Under the pieces are notes generated by a model. The model ran no database searches. It was not told where the DNA came from and was given only the letters and a program-made list of their open reading frames with translations. Of a stretch of 64,000 nt of DNA, positions 1 through 64,000 are shown one piece after another. Every line of letters begins with the position of its first letter. Positions within the stretch are counted from its first letter, which is position 1. The DNA is from Aquabacterium sp. (GTDB lineage: Bacteria; Pseudomonadota; Gammaproteobacteria; Burkholderiales; Burkholderiaceae_C). Location of the stretch: positions 1-64,000 of the forward strand of contig JAKLLB010000004.1 of the NCBI GenBank assembly GCA_023150345.1, in the 5' to 3' direction. Both the position numbers and the translations under genes were made by a program.

Positions 1-243
1 CGCCCACCCGTGCCGGCAGAGTCATCCAGCCAGCGGTGTTCCAGCTGCCGATCAGGCCCTGGCCCCACTCCTGCGCCACCACCTGCTGCACCCGGGCCGG
101 CGTGGCGCGTGGCAGCACGCCCAGCGAGTTGCCATCGAGGTAGATCAGGCCCTCGGGAATGTCGAACTGCGCGCGCAGGGGTGCCAGTGGGTCGGCCTCA
201 TCCAGTGCGCGGGCATGCTCGCGGGTCAGCTCGGGTGTGGTCA
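1..243 (-). CDS. kynU: Kynureninase, N-terminal fragment (cut by window edge)
   Basis: Kynureninase is the PLP enzyme that cleaves L-kynurenine to anthranilate and alanine. Reading from the ATG at 243 gives 81 codons that run off the left edge. The visible part contains the block YLDGNSLG, typical of the kynureninase N-terminus, followed by a region with GSWNTAGW. The start lies 23 nt downstream of the kynB stop, so the two are probably co-transcribed. The catalytic lysine lies outside the window. The family call rests on the N-terminal block and on the kynB neighbour. Confidence 0.85.
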
Positions 244-266
244 TGGGCGTCGGGGTCGGATGGGGT

Positions 267-899
267 TCACAGCGCGCGCAGCACCGCGCGCACCGGCGAG
301 GCGTCGGCCGCGACCAGCTTCAACGGCAGTGCGATGAGTTCGTAGTCGCCCTCGGGGATCTGATCGAGCACCAAGTTCTCGAGCACCCGCAGGTCGCGCC
401 TCAGCACCGCGTGGTGGCTGGGCAGGTCCTTGCTGTCGGCGGGGTCGATGCTGGCCGTGTCGATGCCCACCAGGCGCACCCCTCGGTCGGCGAGCGCTTC
501 GATCGTCCGAGGATCGAATGCCGCCAGGTTCGGGTCCCAGCGGTCGGGTGCCTGTGCGTAGGTGCGCACCAGCACCCGCGGGGGCAACGGCGAGCGGCCA
601 TCGATGGCATGGACCAGGTCGCACCACTGCAGCAACAGGCCGCGCCCGATGGCGTGTATGACCCGGCAGGGGCCAAGGTAGGGATCGAGCGCCACGGCGC
701 CGATGCTCGCACCGCCGGGGTGGTAGTGCAGGGGCGCATCGGCGTGGGCGCCGGTATGGGGCGACAGGCGCAGCGTGCTCACGTTCACCGGACACTGCGG
801 GCCGATCGACCATGCCCACTGCTGCTCGTACTCGGCATCCCCGGGGAACACGGGCGCACCCGGCCCGACGGGGGGCGAGATGTCCCACAGTGGCTTCAT
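267..899 (-). CDS. kynB: Kynurenine formamidase
   Basis: Hydrolyses N-formylkynurenine to kynurenine plus formate in the oxidative tryptophan pathway. The 210-residue product has the usual KynB (cyclase-like metal hydrolase) length. The metal-binding block [12 protein letters not shown] is present about 50 residues from the start. The ATG at 899 gives [10 protein letters not shown], a standard KynB start, although the frame stays open further upstream. It lies between a YkgJ-like gene (40 nt upstream) and kynU (23 nt downstream). Tryptophan 2,3-dioxygenase is not in the window and may lie beyond the left edge. Confidence 0.92.
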
Positions 900-939
900 C
901 CGGCGATGATAGAAGCGCCCCGATTGGTTGACAAGTAAA

Positions 940-1290
940 TCAATTGGCGGTGCCTGATCCCAGCGGGGGCAGGCCGTATCGGGCACGCGCGCGGTCGCAG
1001 GCATCGTCGCCCACGCCATGTGCCGCGCGCAGTCCGAACTCGCGGCACGGGGACGGGCGCCACTCGTAGATTCCGCAGCCGGCCTGTGCGCCGGGCTGGC
1101 CCACGAGCGCCGCGCAGCGCGGCGGCGCGTGGTCGGTGCCGCGCAGGCGCGCCAGGCTCGAGGTGATGACGATGGCCAATCCATCGGGCACGGTGCCGCC
1201 GCGGCTGGCGAGTTCCTCGCAGGCGAAGTCGACCCGAAACGCCGCGCAGCACGCGCCGCAGCGCGTGCAGGGGTTGTCGGGGCCGGTCAC
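940..1290 (-). CDS. YkgJ family cysteine cluster protein
   Basis: A 116-residue protein of the YkgJ/CxxCxxCC family, which probably binds a metal or Fe-S cluster; its function is unproven. The N-terminus has CTRCGACC, the family signature, followed by further cysteines (near FACEE, RCAAL and GCGIY) and the block RPSPCREF. The start is a GTG at 1290 that overlaps the TGA of the upstream fusion gene in a GTGA arrangement, so translation is likely coupled to it. The frame is open further upstream, but that part is a shadow of the neighbouring gene. Confidence 0.8.
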   Translation of the reverse strand: MTGPDNPCTRCGACCAAFRVDFACEELASRGGTVPDGLAIVITSSLARLRGTDHAPPRCAALVGQPGAQAGCGIYEWRPSPCREFGLRAAHGVGDDACDRARARYGLPPLGSGTAN

Positions 1291-2444
1291 TGGGCGTCGG
1301 CGCTGGCGGCGAAGGTGGCCACCCACTCGGGCAGTCCGCCCCGGAACCAGTAGACCTTCGTGAAGCCGGCGGCCACCGCCGCCTTGCTGGCCTTGTAGGA
1401 CTTCCAGCACTCGGCGCCGTTGCACGCGAAGATGGTGGGCTTGGACTTGTCGAGCTTGTTCAGGCCGGAGAAGTCGTCCTTCGATCCATCGAAGGCGACA
1501 TCCTTCAGGCTCTTCTCGTGATACGGAACCCACACCGCCTTGGGAACGTGGCGCGCGTTGTATTCCTTCTCGCTGCGCGTGTCGACCATCACCGCGCCCT
1601 GGGCCACGAGTTGTCGCACCTCGGGCGCAGTCACGATGGTGGCACCGGGCAGCAAGGTTGGCGTGAAGTGCCCCAGTTCGGCCACCGTGCGGTATTGCGT
1701 GAGGTCGGCTCGCAACGCGACCGGCTTCAGTCCGGAATTGCCACCGGGCGTGTTGAACCAGCGGGCCATGCGCTCGCGTACCGGCTGGGGCAGGCTCTTC
1801 TTGACGACCACGGACAGGCCGCCCGGCACTGGCGAAGACGTGGCCAGCAGTGTGCCGGCCTTGGGGTTGTCCTTGGACCAGGCCAACCACTCGCTGTGTC
1901 GCACCACGGTGGCGTCGCTCATGCCCAGACCCAGGGCCACCAGCCCCGCGGCGGGATAGCGGGCATGCTCGACCTTCATGTCGCGCATCGACAACCCGGC
2001 GGCGTTGAGCAGGCCCCGCGCCATGTAGGTGTAGATGGAGTCCTGCTGCGGCAGGTACAGGTTTCGGCCCTTGAGGACGGACACCGAGCCCATGCCGGAG
2101 CGGGCCACCAGGACGAACTGCTCCTGTTCATCGGTGGAGCCCACGAGCTCGAAGCCACGCGACAGCGCCGAGGCTGCCACCTGGGGCGGCGCGATGTAGA
2201 CATCGTGCTCGCCGGTGCGGGTGGCCCGCATGACATCGGTGAGGTCCTCGCTGTAGACGACGTTGACGGCTTCACCGGTGGCGCGCTCCAGTTGTGACCC
2301 GACGGCCTCGCGCGACACCCGCAGGGCGTCGCGCTTGGAGGTGGGTTCGCCGGCAATCACGGTGATGATGCCGGCCTGCGCAGCGGCGCAGGCAAACCAG
2401 GTGGCGCAAGTGATGACCCGGCTGACGATGCGTGTGCAGTTCAT
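1287..2444 (-). CDS. Phosphonate-type (PhnD-like) binding protein fused to a rhodanese domain
   Basis: A 385-residue two-domain protein. Residues about 1-24 are hydrophobic and look like a Sec signal peptide. Residues about 26-250 resemble PhnD/SsuA-type periplasmic binding proteins (VYSEDLTDVMRA, DVYIAPPQVAA, SDATVVRHSEW). Residues about 268-380 form a rhodanese domain with VDTRSEKEYNARHVPKA and the candidate active loop CNGAECWKS, where Cys341 is the predicted sulfur carrier and Cys346 is an extra cysteine. The ATG at 2444 is chosen because the signal peptide begins there; the open frame continues upstream. It is divergent from a sulfite dehydrogenase pair, which suggests periplasmic sulfur chemistry (inference). 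The ligand is unknown. Confidence 0.8.
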   Translation of the reverse strand: MNCTRIVSRVITCATWFACAAAQAGIITVIAGEPTSKRDALRVSREAVGSQLERATGEAVNVVYSEDLTDVMRATRTGEHDVYIAPPQVAASALSRGFELVGSTDEQEQFVLVARSGMGSVSVLKGRNLYLPQQDSIYTYMARGLLNAAGLSMRDMKVEHARYPAAGLVALGLGMSDATVVRHSEWLAWSKDNPKAGTLLATSSPVPGGLSVVVKKSLPQPVRERMARWFNTPGGNSGLKPVALRADLTQYRTVAELGHFTPTLLPGATIVTAPEVRQLVAQGAVMVDTRSEKEYNARHVPKAVWVPYHEKSLKDVAFDGSKDDFSGLNKLDKSKPTIFACNGAECWKSYKASKAAVAAGFTKVYWFRGGLPEWVATFAASADAQ

Positions 2445-2760
2445 GGTGCGTGCTTCCAAACCAGTTGGGCGGCCAGGCGCGGCCGTACGCGGTACTGCCA
2501 CGCGGGGGGCGGGCGCGAGCTCCCCACGTGTCCGATTTTCGGTAGCGTCAAGGCCAGGTTTGAGGAAGAACCTGTACGAGTGTGTAAGCAGTGATTTCCG
2601 CCGCTGCGGCAATCCTGTTGTTACAACTACCATAGCGCGTCAGACGGCCGCGCTGCGAGCGGCCAGCAACCTTCATGGCCCAGCGGTCCAAGCCCATCGG
2701 CATTTCGCTGAACTGGACTGCGTGGGCCTGTCCGCCAACGATCTACCTGGAGTCGATGTC
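2445..2760. other. 316-nt intergenic region between divergent genes
   Basis: This stretch separates the start codons of the binding-protein/rhodanese fusion (minus) and the sulfite dehydrogenase gene (plus) and must carry both promoters. Its centre (about 2570-2640) is less GC-rich than the surroundings. I could not pick out a convincing sigma-70 promoter pair, a hairpin or an RNA gene. Confidence 0.5.
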
Positions 2761-3972
2761 ATGTCCGTGCCCCGTCCGTCCCTACCCCGTCGCCTGGTGC
2801 TCAAGGGCACGGCCGGCGCCCTGGCTGCCGCTGGCTTGGGCAGTTGGACCGTAGGCGCGCAGGCGCAGGCAGCCGCCGCGGTCAAGCCATTGCCGCCCTA
2901 TGCCGCGTGGAAGGATGCGCGCAGCATGATCGTCCACAGCTCCAGCACCATCGAGACCCGGCGCGGGACGTTCGGGCTGGGCGTGGTGACGCCCGCCGAT
3001 CGGCTGTACATCCGCAACAACCTGCCGGCGCCAGACGCATCCGTGGTGGCCGACCCCGACGCCTGGCGCATCGAGATCGCCGGCGTGGCCACCCCCATGA
3101 CGCTGAGCGTCGGCCAGCTCAAGTCGCTGGGCGTCGAGACAGTGGCCACGGTGCTGCAGTGTTCCGGCAACGGGCGCGGCTTCTTCCCGAGCAAGCCCAG
3201 CGGAACGCCCTGGAAAGTGGGTGCGGCCGGCTGCGTCGTCTGGACCGGCGTGCCGGTGCGCGCCGTGGTCGCGGCACTGGGCGGGTTGGCATCAGGCGCG
3301 CGCTACATGACCGGCACCGGCGGCGAAAAGCTGCCCGACGGCGTCGATCCCAAGTCGGTGGTGGTCGAACGGTCGTTGCCGCTCGCGGCGATGGACGATG
3401 CCTTGCTGGCATGGGAAATGAACGGCCAGCCGCTGTCGCTGGCCCATGGCGGGCCACTTCGGCTGGTGGTGCCGGGGTATTCCGGCGTCAACAACATCAA
3501 ATACGTGCGGCAACTTGCATTCGGCGGCGCAGAGTCCCAGGCGCGCATCATGGCGCATGGCTACCGCATCACGCCGCCGGGCAGCAAGTCCGATCCATCT
3601 CAGCCCTCGGTGCTGGCCATGGACGTGAAGTCCTGGATCGAGTCGCCCCTGGGCGAGCCCGGACCGGTACCGCGTGGCACCACGCAGATCACCGGCCTGG
3701 CCTTCGGCGGCCTGCATGCGGTCGAGCGTGTCGAAGTGTCGATCGATGGTGGCCAGAGCTGGCGCGAGGCCCGCTTCATCGGGCCCAACCTGGGCCGCTA
3801 CGCATGGCGGCAGTTCGTGCTGCAGGTCGATCTGCAGCCCGGCACCTACACGCTGGCCAGCCGGGCCACCGATGCCCGCGGCCAGACGCAGCCGCAGCAC
3901 CGTACCGAGAACACCGGCGGCTACAACAACAACAGCTGGACCGACCATGCCGTGAAGGTGGTCGTGGCGTGA
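2761..3972 (+). CDS. Sulfite dehydrogenase, molybdopterin subunit (SorA/SoxC-like)
   Basis: A 403-residue member of the sulfite oxidase family, predicted to oxidise sulfite in the periplasm and pass electrons to the cytochrome encoded next. The N-terminus carries a twin-arginine signal (RRLVLKG, residues 10-16, then a hydrophobic stretch ending near AQAQA). The molybdenum-ligating cysteine is Cys134 in VLQCSGNGRG. The C-terminal third has the Mo-cofactor dimerisation-type block (VERVEVSIDGGQSW) and ends with NNSWTDHAVKVVV. ATG 2761 is chosen because it places the Tat motif at the N-terminus; the frame is open upstream without homology. It could be SoxC rather than SorA, but no other sox gene is visible. 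Confidence 0.88.
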   Translation: MSVPRPSLPRRLVLKGTAGALAAAGLGSWTVGAQAQAAAAVKPLPPYAAWKDARSMIVHSSSTIETRRGTFGLGVVTPADRLYIRNNLPAPDASVVADPDAWRIEIAGVATPMTLSVGQLKSLGVETVATVLQCSGNGRGFFPSKPSGTPWKVGAAGCVVWTGVPVRAVVAALGGLASGARYMTGTGGEKLPDGVDPKSVVVERSLPLAAMDDALLAWEMNGQPLSLAHGGPLRLVVPGYSGVNNIKYVRQLAFGGAESQARIMAHGYRITPPGSKSDPSQPSVLAMDVKSWIESPLGEPGPVPRGTTQITGLAFGGLHAVERVEVSIDGGQSWREARFIGPNLGRYAWRQFVLQVDLQPGTYTLASRATDARGQTQPQHRTENTGGYNNNSWTDHAVKVVVA

Positions 3973-4346
3973 GTGTTGCCGCCGCCGCGCGCGCGGGCGC
4001 CGGCGGCACGGCGCGATGGTGGCTGAGCGCTTGCCTGTGGGCAGCGGCCCCGGTCCCGGCGTGGCCGCAGGCAGTGCCGCCCGCGACTGCCACGCTCGAG
4101 CTGGGGCGCGAGGTGTTCCTGCGCAAGGCGGTGCCGGCCTGTGCGGTCTGCCACACGCTCGAGGCCGCCGCAGCGAGCGGCGCCGTGGGTCCGGTGCTCG
4201 ACGAACTGAGGCCGGACGCGCAGCGCGTGGCCAAGGCCGTGCGCAACGGTCTCGGGGCGATGCCCCCCTTCCAGGGTGTGCTCAGCGACGCCGAAATCGA
4301 AGCCGTGGCTGCCTACGTGGCCGTCTCGACGGGCGCAGCGCGCTGA
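3969..4346 (+). CDS. Monohaem cytochrome c, electron acceptor of the sulfite dehydrogenase (SorB-like)
   Basis: A 125-residue secreted c-type cytochrome. A hydrophobic signal segment (about residues 14-35, ending PAWPQA) is followed by a single haem motif CAVCH (Cys58, Cys61, His62), with a candidate axial methionine in AMPPFQG. The start is a GTG at 3969 overlapping the upstream TGA (GTGA), implying translational coupling. This gene order matches the SorAB sulfite:cytochrome c oxidoreductase of sulfur-oxidising bacteria. The partner identity is inferred from context; small monohaem cytochromes are otherwise hard to assign. Confidence 0.85.
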   Translation: MSVAAAARAGAGGTARWWLSACLWAAAPVPAWPQAVPPATATLELGREVFLRKAVPACAVCHTLEAAAASGAVGPVLDELRPDAQRVAKAVRNGLGAMPPFQGVLSDAEIEAVAAYVAVSTGAAR

Positions 4347-4379
4347 GCGCGAGGCATCCCATCGGCCTCGTCAGCGGGC

Positions 4380-5870
4380 TCAGCGGGGGTCGTCCGCAGG
4401 CGCCTGGGGCACCGAGGCGCGCACCACCGTCACGCTGCAATCGGACTCGGCGACCACTTGCGACGACACGCTGCCCAGGTAGCGGCGCAGCCCGGAGGTG
4501 CCGCGCGCGCCCATCACGATGTGGTCGACTTGATTGCGCCGGGCGAACTCGACGATGGCCGTCGCGACATCGGGCGCTTCCAGCACATGGAACGTCAGCC
4601 GCCCGTCGTCGAGGTTGAGCCCCTTGCTGATCGGCCGCGCCCAGTGCTTCAGGCCCACCAGTTGCTGCACGTGGCGGCTGCGGCCGTCCTCGTCGACGAG
4701 ATCGTCCATGCCGATGCGGGCAGTCTTCATCACGCTCGTGCAGGCCAGGCGGGCACCCGGTTCGGCCAGCACGATGCGACGCACGCTCTCGCGCAGCTTG
4801 TCCAGCAGCTCTGGGGCAGCGTTGTCGACGTCGACCGCGGCCAGGATGATCGGGCTGCGGTCGAGTTGCTCGCTGGCCTTGGTGTGAGCGGGCGCCGGTT
4901 CGGCGCCCAATGCGAAGAACCAGCGCTTGAAGTTGCGCAGCGTGCCGCTGCTTTGCATGCGCTCGGCACGCCGGGTGAGTGCGACCTGGGTCGGGTTTTG
5001 CAGGTCGAGCGCGAGTTGCGCCGCGCTCTGGTAGCGGCGCTCGGGCTTGACCTCCAGGCACTTGAGGATCACCTCCTGCAGCCAGGGCGGGCAATCGGCG
5101 CGCAGCGCACGCGGTGGCACCGGGTCCAGCCACAGCCGCCGGCGCAGGCCACGCACGCTGTCGGGCGAGCCGAAGGGGCGCTCGCCGGTGGTGAAGTGGT
5201 AGAGCATCACGCCCAGCGCGAACAGGTCGCTGCGCGGGTCGTGGCGCACGAACTGCACCTGCTCGGGCGACATGTACGGGCCCGTGCCCATGGGCAGCGT
5301 GAACTCCTCCTCCAGCAGGTCGGGCAGGTGGTCATGGCGCGACAAGCCGAAGTCGACCAGCACCGCCGTACCGTCGGGACGGAACATGATGTTGCTGGGC
5401 TTGATGTCCAGGTGCACCAGGTTCTGCCGGTGCAGGTCGTGCAGCGCAGTGGCCACGCGCGACCCGATCTCGATCACCTCGTCCAGCGCCAGCGGCGCAT
5501 GCTCCAGCCGCGGGCGCAGCGAGGCACCCTCGATGCGTTCCATCACGATGTAGGGCTGCCGCGTGAAGTCGCCCTTGGCGATGAACTTCGGCACATGCGC
5601 GCCACCGAGCATCGGCATGATCATCTGTTCGACCTCGAAGCCGACGATGGTGGCCGGGTCCTCGCCGCCCTTGATGCGCGGCACCTTCATGATCAGCGGC
5701 AGGCGTGAGTCGCCGGCGTGATTGACCTCGCTGACCCGCCACAGATGCGCCATGCCACCCGTGTGCAGCTTCTCCTCGAGCCGGAAGCGATCGATCACCC
5801 GTCCAGGCTGCAGCGCAGCGGCGACACCGGTCGCCGCCGCTGGCAACGGGTTCGGTTCTCTACTGTCCAT
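4380..5870 (-). CDS. Serine/threonine protein kinase with C-terminal universal stress protein domain
   Basis: A 496-residue cytosolic fusion. The kinase (about residues 28-300) has an atypical glycine loop (LHTGGMAHLW), Lys62 in IMKVPR, the catalytic loop HLDIKPSN (Asp155), DFG at residues 173-175 and SPEQ in place of APE. Residues about 345-490 form a universal stress protein domain with the nucleotide-binding-like block GARGTSGLRRYLGS. A linker rich in basic residues (near FKRWFF) joins them. The start at 5870 overlaps the stop of the upstream metallophosphatase by 11 nt. Substrates are unknown. The key kinase residues are present, so it is likely active. Confidence 0.9.
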   Translation of the reverse strand: MDSREPNPLPAAATGVAAALQPGRVIDRFRLEEKLHTGGMAHLWRVSEVNHAGDSRLPLIMKVPRIKGGEDPATIVGFEVEQMIMPMLGGAHVPKFIAKGDFTRQPYIVMERIEGASLRPRLEHAPLALDEVIEIGSRVATALHDLHRQNLVHLDIKPSNIMFRPDGTAVLVDFGLSRHDHLPDLLEEEFTLPMGTGPYMSPEQVQFVRHDPRSDLFALGVMLYHFTTGERPFGSPDSVRGLRRRLWLDPVPPRALRADCPPWLQEVILKCLEVKPERRYQSAAQLALDLQNPTQVALTRRAERMQSSGTLRNFKRWFFALGAEPAPAHTKASEQLDRSPIILAAVDVDNAAPELLDKLRESVRRIVLAEPGARLACTSVMKTARIGMDDLVDEDGRSRHVQQLVGLKHWARPISKGLNLDDGRLTFHVLEAPDVATAIVEFARRNQVDHIVMGARGTSGLRRYLGSVSSQVVAESDCSVTVVRASVPQAPADDPR

Positions 5871-6603
5871 CTTCCAGTCGGTGCGCCAGCCGCTGCGGCA
5901 GCGCAGCGGCGAGCATCTTGTCGCGCGCCGTGTCGTGGTCGTAGGGCACGCGGTGATAGGTGACGCTGGCGTCGGCGTCGTCGAACATGGCGTAGCACGC
6001 CGCCGGGTTGCCATCGCGCGGCTGTCCGGCCGAGCCCGGAATGACCAGCCACTGCCGGTGCGGCGGCACGGGGATGGCGACATCGGGTGTGGGAGTGAAG
6101 TCGCCCGCCTTGCCTGCGGCCGAAAGGTGATACAGGCGCGGCTCGTGCATGTGGCCGCAGAAGGTGTAGCGGCAACGGGTGGCCTGCAGGCTGCGCACGG
6201 CCTCGAGCCGGCCCTGGATGTAGTCCCAACCGGCCGGGTCCCATGCGTTGGCATGCACGTACAGGTGGTCGCCACTGACCTGCGACATCGGCAACGAAGC
6301 CAGGAAGTCGATCTGCACAGCGCTGAGCTGTGCGCGGGTCCAGTCGATCACGAAGCGCGGCTCGGGGCGCATGTGGGGCGATGCGCCGCGCACCACTGCG
6401 AGGTCGTGGTTGCCCTGTACCGCGATCGCCCCGTCGCGCACCAGCTCGCGCACGGCATCGACCACCCAGGCCGGGTCGGCGCCATAGCCGACGAAGTCAC
6501 CGAGCAGCACCCAGCGCCCGGCGCCGGCGGTGCGGGCGTGTTCGATCACGGCCTGCACCGCTTCGCGGTTGGCATGCAGGTCCGACAGCAGGGCGGTCTT
6601 CAT
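5860..6603 (-). CDS. Metallophosphoesterase family protein
   Basis: A 247-residue calcineurin-like phosphoesterase. The dimetal motifs are visible in order: LSDLHANREA near the start, GDFVGYGADP, GNHD in VQGNHDLAV, and GHMHEPRLY. This pattern matches YfcE/DNA-diadenosine-type phosphatases, but the substrate cannot be told from sequence. It lies 53 nt downstream of argF and overlaps the start of the kinase/USP gene by 11 nt, so a shared transcript with the kinase is likely. A role opposing the kinase is only a guess, because this fold often acts on nucleotides. Confidence 0.85.
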   Translation of the reverse strand: MKTALLSDLHANREAVQAVIEHARTAGAGRWVLLGDFVGYGADPAWVVDAVRELVRDGAIAVQGNHDLAVVRGASPHMRPEPRFVIDWTRAQLSAVQIDFLASLPMSQVSGDHLYVHANAWDPAGWDYIQGRLEAVRSLQATRCRYTFCGHMHEPRLYHLSAAGKAGDFTPTPDVAIPVPPHRQWLVIPGSAGQPRDGNPAACYAMFDDADASVTYHRVPYDHDTARDKMLAAALPQRLAHRLEDGQ

Positions 6604-6656
6604 GGCACCGATGGTGAACGCCCGGGCTGACGCGGATCTGATCGGGGTGCCAGCGC

Positions 6657-7589
6657 TCAGCCGATGCGGCCGAGCAACAGATACTCCATCAGTGCCTTCT
6701 GCACGTGCATGCGGTTCTCGGCCTCGTCCCACACCACCGATTGCGCGCCGTCGATCACCTCGGCGGCGACTTCCTCGCCGCGATGCGCCGGCAGGCAGTG
6801 CATGAACAGCGCATCGGACGCGGCGGCGGCCATCATCCGCGGGTCGACACACCAGCGCGCGAACGCCTTCACGCGCGCTTCGTTCTCGGCCTCGTAGCCC
6901 ATGCTGGTCCAGACATCGGTGGTCACCAACGCCGCGCCGCGGCAGGCCTCCAGCGGATCGGCGTAGACCTTGAAGCAGCTGCGATCGCCGATGCCGGCCA
7001 CCTGAGGGTCGACTTCGTACCCGCCCGGGGTGCTGACGTGCACCGTGAAGCCCAGGACTTCGGCGGCCTGAAGCCACGTGTTGGCCATGTTGTTGCCGTC
7101 GCCCACCCAGGCCACCACCTTGCCGCGGATGTCGCCGCGGTGCTCGATGTAGGTGTAAAGGTCGGCCAGGATCTGGCAGGGGTGGAACTCGTTGGTCAGG
7201 CCGTTGATCACCGGCACGCGCGAGTGCGCGGCGAAGCGCTCGATCTTGGTCTGCTCGAACGTGCGGATCATCACCAGGTCGACCATGCGGCTGATGACGC
7301 GGGCCGAATCCTCCACCGGCTCGGCGCGGCCGAGCTGGCTGTCGCCGGTGGTCAGGTGCACCACCGAGCCGCCCATCTGGTACATGCCGGCCTCGAAGCT
7401 CACGCGTGTGCGGGTGCTGGCCTTCTCGAAGATCATCGCCAGCGTGCGGTCCACCAGCGGCTGGTACTTCTCGTAGTTCTTGAAGCGCGTCTTGATGATG
7501 CGGGTGCGCTCGAACAGGTAGGCGTATTCCTCGGCGCGCAGGTCCTTGAACTGCAGGTAGTGCTTCATCAGGCTGTATCCGGGTTTCAT
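6657..7589 (-). CDS. argF: Ornithine carbamoyltransferase
   Basis: Cytosolic transferase making citrulline from ornithine and carbamoyl phosphate in arginine synthesis. The 310-residue protein carries STRTR (carbamoyl phosphate loop) early on, FHPCQ in the middle and HCLPAHRG near the end, all diagnostic. Two starts are possible: ATG 7589, used here, and ATG 7568 (MKHYLQF), which would match the more common N-terminus. The gene is 10 nt downstream of argD, forming a compact argD-argF operon. Confidence 0.96.
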   Translation of the reverse strand: MKPGYSLMKHYLQFKDLRAEEYAYLFERTRIIKTRFKNYEKYQPLVDRTLAMIFEKASTRTRVSFEAGMYQMGGSVVHLTTGDSQLGRAEPVEDSARVISRMVDLVMIRTFEQTKIERFAAHSRVPVINGLTNEFHPCQILADLYTYIEHRGDIRGKVVAWVGDGNNMANTWLQAAEVLGFTVHVSTPGGYEVDPQVAGIGDRSCFKVYADPLEACRGAALVTTDVWTSMGYEAENEARVKAFARWCVDPRMMAAAASDALFMHCLPAHRGEEVAAEVIDGAQSVVWDEAENRMHVQKALMEYLLLGRIG

Positions 7590-7599
7590 GGCAACAGGG

Positions 7600-8778
7600 C
7601 TAGGGCTCGACCAGGAAGTCGCGCACCAGCGGCACCAGCCGGGCCACGAGCTCGTCGACTTCGGCCGGCGTGATCACCAGCGCCGGCAGCAATCGGATGA
7701 CGCTGTCGGCTGTCACGCTCAGCAGCAGGCCGGCGTCCGCGGCGCGCTGCAGGAGCATGCCGCACGGGCGGTCGAGCTGCACGCCCAGCATCAGGCCCTG
7801 GCCGCGCACTTCCACGAAGCCGGGCACTCGGCCCAGGCCTTCGAGCAGGCCCGCCTTCAGGCGCTCGCCCATGGCCCGCGCGTGCTCGAGCAGACCGTCT
7901 TCTTCCATGATGCGCAGCGTCTCGATGCCCGCGCGCATGGCCAGCGGGTTGCCGCCGAAGGTGGTGCCATGGTTGCCCGGCCCCAGCACCTGCGCCGCGC
8001 GCGGGCCGGCGACGATGGCGCCGATGGGCACGCCCGAGCCCAGCCCCTTGGCCAGCGGCATGACGTCGGGCACGATGCCCGCCCACTGGTGGGCGAACCA
8101 CTTGCCGGTGCGGCCCACGCCGCACTGGACCTCGTCGAGCATCAGCAACCAGCCGTGCTCGTCGCACACGGCGCGCAGCTCGCGCAGCACGTCCAGCCGG
8201 GTGGGGTTGATGCCGCCCTCGCCCTGGATCGTTTCCAGGAAGATGGCCACGACGTCGGGGTTGCGCCGCGCCTCCTCGCGCACCCGCGCGATGTCGTTCA
8301 GCGGCAGCCGCACGAACCCCTCGACCAGCGGCTCGAAGCCCTTCTGGACCTTGGGGTTGCCGGTGGCCGACAGCGTGGCGATGGAGCGGCCGTGGAAGGC
8401 GTTCTCGTAGACGATGACCTGCGGACGCGCGATGCCGCGGTCGTGTCCGAACTTGCGGGCGATCTTGAGCGCACCCTCGTTGGCTTCAAGGCCCGAGTTG
8501 CAGAAGAACACCGACTGCAGCCCGGAGATCTCGCACAGCTTGTCGGCCAGCGCCTCCTGCAGCGGCATCTGGTAGTAGTTGCAGCAGTGGATGAGCTTCG
8601 CCACCTGTTCCTGCAGCGCCGGCACCAGCTTCGGGTGCGCGTGCCCCAGCGTATTGACGGCAATGCCGGCCAGGGCGTCCAGGTACTCTCGGCCTTCGGT
8701 GTCCCAGACGCGGCAGCCTCGGCCATGCGACAGCGCGAAGGGCAGCCGGCCGTAGGTGTTCATCACGTGGGAAGTCAT
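7600..8778 (-). CDS. argD: Acetylornithine aminotransferase
   Basis: PLP-dependent class III aminotransferase acting on N-acetylornithine; it can also serve succinyldiaminopimelate in lysine synthesis. The 392-residue length is normal. Visible motifs include the substrate/PLP block FCNSGLEANEGA, MLDEVQCGVGRTG, the PLP lysine in LAKGLGSGVP, and GTTFGGNPLA. The start MTSHVMNTYGRLP is typical of the beta-proteobacterial enzyme; the internal ATG at MNTYG is an alternative. First gene of the argD-argF unit, facing the divergent DUF3579 gene. Confidence 0.95.
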   Translation of the reverse strand: MTSHVMNTYGRLPFALSHGRGCRVWDTEGREYLDALAGIAVNTLGHAHPKLVPALQEQVAKLIHCCNYYQMPLQEALADKLCEISGLQSVFFCNSGLEANEGALKIARKFGHDRGIARPQVIVYENAFHGRSIATLSATGNPKVQKGFEPLVEGFVRLPLNDIARVREEARRNPDVVAIFLETIQGEGGINPTRLDVLRELRAVCDEHGWLLMLDEVQCGVGRTGKWFAHQWAGIVPDVMPLAKGLGSGVPIGAIVAGPRAAQVLGPGNHGTTFGGNPLAMRAGIETLRIMEEDGLLEHARAMGERLKAGLLEGLGRVPGFVEVRGQGLMLGVQLDRPCGMLLQRAADAGLLLSVTADSVIRLLPALVITPAEVDELVARLVPLVRDFLVEP

Positions 8779-9079
8779 CGAAGTGCTCCGTCAGGGGTGA
8801 GAAAGGGCAGTGAGGACAATGCACAAGGCCGGCAACATGCTCCCTGAGCAATGCGCCGGCCCGCTGGGAAATCGATTCTAAGCAGAGCCCCCGCGCGCCA
8901 CGCCGCAAAGCGTGGAGGAAGTGGCCGTCGGGTCCGGTTCTGATGCTGCGGTGCAGCACCGAACGGGCACAATACCAGTTTTTCGTCCGGCAGGCGATGG
9001 TTCCACCGCGTCCGCCGGGCCCTACCGCGCCGGCCGCACCCCGGGCCGGGACGCGGTGTCTCGCGAACCACCGATTTGC
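8779..9079. other. 301-nt divergent intergenic region with a short inverted repeat
   Basis: This region holds the promoters for argD (minus) and the DUF3579 gene (plus). A 6-bp inverted repeat with a 3-nt spacer (TGCTGC / GCAGCA, 8944-8958) lies about 120 nt upstream of the DUF3579 start and could be an operator or a small hairpin. No clear ARG-box, RNA gene or sigma-70 pair was recognised by eye. Confidence 0.4.
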
Positions 9080-9391
9080 ATGTCCGCCGCCCATCCGCGT
9101 CAGTACACCATCCAGGGCATCACCCGCAGTGGCCGCACATTCCGGCCCAGCGACTGGGCCGAGCGGCTGGCTGGCGCGCTGTCGAGCTTCCGCCCGGGCG
9201 GCACGCAGTCCGGCCCGGGCTCGCACATCGGCTATTCGCCCTATTGCGTGCCGCGGGTGATCGACGGCGTCAAGTGCGTGATCGTCAACGAGGCGCTGCG
9301 CGGCGTCGAGCCCATGGCCTGGGACTTCGTCATGAACTTCGCCCGCGACAACGAGCTCAAGGTGGTCGAGGTCACGCCGCCGCAGGCCTGA
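9080..9391 (+). CDS. DUF3579 domain-containing protein
   Basis: A 103-residue protein of a conserved beta-proteobacterial family of unknown function, recognised from the start (YTIQGITRSGRTFRPSDWAERL) through MAWDFVMNFARDNELKV near the C-terminus. It has no signal peptide or membrane segment. The ATG at 9080 is chosen because homology begins there; an in-frame upstream extension has no support. Members commonly sit next to arginine-biosynthesis genes, as here (family knowledge), but no role is established. Confidence 0.85.
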   Translation: MSAAHPRQYTIQGITRSGRTFRPSDWAERLAGALSSFRPGGTQSGPGSHIGYSPYCVPRVIDGVKCVIVNEALRGVEPMAWDFVMNFARDNELKVVEVTPPQA

Positions 9392-9412
9392 AAGGGCCGA
9401 CTGCGTCGACTC

Positions 9413-9456
9413 CCTGAGGCTCCGCCGCGCGCCGTCGTCGGCGCCTCGGGCTCAGG
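9413..9456. terminator. Candidate bidirectional terminator between convergent genes
   Basis: The 67-nt gap between the convergent DUF3579 and alcohol dehydrogenase genes contains CCTGAGGC (9413-9420), able to pair with GCCTCGGG (9443-9450), or alternatively CCTGAG with CTCAGG (9451-9456). No T-run follows, so it would be a weak or factor-assisted terminator. The assignment rests on position and pairing only. Confidence 0.35.
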
Positions 9457-9458
9457 CC

Positions 9459-11570
9459 TCACTTGCCGCCAACCTGGGCGAGCTGCCCCTTGAGGTCGTG
9501 CGCGCGCTTGACGATGTATTGGCGGATCAATTCCATGTCCTCGGGCTTGAGCACGCTGGCGAAGTTGGGCATGCCGCGGTTCAGGCGCGAGCCCGAGAGC
9601 ACGGCGATGTATTGCTCGTGCTTCTTGGGCGTCATGTAGCGCAGGTCGGGATAGACGCTGCCGCTGACCGCGTTCAAGCCGTGGCAGGAGCCGCAGAAGC
9701 CGTTGAACATCGTGCGCGCGGTCTTGAGCTGCTCGGCCGAGGCGGTGACTTCACGCAGCGGCGGCAGCGCCTGCGGCGCCTGCTTGGGCGGCGGCAGCTT
9801 GCCGTGGGCACCGAGCTTGAAGGTGACCACGCGTGCCTCGGCCTGCACCCGGGTGGAATGCGACAGCGGCCCGGCCACGCCCGGGAACGCGCCGCCCCAT
9901 CCCACCATGAAGGTGACGTACTGCTCGCCGCCCACCTCGTAGGTGACGGGGGCGGCCATCGCACCGGAATTCACGCGGGCGTCCCACAGCTTCTTGCCCG
10001 TGTCGGCCGCATAGGCCACGGCGCGGCCATCGGCGGTGCCCTGGAACACCAGGTTGCCGGCCGTGCTGAGCGTGCCACCGTTCCAGGGCGCGGTGTACTC
10101 CTGCGTCCAGGCGGGCGCCTGCTTGACCGGATCCCAGGCGATCAGGCGGCCCTTCCAGGCGCTGCGGATCTCGGCCTCGACCTTCGGGTCCTCGGGCAGA
10201 TCGGGCACCTCCACGCCCAGGTTGACCACCGACTTGTGCGGGATGAACAGCGGTTGCTTCTGCGCCTCCAGGCCCGCCACGCTCTCTTGCGCCGGCAGGT
10301 AGACCAGGCCCGTCTTGGGGTTGAACGACATCGGCTGCCAGTTGTGCGCGCCCAGGAAGCTGGGAATCACGACCTTGGGGCCGGTGAGGTAGTTCACGTC
10401 GGCACTCACCACGGGTCGGCCGGTGGCCAGATCGACGTGCGTGGCCCAGTTGATGGGCACGAAGTTCTTGGCCGACAGCAGCTTGCCGTTGGTGCGGTCG
10501 AGCACGTAGAAGAAGCCGTTCTTGGGCGCCTGCATCAGCACCTTGCGCGGTGCGCCGTCGATGGCGATGTCGGCCAGGATGATGTGCTGCGTGGCGGTGT
10601 AGTCCCACATGTCCGACGGCGTGGTCTGGTAGTGCCAGACGTACTCGCCGGTGTCGGGCCGCAGCGCGACGATGGACGACAGGAACAGGTTGTCGCCCTT
10701 GCCCTCGCTGCGGAACTGGTGGTTCCAGGGCGAGCCGTTGCCGGTGCCGATGTACAGCAGGTCCAGCTCGGGGTCGTAGGCCATCGAGTCCCACACCGTG
10801 CCGCCGCCGCCCCATTTCACCCAGTTGTTGCCGCTCCATGTCTTGAGCGCGATCTCCATCGCCTTGTCTTCGGGTGGCAGGGCGGGGTCGCCGGGCACGG
10901 TGTAGAAGCGCCAGGCCTGCTTGCCGGTCTCCGCGTCGTAGGCGGTGATGTAGCCGCGCACGCCGAACTCGGCGCCGCCGTTGCCGATCAGCACCTTGCC
11001 CTTGACGATGCGGGGCGCGCCGGTGACGGTGTAGCTCTTCTTGCGGTCGAGGATGGTGTCCACGCTCCAGGCGACCTTGCCGGTCTTGGCATCGAGTGCG
11101 ATCAGGCGGCCATCGAAGCTGCCGACGTAGACACGACCCTTCCAAACCGCGACGCCGCGGTTGACGGTGTCGCAGCAGCCCTGGCCGAGGTTCTCGCCCG
11201 GCACCTTGGGGTCGAAGGTCCACAGCCGCTTGCCGGTGCGCGCGTCGAGCGCGTAGACGATGCTCCAGGCGCCAGTGGTGTACATCACGCCGTCGACGAC
11301 GATGGGCGTGGCCTCGACGCCGCGGTCCACGTCGAGCTTGACCGTCCAGGCCAGGCCCAGCCGGCCGACGTTGCCGGCGTCGATCCTGGCCAGCGGCGAG
11401 TGGCGCTGCTCGTCGTAGGTGCGCCCGTGGCTCATCCAGTTGCCTGGCTCCTGGTCGGCCGCACGAATGCGCGCGCCGTCGACATCGGCCGGCGCCTTCG
11501 GTGCCGCAGCAGCAGCAGTGCACAGCGTCGCCAGGGACAGCGACAGGATCGTTCGCGTCAACGTCATCAT
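9459..11570 (-). CDS. Quinohaemoprotein alcohol dehydrogenase (PQQ- and haem c-dependent)
   Basis: A 703-residue periplasmic type II PQQ alcohol dehydrogenase that oxidises alcohols and passes electrons through its own haem c domain. A signal peptide (residues about 1-23) precedes the eight-bladed propeller with the vicinal disulfide Cys132-Cys133 (GQGCCDTV), a calcium-site block (GTGNGSPWNH) and the catalytic aspartate region SDMWDYTATQH. The C-terminal cytochrome domain has CGSCH. Two ATGs in tandem (11570 and 11567) follow a GAGGAG ribosome site. An SDR gene lies just upstream on the same strand. PQQ synthesis genes are absent from the window, and the physiological alcohol is unknown. Confidence 0.93.
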   Translation of the reverse strand: MMTLTRTILSLSLATLCTAAAAAPKAPADVDGARIRAADQEPGNWMSHGRTYDEQRHSPLARIDAGNVGRLGLAWTVKLDVDRGVEATPIVVDGVMYTTGAWSIVYALDARTGKRLWTFDPKVPGENLGQGCCDTVNRGVAVWKGRVYVGSFDGRLIALDAKTGKVAWSVDTILDRKKSYTVTGAPRIVKGKVLIGNGGAEFGVRGYITAYDAETGKQAWRFYTVPGDPALPPEDKAMEIALKTWSGNNWVKWGGGGTVWDSMAYDPELDLLYIGTGNGSPWNHQFRSEGKGDNLFLSSIVALRPDTGEYVWHYQTTPSDMWDYTATQHIILADIAIDGAPRKVLMQAPKNGFFYVLDRTNGKLLSAKNFVPINWATHVDLATGRPVVSADVNYLTGPKVVIPSFLGAHNWQPMSFNPKTGLVYLPAQESVAGLEAQKQPLFIPHKSVVNLGVEVPDLPEDPKVEAEIRSAWKGRLIAWDPVKQAPAWTQEYTAPWNGGTLSTAGNLVFQGTADGRAVAYAADTGKKLWDARVNSGAMAAPVTYEVGGEQYVTFMVGWGGAFPGVAGPLSHSTRVQAEARVVTFKLGAHGKLPPPKQAPQALPPLREVTASAEQLKTARTMFNGFCGSCHGLNAVSGSVYPDLRYMTPKKHEQYIAVLSGSRLNRGMPNFASVLKPEDMELIRQYIVKRAHDLKGQLAQVGGK

Positions 11571-11590
11571 CGTCTCCTCGTCGTAGGGCT

Positions 11591-12346
11591 TCAGATGCTC
11601 ATGCCACCGTCGACAACGAGTGTCGTGCCGGTGGTGTAGCTCGATTGCGCGCTGGCCAGGTAGAGCACCGACTGCGCGATTTCGTCGGGCCGGCCGTGGC
11701 GCGCCAGCGGAGTTTGCTCGTCGAAGAAGGCTGCGCCGTCGCGCTGGATCAAACGCGCCAGGTCGGCCTCCACCGCGTGCTGGAAGGCGTTGTCGACCGG
11801 CCCGGGGTGAATGGTGTTGACGCGGATGCGCCGCGGCGCCAGTTCCTTGGCCAGGCAGCGCATGAGGCCGATCTGCGCATGCTTGGCGGTGATGTAGGCG
11901 TAGACGCCGGGGTCGCCGCGCAGGCCGGCCACGCTGGAGGTGATGACGATGCTGCCGCCGTCGTTCATCTGCGGCACGGCGGCGCGGCACATCAGGAAGG
12001 CACCCTTGACGTGCACCGCCTGAACGGCGTCGAACACGTCTTCGGGGTACTCGTGGATGGGCGCGACGACGCCGAAGTTGCCGGCGTTGCTGAACAGCAC
12101 ATCGATGCGGCCCAGCTGCGCAACGGTGGCCGCCACCAGTGCCTGGACGCTGGCGCGCTGTGCGACGTCGGTGGGCAGCGCCACGGCTGCGTCGCCGAGC
12201 TCGGCGCGCGCGGCCTCCAACCGCTGCGCATCGACATCGGCCAGCATCACGCGCGCGCCCTCGGTCACGAACAGCCGCGCCGTGGCCAGCCCGATGCTGC
12301 CGCCACCGCCGGTGACGAGGCAGACCTTGCCCTGCAGTGCCCCCAT
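11591..12346 (-). CDS. SDR family NAD(P)-dependent oxidoreductase
   Basis: A 251-residue classical short-chain dehydrogenase. It shows the nucleotide-binding TGGGGSIG, the NAG in FSNAGNFG, the catalytic serine in VITSSVAGL, and Tyr/Lys in YAYITAKHA, followed by a C-terminal GTTLVVDGGMS. ATG 12346 follows an AAGGAGGAGG ribosome site and removes an unconserved extension. The gene is 20 nt upstream of the PQQ alcohol dehydrogenase on the same strand, so it may process the same alcohol or a later ketone intermediate. Substrate unknown. Confidence 0.9.
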   Translation of the reverse strand: MGALQGKVCLVTGGGGSIGLATARLFVTEGARVMLADVDAQRLEAARAELGDAAVALPTDVAQRASVQALVAATVAQLGRIDVLFSNAGNFGVVAPIHEYPEDVFDAVQAVHVKGAFLMCRAAVPQMNDGGSIVITSSVAGLRGDPGVYAYITAKHAQIGLMRCLAKELAPRRIRVNTIHPGPVDNAFQHAVEADLARLIQRDGAAFFDEQTPLARHGRPDEIAQSVLYLASAQSSYTTGTTLVVDGGMSI

Positions 12347-12496
12347 GAACCTCCTCCTTGCTCGCATGGCGTGCCGCGGCGCGGCGACCGCGGCCATGCC
12401 GGGAGCGTAGGAGTGCAGGTGCCGGGCGGCTTGCCTGCGCGTGCCAGCGACTTGGGCTGCCGTGCCTGGGCGCAGCACTGGTGGCCGGGGCGTGGC

Positions 12497-13444
12497 TCAG
12501 CGCGGACGGTGTCGCCACTCCCGCGGCGCCATGCCGTAGCGCGCCTTGAAGCTGCGCGAGAAGTGCGCACTGTCCTTGAACCCCCAGCGCAGGGCAATCT
12601 GCGTCACGCTCTCGTGCTGCCAGGCGGGCGTGGACAGCGCCTCTGCGCAGCAGGCCAGGCGGCGTTCGCGCAGGTACGTGCCCAGCGTCGTGTCGCGTGC
12701 CTCGAACAGGCGATACAGCGAGCGCACCGACACCGCGCAGGAGCGGGCGATGTCCTGCGGGTCGAGATCTTCGTGCAGGCGCTCGTCGATGTAGGCCGCC
12801 ACCCGTGCCCAATCGCGTGCGCGGCCTCCCGCGTGCTCGCTGTCGTCGGCCAGTGGTGCCAGCAGCGCCAGCAGGGCATCGGTGAGCGCGGCGCCCTCGC
12901 GTTCACCGAACAGCTCGTGCCTGGCGGCGATCTGCTCGACGAATCCGCCAAGCACCGTGCCCATCGGGCTGGCTGCGGCCAGGGTGCGGGCCAATTGCGG
13001 GCGCGGCGATCGCAGCCGCCGCTCGAGGGCTTCGCACGGCAGGTGCACCGACACATGCTGGGTATCGGCCACGTAGACGAACTCGCTGGGCAGGCGCGAG
13101 TCGATCAGCGCGAGGTCGCCCGTGTCCAGCACGGCCTGGCGACCCTGCTGCGACAGCACCGAGTGGCCCTGCCGCTGGTAGATCAGGAAGTAGTACAGGC
13201 CATCCTCGGCGCGCGTGTCGTGGCCGGACTTGGCCAGCGAATGGGCGTTGGTGGCCACCTGTGCGAACTCGAGCCCGGGCCGGCGATGCAGCGCGATGTG
13301 GCCCGCGAAGTCGTCCAGGTACCGCGGTGCACGCGACTCGAAGCGGCCGCAGATCGCGCGCACGTCGTGGCACCACTGTTCATAGCCGTCACGGCCGCGC
13401 GTGACGCTGCGCATCGCTTGCATCAAGAGGCTCCCGCACTGCAC
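12497..13444 (-). CDS. AraC family transcriptional regulator
   Basis: A 315-residue regulator. The C-terminal ~100 residues have two AraC helix-turn-helix motifs (DIARSCAVSVRSLYRLF and IALRWGFKDSAHFSRSFK) ending in YGMAPREWR. The N-terminal ~200 residues resemble the effector domain of FeaR/NahR-like AraC proteins that sense aromatic or amine compounds. An alternative start is the ATG at 13423. It sits between the SDR/alcohol dehydrogenase genes (same strand) and a divergent ABC importer, and probably controls one or both units (inference from position). Confidence 0.9.
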   Translation of the reverse strand: MQCGSLLMQAMRSVTRGRDGYEQWCHDVRAICGRFESRAPRYLDDFAGHIALHRRPGLEFAQVATNAHSLAKSGHDTRAEDGLYYFLIYQRQGHSVLSQQGRQAVLDTGDLALIDSRLPSEFVYVADTQHVSVHLPCEALERRLRSPRPQLARTLAAASPMGTVLGGFVEQIAARHELFGEREGAALTDALLALLAPLADDSEHAGGRARDWARVAAYIDERLHEDLDPQDIARSCAVSVRSLYRLFEARDTTLGTYLRERRLACCAEALSTPAWQHESVTQIALRWGFKDSAHFSRSFKARYGMAPREWRHRPR

Positions 13445-13635
13445 GCATGCCGGCAGCGCAACCCGTTCTTATACGGCGCACCGGCCATCGCCGGACCTAG
13501 GGATCGCCACGGGTCGGCGACGATTCCGAGGGGAAACCCGTAGCGTCACCGGCAAACCGCTGGCAGCGCGAGTCAAGCACGCGCGGCAGGCGGCCCGTAG
13601 GCTAGCACCATCGATCGAACCTGGAGGAGACGACC

Positions 13636-14919
13636 ATGACGCGATTGCACCTGCCGCCCTTCATGGCCCGGCCGCTGGCCGTGGCCGCGGTGTTCGCCAC
13701 TGCGGTGGCCAGTCTGCCGGCTGCCGCAGACACCATCCGCATCGGCTACATCAGCCCGCTGACCGGCTCGCACGCCGAGTTCTCCGAGAGCGACCCGTAC
13801 GTGCTCGGTCGCATGAAGGCCCTGCTCAAGGGCGGGCTGACGATCGCGGGCAAGAAGTACGACGTCGAGATCATCGAGAAGGACAGCCAGTCCAGCACCG
13901 ATCGCGCCGGTGCGCTGGCCGCGCAGCTCATCACCAAGAACAAGGTCGACCTGCTGCTGATCCAGGACTCGCTGAGCTCGATCACCGCCGCCGACCAGGC
14001 CGAGCTCAACGGCGTGCCGGCGGTCTCGACCATGATGCCCTGGCAGGCCTGGATGTTCCCGCGCAAGGGCGATCCGAAGGTCGGCTTCGAGTGGAGTTAC
14101 CACTTCTTCTGGGGTCTGGAGGACGTGGTCGGGGCCTACAAGGAGATCTGGGCTTCGGTGAAGACGAACAAGAAGATCGGCGGCATCTACTCGGCCGACC
14201 CCGGTGGCGAGGCCTTCGGCAGCGAGGAGTTCGGCGTGCCGGCGCTGGCCAAGCAGATCGGCTATGGGCACGTCTCGACTGGCAAGTTCCAGGAAGGCGT
14301 GGCCGACTTCTCGCCGCAGATCGGCAAGTTCAAGACCGAGGGCGTCGAGATCGTCAGCGGGCACGCCCACGTGCCGGACTTCACCACCTTCTGGTCGCAG
14401 TCGGCGCAGCAGAAGTTCCAGCCCAAGGTGGTGACAGTGGCCGCGGCGCTGCTGTTCCCGGCCGGGCTGAACGCCCAGGGTGCGCGCGGCGACGGCCTCA
14501 CCACCGAGGTCTGGTGGACGCCGGGCTTCCCCTACAAGTCGTCGCTCACCGGGCAGACGGCCCGCCAGCTGGCCGAGGACTACGAGAAGGCCACCAGCCG
14601 TCAATGGACCCAGCCACTGGGCTACGCCCATGCCATCTGGGAGGTGGGCATCGAAGCGCTCAAGCGTGCAAAGAATCCCCACGACCGCAAGGCGGTGCGC
14701 GATGCGCTCAAGACGATGAAGTTCGACACCATCGTCGGCAGCGTCAACTGGGCCGACACGCCGATCAAGAACGTCGCCAAGACGGCGGTGCTCGGCGGTC
14801 AGTGGCGCATGGGCAAGGCCGTGGGGTCGAAGCACAAGTACGAGTTGCTGATCACCAACAACGGCAGTGCACCGCACATCCCGGTGCAGTCACCGGTCAA
14901 ACTGCTCGGGGAACTCTGA
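13636..14919 (+). CDS. ABC transporter substrate-binding protein, branched-chain amino acid (LivK) type
   Basis: A 427-residue periplasmic binding protein of the Peripla_BP_6 family. A signal peptide occupies about residues 1-33, with PAAADTIRIGYISPLTG at the mature start. The block IGGIYSADPGGEAFGSEEFG and the length match importers for aromatic or amide-type solutes as well as amino acids, so the ligand cannot be named. It opens a five-gene importer cluster, with the ATPase gene starting 10 nt downstream. A GGAGGAG ribosome site precedes ATG 13636. Confidence 0.9.
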   Translation: MTRLHLPPFMARPLAVAAVFATAVASLPAAADTIRIGYISPLTGSHAEFSESDPYVLGRMKALLKGGLTIAGKKYDVEIIEKDSQSSTDRAGALAAQLITKNKVDLLLIQDSLSSITAADQAELNGVPAVSTMMPWQAWMFPRKGDPKVGFEWSYHFFWGLEDVVGAYKEIWASVKTNKKIGGIYSADPGGEAFGSEEFGVPALAKQIGYGHVSTGKFQEGVADFSPQIGKFKTEGVEIVSGHAHVPDFTTFWSQSAQQKFQPKVVTVAAALLFPAGLNAQGARGDGLTTEVWWTPGFPYKSSLTGQTARQLAEDYEKATSRQWTQPLGYAHAIWEVGIEALKRAKNPHDRKAVRDALKTMKFDTIVGSVNWADTPIKNVAKTAVLGGQWRMGKAVGSKHKYELLITNNGSAPHIPVQSPVKLLGEL

Positions 14920-14929
14920 ACCTCGCCAC

Positions 14930-15667
14930 ATGCTCGCGATCGAAGGCCTGGGCAAGCGCTATGGCCGCCTGCAAGTCATCGACGACTTCACGCTCGCCCT
15001 GGGCGAGCGCGAGGTTGTCGGCATCATCGGCCCCAACGGTGCGGGCAAGACGACGCTGTTCTCGCTGATCGCAGGTCAGATCGCGCCCGACGCCGGGCGC
15101 ATCGCCTGGCGCGGGCACGACATCACCACCATGCCGCCCGAACGGCGCTGCGCCGCGGGCATCGGCCGCACCTTCCAGGTGCCGCGTCCTTTTCATGGCA
15201 TGAGCGTGTTCGAGACGGCGCTGGTCGCGGCGCGCTTTGGGGCCGGAATGCGTGGCCGAGAGGCGCTCGACTGCGCCGCCGATGCGATCGAGCAGAGCGG
15301 GCTGGCGGCGCGGCGCGACACGCCCTGCGCCGAGCTGACACTGCTTGACCGCAAGCGCCTGGAACTCACCCGGGCGCTGGCCACCCGCCCGCAGTTGCTG
15401 CTGCTCGACGAGATCGGCGGCGGCCTCACCGACCGCGAGATCGATGCGCTGCTGCAGATCCTGGCCGGCGTGCGCGCGCGCGGCGTGGCCATCGTCTGGA
15501 TCGAGCACATCGTGCGCGCGCTCACGGCCTTCGTCGAGCGGCTGGTGGTCATCGATGCCGGGCGCAAGCTCGCCGATGGCGCGCCGGCGGAGGTGATGGC
15601 CGACCCGCGGGTGCATGCCATCTACATGGGGCTGGACGCAGCGGAGGCCACCGATGCCGCTGCTTGA
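14930..15667 (+). CDS. ABC transporter ATP-binding protein (LivG-type)
   Basis: A 245-residue ATPase of the branched-chain importer. It has Walker A GPNGAGKTTL, the LivG-type RTFQVPRPF block, Walker B LLLLDEIGGGL and an EHIV switch histidine. The signature motif is unusual: where LivG proteins normally carry LSxGQ, this one reads LTLLDRKRLEL. ATG 14930 is chosen because the preceding in-frame codons are a shadow of the binding protein gene. It overlaps the next ATPase gene by 14 nt. Confidence 0.9.
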   Translation: MLAIEGLGKRYGRLQVIDDFTLALGEREVVGIIGPNGAGKTTLFSLIAGQIAPDAGRIAWRGHDITTMPPERRCAAGIGRTFQVPRPFHGMSVFETALVAARFGAGMRGREALDCAADAIEQSGLAARRDTPCAELTLLDRKRLELTRALATRPQLLLLDEIGGGLTDREIDALLQILAGVRARGVAIVWIEHIVRALTAFVERLVVIDAGRKLADGAPAEVMADPRVHAIYMGLDAAEATDAAA

Positions 15668-16361
15668 GCTCGATCGCGTCGAGGCCGGTTACGGCGCCAT
15701 ACGCGCGCTGTTCGGTGTCGGCCTCGCCCTGGAGGCCGGGCGCACGCTGGCGCTGATCGGGGCCAACGGCGCGGGCAAGTCGACGCTGTTGCGTGCCATC
15801 GCCGGGCTCACACCGCCCAGCGCCGGGCGGGTGCGTTTCGACGGCGCGGACCTCACCGGCATGCCGGCACACGCCATCGCCGCGCGCGGTATCGCCCTGG
15901 TGCCCGAGGGGCGGCGCCTGTTCGCCTCGCTGACTGTGGAAGAGAACCTGCTGATGGGTACCAGCGCCGGCCGCGCCGGGCCCTGGAACCTGCAGGCCGT
16001 CTACGCGCTGTTCCCGGACCTGGTGGCCCGGCGGCAGCATGGCGCGACCATGCTTTCGGGCGGCCAGCAGCAGATGGTGGCCATCGGCCGTGCGCTGATG
16101 GCCAACCCGCGCCTGCTGCTGTGCGACGAGCTCTCGCTGGGCCTGGCGCCGGTGGTGGTGCGTGGCCTGTATGGCGCGCTGGCGCAGGTCAGCGCGCAGG
16201 GTGTGGCGCTGGTCGTGGTCGAGCAGGACATCGGCCAGGCGCTGGCTGCCAGCGACGACTGGCTGTGCCTGCGCGAGGGCGAGGTGGTGCTGGCCGGCAC
16301 GCGCGGGCAGGCCGACCGCGGCGCCATCGCCAGGGCCTACTTCGGCAGCGAGGCCGCATGA
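15654..16361 (+). CDS. ABC transporter ATP-binding protein (LivF-type)
   Basis: A 235-residue second ATPase of the same importer. It carries Walker A GANGAGKSTL, a full signature LSGGQQQMVAIGRAL and Walker B LLLCDELSLGL, in the LivF arrangement with VPEGRRLFASLTVEENL. ATG 15654 overlaps the LivG-type gene by 14 nt, and the stop overlaps the next start in ATGA. Its canonical signature motif contrasts with the altered one in its partner; in such heterodimers one degenerate ATP site is tolerated. Confidence 0.93.
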   Translation: MPLLELDRVEAGYGAIRALFGVGLALEAGRTLALIGANGAGKSTLLRAIAGLTPPSAGRVRFDGADLTGMPAHAIAARGIALVPEGRRLFASLTVEENLLMGTSAGRAGPWNLQAVYALFPDLVARRQHGATMLSGGQQQMVAIGRALMANPRLLLCDELSLGLAPVVVRGLYGALAQVSAQGVALVVVEQDIGQALAASDDWLCLREGEVVLAGTRGQADRGAIARAYFGSEAA

Positions 16362-17233
16362 ATGCCGTCGCCGATACCCTGGTGCAGGGGCTGCTGCTGG
16401 GCGGCCACTTCGCGCTGTCGGGACTGGGGCTTGCGCTGGCCTTCGGCATCATGCGCATCGTCAACATCGCCCATGGCGACCTGCTCGTCGTCGCCGCCTA
16501 CCTGGGCGTGGCGCTGGTGCGGCTGACGCCGCTGTCGCCGCTGGCGGCGGTGCTGGTGATCGTGCCGGCGATGGCGGCACTGGGCTGGCTGCTGCAGCGC
16601 CTGCTGTTCAACCGGCTCGTCGGCCAGGGCGACCTGGCACCGATGCTGGTGACCTTCGGGCTGTCGATCATCGTTCACAACGCGCTGCAGGAGTTGTTCT
16701 CGGCCGACTTCCAGACGCTCGATGCCGGCGCCGCACGCACCGCCAGCGTCGAGGCTGCGGGCATGCACCTGGGGCTGCTGCCGTTGGCCACGTTGGCGCT
16801 GGCGGCTCTGGTCTATGCCGGTGTGCATGCGCTGATGCGCCACACGCGCTTTGGCCGCGTCGTGCGCGCGACGGTGGACGACCCCGAGGTCGCGGCGCTC
16901 ATGGGCATCGATGCGCGGCGCGTCTATGCCGCCGGCATGGCGCTGGCGCTGGGCATCGCCGGGCTGGCCGGCTGGCTATACGGCATCAAGTCGTCGTTCA
17001 ATCCGCTGACCGGCGGCAACGAACTGCTGTTTGCCTTCGAGGCGGTGATCATCGGCGGCCTGGGGTCGATCTGGGGCAGCTTCGCCGGCGGCCTGGTGCT
17101 GGGCATCGCCCACGTCGCCGGCACGCAGGTGGACGCCGGCTGGGGCGCGTTCGCAGGGCATGTTGCCTTCTTCGGCTTCCTGTTCCTGCGCCCGGGCGGC
17201 CTGCTTGCACGTGGAGGCAGCGGCCATGGCTGA
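16358..17233 (+). CDS. Branched-chain-type ABC transporter permease (LivH-type)
   Basis: A 291-residue integral membrane protein with about eight predicted hydrophobic segments. It has the LivH features GIMRIVNIAHGDLL near the N-terminus, TRFGRVVRATVDDPEVAALMGID in the cytosolic coupling loop, and FEAVIIGGLGSIWGSFAGG toward the end. ATG 16358 overlaps the LivF-type stop (ATGA). The 3' end overlaps the LivM-type start by 8 nt, so the four transport genes are tightly coupled. Confidence 0.93.
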   Translation: MNAVADTLVQGLLLGGHFALSGLGLALAFGIMRIVNIAHGDLLVVAAYLGVALVRLTPLSPLAAVLVIVPAMAALGWLLQRLLFNRLVGQGDLAPMLVTFGLSIIVHNALQELFSADFQTLDAGAARTASVEAAGMHLGLLPLATLALAALVYAGVHALMRHTRFGRVVRATVDDPEVAALMGIDARRVYAAGMALALGIAGLAGWLYGIKSSFNPLTGGNELLFAFEAVIIGGLGSIWGSFAGGLVLGIAHVAGTQVDAGWGAFAGHVAFFGFLFLRPGGLLARGGSGHG

Positions 17234-18203
17234 GCTGCGGCTCGAGCGCCCGCTGGGCGGTGCGGCTGGGTTGCTCGTCTTCGGCGCTGCGGCAGCGGCG
17301 GCGCCGTGGTTCATGGAGGGCAGCTCGCTGCAGCTCGCGGTCGAGGTCTGCGTGATGATCGCCATGGCGCAGGCCTGGAACCTGCTGGCGGGATACACCG
17401 GCTTCGTCTCGGTCGGCCAGCAGGCGTTCATCGGGCTGGGCGCCTATGCACTGTTCACCGTGGCCGTGCATGGCGGCATCAACCCCTTTCTCGCCGTGCC
17501 CTTGGGGGGTCTGGTGGCCGCGGGCATCGGCGTCGTGGCTGCGCCGGCGCTGTTTCGCCTGCGCGGGCCACACTTCGCCATCGGCACCTGGGTGCTGGCC
17601 GAGCTGTTTCGCATCGCCTTCACGCACAGCGCCTGGTTCGGCGGCGCCAGCGGCCTGACGCTGGCGCGCGTGCTGCGCGGCGTCAACCCCGAAACCCGCG
17701 TGCAGCTGACCTACTGGCTGGCGCTGGCGCTGGCGTTGGGCACCACCCTGGCGTTGTTCGCGCTGCTGCGCTCGCCCTGGGGGCTGGCGCTGCGCACGGT
17801 GCGCGACAACGAGGCCAGCGCGCAGAGCGTGGGCGTGGACGTGGCGCGGGTGAAGCGCCGCGTGTTCGTGGTCGCGGCCTTCATCACAGGCTGCGCTGGC
17901 GGCGTGAGTTACCTGCAGACCATGTTCGTGACCACCAGCGCCGCCTTCACGGTCGAGTGGTCGGCGCTCATCATTTTCGTCGTCATCATCGGCGGCCTGG
18001 GCACCCTCGAAGGGCCCATCCTCGGCACGTTGATCTACTTCGCCCTGCGCGAAGCGCTCGCCGACTACGGCACCTGGTACGTCATCGCCCTGGGTGCCTT
18101 CGCCATCGCCGTGATGATGATCGCCCCTGAAGGGCTGTGGGGCCGCCTGGCTCGGGCGACGGGCTGGCGGCTGTTTCCGACGACACTGCGGTTGCGGCGT
18201 TGA
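17226..18203 (+). CDS. Branched-chain-type ABC transporter permease (LivM-type)
   Basis: A 325-residue membrane permease. Diagnostic LivM blocks are LLAGYTGFVSVGQQAF, LRGPHFAIGTWVLAE, the coupling loop SPWGLALRTVRDNEASAQSVGVD, and IIGGLGTLEGPILGT. Last gene of the importer cluster; it begins 8 nt before the LivH-type gene ends. No terminator hairpin is obvious before the oppositely oriented Sir2 remnant. Confidence 0.93.
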   Translation: MAELRLERPLGGAAGLLVFGAAAAAAPWFMEGSSLQLAVEVCVMIAMAQAWNLLAGYTGFVSVGQQAFIGLGAYALFTVAVHGGINPFLAVPLGGLVAAGIGVVAAPALFRLRGPHFAIGTWVLAELFRIAFTHSAWFGGASGLTLARVLRGVNPETRVQLTYWLALALALGTTLALFALLRSPWGLALRTVRDNEASAQSVGVDVARVKRRVFVVAAFITGCAGGVSYLQTMFVTTSAAFTVEWSALIIFVVIIGGLGTLEGPILGTLIYFALREALADYGTWYVIALGAFAIAVMMIAPEGLWGRLARATGWRLFPTTLRLRR

Positions 18204-18289
18204 GGGTGCAGCGGGGCCGGTGGCTGCAACGCCCGCGGTACTCGCGGCCACTCAGTCGCCGACGAGCCTCGGCAGCATGGCGGCTGCCA

Positions 18290-18633
18290 GCGCGCTCATG
18301 CTGGTCGTCCGCGTTCTGCGCGACGATCGCCAGTTCGGGCCAGCGCGCCTGCAGGTCGGCCAGGGCGAGGTGGCCCGCATGCGGCTGTGCCCGTGCCACC
18401 AGCGCCATGCGCCAGACGTAGCAGCCCCACACCAGATCAGGGTCGGCCCGATAGGCGGCGGGTGTCGCCAGTCGCGGCCGGTCGAACTCGCTCCACAGCC
18501 CGCCTTGCCTGCCGCGAAACGCAGGCACGCCGCTGTCCACTGACATGCCCGCACCGGTGAAGATCACTGGGCGGCGGGCGTTCCGCAGCATCGCCGCCGC
18601 GGCTTCGAGGGTGTCGATGGGGTGTCCTGGCAT
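18290..18633 (-). pseudogene. Remnant of a Sir2-family NAD-dependent deacylase gene
   Basis: From ATG 18633 the frame reads like a Sir2/CobB protein for about 110 residues: VIFTGAGMSVDSGVPAFRG (NAD-binding GAG), SRQGGLW-like segment, then VAQNADDQHERAGS, the usual QNxDxLHxxAG block. After that the expected HGS segment, the zinc cysteines and the second half of the ~240-residue enzyme are missing, and the frame runs on without homology into the opposite strand of the livM-type gene (stop at 18082). The catalytic histidine is absent, so this is probably a decayed gene. A sequencing frameshift cannot rescue it, because no further Sir2 sequence is visible. Confidence 0.7.
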
Positions 18634-18728
18634 CAGGCGGCGACCGGTCACAAGTGTACGAACACCGTTGCGCGGGCCGCCGTGATGCAGGGCCGAACCA
18701 GCTCAGGAGGTTGGCCCCAGAAACGACA

Positions 18729-18751
18729 AGGGCCCGCACGCAGCGGGCCCT
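18729..18751 (-). terminator. rpsT: Terminator hairpin downstream of rpsT
   Basis: A perfect 9-bp stem (AGGGCCCGC, 18729-18737, with GCGGGCCCT, 18743-18751) and a 5-nt loop lies 34 nt past the rpsT stop. On the minus strand it is followed by TGTCGTTTC, only weakly T-rich. Position and stem strength support termination of rpsT. Confidence 0.7.
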
Positions 18752-18784
18752 GGGTCTTGGCTTGCTCCAGCCGGACGAGGTCGA

Positions 18785-19093
18785 TCAGGCCGACAGGGCC
18801 TTGATCTTGGCCGACAGGCGGCTCTTGTGGCGCGCGGCCTTGTTCTTGTGGAAGATGCCCTTTTCGGCGACCGAGTCGATCACCTTCTGGGCGTGCTGGA
18901 ACAGCTGGCCGGGCAGGGCCTTGTCGCCACCGGCGACAGCCTTGTCGATGGCCTTTTGCACGTTCTTGACGACCGTGCGGAATTGCGAGCGCAGCGAGGT
19001 GTTGGCTGCGTTGAGCTTCACGTCCTGGCGGGCGCGCTTGCGGCCCGACGCCAGGCGTACGGTCTTCTTTTTGGCTTTGGAGGAGGTGGCCAT
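18785..19093 (-). CDS. rpsT: 30S ribosomal protein S20
   Basis: Binds 16S rRNA in the small ribosomal subunit. The 102-residue basic protein begins [10 protein letters not shown] and includes [16 protein letters not shown] and [14 protein letters not shown], the typical S20 pattern, ending KALSA. It is monocistronic, with its own promoter and terminator, and divergent from murJ, an arrangement common in Burkholderiales. Confidence 0.97.
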
Positions 19094-19129
19094 TGCGGTG
19101 CAGGGGTCCGAGATGGAGCAAAGACGATG

Positions 19130-19157
19130 AGTATAGCACTTTTGACGTGCCTGCCAA
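19130..19157 (-). promoter_or_regulatory. rpsT: Predicted sigma-70 promoter of rpsT
   Basis: On the minus strand TTGGCA (19157-19152) and TATACT (19135-19130) are separated by 16 nt, close to the sigma-70 consensus. The -10 box ends 36 nt before the rpsT start, leaving a short leader. Confidence 0.65.
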
Positions 19158-19209
19158 GGTGGCCCCAGGAGGCGGCATGCGGGGCTCCCTATAATCCGCC
19201 GCCCCTTCC

Positions 19210-20775
19210 ATGAACCTCTTCAAGGCTGCCGCGTCGGTTTCCGCCCTCACGATGCTCTCGCGCATCACGGGCCTGGTGCGCGACCAGATCGGTGCGGCGC
19301 TGTTCGGTACCTCGGCGATGATGGACGCGTTCCAGATCGCCTTTCGCATTCCCAACCTGCTGCGCCGGCTGTTCGCCGAGGGTGCCTTCTCGCAGGCGTT
19401 CGTGCCGTTGCTGGCGGCCACCCGCGAGCGCGACGGCGACGACGCCACGCGGGCGCTGGTCGATGCCGTGGCCACGGTCCTGGTCTGGGCACTGGCGCTC
19501 ACCTGTGTCGCGGGCGTGGCCGGCGCGCCGGCGCTGGTGTGGATGCTGGCCTCGGGGTTCGAGGGCAACACCCACGAGGCGGCCGTCGCGATGACGCGCT
19601 GGATGTTCCCCTACATCGGCTGCATGTCCATGGTGGCGCTGTCGGCGGGCGTGCTCAACACCTGGCGGCGCTTCGCGGTACCGGCTTTCACCCCGGTGCT
19701 GTTGAACCTGTCGGTGATCGGCTGCGCGCTGGCCGGCGTCGAGCCGCTGCGTGCGCGCGGCATCGAGCCGGTCTTCGCGCTGGCCGCCGGGGTCATGGTG
19801 GGCGGGGTTGTGCAGCTTGGGTTGCAAGTGCCTGCGCTGTGGCGGGTGGGCATGCTGCCGCGCATCGGGCTGGCACCCGCGCGACTGCTGGCGGCCTGGC
19901 GCCATCCGGGCGTGTGGCAGGTGCTGTCCAAGATGGCGCCGGCGCTGGTGGGCGTGTCGGTGGCCCAGTTGTCGCTGATGATCAACTCGCAGATCGCCTC
20001 GCACCTGGGTGCCGGCTCGGTCTCGACGCTCACATACGCCGATCGCCTCATGGAGCTGCCCATTGCGCTGCTGGGGGTGGCCCTGGGCGTGGTGCTCACG
20101 CCGCAGCTGTCGGCAGCCCAGGCCCGCGGCGACCGCGAGGCCTACTGCGGCTTGCTCGACTGGGGCCTGCGCATGGTGCTGCTGCTGGGCCTGCCCTGTG
20201 CGGTGGCGCTGCTGCTGTTCGCGCCACCGATGGTGGCCACGCTGTTCCAGCGCGGTGCGTTCGATGCCGCGGCCGTCGCCACGGTGTCGGCGGCGGTCAT
20301 GGGCTATGGCGCCGGCTTGCTGGGGTTGGTGGGCGTCAAGGTGGTGGCACCGGGCTACTTCGCTCGCCAGGACATGGCCACGCCCATGCGCGTGGGCATC
20401 GCGGTGATGGTGCTCACGCAACTGCTCAACGCGATGCTGGTGCCTTGGCTGGGCGTGACCGCACTGGCGCTGTCGATCGGGCTGGCCGCACTGGTCAACG
20501 CGGGCTGGTTGCTGCGCGGGCTGCATCGGCTGGGCTGGTGGCAACCGGCCGCGGGCTGGCTCGCGCTGGCCTGGCGGGTAGTGCTGGCCAACACGGCGAT
20601 GGGGGCGCTGCTGGCCGCGGCTGCGTCGCAGGTCGACTGGGTGGCTTTGGGCGCGCACGAGGCGAAGCGAGCCGGTCTGCTGGCCGCGGTGATACTGGCG
20701 GCGGTGCTGGTCTACTTCGGCGTGCTGCGGCTGCTCGGGCTCGATCTGCGCCACCTGCTGCGGCGACAGGCATAG
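19210..20775 (+). CDS. murJ: Lipid II flippase MurJ (MviN)
   Basis: Inner-membrane MOP-superfamily protein that flips lipid II for peptidoglycan synthesis. The 521-residue length and about 14 hydrophobic segments are normal. Typical sequence includes [12 protein letters not shown]-like residues at the start ([14 protein letters not shown]), [22 protein letters not shown] and [28 protein letters not shown] box at 19190-19195 lies just upstream, but no good -35 element was seen. It begins a run of same-strand genes extending to pit. Confidence 0.96.
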
Positions 20776-20786
20776 ACTTCGGCGCC

Positions 20787-21653
20787 ATGAGCACGCTGCA
20801 GCTGCGCGCCCCCACCCCACTGGAGTACTTCGCCGCGTTGGTGGCCGAGGACGATGGCTTCGCGCTGTTCGAGGCCGCCGTGGCCACTGCGCAGGACGAG
20901 TACCCCGCCCTCGACACCCAGGCGGTGCTCGACGAGGTCGATGCCCTGGGAGCGCGGCTCAAGGCGCGGCTGCCGGCCGATGCACCGCCGATGCACCGAT
21001 TGCGTGCGTTGAACCGGTACTTCTTCAACGAACTCGGCTTCGGCGGCAACGTCAACGATTACTTCGATCGGCGCAACAGTTACCTCAACGACGTGCTGTC
21101 CACACGCCGCGGCATCCCCATCACGTTGGCGCTGTTGTATGCCGAGCTGGCCGGGCAGCTCGGGCTGGTTGCCCGCGGTGTGTCGTTCCCGGGCCACTTC
21201 CTGGTGAAGCTGCGGCTGCCCCAGGGCGAGGTGATCGTCGACCCGTTCAACGGCCGCAGCCTGTCGCGCGACGAACTCGACGAGCGGCTGGCGCCCTATC
21301 GCCGCCAGCACGGGCTGGAAGGCGACGACGACGTGCCGCTGGGGTTGTTCCTGCAGGCGGCGGACCCGCGCGACGTGATCGCCCGCCTGCTGCGCAACCT
21401 CAAGGAAATCCACCGCAGCGCTGAAGACTGGGAGCGCCTGCTGGCGGTGATGAACCGGCTGGTGGTGTTGCTGCCTTCCGTGCCCCAGGAACTGCGCGAC
21501 CGCGGGCTGGTGCATGCCGAGCTTGGCTCCCCCCACGAGGCGCTGGTCGACCTGAGCCACTACCTGCGCCGCTGCCCGGACGCCGACGATGCGGCGGCGT
21601 TGCGCGAGCGCATGCGCGAGCTGCAGCGCGGCAATCCGGCAGCCTGGCACTGA
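20787..21653 (+). CDS. SirB1/transglutaminase-like family protein
   Basis: A 288-residue protein of the SirB1 (YchA-like) family: a transglutaminase-like domain (RGIPITLALLYAELA, ARGVSFPGHFLVKL, VDPFNGRSLS) followed by a TPR-like helical C-terminus (about residues 190-280). The classic catalytic cysteine is not evident, so it is probably non-enzymatic. It starts 11 nt after murJ. Function unknown; homologues occur beside peptidoglycan or release-factor genes in other bacteria. Confidence 0.85.
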   Translation: MSTLQLRAPTPLEYFAALVAEDDGFALFEAAVATAQDEYPALDTQAVLDEVDALGARLKARLPADAPPMHRLRALNRYFFNELGFGGNVNDYFDRRNSYLNDVLSTRRGIPITLALLYAELAGQLGLVARGVSFPGHFLVKLRLPQGEVIVDPFNGRSLSRDELDERLAPYRRQHGLEGDDDVPLGLFLQAADPRDVIARLLRNLKEIHRSAEDWERLLAVMNRLVVLLPSVPQELRDRGLVHAELGSPHEALVDLSHYLRRCPDADDAAALRERMRELQRGNPAAWH

Positions 21654-21663
21654 AGAACCCACC

Positions 21664-22725
21664 ATGCGACTGACTCCTGCCCAAAGGCGCACACTGACCT
21701 GGTCGGCGCTCGCCGCTGTGCTGGCGTCGGCGCTGTGGCTGCTCGCGCCGGTGCTCACGCCCTTCGTCGTCGCGGCGGTCTTGGCCTATGTGCTGCACCC
21801 CACGGTCGAGCGCCTGGCTGCGCGGCGAGTTCCGCGCGTGCTCGCGGTGTTGCTCGTCGAAGCTGTGGCGTTGCTGCTGGGGCTGGCCTTGCTGCTGCTG
21901 CTGGTGCCGGTGCTGGTCAAGGAGATCCCGCTGCTGAAAGCCCAGTTGCCGTTGCTGCTGGACCGGCTGGACCAGACCTTGGCGCCCTGGCTTGCACAGT
22001 TCGGCGTCCAGGTTGCGTTCGACGTCGCCAGCATCAAGGCCTGGCTGGCGGGCCTGCTGGACGCCAACATGGAAGACTGGCTCAGTGCGGCGCTCAGTTC
22101 GGCGCGCATCGGCGGCAGCGTGCTGCTGTCGCTGTTCGGCAATGCGGTGCTGGTGCCGGTGGTGCTGTTCTACCTGCTGCAGGCCTGGCCTCAGCTCACC
22201 GAGCAGGTGCGCGAGCTGGTGCCGCCGCGTCTGCGGGCCAATGTGTTCGGCTTTCTCGAGGAGATCGATCAGGTCCTGGGGCAGTACATGCGGGGTCAGC
22301 TGGCGGTAATGGCCGCACTTGCGGTCTATTATTCCGCTGCACTCGCGCTGGTCGGGTTCGATCTGGCGCTGCCTCTGGGCGTGTTCACCGGCCTGGCGGT
22401 GGCCATTCCCTATGTGGGGTTCGGGCTGGGGCTGGTGCTGTCCATGCTGGCGGCGCTGCTGCAGTTCGTCAACCTGAAGGCACTGCTGCTGGTGGCGCTG
22501 GTCTATGGACTGGGCCAGTTGATCGAGAGTTTCGTGCTCACGCCTCGCCTGGTGGGCGAGCGCATCGGCCTGGGGCCCCTGGCCGTGATCTTCGCGTTGC
22601 TTGCGTTCGGCCAGTTGTTCGGATTCGTGGGCGTGCTGATCGCGCTGCCGGCCAGTGCGGTCGCGGCTGTTGCGCTGCGGCGCGCACAGACGAGTTACCG
22701 GACGAGCCGGCTCTACACAGGATGA
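21664..22725 (+). CDS. AI-2E family transporter (PerM-like permease)
   Basis: A 353-residue integral membrane protein of the PerM/AI-2E family, with about seven hydrophobic segments. Family blocks are LTPFVVAAVLAYVLHPTVERL near the N-terminus, VLVPVVLFYLLQAWP in the middle, and LTPRLVGERIGLGPLAVIFALL near the end. The transported substrate is not known for most members. It overlaps hda by 4 nt (ATGA); this permease-hda order is also known from other proteobacteria. Confidence 0.9.
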   Translation: MRLTPAQRRTLTWSALAAVLASALWLLAPVLTPFVVAAVLAYVLHPTVERLAARRVPRVLAVLLVEAVALLLGLALLLLLVPVLVKEIPLLKAQLPLLLDRLDQTLAPWLAQFGVQVAFDVASIKAWLAGLLDANMEDWLSAALSSARIGGSVLLSLFGNAVLVPVVLFYLLQAWPQLTEQVRELVPPRLRANVFGFLEEIDQVLGQYMRGQLAVMAALAVYYSAALALVGFDLALPLGVFTGLAVAIPYVGFGLGLVLSMLAALLQFVNLKALLLVALVYGLGQLIESFVLTPRLVGERIGLGPLAVIFALLAFGQLFGFVGVLIALPASAVAAVALRRAQTSYRTSRLYTG

Positions 22726-23393
22726 AGCAGATTCCGCTGGCCATCGCTCCCGCGGCCCCTGCGCGCTTCGATACGCTGCTGGCCGGCCCCAACGCCGAAG
22801 TGGTGCAGCACCTGCGCACGCTGGTGCCGCCGGCGGCGCCGGTGTACCTGTGGGGCCCTACCGGCAGCGGCAAGACCCACCTGCTGGCAGCATTGGCCGA
22901 GCGCTTCCAGGCCGCCGGCGAGCGCGTCGGCTGGTTCGGTCCGACCGATCCGTTGCCCTGGATGCTCGACGAAAGCTGGGCCGCGGTGGTGGTGGATGAC
23001 TGCGATTCGCTCGACCCGCAGCAGCAGCAGGCTGCGTTCGCGTTGTTCGTGGAAGCGGGCAGCCACGGCGTACAGTGGGCAGCCGCAGGGCGTGTGCCAC
23101 CGGTAGACCTGCCGTTGCGCGACGACCTGCGCACGCGGCTGGGCTGGGGCCATGTGTTCGGACTGCGTGCCTTGGGCGAGGACGAAACCCGGGCCGTGCT
23201 GAGACGGGAATCCGATCGGCGCGGCTTCTTGCTGTCCGACGAGGTGATGGACTACATGCTCACACGACAACAGCGCGACTTGAAGCACCTGATGACACTG
23301 CTCGATCGGCTGGACGGCTACGCGATGCGCGAACAACGCGTCGTGACCGTGCCGCTGCTGCGACAGATGCTGGCCGAGGAGTCGCAGGCGTGA
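22722..23393 (+). CDS. hda: DnaA regulatory inactivator Hda
   Basis: AAA+ protein related to DnaA that, with the DNA-loaded beta clamp, promotes hydrolysis of DnaA-bound ATP and so restrains replication initiation. The 223-residue protein has Walker A GPTGSGKTHLL, Walker B VVVDDCDSL and the DnaA-like LTRQQRDLKHLMTLLDRLD block near the end. The N-terminus MKQIPLAI contains the clamp-binding-like QIPLAI. It overlaps both neighbours by 4 nt. Confidence 0.94.
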   Translation: MKQIPLAIAPAAPARFDTLLAGPNAEVVQHLRTLVPPAAPVYLWGPTGSGKTHLLAALAERFQAAGERVGWFGPTDPLPWMLDESWAAVVVDDCDSLDPQQQQAAFALFVEAGSHGVQWAAAGRVPPVDLPLRDDLRTRLGWGHVFGLRALGEDETRAVLRRESDRRGFLLSDEVMDYMLTRQQRDLKHLMTLLDRLDGYAMREQRVVTVPLLRQMLAEESQA

Positions 23394-24058
23394 ACCTGGC
23401 CCTGTTCGACCTCGACGGCACCCTGATACCGCAGGATTCCGACCATGCCTTCGGCGAGTTCATGATCCGCCTGGGCTGGGTCGACGGCGATCGATTCCGC
23501 CAGCGCAACGATGAGTTCTATCGCCAGTACCAGGCAGGCTGCCTGGACATCCATGCCTACGTCGAGTTCGCTACCGCGCCCTGGCGCGCCCGCAGCGACG
23601 CCGAACAGGGCGCCGCCCTGCTGCGATTCATGGACGAGGTGATCGCGCCGATGCTGCACGAACCCGCGCGCGCACTTCTTCGTCAGCACGAACAAGCCGG
23701 CGACCGCCTGGCCATCGTGACCGCCACCAACGAGTTCGTGACGCAACCGATCGCCCGTGCCTTGGGCGTGGACGCACTCATTGCCGTGCGCCTGGAGCGC
23801 GACAAGCAGGGTCGCCACACCGGCCGTATCGACGGCGTGCCCTCGTTTCGCGAGGGCAAGATCGCCCGTGTCGATGAGTGGCTGGCCACGCAGGGGATGT
23901 GCTGGTCCGACTTCGACCGCACCGTTTTCTACAGCGACTCCACCAATGACCTGCCGCTGCTTGAACGCGCCAGCGAACCGGTGGCCACCAACCCGGGCGC
24001 CGCGCTCGAGGCCATCGCGCTGGAGCGCGGCTGGCGCATCCTGAGACTCTTTCCATGA
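23390..24058 (+). CDS. HAD-IB family phosphatase (SerB-like hydrolase)
   Basis: A 222-residue haloacid dehalogenase hydrolase. Motif I is FDLDGTL, motif II VTATNEF, the motif III lysine lies in REGKIARV, and motif IV is YSDSTNDLPLL. The layout resembles phosphoserine phosphatase, but the genomic slot between hda and pcnB is typical of a Burkholderiales HAD-IB protein of undefined substrate. The start is a GTG at 23390 overlapping the hda stop (GTGA). Confidence 0.9.
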   Translation: MNLALFDLDGTLIPQDSDHAFGEFMIRLGWVDGDRFRQRNDEFYRQYQAGCLDIHAYVEFATAPWRARSDAEQGAALLRFMDEVIAPMLHEPARALLRQHEQAGDRLAIVTATNEFVTQPIARALGVDALIAVRLERDKQGRHTGRIDGVPSFREGKIARVDEWLATQGMCWSDFDRTVFYSDSTNDLPLLERASEPVATNPGAALEAIALERGWRILRLFP

Positions 24059-25710
24059 TCAAGCGACTGATCGACAAGCTGTGGCGCAAGGCCGCGCCGG
24101 CACCTGCGGCTGCACCGGCGGCACCCCGCATACCGCTCGGCAAACGGGTGGAGGTGCCGGCTGCGGACCATGGCATCGACCCGTCTCTCGTCGACGAGCG
24201 GGCCGTGCGGGTGGTGCGTACGCTGCAGGAGGCTGGATATCAGGCCTACGTCGTCGGCGGCGCCGTGCGCGACCTGCTGGTGGGACGGCGCCCGAAGGAC
24301 TTCGACGTGGCCACCGACGCCACGCCCGAGCAGGTCAAGGCCCTGTTCCGGCGCGCGTTCATCATCGGGCGGCGCTTTCGCATCGTGCATGTGATCTTCG
24401 GCCGTGGGCGCGACCATGAGGTGATCGAGGTCTCCACGTTTCGGGCCTACCTCGATTCCAGCGAGGCCACGCAGGTCGGGGGCAACGAGCGCACGTCCAA
24501 GGCCGAACTGGCCGGCCAGGCGCATGCCGTGGATTCCAGTGGCCGGGTGCTGCGCGACAACGTCTGGGGACCGCAGGTCGAGGACGCCGCTCGGCGCGAC
24601 TTCACCGTCAACGCGATGTACTACGACCCGGCCACGCAAGTGGTGGTCGACTACCACGGCGGCATCGGCGACGTGAAGGCGCGCGTGCTGCGGCTGATCG
24701 GCGATCCGGCCACTCGATATCGTGAGGATCCGGTGCGCATCATCCGGGCCGTGCGCTTCGCTGCCAAGCTGGGCTTTTCGCTCGAGCCGAGCACTGCGGC
24801 GCCGGTGCGCGAGCTCGGCGCGCTGCTGGCCAACGTGCCGGCCTCGCGGCTGTTCGACGAGATGGTCAAGCTGCTGCAGACCGGCCATGCGCTGGCCAGC
24901 ATCGAAGCGCTGCGGCAGCACGGACTGCACCGCGGCGTGTTCCCCATCCTCGATGCGGTCTACGACGAGGCCCGCAGCACGCCGCAGCAGCAGACCTTCG
25001 TGAAGCTGGCACTGGCCGACACCGACCGCCGCGTGGCCGAGGACAAGGCCGTCGCACCGAGCTTCCTGCTGGCCTGCCTGCTGTGGCACGACGTTCTGGC
25101 GGGTTGGCAACAGCGCAAGGCCGCTGGCGAGCACCTGGTGCCGGCACTGCAGCAGGCCATCGACGCGGTGTTCGATGCCCGCGTCGGCGACATCTCCGGC
25201 CGCGGCAAGCTCGGTGCCGACATGCGCGAGATCTGGATGATGCAGCCGCGCTTCGAGCGGCGTCAGGCCAACACCGCATTTGCGCTGATCGAACAGCCCC
25301 GCTTTCGCGCCGGCTTCGACTTCCTGCGGCTGCGTGCCGACGCGGGCGAGGCGCCGGCCGAACTGGCCGAGTGGTGGGAGGACTTTTCGCTGGGTGACGA
25401 CGACGAGCGAGAGGCGCTGCTGGCTGCCGTGCGCGAGACCCAGCGCAGCGGGCCTCGACGTTCGGGCGCCCGGCGTGGGGCGGCTGCTGCAGGCGCGACA
25501 CCGTCTGTCCCCGTGCCGGTGCCCGCGGACGAATCCCGGCCTGCGCAGGGCCCCGGAGCAGGCGAGGGCAGCGATGCCGCGACTGTCGAAAGCGTCGCCG
25601 ACGACGCGCCGCCACGCAAGCGTCGGCGGCGGCGGCGCAAGCCCGCGGGCGCAGCGGGTGCGCCGGGCGACACTGCCGGCGGTGGCGATGCCGGCGACGG
25701 CAGTGCCTGA
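24055..25710 (+). CDS. pcnB: Poly(A) polymerase I
   Basis: Adds poly(A) tails that promote RNA decay and affects plasmid copy number. The nucleotidyltransferase block YVVGGAVRDLLVG and DFDVATDATPEQ (metal aspartates) lies at about residues 62-90, followed by RRDFTVNAMYYD and the RNA-binding helical region. The protein is 551 residues; the last ~75 are an Ala/Pro/Gly-rich tail with a strongly basic run (KRRRRRRKPAG). It overlaps the HAD gene by 4 nt and folK by 23 nt. It is a class II nucleotidyltransferase, so a CCA-adding enzyme is the alternative; length and tail favour PcnB. Confidence 0.93.
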   Translation: MIKRLIDKLWRKAAPAPAAAPAAPRIPLGKRVEVPAADHGIDPSLVDERAVRVVRTLQEAGYQAYVVGGAVRDLLVGRRPKDFDVATDATPEQVKALFRRAFIIGRRFRIVHVIFGRGRDHEVIEVSTFRAYLDSSEATQVGGNERTSKAELAGQAHAVDSSGRVLRDNVWGPQVEDAARRDFTVNAMYYDPATQVVVDYHGGIGDVKARVLRLIGDPATRYREDPVRIIRAVRFAAKLGFSLEPSTAAPVRELGALLANVPASRLFDEMVKLLQTGHALASIEALRQHGLHRGVFPILDAVYDEARSTPQQQTFVKLALADTDRRVAEDKAVAPSFLLACLLWHDVLAGWQQRKAAGEHLVPALQQAIDAVFDARVGDISGRGKLGADMREIWMMQPRFERRQANTAFALIEQPRFRAGFDFLRLRADAGEAPAELAEWWEDFSLGDDDEREALLAAVRETQRSGPRRSGARRGAAAAGATPSVPVPVPADESRPAQGPGAGEGSDAATVESVADDAPPRKRRRRRRKPAGAAGAPGDTAGGGDAGDGSA

Positions 25711-26206
25711 ACGAGGGGCGCCTACAGTGCCGCAGCGCCTGGCCTACGTCGGCCTGGGCGCCAACCTGGGCGATGCGCGCGGCGCCGTACAACGCGCCTT
25801 GCGCCGGCTCGATGGCCTGGGCCTGCTGCGTCATTCGGCGCTCTACTGCAGCGCACCCGTGCAGGCGAGCGGGCCGGACTTCGTCAACGCGGTGGCCGAG
25901 TTGAAGTCTGGCGCGGCACCGCTGGCGCTGCTCGACGCCCTGCAGGCCATCGAACTCGAGTTCGGGCGCGAGCGACCCTGGCACCATGCGCCGCGCACGC
26001 TCGACCTGGACCTGCTGATCATCGAAGGCACGAGTTGGTGCGACGAACGCCTGACGCTCCCGCACCCGCGCCTGCACCAACGGGCATTCGTACTGCGACC
26101 GCTGCTCGAGCTCGCGCCTGCCATGGCGTTGCCGGGTCTGGGACTGCTGGCAGATCACCTGCCCGCCACGGCGGGGCAGGCTGTGCGCCGGCTGGCGGAC
26201 GCATAG
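25688..26206 (+). CDS. folK: 2-Amino-4-hydroxy-6-hydroxymethyldihydropteridine diphosphokinase (HPPK)
   Basis: Transfers pyrophosphate from ATP to the pterin in folate synthesis. The 172-residue protein has YVGLGANLGD at the start of the domain, FGRERPWHHAPRTLDLDLL (metal-binding aspartates) and LPHPRLHQRAFVLRPL. Two starts are plausible: ATG 25688, used here and overlapping pcnB by 23 nt, or GTG 25727, which would begin MPQRLAYVGLG and match HPPK lengths better. pcnB-folK is a common pairing. Confidence 0.93.
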   Translation: MPATAVPERGAPTVPQRLAYVGLGANLGDARGAVQRALRRLDGLGLLRHSALYCSAPVQASGPDFVNAVAELKSGAAPLALLDALQAIELEFGRERPWHHAPRTLDLDLLIIEGTSWCDERLTLPHPRLHQRAFVLRPLLELAPAMALPGLGLLADHLPATAGQAVRRLADA

Positions 26207-26392
26207 CCCGCCACGGGTCGACCCGCCAGCCGCAAGCCGATGCGGGTGCGGTGCTCCTCGGATGTCACGGAATCGACATCGCCCAGTCACCGAGATCCGG
26301 TATCAGGCGCGCCGCCTACAATCGCGCGCTGTTGCGCGGACCCCCGTCCGCGACCGCCACTGGCCCGGTACGCGGCCGCGGGAGACTTCCCC

Positions 26393-27040
26393 ATGCTGTT
26401 CGGCAAGCTGTTGCCCCGCGAGGGCAACTTCTTCGAGCTTTTTGACGAGCACGGCAAGCTGATCGCCGAAGGAGCGCGCGCCTTCATGGCGATGGTGCAG
26501 TACTACAACGACCCCGCGCTGCGCGAGAAGTATGCAATCGACGTCGACAACGCCGAGAAGCAAGCCGACCGGATCACGGCCGAGGTCAACCGGCTGCTGC
26601 ACAAGACCTTCATCACGCCGATCGATCGCGAGCAGATCCATGGCCTGATCAACGCCATGGACGACATCCTGGACCTGCTCCAGGACTCGGCCGAGGTGAT
26701 GCAGCTCTATGACCTGAAATCCGTCAGCGAGGACGTGGCTCGCCTGGGCGACATCTCCGCCAAGTGCTGCGAGCGGGTGCAACATGCGGTGAGCCTGCTG
26801 CCACGCCTGAGCCAGCCCAGCGTGGCCGAGGCAGCGCTCAAGACCTGCGAGGAAATCGATCGCCTGGAGAGCGATGCCGACCGCGTGATGCGCTCGGCGA
26901 TGAGCAAGCTGTTCCGCGACAACATCGACGTGCGCGAGCTCATCAAGCTCAAAGCGGTCTACGAGCACCTGGAGTCGATTTCCGACCGCTGCGAGGATGT
27001 GGCCAACCTCATCGAGGGCATCGTCCTCGAGAACTCCTGA
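26393..27040 (+). CDS. DUF47 family (PhoU-like) protein
   Basis: A 215-residue all-helical protein of the DUF47/TIGR00153 family, distantly related to PhoU. Diagnostic parts are the start MLFGKLLPREGNFFELFD, DREQIHGLINAMDDILD and ESISDRCEDVANLIEGIVLEN at the end. It is 15 nt upstream of a low-affinity phosphate transporter gene, the usual partner, and probably regulates it (family inference). The 186-nt region upstream holds no visible gene. Confidence 0.93.
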   Translation: MLFGKLLPREGNFFELFDEHGKLIAEGARAFMAMVQYYNDPALREKYAIDVDNAEKQADRITAEVNRLLHKTFITPIDREQIHGLINAMDDILDLLQDSAEVMQLYDLKSVSEDVARLGDISAKCCERVQHAVSLLPRLSQPSVAEAALKTCEEIDRLESDADRVMRSAMSKLFRDNIDVRELIKLKAVYEHLESISDRCEDVANLIEGIVLENS

Positions 27041-27055
27041 TCGCGCGCGACATCC

Positions 27056-28069
27056 ATGGCTTCGTCCGTCCCTATCGGCTTCTGGATCATCGTGCTGCTG
27101 GTCGTTCTGGCAGTGGCATTCGACTTCATGAACGGCTTCCACGACGCCGCCAACTCGATTGCCACCGTGGTGTCCACCGGCGTGCTCAAGCCGCAGACAG
27201 CGGTGGCCTTCGCCGCGTTCTTCAACGTGGTGGCCATCCTGATCTTCCAACTCAAAGTGGCAGCCACCATTGGCAAGGGGATCGTCGAGCCCGGTGTCGT
27301 CGACCATTACGTGGTGTTCGGCGCGCTCGTGGGCGCGATCACCTGGAACCTGATCACGTGGTGGTACGGCATTCCGTCGAGCTCGTCTCATGCGCTCATC
27401 GGCGGCATCGTCGGTGCGGTGATTGCAAAGGCCGGTGCCGGCAAGCTCGTGGGCGCGGGCATCATGAAGACGGTGGCCTTCATCTTTGTGTCGCCGGCGC
27501 TGGGCTTTCTGCTCGGGGCGCTGATGATGGTCCTGGTGGCGTGGGTCTGCCGGCGCATGCCACCGTTGCGGGTCGACGGCTGGTTCCGCCGCTTGCAACT
27601 GGTCTCGGCCGGTGCCTACTCGCTGGGCCATGGCGGAAACGATGCGCAAAAGACCATCGGCATCATCTGGATGCTGCTGATCGCCGCAGGCTATGTGGGC
27701 GCGGCCGACAAGGCGCCGCCGGCGTGGGTGATCTGGGTGTGCTACCTGGCCATCGGCGCGGGCACGCTCTTCGGTGGCTGGCGCATCGTCAAGACCATGG
27801 GCCAGAAGATCACCAAGCTCAAGCCTGTGGGCGGGTTCTGCGCCGAGACCGGTGGGGCGATCACGCTCTTCACGGCCACGGCGCTGGGCATTCCGGTGTC
27901 CACCACGCACACCATCACCGGCGCGATCGTCGGCGTGGGTTCCGTACGCAGCCCCTCGGCCGTGCGATGGGGCGTGGCCGGCAACATCGTGTGGGCGTGG
28001 ATTTTCACCATCCCGGCATCGGCCTTTGTCGCGGCCGTGGCCTATTGGCTCAGCCTGCAGCTGTTCTGA
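27056..28069 (+). CDS. pit: Inorganic phosphate transporter, PiT family
   Basis: A 337-residue inner-membrane phosphate:cation symporter. The duplicated PiT signatures are visible: FMNGFHDAANSIATVVSTG near residue 24, and SLGHGGNDAQKTIG in the second half with PVSTTHTITGAIVGVG. About ten hydrophobic segments. It pairs with the DUF47 gene and converges on a small membrane-protein gene, overlapping it by 20 nt. Confidence 0.95.
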   Translation: MASSVPIGFWIIVLLVVLAVAFDFMNGFHDAANSIATVVSTGVLKPQTAVAFAAFFNVVAILIFQLKVAATIGKGIVEPGVVDHYVVFGALVGAITWNLITWWYGIPSSSSHALIGGIVGAVIAKAGAGKLVGAGIMKTVAFIFVSPALGFLLGALMMVLVAWVCRRMPPLRVDGWFRRLQLVSAGAYSLGHGGNDAQKTIGIIWMLLIAAGYVGAADKAPPAWVIWVCYLAIGAGTLFGGWRIVKTMGQKITKLKPVGGFCAETGGAITLFTATALGIPVSTTHTITGAIVGVGSVRSPSAVRWGVAGNIVWAWIFTIPASAFVAAVAYWLSLQLF

Positions 28070-28544
28070 CCGGGGCGGCTTGATGTACGGGCGGCGCCAG
28101 TGCTGCCTGTCGTCGCAGCACCTGCCACTCGAAGAACTTCTGCCCGCCATAGGCCAGCACGCTCATGAGCACGGCACCGCCCACCATCAGTGCGGCAATC
28201 ACGCCCAGCACCGGACCCCAACGTGTGCTCTCGACAGGTGCGCCCGGGCGAAAGCGGATCGCGAAGCGCTCGTCGGGCGTCAACCCGATGACGATGGCAG
28301 CCGTCATCCCCGCCACGATCATCAGCCCGAGCAGGGGCAGCAGCATCCAGGCCAGCACGTCGTCCTGACCCCAGGCGCGCAGCCGCTGGATGCCCACCAG
28401 GCCGGCCAGCGTCGGTGCCGGGTGCAACCAGGCCCATGCATCGCGCGGCCCATGCAAATAGAACCGATGCAGGCCGAAGCTGCCCCCCAGCACGGCCAGC
28501 CAGGTGGCCAGGGTCTTGGAGCGTGCGGGCCGACCGCCGGGCAT
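28050..28544 (-). CDS. TM2-domain-like small membrane protein
   Basis: A 164-residue protein with an N-terminal TM2-like block (VLGGSFGLHRFYLHGPRDAW), then hydrophobic segments at about residues 85-110 and 125-150. TM2 proteins are widespread, with unknown roles. It starts 2 nt after the GNAT stop (same strand), and its 3' end overlaps pit by 20 nt on the opposite strand. A continuous frame upstream through the GNAT gene is a shadow, not a fusion. Confidence 0.65.
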   Translation of the reverse strand: MPGGRPARSKTLATWLAVLGGSFGLHRFYLHGPRDAWAWLHPAPTLAGLVGIQRLRAWGQDDVLAWMLLPLLGLMIVAGMTAAIVIGLTPDERFAIRFRPGAPVESTRWGPVLGVIAALMVGGAVLMSVLAYGGQKFFEWQVLRRQAALAPPVHQAAPVRTAAG

Positions 28545-28546
28545 GG

Positions 28547-29089
28547 TCAGGCCGGCGGCGTGGTCTCGCCCGCACCCAGGCGGCGCTGCATCATGACCAC
28601 ATCGAGCCAGCGTCCGAACTTCCAGCCCGCGGCGTGCAGCACGCCGCTGTGCTCGAAACCCAGTGCCCGGTGCACGCCGATCGAGGCGGCATTGTCCGCG
28701 TCGCCGATCACGGCGAGCATCTGGCGGGCGCCGCCGGCCTCGCAGCGGGCGAGCAACTCGGCCAGCAGCAGCCGACCCACGCCCTGACGCTGCGCCTTGG
28801 GATGCAGGTAGACCGAGTCCTCCAGGCAATACCGATAGGCCGGGCGTGGCCGGAACTGATTGGCATAGGCATAGCCGAGCACAGCGCCGCCTGCACCGGC
28901 AGTGGCCACCAGCCAGGGCAGGCCCTTGGCCAGCACGTCGTCGCGCCGTCGCGCCATTTCGGACTCGCTGGGCGGCTCGAGCTCGAACGTGCCCGTACCT
29001 TCGCGCACCGCATGGGCATAGATGGCGGTGATGGCGCCCACGTCGGCGGCAGTGCTCGGGCGGATGTGCAGATCGTTGGCCAGACTCAT
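28547..29089 (-). CDS. GNAT family N-acetyltransferase (phosphinothricin acetyltransferase-like)
   Basis: A 180-residue acetyltransferase resembling the PAT/YncA/MddA subgroup. The acetyl-CoA loop RQGVGRLLL, the start IRPSTAADVGAITAIYAHAV and the C-terminal block DADNAASIGVHRALGFEHSG are typical. Such enzymes acetylate phosphinothricin or methionine analogues, but the true substrate is unknown. It is co-oriented with the TM2-like gene 2 nt downstream and divergent from rpsP, whose promoter overlaps its start region. Confidence 0.88.
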   Translation of the reverse strand: MSLANDLHIRPSTAADVGAITAIYAHAVREGTGTFELEPPSESEMARRRDDVLAKGLPWLVATAGAGGAVLGYAYANQFRPRPAYRYCLEDSVYLHPKAQRQGVGRLLLAELLARCEAGGARQMLAVIGDADNAASIGVHRALGFEHSGVLHAAGWKFGRWLDVVMMQRRLGAGETTPPA

Positions 29090-29105
29090 GGCGCAAGTTT
29101 ATAAT
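29076..29105 (+). promoter_or_regulatory. rpsP: Predicted sigma-70 promoter of the rpsP operon
   Basis: TTGGCC (29076-29081) and a perfect TATAAT (29100-29105) are spaced by 18 nt and lie about 190 nt before rpsP. The long leader (29112 to 29292) contains no gene and could host operon regulation. Confidence 0.65.
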
Positions 29106-29292
29106 GCGCGGTTTCCGGTACTGGCGGCGGGCAATGCAGTCGCGTATCTACGGTACCGGAGTGTGCCACCTGCGGCGCACGACGCCGGCTGCTGCATGCT
29201 ACCCGGCGCGTGCATGGTGCGTGGCGTCCTGACAGGACCGTGCGGGTGTGTCTCCCCGGGCGGCCGTCGTTCACGAAACTCGGAAACACATC

Positions 29293-29556
29293 ATGGTCGT
29301 GATTCGACTGGCTCGTGGTGGCGCCAAGAAGCGCCCGTTCTACAACATCGTCGTGGCCGATTCGCGCGAGCGCCGCGATGGCCGCTTCATCGAGCGCGTG
29401 GGCTTCTACAACCCCATGGCCGCCGGTGGCGAGCAACCGCTGCGCATGGCGATGGACCGCATCACCTATTGGAAGGGTGTCGGCGCCCAGCTGTCTCCCA
29501 CCGTGAAGCGTCTGGTCGGCCAGGCCGAGAGCGCCCAGGTCGCCCCAGCGGCCTGA
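29293..29556 (+). CDS. rpsP: 30S ribosomal protein S16
   Basis: Small-subunit ribosomal protein. The 87-residue sequence begins [18 protein letters not shown] and contains [12 protein letters not shown] and [15 protein letters not shown], all S16 hallmarks. First gene of rpsP-rimM-trmD-rplS, the conserved ribosomal/tRNA-methylation operon; rimM follows after 57 nt. Confidence 0.98.
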
Positions 29557-29613
29557 CCCGAAGCGGCAGGCCGGCCGGCGCTGCGCACAACTCCGGGCTC
29601 GACGTCGTCATCC

Positions 29614-30204
29614 GTGGTGGCCAGCACCGACGAGCCCGCCTTCCCCGATGATGCGGTCGAAGTGGGCCGCATCCTCGGTGCCTGGGGCATCCAGGGCTCG
29701 ATCCGCGTCCAGCCCTTCAGTGCCGACCCGCGCGCGCTGTACTCCTCGCGCCGCTGGTTCCTGCAGCCACCCGAGAGTTCCGCGCCACGGCCAGCCGTGG
29801 CGCCGCCGCTGCCGCGGCTGCTGCGCATCACACAGGCGCGGGCCCAGGGCGACTCGGTCGTGGCGAGCGCCCAGGAGTTGCCCGACCGCACCGCGGCCGA
29901 GGCCGTGCGCGGCGCGCGTGTGTTTGTCGCCCGCTCCAGTTTTCCCACCGCAGCCGAGGGTGAGTACTACTGGGTCGACCTGATCGGCCTGGAGGTACTC
30001 AACCGCGAGGGCGAGCGGTTGGGTACGGTGATCGACCTGCTCGACACCGGCGCCCACAGCGTGCTGCGGTTGCGCCGCCCCGATGTGGCAGCCGACGCGC
30101 CGCCGGTCGAGGCCGAGCGCCTCATCCCCTTCGTGTCCGCTTACGTCGACTCGGTCGATCTTCCCGGTCGCCGCATCACGGTCGACTGGGGCCTCGACTA
30201 CTGA
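29614..30204 (+). CDS. rimM: Ribosome maturation factor RimM
   Basis: Assists 30S head maturation and binds S19. The 196-residue protein has an N-terminal RimM barrel (VEVGRILGAWGIQGSIRV) and a PRC-barrel C-terminal domain (EYYWVDLIGLEV, IPFVSAYVDSVDL, ITVDWGLDY). Translation probably starts at GTG 29614; a second GTG at 29617 is equally placed. A loop rich in Pro and Ser (about residues 50-65) is somewhat expanded. Confidence 0.95.
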   Translation: MVASTDEPAFPDDAVEVGRILGAWGIQGSIRVQPFSADPRALYSSRRWFLQPPESSAPRPAVAPPLPRLLRITQARAQGDSVVASAQELPDRTAAEAVRGARVFVARSSFPTAAEGEYYWVDLIGLEVLNREGERLGTVIDLLDTGAHSVLRLRRPDVAADAPPVEAERLIPFVSAYVDSVDLPGRRITVDWGLDY

Positions 30205-30237
30205 CCTCAGGCCCGACCGCGCCCGCTCGCGCCTGGC

Positions 30238-30987
30238 ATGCGCTACGACGTCATCACCCTGTTCCCCGAGCTGTTCGGGCCGCACCTGAGCACCGGCATC
30301 ACACGCCGTGCGTTCGAGGGCGGGCAGGTCGAGGTCCGCCTGTGGCCACTGCGCGACTTTGCCGAGGATGCCTATCGCCGGGTCGACGATCGGCCCTTCG
30401 GCGGCGGGCCGGGCATGGTGATGCTCGTGCAACCGCTCGAGCGGGCGCTGGCAGCGGTGCGCGCCGAGCGCGGCGACGACGCGCCCATCATCCACTTCAC
30501 GCCCACCGGGCTGCGCATGGACCAGGCCTTGGTGCAGCGCTGCGCCAGCGGCCCTGGTGCGGTGCTGCTGTGCGGGCGCTACGAAGGCATCGACCAGCGT
30601 TTCCTCGATCGACATGACATGCTCGAAGTGAGCCTGGGCGACTTCGTGCTGTCCGGAGGCGAAATCCCCGCGCTGGCGCTGCTCGACGCCGTGGCGCGCC
30701 TGCAGCCGGGGGTGCTGTCGGCCCCGTCGCACGAGCAGGACAGCTTTTCCGACGGGCTGCTGGATTGCCCGCACTACAGCCGGCCCGAGGTGCTCGAAGC
30801 GCCCGAGGGCGCGCTGCCGGTGCCAGCCGTGCTGCTGTCGGGCCACCACGCCCGCATCGCCCGCTGGCGGCGCGAGCGTTCCCTCGAGCTCACCGCCCGC
30901 CGGCGACCCGACCTGATCGCCGCAGCGCGCGCCGCAGGCCGGCTCAGTGCTGCCGACGAGGCCTACCTGGCATCGCTTGGCATATAA
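30238..30987 (+). CDS. trmD: tRNA (guanine-N1)-methyltransferase
   Basis: Methylates G37 of tRNAs to prevent frameshifting. A trefoil-knot SPOUT enzyme of normal length (249 residues). Typical blocks are [13 protein letters not shown] at the start, [32 protein letters not shown], and the C-terminal [13 protein letters not shown]. Its stop codon lies inside a TATAAT hexamer (30983-30988) that could be part of an internal promoter for rplS, although no -35 box is evident. Confidence 0.97.
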
Positions 30988-31057
30988 TCAAAAGCTTTTC
31001 GATCCTCTGCCGGGCTCCAGTTGGAGATGCGCCGGCACGATCGCCAGGAGATGCACC

Positions 31058-31411
31058 GTGGATCTGATCCGCACCCTCGAACAGGAAGAAATCGCCCGTC
31101 TGGGCAAGAACATCCCCGCCTTCGCCCCAGGCGATACGGTGGTGGTGAACGTCAACGTCGTGGAAGGCACCCGCAAGCGTGTGCAGGCCTATGAAGGCGT
31201 GGTGATCGCCAAGCGCAACCGCGGCCTGAACAGCAGCTTCATCGTGCGCAAGATCTCCAGCGGCGAAGGCGTGGAACGCACGTTCCAGCTCTACAGCCCG
31301 CTGATCGCCAGCATCGACGTCAAGCGTCGCGGCGATGTGCGCCGTGCCAAGCTGTACTTCCTGCGCGAGCGCTCCGGCAAGTCCGCCCGCATCAAGGAAA
31401 AGCTGTCCTGA
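31058..31411 (+). CDS. rplS: 50S ribosomal protein L19
   Basis: Large-subunit protein at the 30S-50S interface. 117 residues, starting at GTG 31058 after [45 protein letters not shown] and [19 protein letters not shown] are all L19 hallmarks. Last gene of the rpsP operon; a hairpin follows the stop. Confidence 0.97.
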
Positions 31412-31418
31412 GCGCCGC

Positions 31419-31446
31419 AGGGTCGAGCCGTGCTTCGGTCGACCCT
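31419..31446 (+). terminator. Hairpin after rplS
   Basis: AGGGTCGA (31419-31426) pairs with TCGACCCT (31439-31446) around a 12-nt loop, 8 nt after the rplS stop. There is no T-run, and the NUDIX gene starts 7 nt later, so termination is probably partial. Confidence 0.5.
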
Positions 31447-31452
31447 TCGTCC

Positions 31453-32160
31453 ATGACCCCGACGCTGCCGCGCATCACGCATCCGCAGGCGGTGCCCGTA
31501 ACGGGCGTGGACGCCCATTTGCCTGCGCTGTCGCTCGATCGGCTCACCTCGCAGGCGCTTCGGCAGCGCTTTGCCAGCCCCGATCGGCAGGCCTGGCAAC
31601 CCGAAATCCCCGGTGACGGCCGGCGCTTCAGCGAGCGCGAGCCGGCTGCGGCATCCGTGCTGGTCCCGCTGGTCGAACGCGACGACGGCCTGCATGTGCT
31701 GCTCACGCGCCGCACCGACCACCTGCGCGACCATGCCGGGCAGATCAGCTTTCCGGGCGGCCGTGCCGAGGCGCACGATGCCGACGCCGTGGCCACCGCG
31801 CTGCGCGAGACCGAGGAAGAGGTCGGCCTGGCGGCCGACCTGGTCGACGTGCTCGGCACACTGCCGGGCTACACCACGATCACCAGCTACCTGGTCACCC
31901 CGGTGGTGGCGCTGGTGCAGCCCACGTTCACGGTGCGTCCCGATACCTTCGAGGTGGCCGAGGTGTTCGAGGTGCCGCTGCAGTTCCTCATGACGCCCGC
32001 CCACCATCGGCGCCACGAGTTCGAGTATCTGGGGCAGCCGCGCCGGTTCCTGTCCATGCCCTGGCACGGCGTGGCGGCCGATGGCCAGCCGCGCGAGTAC
32101 TTCATCTGGGGTGCCACCGCGGCCATGATTCGCAACCTCTACGGTTTCCTGCGCGGCTGA
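31453..32160 (+). CDS. NUDIX hydrolase, CoA pyrophosphatase-like
   Basis: A 235-residue NUDIX protein. The Nudix box is complete (GGRAEAHDAD followed by RETEEEVGL), preceded by LTRRTDHLRDHAGQISFPGG, the UPF0035/NudL pattern linked to CoA diphosphate cleavage. The protein is slightly longer than E. coli NudL (about 190 residues) because of an N-terminal extension of about 50 residues. Located 41 nt after rplS, same strand. CoA as substrate is by family only. Confidence 0.88.
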   Translation: MTPTLPRITHPQAVPVTGVDAHLPALSLDRLTSQALRQRFASPDRQAWQPEIPGDGRRFSEREPAAASVLVPLVERDDGLHVLLTRRTDHLRDHAGQISFPGGRAEAHDADAVATALRETEEEVGLAADLVDVLGTLPGYTTITSYLVTPVVALVQPTFTVRPDTFEVAEVFEVPLQFLMTPAHHRRHEFEYLGQPRRFLSMPWHGVAADGQPREYFIWGATAAMIRNLYGFLRG

Positions 32161-32203
32161 ACCCGCCCGCGGCTCCGTCGCCCGCTGGTTATGATGCGCG
32201 GCG

Positions 32204-33190
32204 ATGAGCTTCTTTGCCGTCTTGCTGGCCCTGGTGATCGAGCAGCTCAAGCCGCTGCCGCGTGAGAACCGCGTTCATGAAGCGCTGGTGTCCTGGGTGG
32301 CCTGGACCGGGCGCAACTTCGACGCCGGGCGCGAGCATCATGCCTGGGTGGTGTGGGGCGTTTCGGTGCTCACACCGGGCGCGATCATCGCCGCGCTGTA
32401 CCTGCTGCTGGCACACACGAACATCCTGCTGGCGCTTGCCCTCAACGTCGCGGTGCTCTATCTCACGCTGGGCTTCCGCCAGTTCAGTCACTACTTCACT
32501 GACATCCGCGATGCGTTCGAGCGCGGTGACGAGACCGAGGCACGCCAGTTGCTCGCCCGCTGGCGGCACCTCGATGCCAGTGAGTTGCCCCGCACCGAAC
32601 TGCTGCGCCACGTCATCGAGCATGCCCTGCTTGCCGCCCATCGCCATGTGTTCGGCGTGTTCTTCTGGTTCGTGCTGTTGTCCACCCTGGGACTGGGCCC
32701 GCTGGGTGCGGTGCTGTACCGCATGGCCGAGTTCGCGAGCCGGTACTGGACGTTTCCCAGCAAGGCGCTGGGCGTGCCGTCGAACCCGCGGCTGATGGAC
32801 GTGTCGCTTCAGATGTTCGCCTGGATCGACTACATGCCTTCGCGCCTGACGGCCTTCGGTTTCGCGGTGGTCGGCAATTTCGAGGAAGCCATCAACAGCT
32901 GGCGTCGTGATGCTCCCCTGTGGCAGCACACCAACGAGGGCGTGATCCTGGCTGCGGCCGCCGGCGCCGTGGGTGTGCAACTCGGCGGGGAGGCCGCCCC
33001 GGGCGTGACACCGGCCCGCTCGCGCACCTTCGAGGCCGGCCCCACCGATACCCCCGGCGCCGCCGGTTCCACCGCCGGCCTGCCGCCGCAGATGGGCCAT
33101 CTGCGCAGCGTTGTCGGCCTGGTGTGGCGCTCGGTGGTGCTGTGGATGCTGCTGGTGGCGCTGCTGACGCTGGCGAATCTGGTGGGTTGA
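32204..33190 (+). CDS. CobD/CbiB-like integral membrane protein
   Basis: A 328-residue membrane protein similar to the CobD/CbiB (and AmpE) families: LALVIEQLKPLPRENRVH at the start, FRQFSHYFTDIRDAFERGD, then RHVFGVFFWFVLLSTLGLGPLGAVLYR and DYMPSRLTAFGFAVVG. About five hydrophobic segments, the last at the extreme C-terminus. No cobalamin gene is nearby, so a role in B12 synthesis is doubtful; an AmpE-like or other role is possible. It follows the NUDIX gene by 43 nt. Confidence 0.82.
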   Translation: MSFFAVLLALVIEQLKPLPRENRVHEALVSWVAWTGRNFDAGREHHAWVVWGVSVLTPGAIIAALYLLLAHTNILLALALNVAVLYLTLGFRQFSHYFTDIRDAFERGDETEARQLLARWRHLDASELPRTELLRHVIEHALLAAHRHVFGVFFWFVLLSTLGLGPLGAVLYRMAEFASRYWTFPSKALGVPSNPRLMDVSLQMFAWIDYMPSRLTAFGFAVVGNFEEAINSWRRDAPLWQHTNEGVILAAAAGAVGVQLGGEAAPGVTPARSRTFEAGPTDTPGAAGSTAGLPPQMGHLRSVVGLVWRSVVLWMLLVALLTLANLVG

Positions 33191-33229
33191 GGCTCGCGCC
33201 GAGCGGTGGCTGCGCAGGCCGCTGCGTCG

Positions 33230-34162
33230 TCACCACTTCGTGCGCGACAACTCCTCGCGCAGTTCGCCGTAGATGCGGTAGCGCGAGGCGCTGATGGTTC
33301 CAGCGTCGACGGCCTCGCGCACGGCACAGCCGGGTTCGTGCAGGTGGGTGCAGTTGTAGAAGCGGCACCGGCCGGCGTGTTCGGCCAGGTCGGGCATGTG
33401 GGCCGCCAGGTCGGCCGGTGGCACCTGGCGCAGCCCGAATTCCTGGAATCCGGGTGAGTCGATCAGGGCGCCGCTGCGGTGTTCGTCCAGCCAGTACCAG
33501 GTGGTGGTGGTGGTGGTGTGGCGCCCGGCTTGCAGGGCCTGGGAGATCTCGCCCACCTGGGCTGCGGCGGCGGGCACCATGCGGTTGATGAGCGTGCTCT
33601 TGCCCATGCCGCTGGGTCCGAGTACCAGCGTGGCACGACCGGCCAGCAACGGCGCCAGGGTGGCCGTGGCTTCATCGGGGTGTCCCTTGAGCGAGACCTC
33701 GACGATGGCCGTTCCCATTTCGCGGTAGGGGCGCAGGCGCTCACGGGCAAGGTCGGCCTGGGGCAAGTCGGTCTTGTTGAGCACCACCCGCGCGGCGATG
33801 CCAGCGTGCGAGGCCGCCACCAGCGCCCGCGTGAGCTGGGATTCGGCGTACATCGGTTCCACGGCCACCAGCACCAGCAACTGGTCGATGTTGGCGGCGA
33901 AGGACTTGGTGCGCCATTCGTCCTGGCGGTGCAGCAGGTTGCGTCGCGGTTCGATGTGCTCGATCACGCCCTCGTCGCCGGCGGTGGCCCATTGCACGCG
34001 ATCGCCGACCACGCAGTCGCTGCGCTTGCCGCGCGGATGGCAGCGCGTGCGGCTGCCATCGTCGGCCTCGACCATGTAGTGCCGTCCGTGGGCGGCTACG
34101 ACCAGCCCAGGTCGGGTGTCGGGCGCTGCTGCGCGGTCAGGCGGACGTCCGGGTGCCGCCAT
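33230..34162 (-). CDS. rsgA: Ribosome small subunit-dependent GTPase A
   Basis: Circularly permuted GTPase that checks 30S maturation. The order of motifs is permuted as expected: G4 NKTDLP, then G1 GPSGMGKSTLIN, then G3 DSPGFQEFGL. The zinc site follows at the C-terminus (CRFYNCTHLHEPGC). An OB-fold occupies about the first 95 residues. 310 residues, normal length. It starts 1 nt after the M48 peptidase stop, so the two are co-transcribed. Confidence 0.96.
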   Translation of the reverse strand: MAAPGRPPDRAAAPDTRPGLVVAAHGRHYMVEADDGSRTRCHPRGKRSDCVVGDRVQWATAGDEGVIEHIEPRRNLLHRQDEWRTKSFAANIDQLLVLVAVEPMYAESQLTRALVAASHAGIAARVVLNKTDLPQADLARERLRPYREMGTAIVEVSLKGHPDEATATLAPLLAGRATLVLGPSGMGKSTLINRMVPAAAAQVGEISQALQAGRHTTTTTTWYWLDEHRSGALIDSPGFQEFGLRQVPPADLAAHMPDLAEHAGRCRFYNCTHLHEPGCAVREAVDAGTISASRYRIYGELREELSRTKW

Positions 34163-34163
34163 G

Positions 34164-35438
34164 CTAGCCGCCAGCCGGCGCGGGCAGGGCAGCCAGGCGC
34201 TGCGCGGCGGGCGGGTGCGAGTACGTGAAGCGGGCGTAGACCGGATCGGGGGTCAGGGTGGCGGCGTTGTCCTCGTGCAGCTTGAGCAAGGCGCTGGCCA
34301 GCGCGCGGCCATCGGCCTGCGTGCAGGCGTAGGCATCGGCCTGGAACTCGTGACGGCGCGACAGCTGGGCCAGCACCGGCGAGACGAAGCTGCCCACCAG
34401 CGGCACCACCATGCCGAACAGCAGCAGCGCCAGTGCGTCGTTGGGCGCGCCCAGGTTGGGCTGCACGCCCAGGGCGGTGTAGAAGCCCGCGCGGCCGGCC
34501 AGCCAGCCGAGGATGCCCAGCGCCACCAGGCTGAGCCCGAGCATCAGGACGATGCGTTGCAGCACATGGCGGTGGCGGAAGTGGCCCAGCTCATGGGCCA
34601 GCACGGCCTCGACTTCGACCGGTTCGAGCTTGGCCAGCAGGGTGTCGTAGAACACCACCCGCTTGGCCGCGCCCAGGCCGGCGAAGTAGGCGTTGCCATG
34701 CGCCGAGCGGCGGCTGCCGTCCATGACGAACAGGCCCTTGGCCGAGAACCCGCAGCGCTGCATCAGCGCGCGCACGCGATCGGCCAGCGCCGCATCGGCC
34801 AGAGGCTCGAAACGGTTGAACCACGGTGCGATCCAGATCGGGTAGACCACCATCAGCACCAGGTTGAACGCAGCCCACGCGCCCCACGCCCACAGCCACC
34901 ACAGCCCGCCGCTGTGGGCCATGATCCACAGGATCAGCGCGGCCAGCGGCAGCCCGATCGCCGCGCCCAGCAGCGCGCTCTTGGCCATGTCGGCCACGAA
35001 CAGTGCCGGCGTGACGCGGTTGAAGCCGTGCCGCTGCTCGATGCCGAAGGTGCTCCACAGCTCCAGAGGCAGGTCGACCAGCGTTCCGATCAGGGTGAAC
35101 GCGCTCAGCAGCGCGAGCTGGTAGGCCATCGCGCCCCAGTGCGGCAGCACGGCGTCGCGCACCAGTGTGTTCAGCGCTTCCAGCCCGCCGAGCAGCGTCC
35201 AGGCCAGCATCACCACGCTGCCCAGGGCCAGGGCGGCGATGGCGTGCCGGCCCTTGGCCAGCGTGTAGTCGGCCGCTCGCTGGTGGGCCGACAGGCTCAC
35301 GCGCGCGGCGAACGCCGCGGGCACCGTGCCGCGGTGGGCGGCCACATGGCGCATCTGGCGCGTGACCAGCCACAGGCGCAGCGCCAGAGAGCCCAGCAGG
35401 GCCAGCGCGAAGAGCAGGGTCGGGGTCTCGAACGACAT
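34164..35438 (-). CDS. M48 family metallopeptidase (Ste24/CAAX-protease-like)
   Basis: A 424-residue integral membrane zinc protease. The zinc motif is HELGH in VLAHELGHFRHRHV, with the third ligand in RRHEFQADAYA. The N-terminal half has several membrane segments and the block DLPLELWSTFGIEQRHGFNR, typical of subfamily M48A. ATG 35438 is chosen where homology begins (MSFETPTLLFALAL); upstream in-frame sequence is a shadow of orn. It is divergent from orn by 33 nt and immediately precedes rsgA. Probable membrane protein quality control. Confidence 0.92.
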   Translation of the reverse strand: MSFETPTLLFALALLGSLALRLWLVTRQMRHVAAHRGTVPAAFAARVSLSAHQRAADYTLAKGRHAIAALALGSVVMLAWTLLGGLEALNTLVRDAVLPHWGAMAYQLALLSAFTLIGTLVDLPLELWSTFGIEQRHGFNRVTPALFVADMAKSALLGAAIGLPLAALILWIMAHSGGLWWLWAWGAWAAFNLVLMVVYPIWIAPWFNRFEPLADAALADRVRALMQRCGFSAKGLFVMDGSRRSAHGNAYFAGLGAAKRVVFYDTLLAKLEPVEVEAVLAHELGHFRHRHVLQRIVLMLGLSLVALGILGWLAGRAGFYTALGVQPNLGAPNDALALLLFGMVVPLVGSFVSPVLAQLSRRHEFQADAYACTQADGRALASALLKLHEDNAATLTPDPVYARFTYSHPPAAQRLAALPAPAGG

Positions 35439-35471
35439 GGGCCGCAAGTGTAGGGCTGCGACAATGCCGCG

Positions 35472-36044
35472 ATGGACACGACCGCGCAAGCCCCCGCACT
35501 GGCCGCCAGCGAACACAACCTGGTGTGGATCGACCTGGAGATGACCGGCCTTTCACCGGCCACCGACCGCATCATCGAGATCGCGGTGGTGGTGACCGAT
35601 GCGCACCTGACGGTGCGCGTGGAGGGCCCGGTCTTTGCCATCCACCAAAGCGATGCCACGCTCGACGCCATGGACGCCTGGAACAAGGGCACCCACGGCC
35701 GCAGCGGCCTGATCGACCGCGTCAAGGCCTCGACCATCGACGAGGCCACTGCGCAGGCGCGGGTGATCGAGTGGCTGGGTGCCTACGTGCCCGCGGGCAA
35801 GAGCCCGATGTGCGGCAACTCGATCTGCCAGGACCGGCGCTTCCTGGCCGCCACCATGCCGCAGCTCGAGGCCTGGTTCCACTACCGCAACCTCGATGTC
35901 AGCACCCTCAAGGAGCTGGCGCGGCGCTGGAAGCCGGCGGCGCTGGAGGGCTTTCGCAAGGCGCAGGCGCACACGGCACTGGCCGATATCCACGAGTCGA
36001 TCGACGAGTTGCTGCATTACCGGCGGCACCTGCTGGCGCTGTAG
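35472..36044 (+). CDS. orn: Oligoribonuclease
   Basis: DEDDh 3'-5' exoribonuclease that degrades di- and oligoribonucleotides, including pGpG. The 190-residue protein has [11 protein letters not shown] (first Asp/Glu pair), [10 protein letters not shown] and [14 protein letters not shown] (His/Asp). Length and motifs are normal; the extra N-terminal ~13 residues are common. Its last ~137 nt overlap an oppositely oriented DUF2087 frame. Confidence 0.96.
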
Positions 36045-36618
36045 CAGCGGAGCCCTGCCGGCGCACGGCGCGCCACGCCGCCAGCAGCGCACGGGTCTCG
36101 GCATCGGCACGCGCCGGCAACTTGCGGTACTGCGAACAGTCGCTCTTGCGGGTGAGCAGGCGGTGGTTGACCAGCTCGCGGCGCAGCGTGGCATGGTCAC
36201 CGTAGGTATGCGCCGCACGCAGGATCTCGTTGACCTCGCGTTCGGTGTACACGCGGCGGCCATCGAAGTGCGTCCACAGCACCCACAGCGCCAGCCGTTG
36301 CACGCTGAACTTGTTCGGCCAGCGCACCAGGCGGCCGCGGCTGTCGAACTGCATCAGCGTCTTGCGCGCGTGGTCGCTCAAGGGCGCGGGCGGTGGCAGG
36401 TCCTCGGTGGCCTGCACGGGCCGCAGCGGGATGCTCGGGCGCAGCGCCTGCAGCGACTGCAGATTGCGGTGTCCCAGCGCGCGGGCCATCAGGTTGAGCA
36501 GTTCGACATGCCCCGGCGGGGGCGATCCGGCAGCATGGCGCGTCAGCAGCGAGCGGCGCAGGGCCTTGGCGAACTGTGAGGCATCTGCAATGGTGAGGGC
36601 GAGCGGCGTATGGCTCAT
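35908..36618 (-). CDS. DUF2087 domain-containing protein
   Basis: A 236-residue protein with a central DUF2087 domain (about residues 80-165: [50 protein letters not shown]), a winged-helix-like fold often linked to regulation. The N-terminal part (about residues 8-60, [27 protein letters not shown]) is shared with other DUF2087 proteins. The last ~60 residues are Ala/Pro-rich and run antisense across the end of orn; homology ends before that overlap. ATG 36618 is the best start. Confidence 0.78.
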
Positions 36619-36876
36619 GGTGATCCTCCAGGCGTCACCCCTGGCCGCACGGAAGTGGCAGGCAGGGGCACACGGTGGTGCGCGCCGGATGACCCGCGAG
36701 GGCGCCGGGGGTTGCCGACTTCCGGCCCGGTGCGCACACACGATGGGTGCCCGAGGGCCTGTTGGGGCTCGAGGATCGAGGGCAGGTCTAGCTCGCGGCA
36801 ACTGGGCCGCGCGGCAACGCCTGGGTGAACTGCCGACCGCTGGGCGCGATTGTAGGGCGCCGCCGGCGCCCGTGCG

Positions 36877-37239
36877 TCAGGCTTGCAGCAGCTCGACTTC
36901 GAACACCAACGTGGCGTTGGGCGGGATCACGCCGCCGGCGCCGCGCGCGCCGTAGCCCAGCTCGGGCGGGATCACCAGCACGCGGGTACCGCCGACTTGC
37001 ATGCCCTGCACGCCTTCGTCCCAGCCCCGGATCACCATGCCGGCACCCAGGTCGAAGCGGAACGGGTCGCCGCGGTCCTTGCTGGAGTCGAACTTGGCGC
37101 CGCGGGCATCGGCTCGCGACGCGTCGTGCAGCCAGCCGGTGTAGTGCACGGTGACGCGGCTGCCAGCGCGTGCGGTGTCGCCGGAGCCGGCGCGGGTGTC
37201 CTCGTATTGCAGTCCGGATGCGGTGGTCGTCAGGGTCAT
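36877..37239 (-). CDS. FKBP-type peptidyl-prolyl cis-trans isomerase
   Basis: A 120-residue single-domain FKBP without a signal peptide, so cytosolic. The typical sequence is [42 protein letters not shown] and [31 protein letters not shown]. It assists protein folding at proline bonds. The 258-nt region upstream of its neighbour (36619-36876) shows no gene. Confidence 0.95.
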
Positions 37240-37331
37240 GGGATGCCTTTTGTGTGAGCGGTTCGAGGCCGCGGATGATGCCACCTCGTGCCGGCGGCTG
37301 TGTGGCATGCGAACGCCGCCCGGGGCGACGG

Positions 37332-38234
37332 TCAGGTCGTCGCGCCGTCCACCCAGCGCCGCGCCCAGGCCTGCGTCGCCGCCTGCAGCCAGGCCGACAC
37401 GCTGTGCGACTCGATTTCGGGCAGCGTCAGCACTCGGGCCGCCTGCTGCAGCGCGCGCAGGGGCATGCTCGCATCGAAGGCCTGCGCGCCGTTCTGCTTG
37501 GACAGCTTCTCGCCGTCCGGGCCCAGCACCAGCGGCACATGCAGGTAGCGCGGTTGGGGCAGACCCAGCAGGCGCTGCAGGTGGATCTGGCGCGGGGTGT
37601 TGTCGGCCAGGTCTTCGCCGCGCACGACATCGGTCACGCCCTGGGCGGCGTCGTCCACCACCACCGCCAGCTGATACGCCCACAGGCCGTCGGCGCGATG
37701 GACGACGAAGTCACCCACTTCGCGCGCCAGATTCTGTCGCTGCTTGCCCATGCGGCGGTCGCTCCAGTTGACCACCGCCTCGATGCCGCCGCAGGTGGCC
37801 AGCACGCGGGTGGCGCGGGCGGGCTTTCCGTGCAGACCCTCGCGGCAGGTGCCGGGGTAAACCCGCTCCTCGAAGCGCTGGTGCAGGATGCCCGCGCCGA
37901 TCATGGCTTCCTCGATGGCGCGGCGCGTACAGCCGCAGGGGTAGGTCAAGCCGAGCGACTGCAGATGATCGAGCGCCTCGCGGTAGGCCGGGCCGCGCTG
38001 CGACTGCACCATGGGTTCGCCGTCGGGCAGCAGCCCGCAGATCGCGAGTTGACCGAGGATGACCTGCTCGACCCCGGGGATGCAGCGCGGTGTATCGATG
38101 TCTTCGATGCGCACCAGCCAGCGACCGTGGTGCGCGCGCGCATCGAGCCAGCTCGCCAGCGCCGCGACGAGCGATCCCGGATGCAGCGGCCCGGTGGGCG
38201 AAGGTGCGAAGCGACCGATGTAGCTGCCGGGCAT
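37332..38234 (-). CDS. gluQ: Glutamyl-Q tRNA(Asp) synthetase
   Basis: A truncated glutamyl-tRNA synthetase paralogue that attaches glutamate to queuosine of tRNA-Asp. 300 residues. It has the HIGH-like [11 protein letters not shown] near the start, zinc cysteines in CGCTRR and YPGTC, and the KMSKS-like EKLSKQN. No anticodon-binding domain follows, as expected. The ATG at 38234 shares 1 nt with the stop of the LysR gene, so it is probably translated from the same message. Confidence 0.94.
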
Positions 38235-39223
38235 CAGTCCACCTGTGGCTGGTCGCCGTGTCGGTCGAGCAGCGCAGCGCGAGTGGCCGCGCTGTCGAGC
38301 TGGCCGAGGAACCATTGCAAGGCGGTTCCCTGGGCATGGGCCCTCTCGGCGGGCGAGCTGCCCGTGCGCCAGGCATAGGCCAGGCGCACCGGAGGGTTGG
38401 CGCGGGCCACCGGCCGCACCACGAGCTTTCCGGCCGCGATCTGGGCGCGCGCCTGCGGCTCTGGCAGGAACCCGCAGCCCAGGCCGCGCAGCAGCGCCTC
38501 GAGCTTGGCCTGCATCGAGCCCACGGTGAGCACGTCTTGCCCGGGCAGGAGGTTGACCGTGCGCGGCGACATGCGCTGGGCCGAATCCGCCACTGCGATG
38601 GCGCGGTGCTGCAGCAGCGCGCCATCGGTGATCGGCTCGTCGTGTGCCGCCAGCCGATGGTGCGGTGCGACGACAAAGACGAAGGGCACCTCGCCCAAGG
38701 GCCGCTGGCCGATGCCGGGATGGGCGGGCATGTCGCGCGCCACGCCGATGGCCAGGTCCGCCTGTCCGCTGATGAGCGCCTCCCACAGACCGGCCAGGAT
38801 CTCGGTGCGCAGGCGCAGCCGCGTCGGTGGACCCTGCACGCCGTCGGGGCGCAGCGCGTAGAAGGCTTCGAACAGCTCGAACACCGTGCGCTGCGAGATC
38901 ACGCCATCGACGGCCACGGTGAGCTCGGACTCCCAGCCCGTCGAGACCCGTCGCACCCGGTTGGCCACGGCATCCACTTCGGCCAGCAGACGCCGGCCTT
39001 CGTCGAGCAGTTCCGCGCCTGCCGCGGTGAGGCGGGCCTGCCGCGAGCGGCGGTCGAACAGCAGCACGTCCAGTGCCTCTTCGAGCTGGCGCACGCTGTA
39101 GGTCAGCGCCGACGGCACACGCCCCATCTCGCGCGCAGCCGCCGCAAAGCTGCCGCTGCGAGCGATGGTGTCCATCATCTGCAGCGCCTCGGGCGTGAGG
39201 GCGTTGCGGCGCGCGGTGTTCAT
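38234..39223 (-). CDS. LysR family transcriptional regulator
   Basis: A 329-residue LysR-type regulator: an N-terminal winged helix ([41 protein letters not shown]) and a periplasmic-binding-like effector domain (residues about 95-310). It is upstream of gluQ with 1-nt overlap and divergent from the DUF1800/DUF1501 genes across 183 nt, so it may regulate either side. The effector is unknown. Confidence 0.92.
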
Positions 39224-39406
39224 CGATGCGGCGTGACGGTCGGCGGCAGGTGCCCGATCTTAGGTGAACGCGGACGCTGGCGGCGCCCGAACCGCCACCC
39301 GCCGTGCACGCACATGGCCAGCAATCGCTTACAGCTGCGTGTTGCGCCGTAACACGCACTGCGCGCACAGTGCGCGCAGGGATCGCGCACCGATGGGGGA
39401 GCCACG

Positions 39407-41179
39407 ATGGACGACGACCTGCAGGCACGCGCGCCGCGTGCGCCGGAGACGGGTGGGCACGACGGCATGGCCGGGAGTGGTGCGGGCTCCATGGCACCGA
39501 TGGCTGCGGTCGCAGCCACTGTGCTGGTGGCGGCATGCGGGGGTGGCGCGGGCAGCGCGGGCAGCGGCTCGCCTGGCGAGCCCGGGAGCACCACGCCCAA
39601 CGAGCCGGCTGCGCCCTCCAGCGCACGCGATGCCGCTCGCTTTCTGAGTCAGGCCGGCTTCGGTCCGGGCTCACCCGAAGACGTGCAGGCGCTGCAGCGC
39701 GACGGCTTTGACGCCTGGTTTCGCGGCCAATGGGAAACACCGGTGTTCGGCCATCTGGCCTATCTGGAACAGGAGCGCAGCCGCGAGGGCAAGAACCGGC
39801 CGACCGACGAGATGAGCTACGAGGCGGTGTGGCAGCAATGGCTGCAGGGCAGCGACGTGCTGCGCTCGCGCGTGAGCTGGGCGCTGCTGCAGATCTTCGT
39901 CATCTCCAACATCGCCCCCGACCTCAGGCCGCACGCGATGAGCAGCTACCTCGACATGCTCAACCGGCACGCCTTCGGCAGCTACCGCGAGCTGCTGCAG
40001 GACGTGACGCTCCATCCGGCGATGGGCTACTACCTCAACATGCTCGAGTCCGAAAAGGAGGATGCAGCCAAAGGCACGCACCCGAACGAGAACTATGCGC
40101 GCGAGGTGCTGCAGTTGTTCTCGATCGGACTGGTGCGCCTGAACCCGGACGGCAGCACCCAGCTCGATGCGGCCGGCCGGCCGGTGCCCACCTACGACGA
40201 GGCAGTCGTCAAGGGCTATGCGCGGGCCTTCACCGGCTGGAGCTATGGCGGGCTGGACAACACCCAGGCCAAGACCTTCCATCACCACGACGACAACGTC
40301 GAGGCCTACTGGACCCAGCCCATGAAGGCCTGGCCGATGTTCCACGACACGGGTGCCAAGACGCTGCTCGACGGCCGCGTGCTGCCGGCCGGACAGACGC
40401 CCGAGCGCGACCTGGCCGACGCGCTGGACAGCATCGTTGCCCACCCCAACGTGGGACCCTTCATCGGCCGGCAGCTGATCCAGCGCCTGGTGACCAGCAA
40501 CCCGAGCCGGGCGTACGTGCAAAGGGTAGCAGCGGTGTTCGCCGACAACGGCCGCGGCGTGCGCGGCGACCTGCGCGCCGTGGTTCGCGCGATCGTGCTC
40601 GACCCCGAGGCGCGCGCGGAACCGGCGCAGCGGGTGGCCGGTTTCGGCAAGCAGCGCGAGCCGGTGCTGCGCTTCGCCCAGATGCTGCGGGCACTGCATG
40701 CTCACAGCGCCAGCGGTGGCAACCGCATCCACTACCTCGACTCGTCGGACGACGCGCTCGGGCAAAGCCCGCTGCTCGCGCCCTCGGTGTTCAACTTCTA
40801 TTCACCGTTCTTTCGTCCGCCCGGTGCGCTGGCCGCCGCAGGCCTGGTGGCCCCGGAGTTCCAGATCACCAACGAGACCACGGTCGTGGGGTCGCTGAAC
40901 TTCTTCGCGCAACTGGTGCGCAAGGGTGGCTACGGCTGGGGTGACCACAAGCTGCTGCTCGACCTTGAACCGTTGGTGGCGTTGGCCGACGGTGATGGCG
41001 CGCGGCTGATCGACCGGCTCGACCTGCTGCTGTGCGACCTGCAGATGGGCGCGAGCACGCGCAGCCGGCTGGCGACCATGCTGGCGGCCATGCCGGCCAC
41101 CTCCGCCGACAAGCGCCTGCAGCGCGTGCGCGCGGCGTTGGTCCTGGTGGCGATTTCGCCCGACCATGTGATGCAGTGA
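39407..41179 (+). CDS. DUF1800 domain-containing lipoprotein
   Basis: A 590-residue exported protein of the DUF1800 family. A candidate lipobox LVAAC lies about 45 residues from the annotated start, followed by a Gly/Ser/Pro linker and the domain ([48 protein letters not shown]). The family is unassigned biochemically and is almost always paired with DUF1501, as here (8 nt downstream). ATG 39407 is the first in frame; internal ATGs nearer the signal peptide (e.g. at MAPMAAV) are possible. Confidence 0.88.
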
Positions 41180-41187
41180 GGGCCGTG

Positions 41188-42513
41188 ATGATGCAACGAC
41201 GCGATGTGCTCAAGGGCGGCCTGGCGCTTGCCGGTGCCCGCATGCTGGCTGGTTCCCGGCCGGCGATGGCGCAGTCCGCTGGCGCCGCCGACTACCGCGC
41301 GCTGGTGTGCGTGTTCCTGTTCGGCGGCAACGATGCCAACAACATGGTGGTGCCGCTGGACGAGACCCGGCATGCCAGCTACCGGCGCGCCCGTCCTGCG
41401 CTGGCGCTGGAGCGCTCGGCGCTGGTGCCCCTGGGCGACAGTGGCTATGGCGCGCATCCCGCCATGTCGGCGCTGCGGCCGCTGTTCGAAGCCGGCCGCG
41501 CCGCGGTGGTGGCCAATGTCGGCCCGCTGATGGTGCCCACCACGGCAGCTCAGGCGCGCTCGCGCAGCGTGCCGCTGCCGTCGAACCTGTACTCGCACAG
41601 TGACCAGCAACTCACCTGGCAGAGTGCGCTGGCCGATACGCCCGGGCGCAACGGATGGGCCGGGCGCTTCCTGGAGCGACTGGTGGCCGAGGGTGTGACC
41701 AACCGCGGCTACTCGGCGTTGAGCCTGGCCGGCAGCAACCTGTGGCAGTCCGGTGATCGCGGCCTGGTGCCCTACCGGGTGTCGAGCAGCGGCGACTTCG
41801 GCTTCGACTTCTTCGACCCGGCCGGCACCGACCCCTTGTCGGTCGCGGTGAGCAGCCTGCTGCGCGAAACCCAGGTCGATCCGTTCGCCCACACCTGGGT
41901 GCAGATGATGACGCGCTCGATCGACAACCAGCGCATCCTGTCAGATGCGTTGTCGGCCAGCGCGCTCGCCACGGCATTCCCCGGCAGCGGACTGGGTCGT
42001 CAGTTGCAGATGGCGGCGCGGCTGATCGGCGCGCGTCACCGGCTCGGGTTGCAGCGGCAGTGCTTCTTCACCAGTCTGGGTGGCTTCGACACCCACGGCG
42101 ACGACCAGATCCAGCGCCAGAACGAGCTGCTGGGCGAGCTGGCGGCGGCCATGGCCGCATTCCAGGCGGCGATGGCCGAACTGGGCGTCGAGCGCGAGGT
42201 GACGCTGTTCACGGCCAGCGACTTCGGCCGCACCCTGGCGACCAACGGGCAGGGCACCGACCACGGCTGGGGCGCGCACCAGTGGGTGCTGGGTGGCAGC
42301 GTGCGCGGGGCCCGCGTAGTGGGTCGCTTCCCCGAGCTGGCGGTGGGCGGCGCCGACGACGTGGGCCAGGGCGTGTGGGTGCCGTCGTTGGCGGTGGACC
42401 AACTGGCTGGCGAGCTGGGCCGCTGGTTCGGCGCCGACGAGGCGCTACTCGACGACGTATTGCCACGACTGCGTCAGTTCGAGCGGCGCATCGATCTGAT
42501 GGCCCAGGCGTAG
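41188..42513 (+). CDS. DUF1501 domain-containing protein (Tat-exported)
   Basis: A 441-residue protein of the DUF1501 family (alkaline phosphatase/sulfatase fold relatives). A twin-arginine signal begins the protein (MMQRRDVLKGG) and ends near ARP-AMAQ. Domain blocks include FLFGGNDANNMVVPLD, FTSLGGFDTHGDDQIQ and TASDFGRTLATNGQGTDHGWG. Together with the preceding DUF1800 gene it forms a two-gene export unit of unknown role. GTG 41185 and ATG 41191 are alternative starts. Confidence 0.9.
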   Translation: MMQRRDVLKGGLALAGARMLAGSRPAMAQSAGAADYRALVCVFLFGGNDANNMVVPLDETRHASYRRARPALALERSALVPLGDSGYGAHPAMSALRPLFEAGRAAVVANVGPLMVPTTAAQARSRSVPLPSNLYSHSDQQLTWQSALADTPGRNGWAGRFLERLVAEGVTNRGYSALSLAGSNLWQSGDRGLVPYRVSSSGDFGFDFFDPAGTDPLSVAVSSLLRETQVDPFAHTWVQMMTRSIDNQRILSDALSASALATAFPGSGLGRQLQMAARLIGARHRLGLQRQCFFTSLGGFDTHGDDQIQRQNELLGELAAAMAAFQAAMAELGVEREVTLFTASDFGRTLATNGQGTDHGWGAHQWVLGGSVRGARVVGRFPELAVGGADDVGQGVWVPSLAVDQLAGELGRWFGADEALLDDVLPRLRQFERRIDLMAQA

Positions 42514-42533
42514 CGCCAGTCGCCGCGTGCGGG

Positions 42534-43511
42534 TCAGGGCTGGCTGGCGACCAGGCCGAGGAATTCGCGCACCGGCGCCACGGTAGCCGCCGGGTCTTCT
42601 TCGTGCGGCACATGGCCCAGCGTGTCGAAGCGCACCACCCGGCTGCCTGGGATGTCGGCTGCGAAGCGGTCGGCCAGCGCCGGCGGAATGAGGCGGTCGC
42701 GACCGCCCCACAGAATGAGCGTGGGGGCGCGCACCTCGCGGATGCGCGCCTCGTCGGCGCCCTGCGCGAACTGGCGCATGCGCTCGCCCAAGGCGCGGCG
42801 ATTGCCTTCGCGCAGCGCGAGCTCGAAGTAGCGGTCGACCAGGTCGTCGGTCACCTTCGAAGGGTCGCCATAGACATTGCGCACGCTGGCGGTGACCACG
42901 GCGCGCGGCAGCAGGTACTCGCCCAGCCGGTTCAGCCCCGGCGTGCGCGCCAGCCGGAACCCGACCGGCACCGATTCGGCCTGGAAGCTGTAACCACCGG
43001 CGTCCACGAGCACGAGCTGCTGCACGCGATGCGGTGCGAGCACCGCCAGATGCCAGGCAACCTCGCCGCCCAGCGAGTTGCCGGCGACGGCGAAGCGCTG
43101 CACGCCCAGGTGATCCAGCCAATCGAGTACGAAGCGGGCGTACGCCTGGCCTTGGTACGGCCGCCCGGCATAGGTGCCGCTGTAGGGGCCGGTCAGCCCG
43201 AACCCGGGCAGGTCCAGGCGCAGCACCCGGCGCTGCGAACGCAGCGCCCGGGTCCAGCCATCCCAGGTGTGCAGGCTGGACGACGTGCCATGGATCAGCA
43301 CCACCGGCACCGGATCGCGCTGCGGACCCTCGTCGCGGTAGTGCACCAGCTGGCCGTTCAGGTCCAGGAACTGCGATGGCGGCAGTGCCCAGCGGTGCAC
43401 CAGCGACTGCACGTCGCGGTCGGGTGCGCGCGCCAGGGCCACGATCAGCGCGGTGGCCATCAGCGCCAGACCGGCCAGGCGCAGCAGCAGGGTGGTCAGA
43501 CGGTCGGACAT
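42534..43511 (-). CDS. Membrane-anchored alpha/beta hydrolase
   Basis: A 325-residue hydrolase with an N-terminal hydrophobic anchor (about residues 5-25). Catalytic elements are the oxyanion HG in VLIHGTSSS, the nucleophile elbow GNSLGG, the acid in LILWGGRDRLIP, and the histidine in LGHVPHEEDP. It resembles meta-cleavage (MhpC-like) and lipase-type hydrolases, so an ester or C-C bond substrate is possible. It is divergent from the aromatic CoA cluster (273-nt gap) and may or may not belong to it. ATG 43511 is chosen to start at MSDRL. Confidence 0.88.
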   Translation of the reverse strand: MSDRLTTLLLRLAGLALMATALIVALARAPDRDVQSLVHRWALPPSQFLDLNGQLVHYRDEGPQRDPVPVVLIHGTSSSLHTWDGWTRALRSQRRVLRLDLPGFGLTGPYSGTYAGRPYQGQAYARFVLDWLDHLGVQRFAVAGNSLGGEVAWHLAVLAPHRVQQLVLVDAGGYSFQAESVPVGFRLARTPGLNRLGEYLLPRAVVTASVRNVYGDPSKVTDDLVDRYFELALREGNRRALGERMRQFAQGADEARIREVRAPTLILWGGRDRLIPPALADRFAADIPGSRVVRFDTLGHVPHEEDPAATVAPVREFLGLVASQP

Positions 43512-43609
43512 GTGGCATTGTGGACCGCGTGACCACGTCGGCACCGCAACGGTCACGTCGGTGACAGCGCTCGGGCGGGGAACCCCCGAGAGCAGGGTGC
43601 CGGGGGATC

Positions 43610-43637
43610 TTGCACTGGATCAAACCCTAATTAAGTA
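43610..43637 (+). promoter_or_regulatory. Candidate promoter upstream of hcrC
   Basis: TTGCAC (43610-43615) and TAAGTA (43632-43637) are spaced by 16 nt within the only AT-rich patch of the 273-nt divergent region. The fit to sigma-70 consensus is modest, and an FNR-type box was not recognised. Confidence 0.3.
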
Positions 43638-43724
43638 ATCCGGTACCAGAATGCGATCAACCCGTTCGACCCTGGGGTTGTCGGTGCCCGTCGCTGGTCT
43701 GGCGCGACGGCGCCGCCACCGCCT

Positions 43725-43738
43725 GCCGGTCGACCGGC
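43725..43738. promoter_or_regulatory. 14-bp perfect palindrome upstream of hcrC, candidate operator
   Basis: GCCGGTCGACCGGC is a perfect palindrome 46 nt before the hcrC start, downstream of the candidate promoter, where a repressor could act. GC-rich palindromes of this size also arise by chance in such DNA. Confidence 0.3.
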
Positions 43739-43784
43739 CAGCCGCATGGCTGCGCCGCTTCCTCGTGTTTCCTGGAGCATGTCC

Positions 43785-44270
43785 ATGCCCAAGCGCTTGC
43801 TCGGTCTGAAGGTCAACGGTCGGTTGCATGAGGTGGCCGCCGCACAGAGCGCATTGCTCATCGAAGTGCTGCGCGACGTGCTCGGACTCACCGGCACCAA
43901 GCGCGGTTGCGATGGTGGTGAATGCGGTGCCTGCACCGTGCTGGTCGACGACCAGCCCCGCCTGGCCTGCATCACGCTGGCCGCCAGCGTCGAGGGCCGG
44001 CGCATCGAAACCATCGAAGGCCAGGCACGCGGGGGCGAGCTCAGCGCACTTCAGCGCGCCTTTCACGAGAAGCTGGGCACGCAGTGCGGCTACTGCACCC
44101 CCGGCATGGTGATGGCCGCCGAGGGCTTGCTGCGACGCCAGCCGCAGCCTTCGGTCGATGAGATCAAGGAGGCGCTCGGGGGCAACCTGTGCCGCTGCAC
44201 CGGCTACGTGAAGATCATCGAGTCGGTTCAGACGGCGGCTGGCTGTGGATGTGCCGGGGGTGCGCAATGA
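43785..44270 (+). CDS. hcrC: 4-Hydroxybenzoyl-CoA reductase, gamma subunit ([2Fe-2S])
   Basis: Small iron-sulfur subunit of the xanthine oxidase-family enzyme that removes the para-hydroxyl of 4-hydroxybenzoyl-CoA to give benzoyl-CoA. 161 residues with two [2Fe-2S] sites: plant-type Cys42, 47, 50, 62 ([10 protein letters not shown]) and the alpha-helical domain Cys101, 104, 136, 138 (CGYCTPG, CRCTG). ATG 43785 is preferred to ATG 43779 because GGAG at 43774 is then properly spaced. It overlaps hcrA by 4 nt. Assignment to 4-HBCR comes from the unique beta subunit in the same operon. Confidence 0.92.
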
Positions 44271-46588
44271 GCGGCCTGCAGCCCCGTGGCCCGATCGGCG
44301 CGCGCACGCCGCTGATCGACGGCATCGAAAAGGTCACCGGCCGGGCCCGCTACACGGCCGACATCGCCGCCACCGACGCACTGGTGGGCCGCATCCTGCG
44401 CAGCCCGCACCCGCATGCGCGCATCCTGGCCATCGACACCTCGGCGGCCGAGGCGCTCGAGGGCGTGGCCGCGGTGTGCACCGGCGACGAGACACCGGTT
44501 CCCTTCGGCGTGCTGCCCATCGCCGAGAACGAGTTTCCGTTGGCGCGCGGCAAGGTGCGTTACCGCGGTGATCCGGTGGCCGCGGTGGCCGCCGTCGACG
44601 AGGCCACTGCCGAGCGTGCACTGGCGCTCATCCGCGTGGAGTACGAGCCGCTGCCCGGCTACTTCACCGCCAAGGCGGCGATGAAGCCCGGGGCCGTCGC
44701 CATCCATGACGAAAAGCCGAACAACGTGCTGCGCGAGGTGCATGCCGAGTTCGGCGACACGGCGGCGGGCTTCGCGGCAGCCGATCTGGTGCGCGAGAAG
44801 GTCTACACCTACGAGGAGGTGAACCATGCGCACATGGAGCTCAACGCCACGCTGGCCGAGTACGACGCCGAGCGCGACTGGCTGACGCTGCACACCACCA
44901 CACAGGTGCCCTACTACGTGCACCTGAAGGTGGCCGCCTGCCTGCAGATGGACGAAGCGCGCGTGCGCGTCGTCAAGCCCTTCCTGGGTGGTGGCTTCGG
45001 CGCGCGCACCGAAGCGCTGCACTTCGAGATCATCGCCGGCCTGCTGGCGCGCAAGGCGCGCGGCACCGTGCGCCTGCTCCAAACGCGTGAAGAGACCTTC
45101 CTCGCTCACCGCGGTCGTCCGTGGACCGAGGTGAAGATGAAGATCGGCCTGAAGAAGGACGGCACGATCACCGCGCTGGCGCTGGAGGCCACCCAGGCCG
45201 GTGGCGCCTATGCCGGCTACGGCATCATCACCATCCTGTACACCGGCGCGCTGATGCACGGTCTGTACCACATCCCGGCGATCAAGCACGACGCCTGGCG
45301 CGTCTACACCAACCTGCCGCCGTGCGGTGCGATGCGCGGCCATGGCACGGTGGACACGCGCGCGGCGTTCGAGTCGTTGCTCAACGAGATGGCCGAGGAA
45401 CTGGGCATGGACACCATCGCGGTGCGCCAGGCCAACCTGCTGCCCCAGTTGCCGTACACCACGTTGTACGCGCAGCGCGTCAACAGCTACGGCCTGCCAG
45501 AATGCCTGGAGAAGGTCAAGGCCGCGTCGGGCTGGGCGGAGCGCCGCGGACGGATGCCCAAGGGTCGCGGCCTGGGCATCGCGTGCTCGCACTTCGTGTC
45601 GGGCACCTCCACGCCCAAGCACTGGACCGGCGAGCCACACGCCACCGTCAACCTCAAGCTCGACTTCGACGGCGGCATCACCTTGCTGACCGGGGCCTCG
45701 GACATCGGCCAGGGCTCCAACACCATGGCCACGCAGGTGGTGGCCGAGGTGATGGGCGTGCGCATGGACCGCATCCGCGTGATCGCGGCCGACAGCGCGC
45801 TCACGCCCAAGGACAACGGCAGCTACTCCTCGCGCGTGACCTTCATGGTGGGCAACGCCTCGCTGCACGCGGCCGAGCAGCTCAAGGCCATGCTGGTCAA
45901 GGCCGCGGCGCAACGGCTCAATGCGTTCGAGCAGGACATCGAGGTGCTCGACGAGATGTTCATCGTGCGCGGCAGCCCGAACCCGGGCCTGTCGTACCAC
46001 GACGCGGTGAAAGCGGCGATGGTCGACACCGGCACCATCACCGTCAAGGGCACCTACACCTGCCCGGTGGAGTACCAGGGCGACAAGAAGATCCGCGGCA
46101 GCGCCATCGGCGCCACCATGGGTTTTTGCTACGCGGCGCAGGTGGCCGAGGTCGAGGTCGACGAACTCACCGGCAAGGTCACCGTGCCCAAGGTGTGGGT
46201 GGCGGTCGACGTGGGCCGCGCGCTGAACCCGCTGTCGGTGGAAGGACAGATCCAGGGCGGGGTGTGGATGGGCCTGGGCCAGACCGTGTCCGAGGCCACG
46301 GCCTTCGACGACGGCCGCATGCTGCACGGCAACCTGCTGGACTACCGCGTGCCCACCATCGTCGAGAGCCCCGACATCGAGGTGTTCATCGTCGAGAGCA
46401 TCGACCCCAACGGCCCGTTCGGCGCCAAGGAGGCATCCGAAGGCATGTTGGCCGGCATCCTGCCGGCAGTGGAAGACGCCGTGTACGAGGCGGTGGGCGT
46501 GCGTTCGGCACGCTTCCCGCTGTCGCCCGATTGCATCCTCGACCTGCTCGACACCCGAGCGGCCAAGAAAGAAGGGGCCAAGAAGTGA
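44267..46588 (+). CDS. hcrA: 4-Hydroxybenzoyl-CoA reductase, alpha subunit (molybdopterin)
   Basis: Catalytic 773-residue subunit that binds the molybdopterin cytosine dinucleotide cofactor. Family features in order are [15 protein letters not shown], the cofactor loops [11 protein letters not shown] and [20 protein letters not shown], and the active-site glutamate region [11 protein letters not shown]. The length agrees closely with the described Thauera enzyme (about 770). It overlaps both neighbours by 4 nt (ATGA and GTGA). Electron flow in this family member is inverted: from ferredoxin to the Mo site. Confidence 0.93.
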
Positions 46589-47559
46589 GCCTGCTGCCCG
46601 ATCTCCTGACCGTGCGTCCCGGCACGCTGGCCGAGGCGGTGTCCGCCTTGGGTCAAAGCGGCGCCCAGGCGCTGGGTGGCGGCACCGACTTGCTGCCCAA
46701 TCTGAGGCGCGGTCTGGGGCTGCCCAGTGCGCTGGTCGACCTGACCGCACTGCCCGGTCTGGATGGCATTGCCGTGGCGGCCGATGGCACGCTGCGCATC
46801 GGCGCACTGGCCACGCTGCAGGCCATCGCCACCGATGCGGCCGTGCGCGGAGGCTGGCCGGCGCTGGCCGCCGCGGCCTCGCTCGTGGCCGGACCGACGC
46901 ATCGGGTGGCCGCCACGCTGGGCGGCAACCTGTGCCAGGACACGCGCTGCGTGTTCTACAACCAGAGCGAGTGGTGGCGCAGCGGCAATGGCTACTGCCT
47001 GAAGTACATGGGCGACAAGTGCCATGTGGTCGTCAAGAGCGACCGCTGCTATGCCACCTACCACGGTGACGTCGCTCCTGCCCTCATGGTGATGGATGCC
47101 CAGCTCGAGATCGCCGGCACCGGCGGCACCCGCCGCCTGCCAGTGGCGCAGCTGTTCCAGGAAGACGGGGCCAAGCGCCTGACGCTGGCTGCCGGCGAGA
47201 TGCTGGTGGCGGTGCATGTGCCGCCGTCCGGTGCCTGGCGCGCGCAGTACACGAAGGTGCGCATCCGCGAGGCGGTCGACTTCCCGCTGGCCGGCGTGGC
47301 CGCGGCCCTGCATCGCGAGGGCGACCGCATCGTCGGGCTGCGCCTGGCCATCACCGGCACCAACTCGGCGCCGCTGATGGTGCCGCTCGATGCCCTGCAA
47401 GGCGCGGCGTGGGACGACGCCGCCGCCACCCAACTGGTGCAAGCCGTGCGCAAGACCTGCAACGTGCTGGCCACCACCATCGCGTCGGTGAAGTACCGGC
47501 GGCGCGTGCTGCTCGCGGTAGCGCGCCAGGTGGTGGACGACCTGTGGCGCGCGGCCTGA
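46585..47559 (+). CDS. hcrB: 4-Hydroxybenzoyl-CoA reductase, beta subunit (FAD and extra [4Fe-4S])
   Basis: FAD subunit of 324 residues that receives low-potential electrons from ferredoxin. FAD-binding blocks are [14 protein letters not shown] and the [12 protein letters not shown] segment. A loop inserted after it carries Cys122, Cys138, Cys146 and Cys155, the extra [4Fe-4S] ligands known for 4-HBCR and absent from ordinary xanthine dehydrogenase FAD subunits. This is the strongest evidence for the enzyme's identity. The start is a GTG at 46585 overlapping the hcrA stop. Confidence 0.94.
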
Positions 47560-47659
47560 TGTCAGGCGTCGCGGGTCGACCGATGCGCTGACCCTGCGCG
47601 CTCTTCCGATCCTCGCGGCCGGCCATGTCGCTGTTCCTGCACACACTCTGAGGTTCGCC

Positions 47660-50020
47660 ATGTACCAGATCGTTCGACACGAGCGCTTCTCCGACAGCGC
47701 ATTCCTGTGGGAAGTGCTGGCGCCGGACGTGGCGGCAGCAGCGCAGCCGGGCCACTTCGTGATGCTGAGGCTGGACGAATCGGGCGAGCGCATTCCGCTG
47801 ACGGTGGCCGACTTCGACCGCGAGCGCGGCACCGTCACCATCGTCGTGCAGGCGCTGGGCAAGACCACGCGCGAGATGCGCGACCACTACAGCGAGGGCG
47901 ACAGCTTCGAGGACTTCGCCGGCCCGCTGGGGTTGCCGCAGCACATCGAGCGGGTGGGTCATGTGGTCCTGGTCGGTGGCGGCCTGGGCGTGGCGCCGGT
48001 GTTTCCGCAGTTGCGCGCCTTCAAGCAAGCCGGCAACCGCACCACCTGCATCGTGGGTTTTCGCGACGCCAGCCGCGCCTTCTGGACCGAGAAGCTGGGC
48101 GCCTACAGCGACGAGATGGTCCTGTGCACCGACGACGGCAGCATGGGACGGCCCGGCTTCGTCACCGAGGCCCTGCGCGAGGTGATCGAGCGTGAGAAGC
48201 CCGACCTCGTGGTGGCGATCGGGCCGATGCCCATGATGCGCGCCTGCGCCGAGGTCACGCGCCCGGCAGGCGTGCGCACCCTGGTGTCGCTGAACACCAT
48301 CATGGTCGACGGCACCGGCATGTGCGGCTCGTGCCGTGTCACCGTCAATGGCGAGGTGCGCTTCGCCTGCGTCGACGGCCCCGACTTCGACGCCCACGCC
48401 GTCGACTTCGGCGAACTGCTGGCGCGGCAGAAGCGCTTCGGCACGCAGGAGGCCCAGGCCAACGAGGACTTCGACCGCGTTTGCAGCCTCGAGCAAAAGC
48501 TGCTGGTCGAGGGCAAGCGCACGTACAAGAAGTACGCCGCCGTCGAGCGCCACCAGGTGGCCATGCCCGAGCGTGATGCCTCGGCGCGCGCGGTGTGCTT
48601 CGACGAGGTGAACCTGGGCTATGGCTGGCAGGCTGCACTTCGCGAGGCCGACCGCTGCATCCAGTGCGCCAAGCCCACCTGCATCGAGGGCTGCCCGGTG
48701 CGCATCGACATCCCGCGCTTCATCCGGCACCTGCTGGTGCGCGACCTGTCCTCCGCGGTCGAGGCGATCCACGATTCCAGCCCGTTCCCATCGGTGTGCG
48801 GTCGTGTCTGCCCGCAGGAGAGCCAGTGCGAGGCACAGTGCGTGCTGGTCAAGGCCAAGATGGAGCCGGTGGCCATCGGCCGCCTCGAGCGCTTCGTCGG
48901 CGACCACGCGCCGCCCGCCATGCCGCGCCCGCGTCCCGAGGGGCCGCGCATCGGTCGCGTGGCGGTCGTGGGCTCCGGACCAGGCGGACTGGCCGCCGCG
49001 GCCGACCTGGTGAAGTACGGCGCCGAGGTCACGGTCTACGAAGCCCTGCACGTGGTGGGCGGCGTGCTGCGCTACGGCATCCCGTCGTTTCGCCTGCCGC
49101 GCGACATCATCGATCGCGAGGTGCAGCAACTGCGCGACCTGGGCGTGCGTTTCGAGACCAACAAGGTCATCGGCAAGACCTTCACCGTGGCCCAGCTCAC
49201 CGGCGCGATGGGCTACGACGCGGTGTTCATCGCCGCCGGTGCAGGCGTGCCCGCCTTCCTCGGCATCCCGGGCGAGAACGCGGGCCAGGTGTACTCGGCC
49301 AACGAGTTCCTCACCCGCGTCAACCTCATGGGCGGCGACCGCTTCCCTTACCAGAGCACACCGGTCAGCGCCGGCCAGCGGGTGGTGGTGATCGGCGCCG
49401 GCAACACGGCAATGGACTGCCTGCGGGTGGCACGCCGCGTCGGCGCGCATTCGGTGCGCTGCGTCTACCGCCGCACCGAGGCCGAGGCACCGGCGCGCGT
49501 GGAGGAACTGCGCCACGCCCGCGAGGAGGGCATCGAGTTCAGCTTCCTGCACGCGCCCGCAGAGATCCTGCTGGACGACCGCGGCAACGTGCGCGGCATG
49601 CGCGCGCAGCGCATGACGCTGGGCGAGCCCGACGAACGCGGCCGGCGCAGCCCTGTGCCCACCGGCGAGTTCGTCGACTGGGAGTGCGATACCGTGATCT
49701 ACGCGTTGGGAACCAAGGCCAACCCGATCGTGGGCCAGTCCACGCCCGGCCTGGTGCTCGACCGCCGCGGCTACATCGCGGCCGATGAGCGCAGCCAGGC
49801 CACCAGCCTGCGTGGCGTGTTCGCCGGTGGCGACATCGTCACCGGTGGTGCCACCGTGATCCTGGCCATGGCCGCCGGCCGGCGGGCTGCGCGTGGCACC
49901 GCCGCCTGGCTGCAGAACCAGCGCGCCGAGTGGCCGCCGCGCGCCGAATGGCTGGAGCAGGTGCAACTGCCCGGCCAGACAGCCGGACTCGCTGCGGTCG
50001 AGGCCGCGTCTGCCAGCTGA
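47660..50020 (+). CDS. NfnA-NfnB-like fusion: NADPH/NADH-ferredoxin oxidoreductase on one polypeptide
   Basis: A 786-residue fusion. Residues about 1-290 match NfnA/PyrK-type FAD/NAD subunits: FAD motif RIPLTVADFD, NAD loop VGGGLGVAP, and a [2Fe-2S] site with Cys222, Cys225, Cys237 and candidate Asp217. Residues about 300-786 match NfnB/glutamate synthase small subunit: two [4Fe-4S] sites (Cys333, 336, 341, 345 and Cys380, 384, 390, 394), FAD loop GSGPGGLAAAA, NADP loop GAGNTAMDCLRVARR. All known cofactor sites appear intact. In NfnAB, NADPH oxidation is bifurcated to NAD and ferredoxin. It sits 100 nt after hcrB, so a role supplying reduced ferredoxin to HcrABC is inferred. Confidence 0.87.
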   Translation: MYQIVRHERFSDSAFLWEVLAPDVAAAAQPGHFVMLRLDESGERIPLTVADFDRERGTVTIVVQALGKTTREMRDHYSEGDSFEDFAGPLGLPQHIERVGHVVLVGGGLGVAPVFPQLRAFKQAGNRTTCIVGFRDASRAFWTEKLGAYSDEMVLCTDDGSMGRPGFVTEALREVIEREKPDLVVAIGPMPMMRACAEVTRPAGVRTLVSLNTIMVDGTGMCGSCRVTVNGEVRFACVDGPDFDAHAVDFGELLARQKRFGTQEAQANEDFDRVCSLEQKLLVEGKRTYKKYAAVERHQVAMPERDASARAVCFDEVNLGYGWQAALREADRCIQCAKPTCIEGCPVRIDIPRFIRHLLVRDLSSAVEAIHDSSPFPSVCGRVCPQESQCEAQCVLVKAKMEPVAIGRLERFVGDHAPPAMPRPRPEGPRIGRVAVVGSGPGGLAAAADLVKYGAEVTVYEALHVVGGVLRYGIPSFRLPRDIIDREVQQLRDLGVRFETNKVIGKTFTVAQLTGAMGYDAVFIAAGAGVPAFLGIPGENAGQVYSANEFLTRVNLMGGDRFPYQSTPVSAGQRVVVIGAGNTAMDCLRVARRVGAHSVRCVYRRTEAEAPARVEELRHAREEGIEFSFLHAPAEILLDDRGNVRGMRAQRMTLGEPDERGRRSPVPTGEFVDWECDTVIYALGTKANPIVGQSTPGLVLDRRGYIAADERSQATSLRGVFAGGDIVTGGATVILAMAAGRRAARGTAAWLQNQRAEWPPRAEWLEQVQLPGQTAGLAAVEAASAS

Positions 50021-50033
50021 GGAGCCCCACGCC

Positions 50034-52175
50034 ATGCTGTGCCCCAAGTGTCACCGGCCCCTGGCCGACGAATCCGACGGCCCGTACATCTGCTGCGCCG
50101 GCGCCTCCATGCAGTGGCAGTGTCGCCAGTGCGCCAAGGTCAGCGAGGGCTTCGCGCTGCCTTATGGTCGCTGCCCGCACTGCAACGGCGAGCTGGCGCT
50201 GCGCGAGGACGGTGCCGCCAACAGCGACGATGCCCGGTCCATCCGCGCCGTGCGCATGGCCTTCGAGATCGAACTCGGCGGACGCGCGTTCTATCAGCGT
50301 GCCGCAGCGGCCAGCACCGACGATGCCGCGCTGCGCGCGCTGTTCGAGCGCTTCGCGGTGATGGAAGGCGAGCACATGGAGACGCTGGCGCGCCGCTACC
50401 ACCTCGACATCCCCGATCCTTCGCCCGACTTCCGCATCGAGGTTGCCGCCATCTTCGCCGACGTGCCCCATGCGCCGCGCGGCGGCGTCGACACCGGCAA
50501 AGACCTGTTTCGCATCGCCATCGCGCTGGAGCACCGCGCTGCGGCCTTCTTCACCGAGCATGCGGCGCGCGCGCCCCAGGGTGCGCCCGAGCAGCTGCTG
50601 TTCCAGGAGCTGGCTGCCGAGGAGCGCGAGCATGCCGAACTGCTGACCACCGAGCAAGCCCGCTGGCGCGAGCGGCGCCCGGGACTGTTCGGGCACGAAC
50701 AACCTGCGACGGGGCAGTCGCCGATCAATGCCGCGGAGCTGCTGCTCGGTGGCAAGCCTGCCGATCACGTTGCCATCGAATGCGGCGGCCAGCGCATCAC
50801 ATACGGCGAGCTCACCGATCGCGTGGCCCGCGCAGCCGGCTTGTGGCGCCAGCGCGGCCTGCATACCGGCGATCGCGTGGCGGTGAAGCTGCCCGACGGC
50901 ATCGACTGGGTGGTGGCGTTTCTCGGCGCCATCTGGGCCGGCGGGGTGGCGGTGGCGGTCAACCCGCAGATCCCGGCGCCCGAGTGGCAGTTCATCCTCG
51001 AGCAGGCGGGCTTCAACGTCATCCTCAGCGAAACCGATGCCGATACACCGGAGCCCTGGAAGTCGCGCGTGGTGCTCGTCGACGAAGGGCGCCGTGCAGT
51101 GGCCGCGGCGCAGCCGATCGCGCCGATGCGGCTCGATCCCGAGACGCCTGCGTTCTGGTGCCATTCCTCCGGCACCTCCGGACGACCCAAGGCGGTGGTG
51201 CATGCCCACCGTTTTGCGCGGGACGTCCACCGGGTGTCGGTCGAGCGCCTGGGGCTGGTGCCCGAGGATCGGCTGTTCGCCAGCTCGCGGCTGTTCTTCG
51301 CCTACCCGCAGACCAACATCTTCTTTGCCGGCCTGAAGCTGGGTGCGACGCTTCTGCTCGATCCGCAATGGCCCACGGCGGCATCGGTGGTGGCCACTGC
51401 CCAGCAGATGAAAGCCACGGTGTTGTTCAGCGTGCCATCGCTGTACCGGGTGCTGCTGGCCGACGGCCATGCCCAGCAGCTGGCCGCTGCCGGCGTGCGC
51501 CGCTGCATCTCGGCCGGTGAGGCGCTGCCCGCGGCCTTGCGCCAGGGATGGGCCGATGCCAGCGGCATCCAGATCATCGACGGCTATGGCGCCTCCGAAG
51601 TGCTGGTGCTGGTCCTCACCAGCGTGGCCGGCGACGATGGCCTGAAGCCGTCTCCCGGCGTGACCGTGCGACCAGTCGACCCCGAGGCGGCGCGCGAGGG
51701 ACTGCCCAGTCGGCTGTGCATCGAGGTTTCCACCCTGGCACTGGGCTATCTGGACCAGCCCGCGGCCCAGGCCGACAGCTTCCGCCATGGCGCGTTCTGT
51801 CCGGCCGACTTGTTTGTCGCCACGCCTGGCGGCGGTTGGCGATTTGCCGGCCGCGAGGACGCGCTGGTCAAGATCAAGGGCCGCTGGGTCAACCTGGTGG
51901 AACTGGAGCAGCGCCTGTCGCAGGACCTGCCCGGCCTGGCCGAGGCGGCATGCGCCTGCGTGCCCGATGCCGACGGTCTGGACATCGTGGCGGTGTTCTA
52001 TGCACCGCAACCCGGGCGCGGCGACGAAGTGGCCCGCGCGCTGCGCGACCGTTGCGAAACCTTGCCGTCCTATCAGCGCCCCAAGCTCTTCCAGGCCATC
52101 GAGAACCTGCCGCGCACGGCCACCGGGAAGCTGGTGCGGCGCCGGCTGGTCGACATGGCCCGGCCCGGGCACTGA
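50034..52175 (+). CDS. Rubrerythrin-like diiron domain fused to a benzoate-CoA-ligase-type enzyme
   Basis: A 713-residue two-part protein. Residues 1-52 hold zinc-ribbon/rubredoxin-like cysteines (Cys3, 6, 30, 33, 47, 50; also 20, 21). Residues about 68-212 form a ferritin-like four-helix domain with a full diiron ligand set: Glu80, Glu111/His114, Glu166, Glu197/His200. Residues about 225-713 are an AMP-forming ligase with CHSSGTSGRPKAVV, DGYGASEVL, RFAGREDALVKIKGRW and the catalytic lysine in TATGKLVRR. The ligase half resembles benzoate-CoA ligases (LFFAYPQTNIFFAGL, VLFSVPSLYRVLL). ATG 50034 follows GGAG; there is no stop or frameshift between the parts. The aromatic acid substrate is not defined. 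Confidence 0.9.
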   Translation: MLCPKCHRPLADESDGPYICCAGASMQWQCRQCAKVSEGFALPYGRCPHCNGELALREDGAANSDDARSIRAVRMAFEIELGGRAFYQRAAAASTDDAALRALFERFAVMEGEHMETLARRYHLDIPDPSPDFRIEVAAIFADVPHAPRGGVDTGKDLFRIAIALEHRAAAFFTEHAARAPQGAPEQLLFQELAAEEREHAELLTTEQARWRERRPGLFGHEQPATGQSPINAAELLLGGKPADHVAIECGGQRITYGELTDRVARAAGLWRQRGLHTGDRVAVKLPDGIDWVVAFLGAIWAGGVAVAVNPQIPAPEWQFILEQAGFNVILSETDADTPEPWKSRVVLVDEGRRAVAAAQPIAPMRLDPETPAFWCHSSGTSGRPKAVVHAHRFARDVHRVSVERLGLVPEDRLFASSRLFFAYPQTNIFFAGLKLGATLLLDPQWPTAASVVATAQQMKATVLFSVPSLYRVLLADGHAQQLAAAGVRRCISAGEALPAALRQGWADASGIQIIDGYGASEVLVLVLTSVAGDDGLKPSPGVTVRPVDPEAAREGLPSRLCIEVSTLALGYLDQPAAQADSFRHGAFCPADLFVATPGGGWRFAGREDALVKIKGRWVNLVELEQRLSQDLPGLAEAACACVPDADGLDIVAVFYAPQPGRGDEVARALRDRCETLPSYQRPKLFQAIENLPRTATGKLVRRRLVDMARPGH

Positions 52176-52216
52176 GATCCGCAACAACCTCGCCCTGCGC
52201 CCAACGCCTTCAGGTC

Positions 52217-53047
52217 ATGACTGAATCGTCGACTGCATCGACCGCCCCCGCGGTGCACACCGAGCGCCAGGACGGCGTGTTGGTGGCCACGTTGGCCCGC
52301 CCACCCGTGAATGCGCTGGACGACGCCCTGGTCGACGCGCTGGATGCGGCCATCGACCAAGCCTGCGCGGACGCCACGGTGAAGGTGCTGCACCTGCGCA
52401 GCGCGCACAAGGTGTTCTGCGCCGGGGCCGACCTGGCGCTGATGCAGCGCAGCATCGCCTCGGACGAAGGGCTGCAGGCCATGCTGGCGCTCGTCAGGCG
52501 CATGCAGCGCGTGGCGGCGCGACTGGAGTCTGCGCCCGTGGTGACGCTGGCCGAGTTGGGTGGCGCCGCGTTGGGCGGCGGATTCGAGATGGCGCTGGGT
52601 TGCGACCTGCGCATCGCCGCCTGCGAAGCGCGCCTGGGGTTGCCCGAGGCTGGGCTGGGGCTGCTCGCCGCGGCGGGGGGCACGCAGCGCCTGACGCGTC
52701 TGGTCGGGCCGGGACTGGCGCGGCGGTTGATCCTCAGCGCCGAGGTGGTCGACGGACGCACTGCTTTGGAGTTAGGCCTGGTGCAATGGGCGGTGCCGCG
52801 TGCCGAACTGGGCGAGACCGCGCGCGCGTTGGCGCAGCGCATCGCCGCACTGCCGCGCCAGGCACTGGCGGCGGCCAAGCCGTGCATAGCCGCCGCCGTC
52901 ACAGCGTCATCCGATGGATTCGAACTCGAGCTGGCGCACACGCGCGAGCTCTACCGCCACCCCGACACCCGTGCGCGCGTGACCGCCTTCCTGGCGCGTG
53001 ATGCACGCCCGACCCCACCGAGCCCTTCCAAGGAGAGCACCTCATGA
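52217..53047 (+). CDS. Enoyl-CoA hydratase/isomerase family protein
   Basis: A 276-residue crotonase-fold protein. The CoA-binding oxyanion residues lie in FCAGADLALM and GGAALGGGFEMALG. Both classic hydratase glutamates appear present, one in GGGFEMA and one in GLPEAGLGL, so it can plausibly hydrate an enoyl-CoA. It overlaps the SDR gene by 4 nt. A hydratase followed by an SDR fits a beta-oxidation-like step on a cyclic or open-chain CoA ester. Confidence 0.9.
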   Translation: MTESSTASTAPAVHTERQDGVLVATLARPPVNALDDALVDALDAAIDQACADATVKVLHLRSAHKVFCAGADLALMQRSIASDEGLQAMLALVRRMQRVAARLESAPVVTLAELGGAALGGGFEMALGCDLRIAACEARLGLPEAGLGLLAAAGGTQRLTRLVGPGLARRLILSAEVVDGRTALELGLVQWAVPRAELGETARALAQRIAALPRQALAAAKPCIAAAVTASSDGFELELAHTRELYRHPDTRARVTAFLARDARPTPPSPSKESTS

Positions 53048-53790
53048 CCGTCACCCACCGCACCGCCCTCATCACCGGCGGCGCCTCCGGCATCGGCCGC
53101 GCCACTGTCCAGATCTTTGCCGAAGCCGGCGCGCGCGTGCTGCTGGCCGACATCGACCAGACGCGCGGCGAGCAGGCCGTGGCCGAGCTGCGTGCCCAGG
53201 GCCACAGCGCCGAATTCGTCGCCATCGACCTCACCGATGCGGCCAATGTCGATGCCAGCGCGGCGCAGGTGCTGGCGCGCTTCGGCGCGCCCGACATCCT
53301 CGTCAACGGCGCCGGCTGGGGCAAGACGCAGCCGTTCTGGGAGGGCACGCCCGACTTCTGGCAGAAGCTGATCGGCCTGAACCTGATGGGGCCGATGCAG
53401 CTGACCAAGGCGCTGCTGCCGGCGATGATGGAGCGCGGCAGCGGCCGCATCGTCAACATCGCCAGCGACGCCGGCCGTGTGGGCAGCCTGGGCGAGACGG
53501 TGTATTCGGCGGCCAAGGGCGGGCTGATCGCCTTCACCAAGTCGCTGGCGCGCGAAGTGGCGCGCCGCGGCATCACGGTCAATTGCGTCTGCCCCGGCCC
53601 GACCGACACGCCGCTCATGGCCGCCGTGCCCGACAAGGTCAAGGAAGCGCTGACCAAGGCCATCCCCTTCCGTCGCCTGGGCCAGCCCGCCGAGGTGGGT
53701 CAGGCGGTGCTGTTCTTCGGCAGCGACGAAGCCAGCTACATCACCGGCCAGGTGATCAGCGTCAGCGGAGGCCTCACGATGGCGGGCTGA
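53044..53790 (+). CDS. SDR oxidoreductase, similar to 2-hydroxycyclohexanecarboxyl-CoA dehydrogenase (BadH)
   Basis: A 248-residue short-chain dehydrogenase. It has the cofactor motif TGGASGIGRA, VNGAGWGKTQ, the catalytic serine in VNIASDAGRVG and YSAAKGG, then the stretch VCPGPTDTPLM and the C-terminus GQVISVSGGLTMAG. The last two resemble BadH of Rhodopseudomonas from memory, more so than generic FabG. It would oxidise a 3-hydroxyacyl-CoA. Translation is coupled to the preceding hydratase gene (ATGA). Confidence 0.87.
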   Translation: MTVTHRTALITGGASGIGRATVQIFAEAGARVLLADIDQTRGEQAVAELRAQGHSAEFVAIDLTDAANVDASAAQVLARFGAPDILVNGAGWGKTQPFWEGTPDFWQKLIGLNLMGPMQLTKALLPAMMERGSGRIVNIASDAGRVGSLGETVYSAAKGGLIAFTKSLAREVARRGITVNCVCPGPTDTPLMAAVPDKVKEALTKAIPFRRLGQPAEVGQAVLFFGSDEASYITGQVISVSGGLTMAG

Positions 53791-53844
53791 ACGCCGCCGT
53801 GCGACATTCGACGCTGCCCACCCCAACCCGCCGGAGCGCATGCC

Positions 53845-54339
53845 ATGGACTACACCCTGCCCGAGTTCCTCGCCCACGCCATTGCCCTCGAGAACGAGGC
53901 GGCCGAGCGCTACCTCGAACTGGCCGACATGATGGAGGCCCACCGCAACGACCCGGTGGCCGAGCTGTTCCGCGACATGGTGCGCTACTCGCGCATGCAC
54001 CACGCGTCCATCGTCGAGCGGGCGCAGGGCATTGCGCTGCCGGCGCTGCGCTCGTGGCAGTACCGCTGGCGCCAGCCGCCCGAGGCCGGCGGCGACGAGG
54101 CCTTCGACATCTCGCTCGACACCTGGACGGCGCTGTGCTACGCCCGCGCCAACGAGGTGCGGGCCATGGAGTACTACAGCGAAGTGGGGCAGAGCACCAG
54201 CGATGCCGAGGTCAAGCGCCTGGCCGCCGAGTTTGCCGCCGAGGAGACCGAGCACGTCGCAGCACTCGATCAGTGGCTGGCGCGCACGCCGCGCCCGTCG
54301 ACCACCTGGCGCGACGACCCGGCCGCCCCGGCGGCCTGA
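53845..54339 (+). CDS. Ferritin-like (rubrerythrin-family) protein with an incomplete diiron site
   Basis: A 164-residue four-helix protein without a signal peptide. Helix A has Glu16 and Tyr23, helix C Glu104 and Tyr111, helix D Glu134/His137, all at rubrerythrin spacing. Helix B reads YSRMHHASI: the histidine is kept, but the expected glutamate three residues earlier is Ser49 or Arg50. The site may therefore bind one metal or act differently. No rubredoxin domain is attached. It lies 54 nt after the SDR gene in the aromatic CoA cluster, next in line after the rubrerythrin-ligase fusion. Role unknown; peroxide removal or redox partner work is speculation. Confidence 0.82.
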   Translation: MDYTLPEFLAHAIALENEAAERYLELADMMEAHRNDPVAELFRDMVRYSRMHHASIVERAQGIALPALRSWQYRWRQPPEAGGDEAFDISLDTWTALCYARANEVRAMEYYSEVGQSTSDAEVKRLAAEFAAEETEHVAALDQWLARTPRPSTTWRDDPAAPAA

Positions 54340-54412
54340 CCCGGGCGGGACTGGTGCGCACATGACGCGCGTGACACCGATCGCCGCGCCCGAGCAGGCG
54401 CGGTCGATGCCG

Positions 54413-54838
54413 TCACTCGCACCGGCGGCGAATGTCAGGCGGTACCGCGATGCCGCGGATGCGGCGACGGTCCTGGGCGTCGCGCACGCAAAAGATGCGG
54501 GTCTCGACGCTTTCGCAGATCAGGTCGTCGCCCCGCGTCACGACATGCTTCTGGCGGAAGACCTTCTCGCGCCACTCTTCGATGGAAGTGGCGATGGTCA
54601 GCCGCTCGCCGTAGGTGGCGCTGTGCACGAAGCGGGTGTGATGCTCGAGCAGGGGCGTGCCGATGATTCCGCTGTCCTGCTCGAGCACGTGCCACGGCGG
54701 CACGCCACAGGTCATGAAGAAGTGCAGCGAGGCGGCATCCATCCAGCGGTGATAGCGCGGGAAGAACACGATGCCCGCCGGGTCGCAGTCACCGAACCGG
54801 ATCTCGACGTTCATCGTCGTGGTCTTGCCCATACGCAT
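54413..54838 (-). CDS. Acyl-CoA thioesterase of the 4-hydroxybenzoyl-CoA thioesterase family
   Basis: A 141-residue hotdog-fold thioesterase. The block RFGDCDPAGIVFFPRYHRW contains the catalytic aspartate and closely recalls Pseudomonas 4-hydroxybenzoyl-CoA thioesterase (FcbC), as does PPWHVLEQDSGIIGTP. It would release 4-hydroxybenzoate or a related aromatic acid from CoA, perhaps to recover trapped CoA. Starts at 54838, 54832 or 54814 are possible; the first is used. It is the only minus-strand gene in the cluster, divergent from the next hydratase gene (83 nt). Confidence 0.88.
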   Translation of the reverse strand: MRMGKTTTMNVEIRFGDCDPAGIVFFPRYHRWMDAASLHFFMTCGVPPWHVLEQDSGIIGTPLLEHHTRFVHSATYGERLTIATSIEEWREKVFRQKHVVTRGDDLICESVETRIFCVRDAQDRRRIRGIAVPPDIRRRCE

Positions 54839-54921
54839 CGCCCTCGTGGTGTTGCGAACCATTCTAGGAGGCCGTGCGAATTCCTGCATGGCCATGCCGA
54901 TTTCAACCCAGGAGTGAACCC

Positions 54922-55740
54922 ATGAAGCGCATCGAGCTCGCCGGCTACCAGGCGAAACACTTCCAGTACACCGTGTCCGGCAAGGTGGCCACCATCACGC
55001 TGAACCGCCCGGACCGCAAGAACCCGCTCACCTTCGATTCCTACGGCGAACTGCGCGACCTGTTCCGCGAGATGGTGTACGCCACCGACATCAAGACGGT
55101 GGTCTTCACCGGCTCGGGCGGCAACTTCTGCTCGGGCGGCGATGTGCACGAGATCATCGGCCCGCTGGTCAAGATGGAAATGCCCGGGCTGCTGGAGTTC
55201 ACCCGCATGACCGGCGACCTCGTCAAGGCCATGCGCGCCTGCCCGCAGCCCATCATCTCGGCCATCGACGGCGTGTGCACCGGCGCCGGTGCGATGATCG
55301 CCTGCGGCTCCGACATGCGCATTGCCACGGCCCGCAGCAAGCTCGCCTTCCTGTTCGTGCGCGTGGGCCTGGCCGGCGCCGACATGGGCGCATGCACGTT
55401 GCTGCCGCGGCTGATCGGCCTGTCGCGTGCGGCCGACCTGCTCTACACCGGGCGCGTCGTCGGCGGCGAGGAGGCCGAGCGCTTCGGCTTCTACAACCGG
55501 CTGGTCGAGCCCGATGCCCTGCTGGGCGCCGCGCAGGCGCTGGCCGCCGAGCTGGCCGACGGCCCGACCTTCGGCCACATGATGACCAAGACCATGCTCT
55601 GGCAGGAGTGGAATGCCGGGCTGGGCGAGTGCATCGAGGCCGAGGCACAGGCCCAGGCCATCTGCATGGCCACGAAGGACTTCGAGCGTGCCTACCACGC
55701 GTTCGCGGCCAAGCAAAAGCCGGTGTTCGAAGGCAACTGA
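54922..55740 (+). CDS. Enoyl-CoA hydratase-fold protein lacking the hydratase glutamates
   Basis: A 272-residue crotonase superfamily protein. The oxyanion-hole region [12 protein letters not shown] and [15 protein letters not shown] are clear, but the residues that are glutamates in hydratases are replaced (TGAGAMIA and [12 protein letters not shown]), so another reaction is likely: hydrolysis, isomerisation or C-C cleavage as in BadI/MenB relatives. From memory it resembles hydratase-family proteins of 2-aminobenzoyl-CoA and salicylyl-CoA clusters. It is followed 32 nt later by an acyl-CoA dehydrogenase. An AGGAG site precedes ATG 54922. Confidence 0.87.
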
Positions 55741-55772
55741 GGCAGGCGCCGCACAGCCGGCCGGAGGACGAC

Positions 55773-56966
55773 ATGGCAGACCGCAGCTTTCTCGAGTGGC
55801 CCTTCTTCGACGACGCTCACCGCGCCTACCAGGGCGAGCTCGAGCGCTGGGTGGCGCAGGCGCTGCCGGACCTGCTGGAGCACGACGAGGCCGACCTCGA
55901 CACCGTGCATGCCTGCGTCGGCCGGTTGGTGCGCGAACTGGGTCGTGCCGGCCTGTTGCGTGCCTGCGTGCCAGGCGCCTGCGGGGGCCTGCGCACGCAG
56001 GTGGACGTGCGCAGCCTGGCGCTGGCGCGCGACACGCTGGCCCAGGCTTCGGGTCTGGCCGACTTCGCGCTGGCCATGCAAGGCCTGGGCAGCGTGCCGG
56101 TGAGCTTGTTCGGCAACGCGCAGCAGCAGCAGGCGCTGCTGCCGGGCGTGGCCAGCGGTGAGCTCATTGCCGCGTTCGCCTTGTCCGAGCCCGACGCCGG
56201 CTCGGACGTGGCCGCCATGAGCGCCACCGCGCGCCGCGATGGCGACGATTGGGTGCTCGACGGGACCAAGACCTGGATCTCCAATGCCGGACTGGCCGAC
56301 CGCTACGTGATCTTCGCCCGCAGCGGCGAGGCACCGGGCGCAAAGGGCATTTCGGCCTTCCTCGTCGATGCGGGCACGCCGGGCTTGGACGCCAGCGAAC
56401 GCATCCCGGTGATCGCACCGCATCCGCTGGGCACGCTGCGCCTGAGCGGATGCCGCGTGGGCGCCGACCGCCTGATCGGTGCGCCGGGGCAGGGCTTCGC
56501 CATCGCGATGGGCACGCTCGACCTGTTCCGCACCACAGTAGGCGCCGCGGGCCTGGGCTTTGCCCGGCGTGCCCTCGACGAGGCCACGCGACGCGCCATC
56601 GGGCGACGCATGTTCGGCCAGACCCTGGCCGACTTCCAGCTCACGCAGGTGCAGGTGGGCGACATGGCCACCCAGATCGACGCCGCTGCCTTGATGGTGT
56701 ATCGCAGTGCCTGGACGCGCGACGTCATGGGCCGGCGCGTCACCCGCGAAGCCTCGATGGCCAAGCTCTACGCCACCGAAGTGGCGCAGAAGGTGATCGA
56801 CGGCGCGGTGCAGCTGCACGGTGGCCTGGGCGTGGTCACCGGCTCCACCGTCGAGCGCCTGTATCGCGAGATCCGGGCGCTGCGCATCTACGAGGGCGCC
56901 ACCGAGGTGCTGCAGCTGATCGTCGGCGCGCGCCATCTCGACGCCGCTCGAAAGGCCGCGTCCTGA
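55773..56966 (+). CDS. Acyl-CoA dehydrogenase family protein
   Basis: A 397-residue FAD-dependent acyl-CoA dehydrogenase. Features are [16 protein letters not shown] (FAD/substrate loop), [19 protein letters not shown], and the catalytic-base region [15 protein letters not shown] with Glu in the position used by short-chain and aromatic-pathway dehydrogenases. Electrons would go to electron-transfer flavoprotein, which is not encoded here. A cyclic or aromatic-derived acyl-CoA is the likely substrate by context. GGAGG lies just before ATG 55773. Confidence 0.92.
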
Positions 56967-57051
56967 CAACCGACCCCCTGGACCCGACCGCGCGTGCGCA
57001 CGGTCAGGGCCCAGCACACCAGGGCAACACCCACCACAGGAGACCGCGATC

Positions 57052-58098
57052 ATGACGCAACGCCGCACCTGGCTGAAGGGCTTCGCCGCCACGGCCTTGA
57101 CACTGGGCTGCACGCTCGCCGCCCAGGCCCAGCCAGTGGTACTGAAGGTGCACCACTTTCTGCCGGGCACCTCGAATGTGCATGTCAACCTCATCCAGGC
57201 GTGGTGCGACAAGGTCTCGCGCGAGTCGCAGGACCGGCTGAAGTGCCAGATCTACCCGTCCATGCAGCTGGGCGGAACGCCGCCGCAGCTGTTCGATCAG
57301 GCTCGCGACGGCGTGGCCGACATCGTCTGGACCCTGCCCACCTACTCGGCGGGCCGATTCACCAAGAGCGAAGTGTTCGAGCTGCCCTTCTTCACGCGCA
57401 GTGGCAAGGGCTCGAGCCAGGCGTTCTGGCACTATGTACAGGCGCACGCGCAGGACGAATACAAGGGTGTCAGGCCGTTGTGGCTGCACACCAACGATGG
57501 TTCATCGTTCCACCTGGGCAGCGCCAAGGGCTTGCGCACCCTCGAAGAACTCAAAGGCATGAAGATCCGGGCCGCCACGCGGCTGAACGCGCGCATGCTC
57601 GCGGCACTGGGTGCCACGCCGGTGCAGATGCCGCTGCCCAGCGTGCCCGACGCGCTGGGCAAGGGCGTGATCGACGGGGCGATGGTGCCGTGGGAGGGGG
57701 TCCCCGCAGCCAAACTCCATGAGATCGCGCACAGTCACGTCGATGTTCCCGCCGGTGCGCCGAAGTTCGCCAACTCCATCTTCGCGTTCGTGATGAACCA
57801 GGCCCGCTACGACGGCTTGCCGGCCGACCTCAAGGCGGTCATCGACGCCAACAGCGGCCCGGTCGCATCGGCATGGGCCGGCGAGAAGGGATTCGACAGC
57901 GTGGTGGCTGCCCACCACAAGCTGGCTACCGACCGCGGCAACCCGGTGATCGCTTTGAGCGAGGCCGAGCTGACGCGCTGGGTGAAGGCCACGGCCGACG
58001 TCGATGACCAGTGGATCAAGGAAGTGAACGCCAAGGGTGCGAACGGCACCGCCTTGCTCGACGCGGCGCGCGCATTGATTCAGAAGCACGACCGCTGA
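57052..58098 (+). CDS. TRAP transporter substrate-binding protein (DctP family)
   Basis: A 348-residue periplasmic binding protein. A signal peptide (RRTWLKGFAATALTLGC, then AAQAQP; weakly Tat-like) is followed by VLKVHHFLPGTSNVH and the DctP blocks QIYPSMQLGGTPPQLFDQARDG-type region and GMKIRAATRLNARML. Such proteins bind carboxylates, including aromatic acids. It closes the aromatic CoA cluster 85 nt after the dehydrogenase gene. The membrane subunits (DctQ/DctM) are missing from the window, so it must use distant partners or be redundant. Confidence 0.92.
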   Translation: MTQRRTWLKGFAATALTLGCTLAAQAQPVVLKVHHFLPGTSNVHVNLIQAWCDKVSRESQDRLKCQIYPSMQLGGTPPQLFDQARDGVADIVWTLPTYSAGRFTKSEVFELPFFTRSGKGSSQAFWHYVQAHAQDEYKGVRPLWLHTNDGSSFHLGSAKGLRTLEELKGMKIRAATRLNARMLAALGATPVQMPLPSVPDALGKGVIDGAMVPWEGVPAAKLHEIAHSHVDVPAGAPKFANSIFAFVMNQARYDGLPADLKAVIDANSGPVASAWAGEKGFDSVVAAHHKLATDRGNPVIALSEAELTRWVKATADVDDQWIKEVNAKGANGTALLDAARALIQKHDR

Positions 58099-58247
58099 GC
58101 GGCGGCGCACTGCCGGGCGGGCGGACGCCGTTCGCGCGTGAACGGGGTGCTGTCAACCCCCACGAGTGTCCGTGCTGCTCGGTGCGTTTCGGCCGCTAGA
58201 CTGCTGCCCTTGTGCCGGCCCCGACGCCGGCCGTCAGGGGAGCAGCG

Positions 58248-61200
58248 ATGGACAACGAGTGGATGCGGGCCTGGCTTCGCCAGCGCCAGCGCGCACAAGA
58301 CCTGATCGAGGGATCGGCCGATGCCGACTGGCTCGATGGCACCGGTGGCGACGACCGCCTGGTGGGAGGCGACGGCGACGACGACCTGCAGGGCTACACC
58401 GGCGATGACCGGCTCGAGGGCGGCGCCGGCATGGACATCGCCTGGTACACCGAGGCCGGCGCCGGCATCACGATCGACCTGGAGGCCGGCAATGCCCGCG
58501 GCGGTGACGGCAACGACACGCTCACGGGCATCGAGGGCTTCGGCGGATCGGACCACGACGACGAGGCCCTGGGTACCGCGGAGTCCAACGTCCTGTGGGG
58601 CGGAGCCGGCAACGACCGCCTGGTAGGCCGTGGTGGCGACGACGTGCTGAGCGGTGACGCAGGCGATGACCAACTGCAGGGCGATGGCGGCTACGACTAC
58701 GCGTCCTACATGCTGGCCACGTCCGCGGTGGTGGTCGACCTGAACACGGGCACCGCCGACGGCGAGGGGCACGACACCCTGCGTGGCATCGAAGGCCTGT
58801 TCGGCTCGATGTTCGGCGACACCCTGCGCGGTGACGCCGACGACAACGACTTCACCGGATTGGCCGGCGACGATCGCATCGATGGCGGCGCGGGCTGGGA
58901 CTATGCGAGCTACTGGTCATCGATCGTCGATGTGGAGATCGCGTTCGACCCCGTCACCCAGCTGCTGACCGTCGGGACCGACTGGGAAGGCACCGACACC
59001 CTGACCGGCGTCGAGGCCTTGATCTTCGACGAGGGTGTCTTCGAGGTCTCCTGGTTCCAGCAACCGGCGCCGCCGCAGGCGATCTGGATGTCGCCGGAGC
59101 GCGGCAGCACCGATGTCCGGGTGCAGCAGCCGTTGACCTTCCTGTTCAACGAGCCGGTCGTGCGGGGGCAGGGCAGCATCGACATCGTGCGCATCGACAC
59201 CGGTCAGGTCGTCCAGCGCATCGATGTGGCGACCGCTGCAAACCTGCAGATCGACGGACGCCAGCTCGTGATCGAGCCCGAACAACCGTTGCCGCGCGGC
59301 GCGCAGCTCGCGGTGCAGTTCAGCGCAGGTGCGCTCGTCGACGCCCGGGGCCAGCCCATGCGCAGCGAGGGCAACTGGAGTTTCAACACGCGCGCTGCGG
59401 TCGAAATCAACCTGGAGCGCGAGCTGGTCGCGAACGAGGCCGATGGCACCCTGCGCGTCACCGTTCGACTGTCCGAGCCGGTCGGGCAAGCGGTCTCGGC
59501 CACGGTCTGGCTCTATGACATCGACTTCGAGAACTTCCTGATCGGCACCGCGACCTGGGGCGATGACTACACCGACGATGACCAGCAGGTTCGCTTCGCA
59601 CCGGGGCAGACCGTCCAGGAACTGCGCTTCGCATTGACCGACGACGCGGTGTGGGAGGCCAGTGAGAACCTCTTCGTCGTGCTGTCCCAGGTCTCGGGCC
59701 CCGTTGTAGGAGGCGACACGACGGTGCAGGCGGTGGTCGTCGATGATGACAACCCGCTGGCAGAACTGGTTGCCGACCCGCTGGCGCATCAGCAATGGCA
59801 CCTGCTGCCCGGCGTGGGTGCGAACGTGTGGTCGGTCTGGCCCGACTACACCGGAGCCGGCGTGAGGGTGGGCGTGTTCGACCAGGGCATCGACCCAGGT
59901 CACCCCGAGCTCGACGGCAACTTGCTGGCCGAGCTGGGGCGCGATGCGGCCACGTTGGGGCCCGGCGGCTCGCCGCGCACCCGCAGCGACAACCATGGCA
60001 CCGCGGTCGCCGGTGTGGTGGCGGCCGAGCGCAATGGCCTGGGTCCGGTAGGCGTGGCCTACAACGCATCGCTGGTGTCGATCTATACGCCACTGGATGC
60101 CAGCTTCACTCCAACGTCGATCGAGCATGCGCTGACGCATGCCCTCGAGGTGGACGTGCTGAACAACAGCTGGGGCTATGCGCCGCAGTACTTCCTGGAC
60201 GATCCCTGGGCCTTCTACGACAACTTCGACACGCCCGAGTTCGCTGGAAGTGGCCAGGCCCTGCGCACGCTGGCCGAGCGTGGCCGCAACGGCCTGGGCA
60301 CGGTGGTGGTGCAGTCGGCCGGCAACAGCTTCGACTTCGGTGACGACACCAACCTGCACGGGTTCCAGAACAGCCGCTACATCGTCACGGTAGGCGCCAC
60401 AGGCCCCACGGGGGAGGTCAGCGGCTACAGCTCACCGGGAGCGTCGGTGCTGGTGGCCGCGCCAGGCGGCGAGGGCTGGGGCGGCTGGTTCGACGTGCTC
60501 ACCACTGACCGCACCGGCCGCGCCGGTTATGAGTCGGGCGATACCACCCGACTGGCGGGTACGTCCTTCTCGGCGCCAGTGGTCTCGGGGGTGGTGGCGC
60601 TCATGCTCGAGGCCAACCCGCAGCTGGGTTGGCGCGACGTGCAGGCCATACTGGCGCTGAGCGCCCACGACACCGAAACCGCCAGCGACGCACACGACTG
60701 GCGAGCCAACGGTGCCACCGACTGGAACGGCGGCGGCCTGCTGTTCGATGCCGAGCAACACGACCTGGGTTTCGGCATCGTCGATGCGCGGGCAGCCGTG
60801 AGGCTGGCCGAGACGTGGCAGGCGCCGGCGCGAACGTCGGCCAACCTGGTGCTGGTGCAGGCGGGGCGCACCGATGTCGCCGCCATACCGGACAACGACA
60901 CGGCGCTCCAGCAGCAGGTGCGCATCACCGACGACATCTCGGTCGAACGCGCTGAAGTCACACTGGACCTGCGACACGACTACATCGGCGACCTCGAGGT
61001 TCTGCTGGAGTCGCCCCAGGGCACGCGCTCATGGCTGGTGTCGCGCCCCGGGCAGAACGAGCGCTCGCCCTACGGATTGCCGCAGAAGGACATCCGGTTC
61101 ACGTTCAGCACCGTGCTCAACCTGGGCGAGTCGTCGGTCGGTGACTGGTCGTTGCAAATCTACGACCGCGAAGGCGGTGACAGTGGTACGCTGCAATCGT

Positions 61201-62123
61201 GGACGCTCACCTTGACAGGTAGCAGGCCTGATGGCGACGACACCTACTACTACAGTGATCGCTACGGCGAACTGGCCGTCGCCGACCCGCAACGCGCCGT
61301 CCTTGCGGATGCCGCCGGCAGCGACACGCTGCATGCCGGGATGGTCACCACGCCCGTCACGCTCGATCTGCAGCCCGGTGCCAGCCCGTGGATCGATGGC
61401 CACGCGCTCGCCCTGGCAACGGGCACGCAGCTCGAGCACGCGGTCGGCGGCGATGCCGGCGACCTGCTCATCGGCAACTCGGCGGCCAATCGCCTGTGCG
61501 GCATGCGCGGCGACGACGTGTTGCGCGGCAATGGCGGCGACGACACCATCGACGGTGGCGCCGGCCTGGACCAGGCGCGCTACGTGGGCCTGCGCGCCGA
61601 CTACCAGTTGCAGAGCACGCCCGCGGGAATGGAGGTTCACGACCTGCGCGGAGTCGAGGGGCGCGATGCCCTGATCGGCATCGAGCGCGTGGTGTTCGGC
61701 GACCTCGCCTTCGCCTTCGACACCACCGATGGCGGGCACGCAGCGCAGGTGGCGCAGATCCTGCGCGCGGTGCTGGGCCCTGCAGCGTTGCGCGAGCCGC
61801 TGTATGCAGGCATCGGCCTGCAGCTGGCCGATCAGGGGATGTCGATGGCCGACCTGGTCGCACTGGCCGTGGCCACGCCGCTGTTCGAGCAGCTCGCCGG
61901 GTCGCGCTCCAACACCGATTTCGTGCGGCTGGTGTACCGCCAGGTTGTGGGCCAGGAGGCGGATGCCGCCGCGCTTGCCACCTACGTGGGCATGCTCGAC
62001 AGCGGTGCGATCAGCCAGGAGGCGCTGGCGCTGCTCGCCGTTCAGTCGCCATTGAACGTGGGTAGCGCCGAACTGGTGGGGCTTGCCAGCACGGGTCTTG
62101 CCTATCTGCCGCAAGACGGCTGA
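58248..62123 (+). CDS. Large RTX-repeat subtilase with proprotein-convertase P domain and DUF4214
   Basis: A 1291-residue, probably type I secreted, acidic protease with no N-terminal signal. Order: RTX calcium-binding nonapeptides about 25-215 (e.g. GGDDRLVGGDGDDDL), Big/SwmB-like domain about 275-380, Calx-beta-like region about 385-500, subtilase about 525-855 with Asp545 (VFDQGID), His583 (NHGTAVAG), Asn693 and Ser773 (GTSFSAP), P/Homo B domain about 880-990, a second short RTX block about 1065-1105, and a DUF4214-like C-terminus about 1165-1270. ATG 58248 follows AGGGGAG; GTG 58212 is weaker. No exporter genes are nearby. Confidence 0.9.
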   Translation: MDNEWMRAWLRQRQRAQDLIEGSADADWLDGTGGDDRLVGGDGDDDLQGYTGDDRLEGGAGMDIAWYTEAGAGITIDLEAGNARGGDGNDTLTGIEGFGGSDHDDEALGTAESNVLWGGAGNDRLVGRGGDDVLSGDAGDDQLQGDGGYDYASYMLATSAVVVDLNTGTADGEGHDTLRGIEGLFGSMFGDTLRGDADDNDFTGLAGDDRIDGGAGWDYASYWSSIVDVEIAFDPVTQLLTVGTDWEGTDTLTGVEALIFDEGVFEVSWFQQPAPPQAIWMSPERGSTDVRVQQPLTFLFNEPVVRGQGSIDIVRIDTGQVVQRIDVATAANLQIDGRQLVIEPEQPLPRGAQLAVQFSAGALVDARGQPMRSEGNWSFNTRAAVEINLERELVANEADGTLRVTVRLSEPVGQAVSATVWLYDIDFENFLIGTATWGDDYTDDDQQVRFAPGQTVQELRFALTDDAVWEASENLFVVLSQVSGPVVGGDTTVQAVVVDDDNPLAELVADPLAHQQWHLLPGVGANVWSVWPDYTGAGVRVGVFDQGIDPGHPELDGNLLAELGRDAATLGPGGSPRTRSDNHGTAVAGVVAAERNGLGPVGVAYNASLVSIYTPLDASFTPTSIEHALTHALEVDVLNNSWGYAPQYFLDDPWAFYDNFDTPEFAGSGQALRTLAERGRNGLGTVVVQSAGNSFDFGDDTNLHGFQNSRYIVTVGATGPTGEVSGYSSPGASVLVAAPGGEGWGGWFDVLTTDRTGRAGYESGDTTRLAGTSFSAPVVSGVVALMLEANPQLGWRDVQAILALSAHDTETASDAHDWRANGATDWNGGGLLFDAEQHDLGFGIVDARAAVRLAETWQAPARTSANLVLVQAGRTDVAAIPDNDTALQQQVRITDDISVERAEVTLDLRHDYIGDLEVLLESPQGTRSWLVSRPGQNERSPYGLPQKDIRFTFSTVLNLGESSVGDWSLQIYDREGGDSGTLQSWTLTLTGSRPDGDDTYYYSDRYGELAVADPQRAVLADAAGSDTLHAGMVTTPVTLDLQPGASPWIDGHALALATGTQLEHAVGGDAGDLLIGNSAANRLCGMRGDDVLRGNGGDDTIDGGAGLDQARYVGLRADYQLQSTPAGMEVHDLRGVEGRDALIGIERVVFGDLAFAFDTTDGGHAAQVAQILRAVLGPAALREPLYAGIGLQLADQGMSMADLVALAVATPLFEQLAGSRSNTDFVRLVYRQVVGQEADAAALATYVGMLDSGAISQEALALLAVQSPLNVGSAELVGLASTGLAYLPQDG

Positions 62124-62142
62124 CCGACAGCACCGCCATTGC

Positions 62143-63657
62143 TCAGGGCCCCTCTTCGTGCGGCCCGACGCTGGCCGGCCGCGGCCCCAGGCGGGCGCCG
62201 TGGCGGGCCACTTCTTCGGCCAGCGCATCGAGCACCGGCCGGCCCTTGCGGCTGGCCTCGTCGTGGTTGACCATCGCGGCCATCACCCACCAGTGGCCCT
62301 GGGTGTCGCGCACATAGCCCGCCAGTGCCACGGCATTGCGCAGGGTACCGGTCTTCAGCCGTGCCCAGCCGGTGGCTGGGCCCTGCTTGAGCCGATTGCG
62401 CATGGTGCCGTCGATGCCGGCGACCGGCAGGCTCATCAGCAGGTCGGGCGCATGGGGGCCTTGCCACGCCACCTGAAGCAGGCGGGCCAACTGCAGCGGC
62501 GTGATGCGCTCGCTGCGAGACAAGCCCGAACCGTTGTCGAGAACCAACCCGGCGGTGTCGATGCCGTGGTCGGCGAACCACTGGCGCACCCGGTCAGCGG
62601 ACAGATCGGCCGTATTGCGCTGGGGTGCCTGCGCCATCGCCGGCGCGCCCAGCTGCAGGTACAGCAGGCGCGTCAGCGGGTTGTCTGAACGCTTGTTCAG
62701 CGTGCGCAACACCTCGCCCCAGGGCCGCGACTGCCGGCGGGCGAGCAGGCGAGCCTGCGCCGGGGCTTCCGCTTCACGGGCGCGGCCGCTCCAGGTTCCG
62801 CCCATGGTCTGCCACACCCAGCGCACCTGCCGCTCGTTCAGCGCCAGCCGGTCCAGCAGGTGCAGCCGCACCCGCTGGCTGCATGCCGGCGGAAAGCCAC
62901 CGCGCAGTGCCACCCGCAACACGCCAGCGGATTCGCTCACCTCGGGAGGGGACTGCCAGTCCTCGTCCCAGTCGGCGCAGGGCCGCGCACTGGGCACCAT
63001 GGCGTTGGCGTCGATTTCCAGAGCCGGCAGCGGCGGCCAGGCCCTGGCGCGCACGCGTCCGCTGGCGTCGGACTCCAACTCCACTTCCAACAGGTTCGCG
63101 TCCAGTTGCAGGGCATCGGGGATGCCGTTGTACGGGAACTCCGGCGCCTCATCGAACGGCGGCAAGCCGATGTCCGCGCGTGGCGGCTGGAACAGCGTGC
63201 GGTCGATCAGCACGTCGCCGGCGATCTCGCGCACGCCTTGCCGGCGCAACTCACCCAGCAGCGCCCACAGTTGCGGCAGGCCCAGCTCCGGATCCGCACC
63301 ACCGCGCAGGACCAGGTCGCCCTGCAGCACGCCGTCGCGCACGTCGGCGGTGCTCAGCAGCTCGGTGTTGCCGCGGTGGTTGGGGCCCAGCAGGTCCAGC
63401 GCCACAGCGGTGGTCACCAGCTTCATGGTGGATCCCGGCTGCATGGGACGCGCGGCCTGCACCAGCCATCGCGGGAAACGGCCTTCCACCGGCAGCACGG
63501 CCAATGCCAGGGCATCCGGTGGCAACCCGGCGGCGTCCAGCGCAGCGTGTACGGACAGCGGCAGCGGCGCGGCATACGCAGTGGCCATCTTCGCGCCGAT
63601 GATGTGCAGCGCCAGCACCGCACACAGCCATGCCGGCAGCAGGCGCAGCAATGGCAT
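62143..63657 (-). CDS. dacB: D-alanyl-D-alanine carboxypeptidase/endopeptidase, PBP4 type
   Basis: Periplasmic peptidoglycan peptidase of family S13. A signal peptide (about residues 1-29) precedes the acyl-serine motif PGSTMKL (Ser76, Lys79). The second motif region is LVLDNGSGLSR, and the KTG motif is in LKTGTLRNAVALAGYV. A large inserted domain lies between the first two, as expected for PBP4; 504 residues is normal. ATG 63657 is chosen so that the signal peptide is N-terminal; the frame is open to 63726. It converges on the RTX protease gene with a 19-nt gap. Confidence 0.93.
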   Translation of the reverse strand: MPLLRLLPAWLCAVLALHIIGAKMATAYAAPLPLSVHAALDAAGLPPDALALAVLPVEGRFPRWLVQAARPMQPGSTMKLVTTAVALDLLGPNHRGNTELLSTADVRDGVLQGDLVLRGGADPELGLPQLWALLGELRRQGVREIAGDVLIDRTLFQPPRADIGLPPFDEAPEFPYNGIPDALQLDANLLEVELESDASGRVRARAWPPLPALEIDANAMVPSARPCADWDEDWQSPPEVSESAGVLRVALRGGFPPACSQRVRLHLLDRLALNERQVRWVWQTMGGTWSGRAREAEAPAQARLLARRQSRPWGEVLRTLNKRSDNPLTRLLYLQLGAPAMAQAPQRNTADLSADRVRQWFADHGIDTAGLVLDNGSGLSRSERITPLQLARLLQVAWQGPHAPDLLMSLPVAGIDGTMRNRLKQGPATGWARLKTGTLRNAVALAGYVRDTQGHWWVMAAMVNHDEASRKGRPVLDALAEEVARHGARLGPRPASVGPHEEGP

Positions 63658-63819
63658 GGCGGTTGAAGTCACGTTTGTCTCATCGGGCTGCGGAATTCTA
63701 GGCACGCCACGACCGGACGTACCCATGAGGCCAGGTGATGGTCGTGCTTCGCCTGGTGATCAACGCGTCCGGCGCGTACCCGTGTCGACGTGCGCGCGAA
63801 GCCGGCCACAATCGAGTCG

Positions 63820-64000
63820 ATGGCGATGCCCGCAGCGACCCCCACCCTACCTGTGCCACTGGGAGACCGGCACCGGCGGGGCATGCTCGGTGCTGCGGCC
63901 CTGGCATGGATCGGCCTGGTGCTGGCTGGTTGCGCGCCTGTGCCGATCGACACCCGCTACGTCGCCCGCTCGCAGGACAGCCGGGTACAGTTCCTGGTGC
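63820..64000 (+). CDS. Lipoprotein N-terminus, possibly N-acetylmuramoyl-L-alanine amidase (AmiD-like), cut by window edge
   Basis: The first 60 codons read into the right edge. A hydrophobic signal (MLGAAALAWIGLVLAGC) ends in a lipobox LAGC, so the product is probably a lipoprotein. It continues IDTRYVARSQDSRVQFLV, which recalls the segment just before the first zinc histidine of AmpD/AmiD-type amidases of Burkholderiales (from memory). Only the start is visible, so the assignment is tentative. Divergent from dacB across 162 nt, a cell-wall context consistent with the guess. Confidence 0.5.
   Translation, partial: MAMPAATPTLPVPLGDRHRRGMLGAAALAWIGLVLAGCAPVPIDTRYVARSQDSRVQFLV

Follow-up and report, generated by a model that had tools for sequence, protein, structure and literature searches.

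Several described systems resemble parts of the gene reported here. The PRK12775 family (NCBIfam NF009413) comprises an Nfn-like oxidoreductase with a C-terminal ferritin domain. According to the available portions of the sources, reverse rubrerythrins (group 2 of Cardenas et al. 2016, PMC5114695; revRbr of C. difficile, PMC7482061) carry an N-terminal short-spaced CxxC pair followed by a diiron bundle, the spacing rule for a rubredoxin-like pair being CxxC-x10-14-CxxC (PMC5114695), and the purified proteins reduce H2O2 and O2 with NADH through partner proteins, with turnovers of 1-8 per second (PMC7482061). Partial texts likewise describe HydR of Clostridium perfringens, a chimera of [FeFe]-hydrogenase and rubrerythrin (PMC11926857), the predicted bifurcating complex Rub-Bfu with a rubrerythrin gene beside BfuB (PMC9304861), and Hcl2, a 4-hydroxybenzoate-CoA ligase of Aromatoleum aromaticum (PMC10715001). 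A paper on a rubrerythrin-CoA-ligase fusion was absent from the matches listed in a search of the open-access literature by titles and abstract beginnings, with subscription papers mostly outside its scope, and the available portions of the Nfn review PMC6405883 and of PMC2996986 contain nothing on such a fusion. The present analysis concerns a 64,000-nucleotide stretch of Aquabacterium sp. DNA (the window), in which a rubrerythrin-type head is joined to an AMP-forming CoA ligase.

Results

The fused gene is a single stop-free frame of 713 codons, which encodes, from the N to the C terminus, a Cys-rich rubredoxin-like segment, a ferritin-like diiron bundle, a variable linker, and a complete benzoate-CoA-ligase-type enzyme. 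Its features are listed below with their basis.

50021..50024, + strand: GGAG, a Shine-Dalgarno-like site for the fused gene, within the 13 bp that follow the Nfn stop
50034..52175, + strand: fused gene, rubrerythrin-type head and AMP-forming CoA ligase, 713 aa (open frame, Pfam/NCBI family matches, same frame in relatives)
50034..50216, + strand: Cys-rich segment with CxxC (3, 6), CC (20, 21), and rubredoxin-like CxxC-13-CxxC (30/33, 47/50) (Cys invariance)
50232..50669, + strand: ferritin-like four-helix diiron bundle, ligands E78/E80, E111, H114, E166, E196/E197, H200 (PF02915, AlphaFold, invariance)
50670..50726, + strand: variable-length linker, start-codon-free (sequence)
50757..52130, + strand: AMP-forming acyl-CoA ligase domains, AMP-binding and AMP-binding_C (Pfam, family matches, 4eat alignment)

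The upstream Nfn-like gene stops at 50018-50020, and nine bases separate the GGAG from the ATG of the fused gene. A loose Shine-Dalgarno motif was found 5' of all 19 fused starts examined, although so loose a motif could arise by chance where DNA is rich in G+C. Because no in-frame ATG, GTG, or TTG is present between codons 150 and 263, the ligase has no start of its own at the domain border, and its separate translation from an internal start was ruled out. In the full-length structure model, residues 220-227 had a pLDDT below 50, a linker confidence that does not fix the arrangement of the head and the ligase.

The whole fusion was present in a single frame in 19 of the 24 loci fetched (17 titled Burkholderiales taxa, among them the isolate Ramlibacter lithotrophicus RBP-1), with a linker of 16-33 residues that was always in frame in the 19 proteins. 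The original prediction had reported one uninterrupted frame and had named a stop or frameshift in relatives as what would overturn it; none was found, all 24 related stretches, four of them partial or headless, being free of internal stops. An assembly artefact was ruled out by this in-frame conservation across independent assemblies. The alignments and trees do not include the locus L012, from a record titled Anaerolineales, because at 97% identity this copy is nearly the window's own sequence. In the 14 closest pairs, the head had a dN/dS of 0.10-0.24 and the ligase one of 0.10-0.23, indicating that both are under similar purifying selection. The prediction had also stated that it knew of no described enzyme with such an architecture; characterised homologues in numbers were sought and none was found, but the fusion proved to be a conserved Burkholderiales family.

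Variants of the arrangement were also observed. In L032, inside the clade, the ligase is without a head, and in L029 the rubredoxin segment has been lost and one frame (4104-7061), as assembled on one metagenome contig, joins a 4-hydroxybenzoyl-CoA reductase beta subunit to the diiron bundle and the ligase. No clade member among the loci looked at had the head and the ligase as two adjoining genes. Ten headless relatives of the ligase, 36-52% identical, were found in nine other genomes of the order, with at most three first-look candidates scored per genome. Second copies of the fusion were present in seven genomes; a MobR-like phenol regulator was located near four of the seven extra copies (L071, L072, L073, L076) and none was seen near L074, L075, or the second copy of L028. 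A search of a plasmid collection gave no match. In the head tree, a weakly supported branch (57/41) set the stand-alone and Nfn-fused heads apart on one side, but once forks below 80 were opened for drawing, the stand-alone head L065 fell among fused heads. The ligase tree was poorly rooted, its outgroup being too remote. A single origin of the fusion is therefore no more than a possibility.

The head gave a Pfam match to Rubrerythrin (PF02915) of 27.3 bits against a cut-off of 22.8. The full rubrerythrin ligand set originally named (E80, E111/H114, E166, E197/H200), together with E78 and E196, was present in all 39 heads examined, and the eight Cys residues (3, 6, 20, 21, 30, 33, 47, 50) in all 36 heads with the N terminus present, a count that leaves out two heads cut by contig ends and L029. 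In these 36, the pair C30xxC33-13-C47xxC50 has the rubredoxin-like spacing and is N-terminal as in the reverse type. The head has two further N-terminal Cys motifs besides this pair, CxxC and CC. No Pfam rubredoxin model matched over its cut-off; RUBY_RBDX matched weakly, in a relative only. The AlphaFold model of the head (pLDDT 83.6, pTM 0.83) contains four long helices, and Foldseek returned ferritin-like but weak matches, the best with an E of 0.02 and nothing below 0.001. The closest PDB sequences were 2fzf (hypothetical protein) and 2oh3 (COG1633), not classical rubrerythrins.

Ala169, three residues past E166, was invariant in 17/17 sequences. We take its place to be that of Glu97 of classical rubrerythrin (D. 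vulgaris numbering), which is the redox-switching glutamate of that protein. Given this equivalence, the fused head does not have the switching glutamate, and its peroxidase rates may therefore be low.

The fused gene lies in an operon-like run with the following neighbours.

43746..44270, + strand: HcrC-like [2Fe-2S] subunit (TIGR03193, 250.8 bits, just below the cut-off of 257.8)
44189..46588, + strand: HcrA, 4-hydroxybenzoyl-CoA reductase alpha (1306 bits, over cut-off; family match from 44306)
46594..47559, + strand: HcrB, 4-hydroxybenzoyl-CoA reductase beta, with a Cys-rich insert, start uncertain (484 bits, over cut-off)
47660..50020, + strand: Nfn-like fused NAD(P)H:ferredoxin oxidoreductase, PRK12775 positions 1-780 (1397 bits)
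52244..53047, + strand: enoyl-CoA hydratase-family protein, start uncertain (family match)
53044..53790, + strand: short-chain dehydrogenase, nearest to the BadH family (292 bits, under the cut-off of 431)
53845..54339, + strand: second, separate rubrerythrin-family protein of the operon (PF02915, 44 bits)
54874..55740, + strand: enoyl-CoA hydratase-family protein PRK08258, start uncertain (478 bits, over the cut-off of 330)

The family matches thus bear out the earlier assignment of HcrABC and an Nfn-like gene beside the fusion. Further rubrerythrin genes recur at fusion loci.

What the prediction had missed is the origin of the head, which by family matches is the known C-terminal domain of PRK12775, normally tied to the adjoining Nfn-like protein. 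The head corresponds to positions 799-1005 of that NCBI family (264 bits), the C-terminal ferritin domain, and the gene directly upstream to its first 780 positions (1397 bits). A one-protein match of over 1895 bits was not obtained, with a stop codon and a frame change lying between the Nfn and ferritin parts, and no PRK12775 match above the curated cut-off was found in the 25 genomes searched. In surveys of 399 and 398 genomes, at most seven first-look candidates per genome were scored for the head and at most three for relatives of the ligase. At the order level, the head was a separate gene beside nfn in all six strong matches, the window's own apart, and in four further genomes; the phylum sample yielded one further strong head among the at most seven candidates scored per genome, that of L084, which is fused to Nfn in one frame. 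The open reading frame of each of the ten stand-alone heads beside nfn stops 4-26 codons past the head, and a pyruvate:ferredoxin oxidoreductase gene comes next in six of these ten loci (L036, L064, L067-L070). In 10 of the 11 loci measured, the Nfn stop lies 9-48 bp 5' of the fused gene, and in the remaining one 988 bp. The best explanation is that the fusion arose by the joining of an nfn-adjacent head gene to a neighbouring ligase gene.

Five of the 25 genomes (G020, G076, G077, G079, G080) showed GltD-type matches only and no Nfn-type match, a count in which completeness is known for G020 only (96%) and the first-look candidates of some genomes were partly scored. A fused head is present in four of the five, in one case lacking the rubredoxin part; because of these four, Nfn would not be the sole donor, and its candidacy as an obligatory partner is weakened. 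The ratio of head to ligase divergence averaged 1.30 at nine loci where nfn is not adjacent versus 1.06 at 12 loci (Mann-Whitney p 0.012), with distances measured to the 12 loci, p not corrected for kinship, and L025, whose genome has an Nfn with an apparent head of its own, counted as being without an adjacent Nfn.

The ligase half matched the Pfam models AMP-binding (196.3 bits) and AMP-binding_C (30.7 bits), both above the cut-off, and its phosphate-binding loop S379-G-T-S-G383 and K699, the C-terminal catalytic lysine, were invariant in 20/20 sequences. The Pfam matches and invariant motifs agree with the original description of rubredoxin-like Cys pairs, a ferritin-like domain, and a complete AMP-forming ligase. 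The identity to benzoate-CoA ligases was about 30%. As family assignments, the HbdA 3-hydroxybenzoate-CoA ligase (NF053567; 290 bits against a cut-off of 1000) and benz_CoA_lig (TIGR02262; 244 against 375) were rejected. His333 and Ile334 of 4eat align with Val and Leu in the fused ligase, and PDB 6m2o has those two residues changed. The own genome also has another ligase, of 34% identity, about 5 kb from boxB.

Being encoded with 4-hydroxybenzoyl-CoA reductase or with phenol-to-4-hydroxybenzoate genes is the mark of a 4-hydroxybenzoate-CoA ligase that we looked for, and HcrABC is in the window. Because of this context, with phenylphosphate genes in relatives and a Bcr cluster in the genome, the fused enzyme is probably a 4-hydroxybenzoate-CoA ligase from a facultative anaerobe, its substrate following from gene context. 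HcrCAB, the fusion, phenylphosphate-synthase-like genes, and phenylphosphate carboxylase beta lie within one stretch in L023, and phenylphosphate carboxylase beta was over the cut-off near both the L023 and L073 copies. HcrA was above the cut-off in 19 of the 25 genomes; at L014, L016, L017, and L031, the 6.6 kb 5' of nfn yielded no Hcr gene, and two of these four genomes have HcrA elsewhere and two show none. In the own genome, BcrB, BcrC, Dch, Oah, and Had were over their cut-offs, BcrA and BcrD were recognised by similarity, and BoxB was also present. BoxB, of the aerobic route, was over the cut-off in 20 of the 25 genomes and PF06050 (the BcrB/BcrC family) was found in 24; the latter and the own-genome Bcr cluster speak against the possibility that HcrABC feeds the aerobic Box pathway only.

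Discussion

It is moderately probable that the gene encodes a 4-hydroxybenzoate-CoA ligase with an Nfn-fed O2/H2O2 reductase head of the reverse-rubrerythrin type, which would shield HcrABC as well as ferredoxin-dependent enzymes. The Nfn-like protein, with its flavin and Fe-S centres, would take electrons from NAD(P)H, and possibly from ferredoxin, and deliver them to the rubredoxin-like Fe site; from there they would reach the diiron site, which would reduce H2O2 and some O2 to water. Such a sink would be fixed to the first committed enzyme, where 4-hydroxybenzoyl-CoA would pass to the low-potential, presumably O2-labile HcrABC, in what appear to be facultative anaerobes equipped with the O2-using Box pathway as well. 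Among the three functions first suggested for the head, the removal of O2 or peroxide near O2-sensitive enzymes appears to be the best supported, and diiron chemistry on the aromatic ring found no support, the genome having HcrABC, Bcr-type, and BoxB proteins for the ring. Nothing in the data explains the choice of the ligase, over HcrABC or Nfn, as the carrier of a peroxidase.

The head could alternatively be a docking module that contacts the Nfn-like protein, HcrB, or both and brings the ligase, Nfn, and HcrABC together in a single assembly through which substrate and electrons are transferred, with its metal chemistry secondary. Its fusion both to Nfn (L084) and to the ligase is a two-partner pattern that often marks contact, and the order HcrB-head-ligase or Nfn-head-ligase in most loci with enough upstream sequence, as well as the joining of an HcrB-type subunit, the diiron bundle, and the ligase in L029, would fit such a role; however, diiron ligands invariant in 39/39 heads, those from genomes with no Nfn match included, would be needless for a pure dock, and L029 is a single metagenome contig, taken as assembled; we consider docking unlikely. 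Neutral joining of neighbouring genes, after which the head would still act as a free rubrerythrin and the fusion would have little functional meaning, is quite unlikely: it agrees with the frequent fission and fusion (separate gene, Nfn-fused, ligase-fused, lost), the flexible linker, and the headless L032, but not with the retention of the fusion in 19/24 fetched loci and in the second copies of seven genomes, nor with the absence of split head and ligase neighbours from every clade member among the loci examined.

An O2 or peroxide sensor, in which oxidised diiron or Cys sites gate the ligase and spare ATP when HcrABC cannot work, would fit a head joined covalently to the ATP-consuming step that opens a presumably O2-sensitive route, and BoxB in 20/25 genomes would make a switch useful. 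A linker of 16-33 residues is nevertheless unlike tight allosteric coupling, the full-length model leaves the domain arrangement unfixed, and headless ligases occur at up to 52% identity and, as L032, inside the clade; we consider a sensor of this kind quite unlikely. It is also doubtful that an O2/peroxide-responsive head gates the ligase or welds the ligase, 4-hydroxybenzoyl-CoA reductase, and the Nfn-type supplier into a protected metabolon; if it did, substrate activation would be tied to oxygen status, and aromatic catabolism would have a control point of a new kind.

Facultative anaerobes that dehydroxylate and reduce aromatic rings must shield very low-potential, O2-sensitive enzymes near oxygen. 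If the favoured reading of a protective reductase head is true, a peroxide/O2 reductase on the entry enzyme, evolved on the Nfn supplier or on the ligase, would show directly, at the molecular level, how they do so, and the 'putative' PRK12775 family would gain a metabolic context for its ferritin tail. The isolate Ramlibacter lithotrophicus RBP-1 carries the fusion, which makes these proposals testable.

The homology of the head to PRK12775 extends along the entire ferritin part, but in the window the two halves are separate genes, with the ferritin part joined to a CoA ligase. The fused head differs from the reverse rubrerythrins, as far as these are described in the available portions of PMC5114695 and PMC7482061, by its extra CxxC and CC, the Ala at the place taken to be that of Glu97, and the C-terminal ligase. 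In HydR, a rubrerythrin is likewise joined to an O2-sensitive metabolic enzyme, but there the partner is the electron donor (PMC11926857, in part), whereas in the window it is a non-redox ATP-dependent ligase. Rub-Bfu likewise places a rubrerythrin beside a flavin/Fe-S bifurcating-type oxidoreductase, although it has Bfu instead of Nfn and, in the available text, no ligase (PMC9304861). Hcl2 (PMC10715001, in part) would hold the same pathway position by gene context, and the benzoate-CoA ligase of PDB 4eat belongs to the same superfamily as the fused ligase, which differs by its N-terminal head. Taken together, the iron domain is carried by the ligase in this group of bacteria, and in others it is a separate protein or the tail of Nfn.

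Results

The fused gene at 50034-52175 was a single stop-free frame of 713 amino acids, in which Rubrerythrin (PF02915) and the AMP-binding enzyme with its C-terminal domain were matched above cut-off in Pfam, in agreement with the original prediction of an uninterrupted frame over the rubrerythrin-type head and the CoA ligase. The head contained eight cysteines within residues 1-50 and diiron ligands spread over residues 78-200. A GGAG motif was located nine bases, and the stop of the Nfn-like gene 13 bases, 5' of the ATG. No in-frame start codon was found between codons 150 and 263, so that the head and the ligase should be made as one chain. The AlphaFold model of the head (pLDDT 83.6, pTM 0.83) showed four long helices, the Cys-rich part forming short strands, and the relative placement of head and ligase was not fixed in the full-length model (pLDDT 75). 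The best Foldseek matches of the head were 2oh3 (COG1633), followed by 2fzf, both weak.

Relatives were checked for a frame break at 24 loci obtained by searching the genome collection, and the complete head and ligase were present in one frame at 19 of them. At the others, the head was truncated by the contig start (L027), the rubredoxin segment was lost (L029), only the ligase was present (L032), the contig edge fell at the ligase, where the presence of a head cannot be judged (L034), or the ligase was distant, with 22% identity (L035). Seventeen of the 19 complete loci were labelled Burkholderiales (Ramlibacter, Rubrivivax, Rhizobacter, Piscinibacter, Comamonadaceae, Burkholderiaceae, and other Burkholderiales), the remaining two being labelled Pseudomonadota only (L014) and Anaerolineales (L012); one was from an isolate, Ramlibacter lithotrophicus RBP-1 (L026), and the rest were from metagenome assemblies. 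The window's genus had the head in three of 21 genomes, ligase-fused in two of those. The rubrerythrin ligand set originally predicted (Glu80, Glu111/His114, Glu166, Glu197/His200) was borne out, with E78, E80, E111, H114, E166, E196, E197, and H200 kept in all 39 heads (27 ligase-fused, 10 stand-alone, one Nfn-fused, and that of L029), and all eight cysteines were kept in 36/36 heads with an intact N-terminus. In the 14 closest pairs, the head gave dN/dS values of 0.10-0.24 and the ligase 0.10-0.23, and the linker, 16 to 33 residues long, was always in frame (19 proteins); L012, a copy 97% identical to the window, was excluded from alignments. At the sequence level, both head and ligase are under selection.

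The L012 record has a head-ligase (8343-11602) 96-99% identical to the window and no Nfn gene upstream, and is probably a mis-binned or chimeric contig. A second head-ligase copy was also observed in seven genomes (L028, 9001-11133 and 17922-20072; L071-L076). A MobR-like phenol regulator was encoded close to four of these second copies; beside two of these four there were also genes for a TRAP transporter and a homogentisate-dioxygenase-like protein. The copy of L075 stopped early, 626 codons after the start of its head.

As for the origin of the head, its residues 3-218 matched positions 799-1005 of the 1006-position NCBIfam model PRK12775, and the gene directly upstream matched positions 1-780. 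The two neighbours thus correspond to PRK12775 cut before its ferritin domain, with this domain split from the Nfn part and attached to the following gene, which encodes a ligase. The same domain was fused to Nfn in a single frame in L084. When up to seven candidates per genome were scored in 399 genomes of the order, a strong head match was found in at least seven, the window's own and six others. In all six others, the head was a separate gene beside nfn, ending soon after the head domain, and was followed by a pyruvate:ferredoxin oxidoreductase gene in four. The nfn and separate head pair was likewise found in G005, G069, G070, and G081, with the oxidoreductase also in G005 and G070, and in G072 Nfn with its own head is seemingly followed by a second head on the ligase (two contigs, unjoined). 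The three-gene set of nfn, stand-alone head, and this oxidoreductase was recurrent in the order (L036, 5261-12247; L064; L067-L070).

The gene order in the window was HcrC-HcrA-HcrB-Nfn-[head-ligase]-enoyl-CoA hydratase-SDR-rubrerythrin-enoyl-CoA hydratase, with HcrA and HcrB above the 4-hydroxybenzoyl-CoA reductase cut-offs and HcrC narrowly below. The second rubrerythrin-family gene of this operon (53845-54339) had distant relatives (35-38% identity) directly adjoining korAB in three genomes:

L080, 16797-17276, rubrerythrin relative adjoining korAB
L082, 6853-7344, rubrerythrin relative adjoining korAB
L097, 15946-16422, rubrerythrin relative adjoining korAB

Judging by gene neighbourhood, rubrerythrins are recurrent at ferredoxin-dependent aromatic loci. 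The window also contained a 1303-amino acid open frame (58212-62123) with subtilase-type, serralysin, and RTX-repeat matches, all below curated cut-offs.

Discussion

The closest solved relatives of the ligase were benzoate-CoA and anthranilate-CoA ligases (26-30% identity), and its scores for the 3-hydroxybenzoate and benzoate ligase families were below cut-off. In L023, the fusion was in one stretch with HcrCAB, two PEP-synthase-like genes, phenylphosphate carboxylase beta, and a MobR-like regulator, and the same phenol genes lay close to a second fused copy in L073. By the Thauera/Aromatoleum pathway, we take the PEP-synthase-like halves in L023 and L073 to be phenylphosphate synthase. The phenylphosphate route from phenol yields 4-hydroxybenzoate, and this, together with the Hcr genes, points to a probable 4-hydroxybenzoate-CoA ligase. 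The order of the Thauera/Aromatoleum phenol pathway is given in PMC10715001. Nineteen of 25 genomes had an HcrA match above cut-off, and G005, which had neither fusion nor HcrA match, agrees with the link between them. However, the absence of Hcr genes from the 6.6 kb upstream of nfn in L014, L016, L017, and L031 counts against this role. No HcrA match at E 1e-250 was found in the fusion genomes G063, G064, and G068 (metagenome bins sized 3.1, 3.9, and 2.6 Mb, with unstated completeness) or in G072, yet an HcrA piece of G072 was present in L078. The window's own genome had BcrB, BcrC, Dch, Oah, and Had above cut-offs, KorA above a subfamily cut-off, and BcrA, BcrD, and KorB by similarity, and also encoded BoxB, which by gene content makes the organism a facultative anaerobe.

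Reverse rubrerythrins reduce H2O2 and O2 with NADH via partner proteins (PMC7482061). The Nfn-like neighbour, which contains flavin and Fe-S domains, would be the electron-supplying partner of the head, and the Nfn-head fused form (L084) indicates that Nfn and head belong with each other. The head would thereby be an electron sink clearing peroxide and oxygen beside the ligase and, via the ligase, near HcrABC. Head divergence relative to the own ligase, based on distances to the 12 nfn-adjacent loci, was greater at the nine loci where nfn was non-adjacent than at the 12 adjacent ones (mean ratio 1.30 vs 1.06; Mann-Whitney p 0.012, uncorrected for kinship), which supports an Nfn-fed head, as does the headless ligase of L032 (8851-10560), nested in the fused clade in a genome (G079) without an Nfn-type match. 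On the other hand, no Nfn-type match was found in four genomes that carry a fused head, in one case without the rubredoxin part, which counts against an Nfn-fed head, and Ala169, at what we take to be the place of the switching Glu of classical rubrerythrin, counts against an Nfn-fed peroxide/O2 sink. Taken together, the head is most likely a putative peroxide- and O2-removing electron sink fed by the Nfn-like protein. At least 10 relatives of the ligase, sharing 36-52% identity with it and spread over nine genomes of the order, lack a head, which suggests that the head is dispensable for the ligase fold. Furthermore, HcrB, the diiron bundle, and the ligase formed one open frame, without a rubredoxin segment, on the single metagenome contig of L029 (4104-7061), suggesting that the ligase and 4-hydroxybenzoyl-CoA reductase may be in contact.

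Among the papers listed, none had a rubrerythrin on an acyl-CoA ligase as its subject, judging from titles and the opening lines of abstracts. Other fusions and pairings of rubrerythrin are already known, including the fusions HydR (PMC11926857) and PRK12775 and the predicted pairing Rub-Bfu (PMC9304861).
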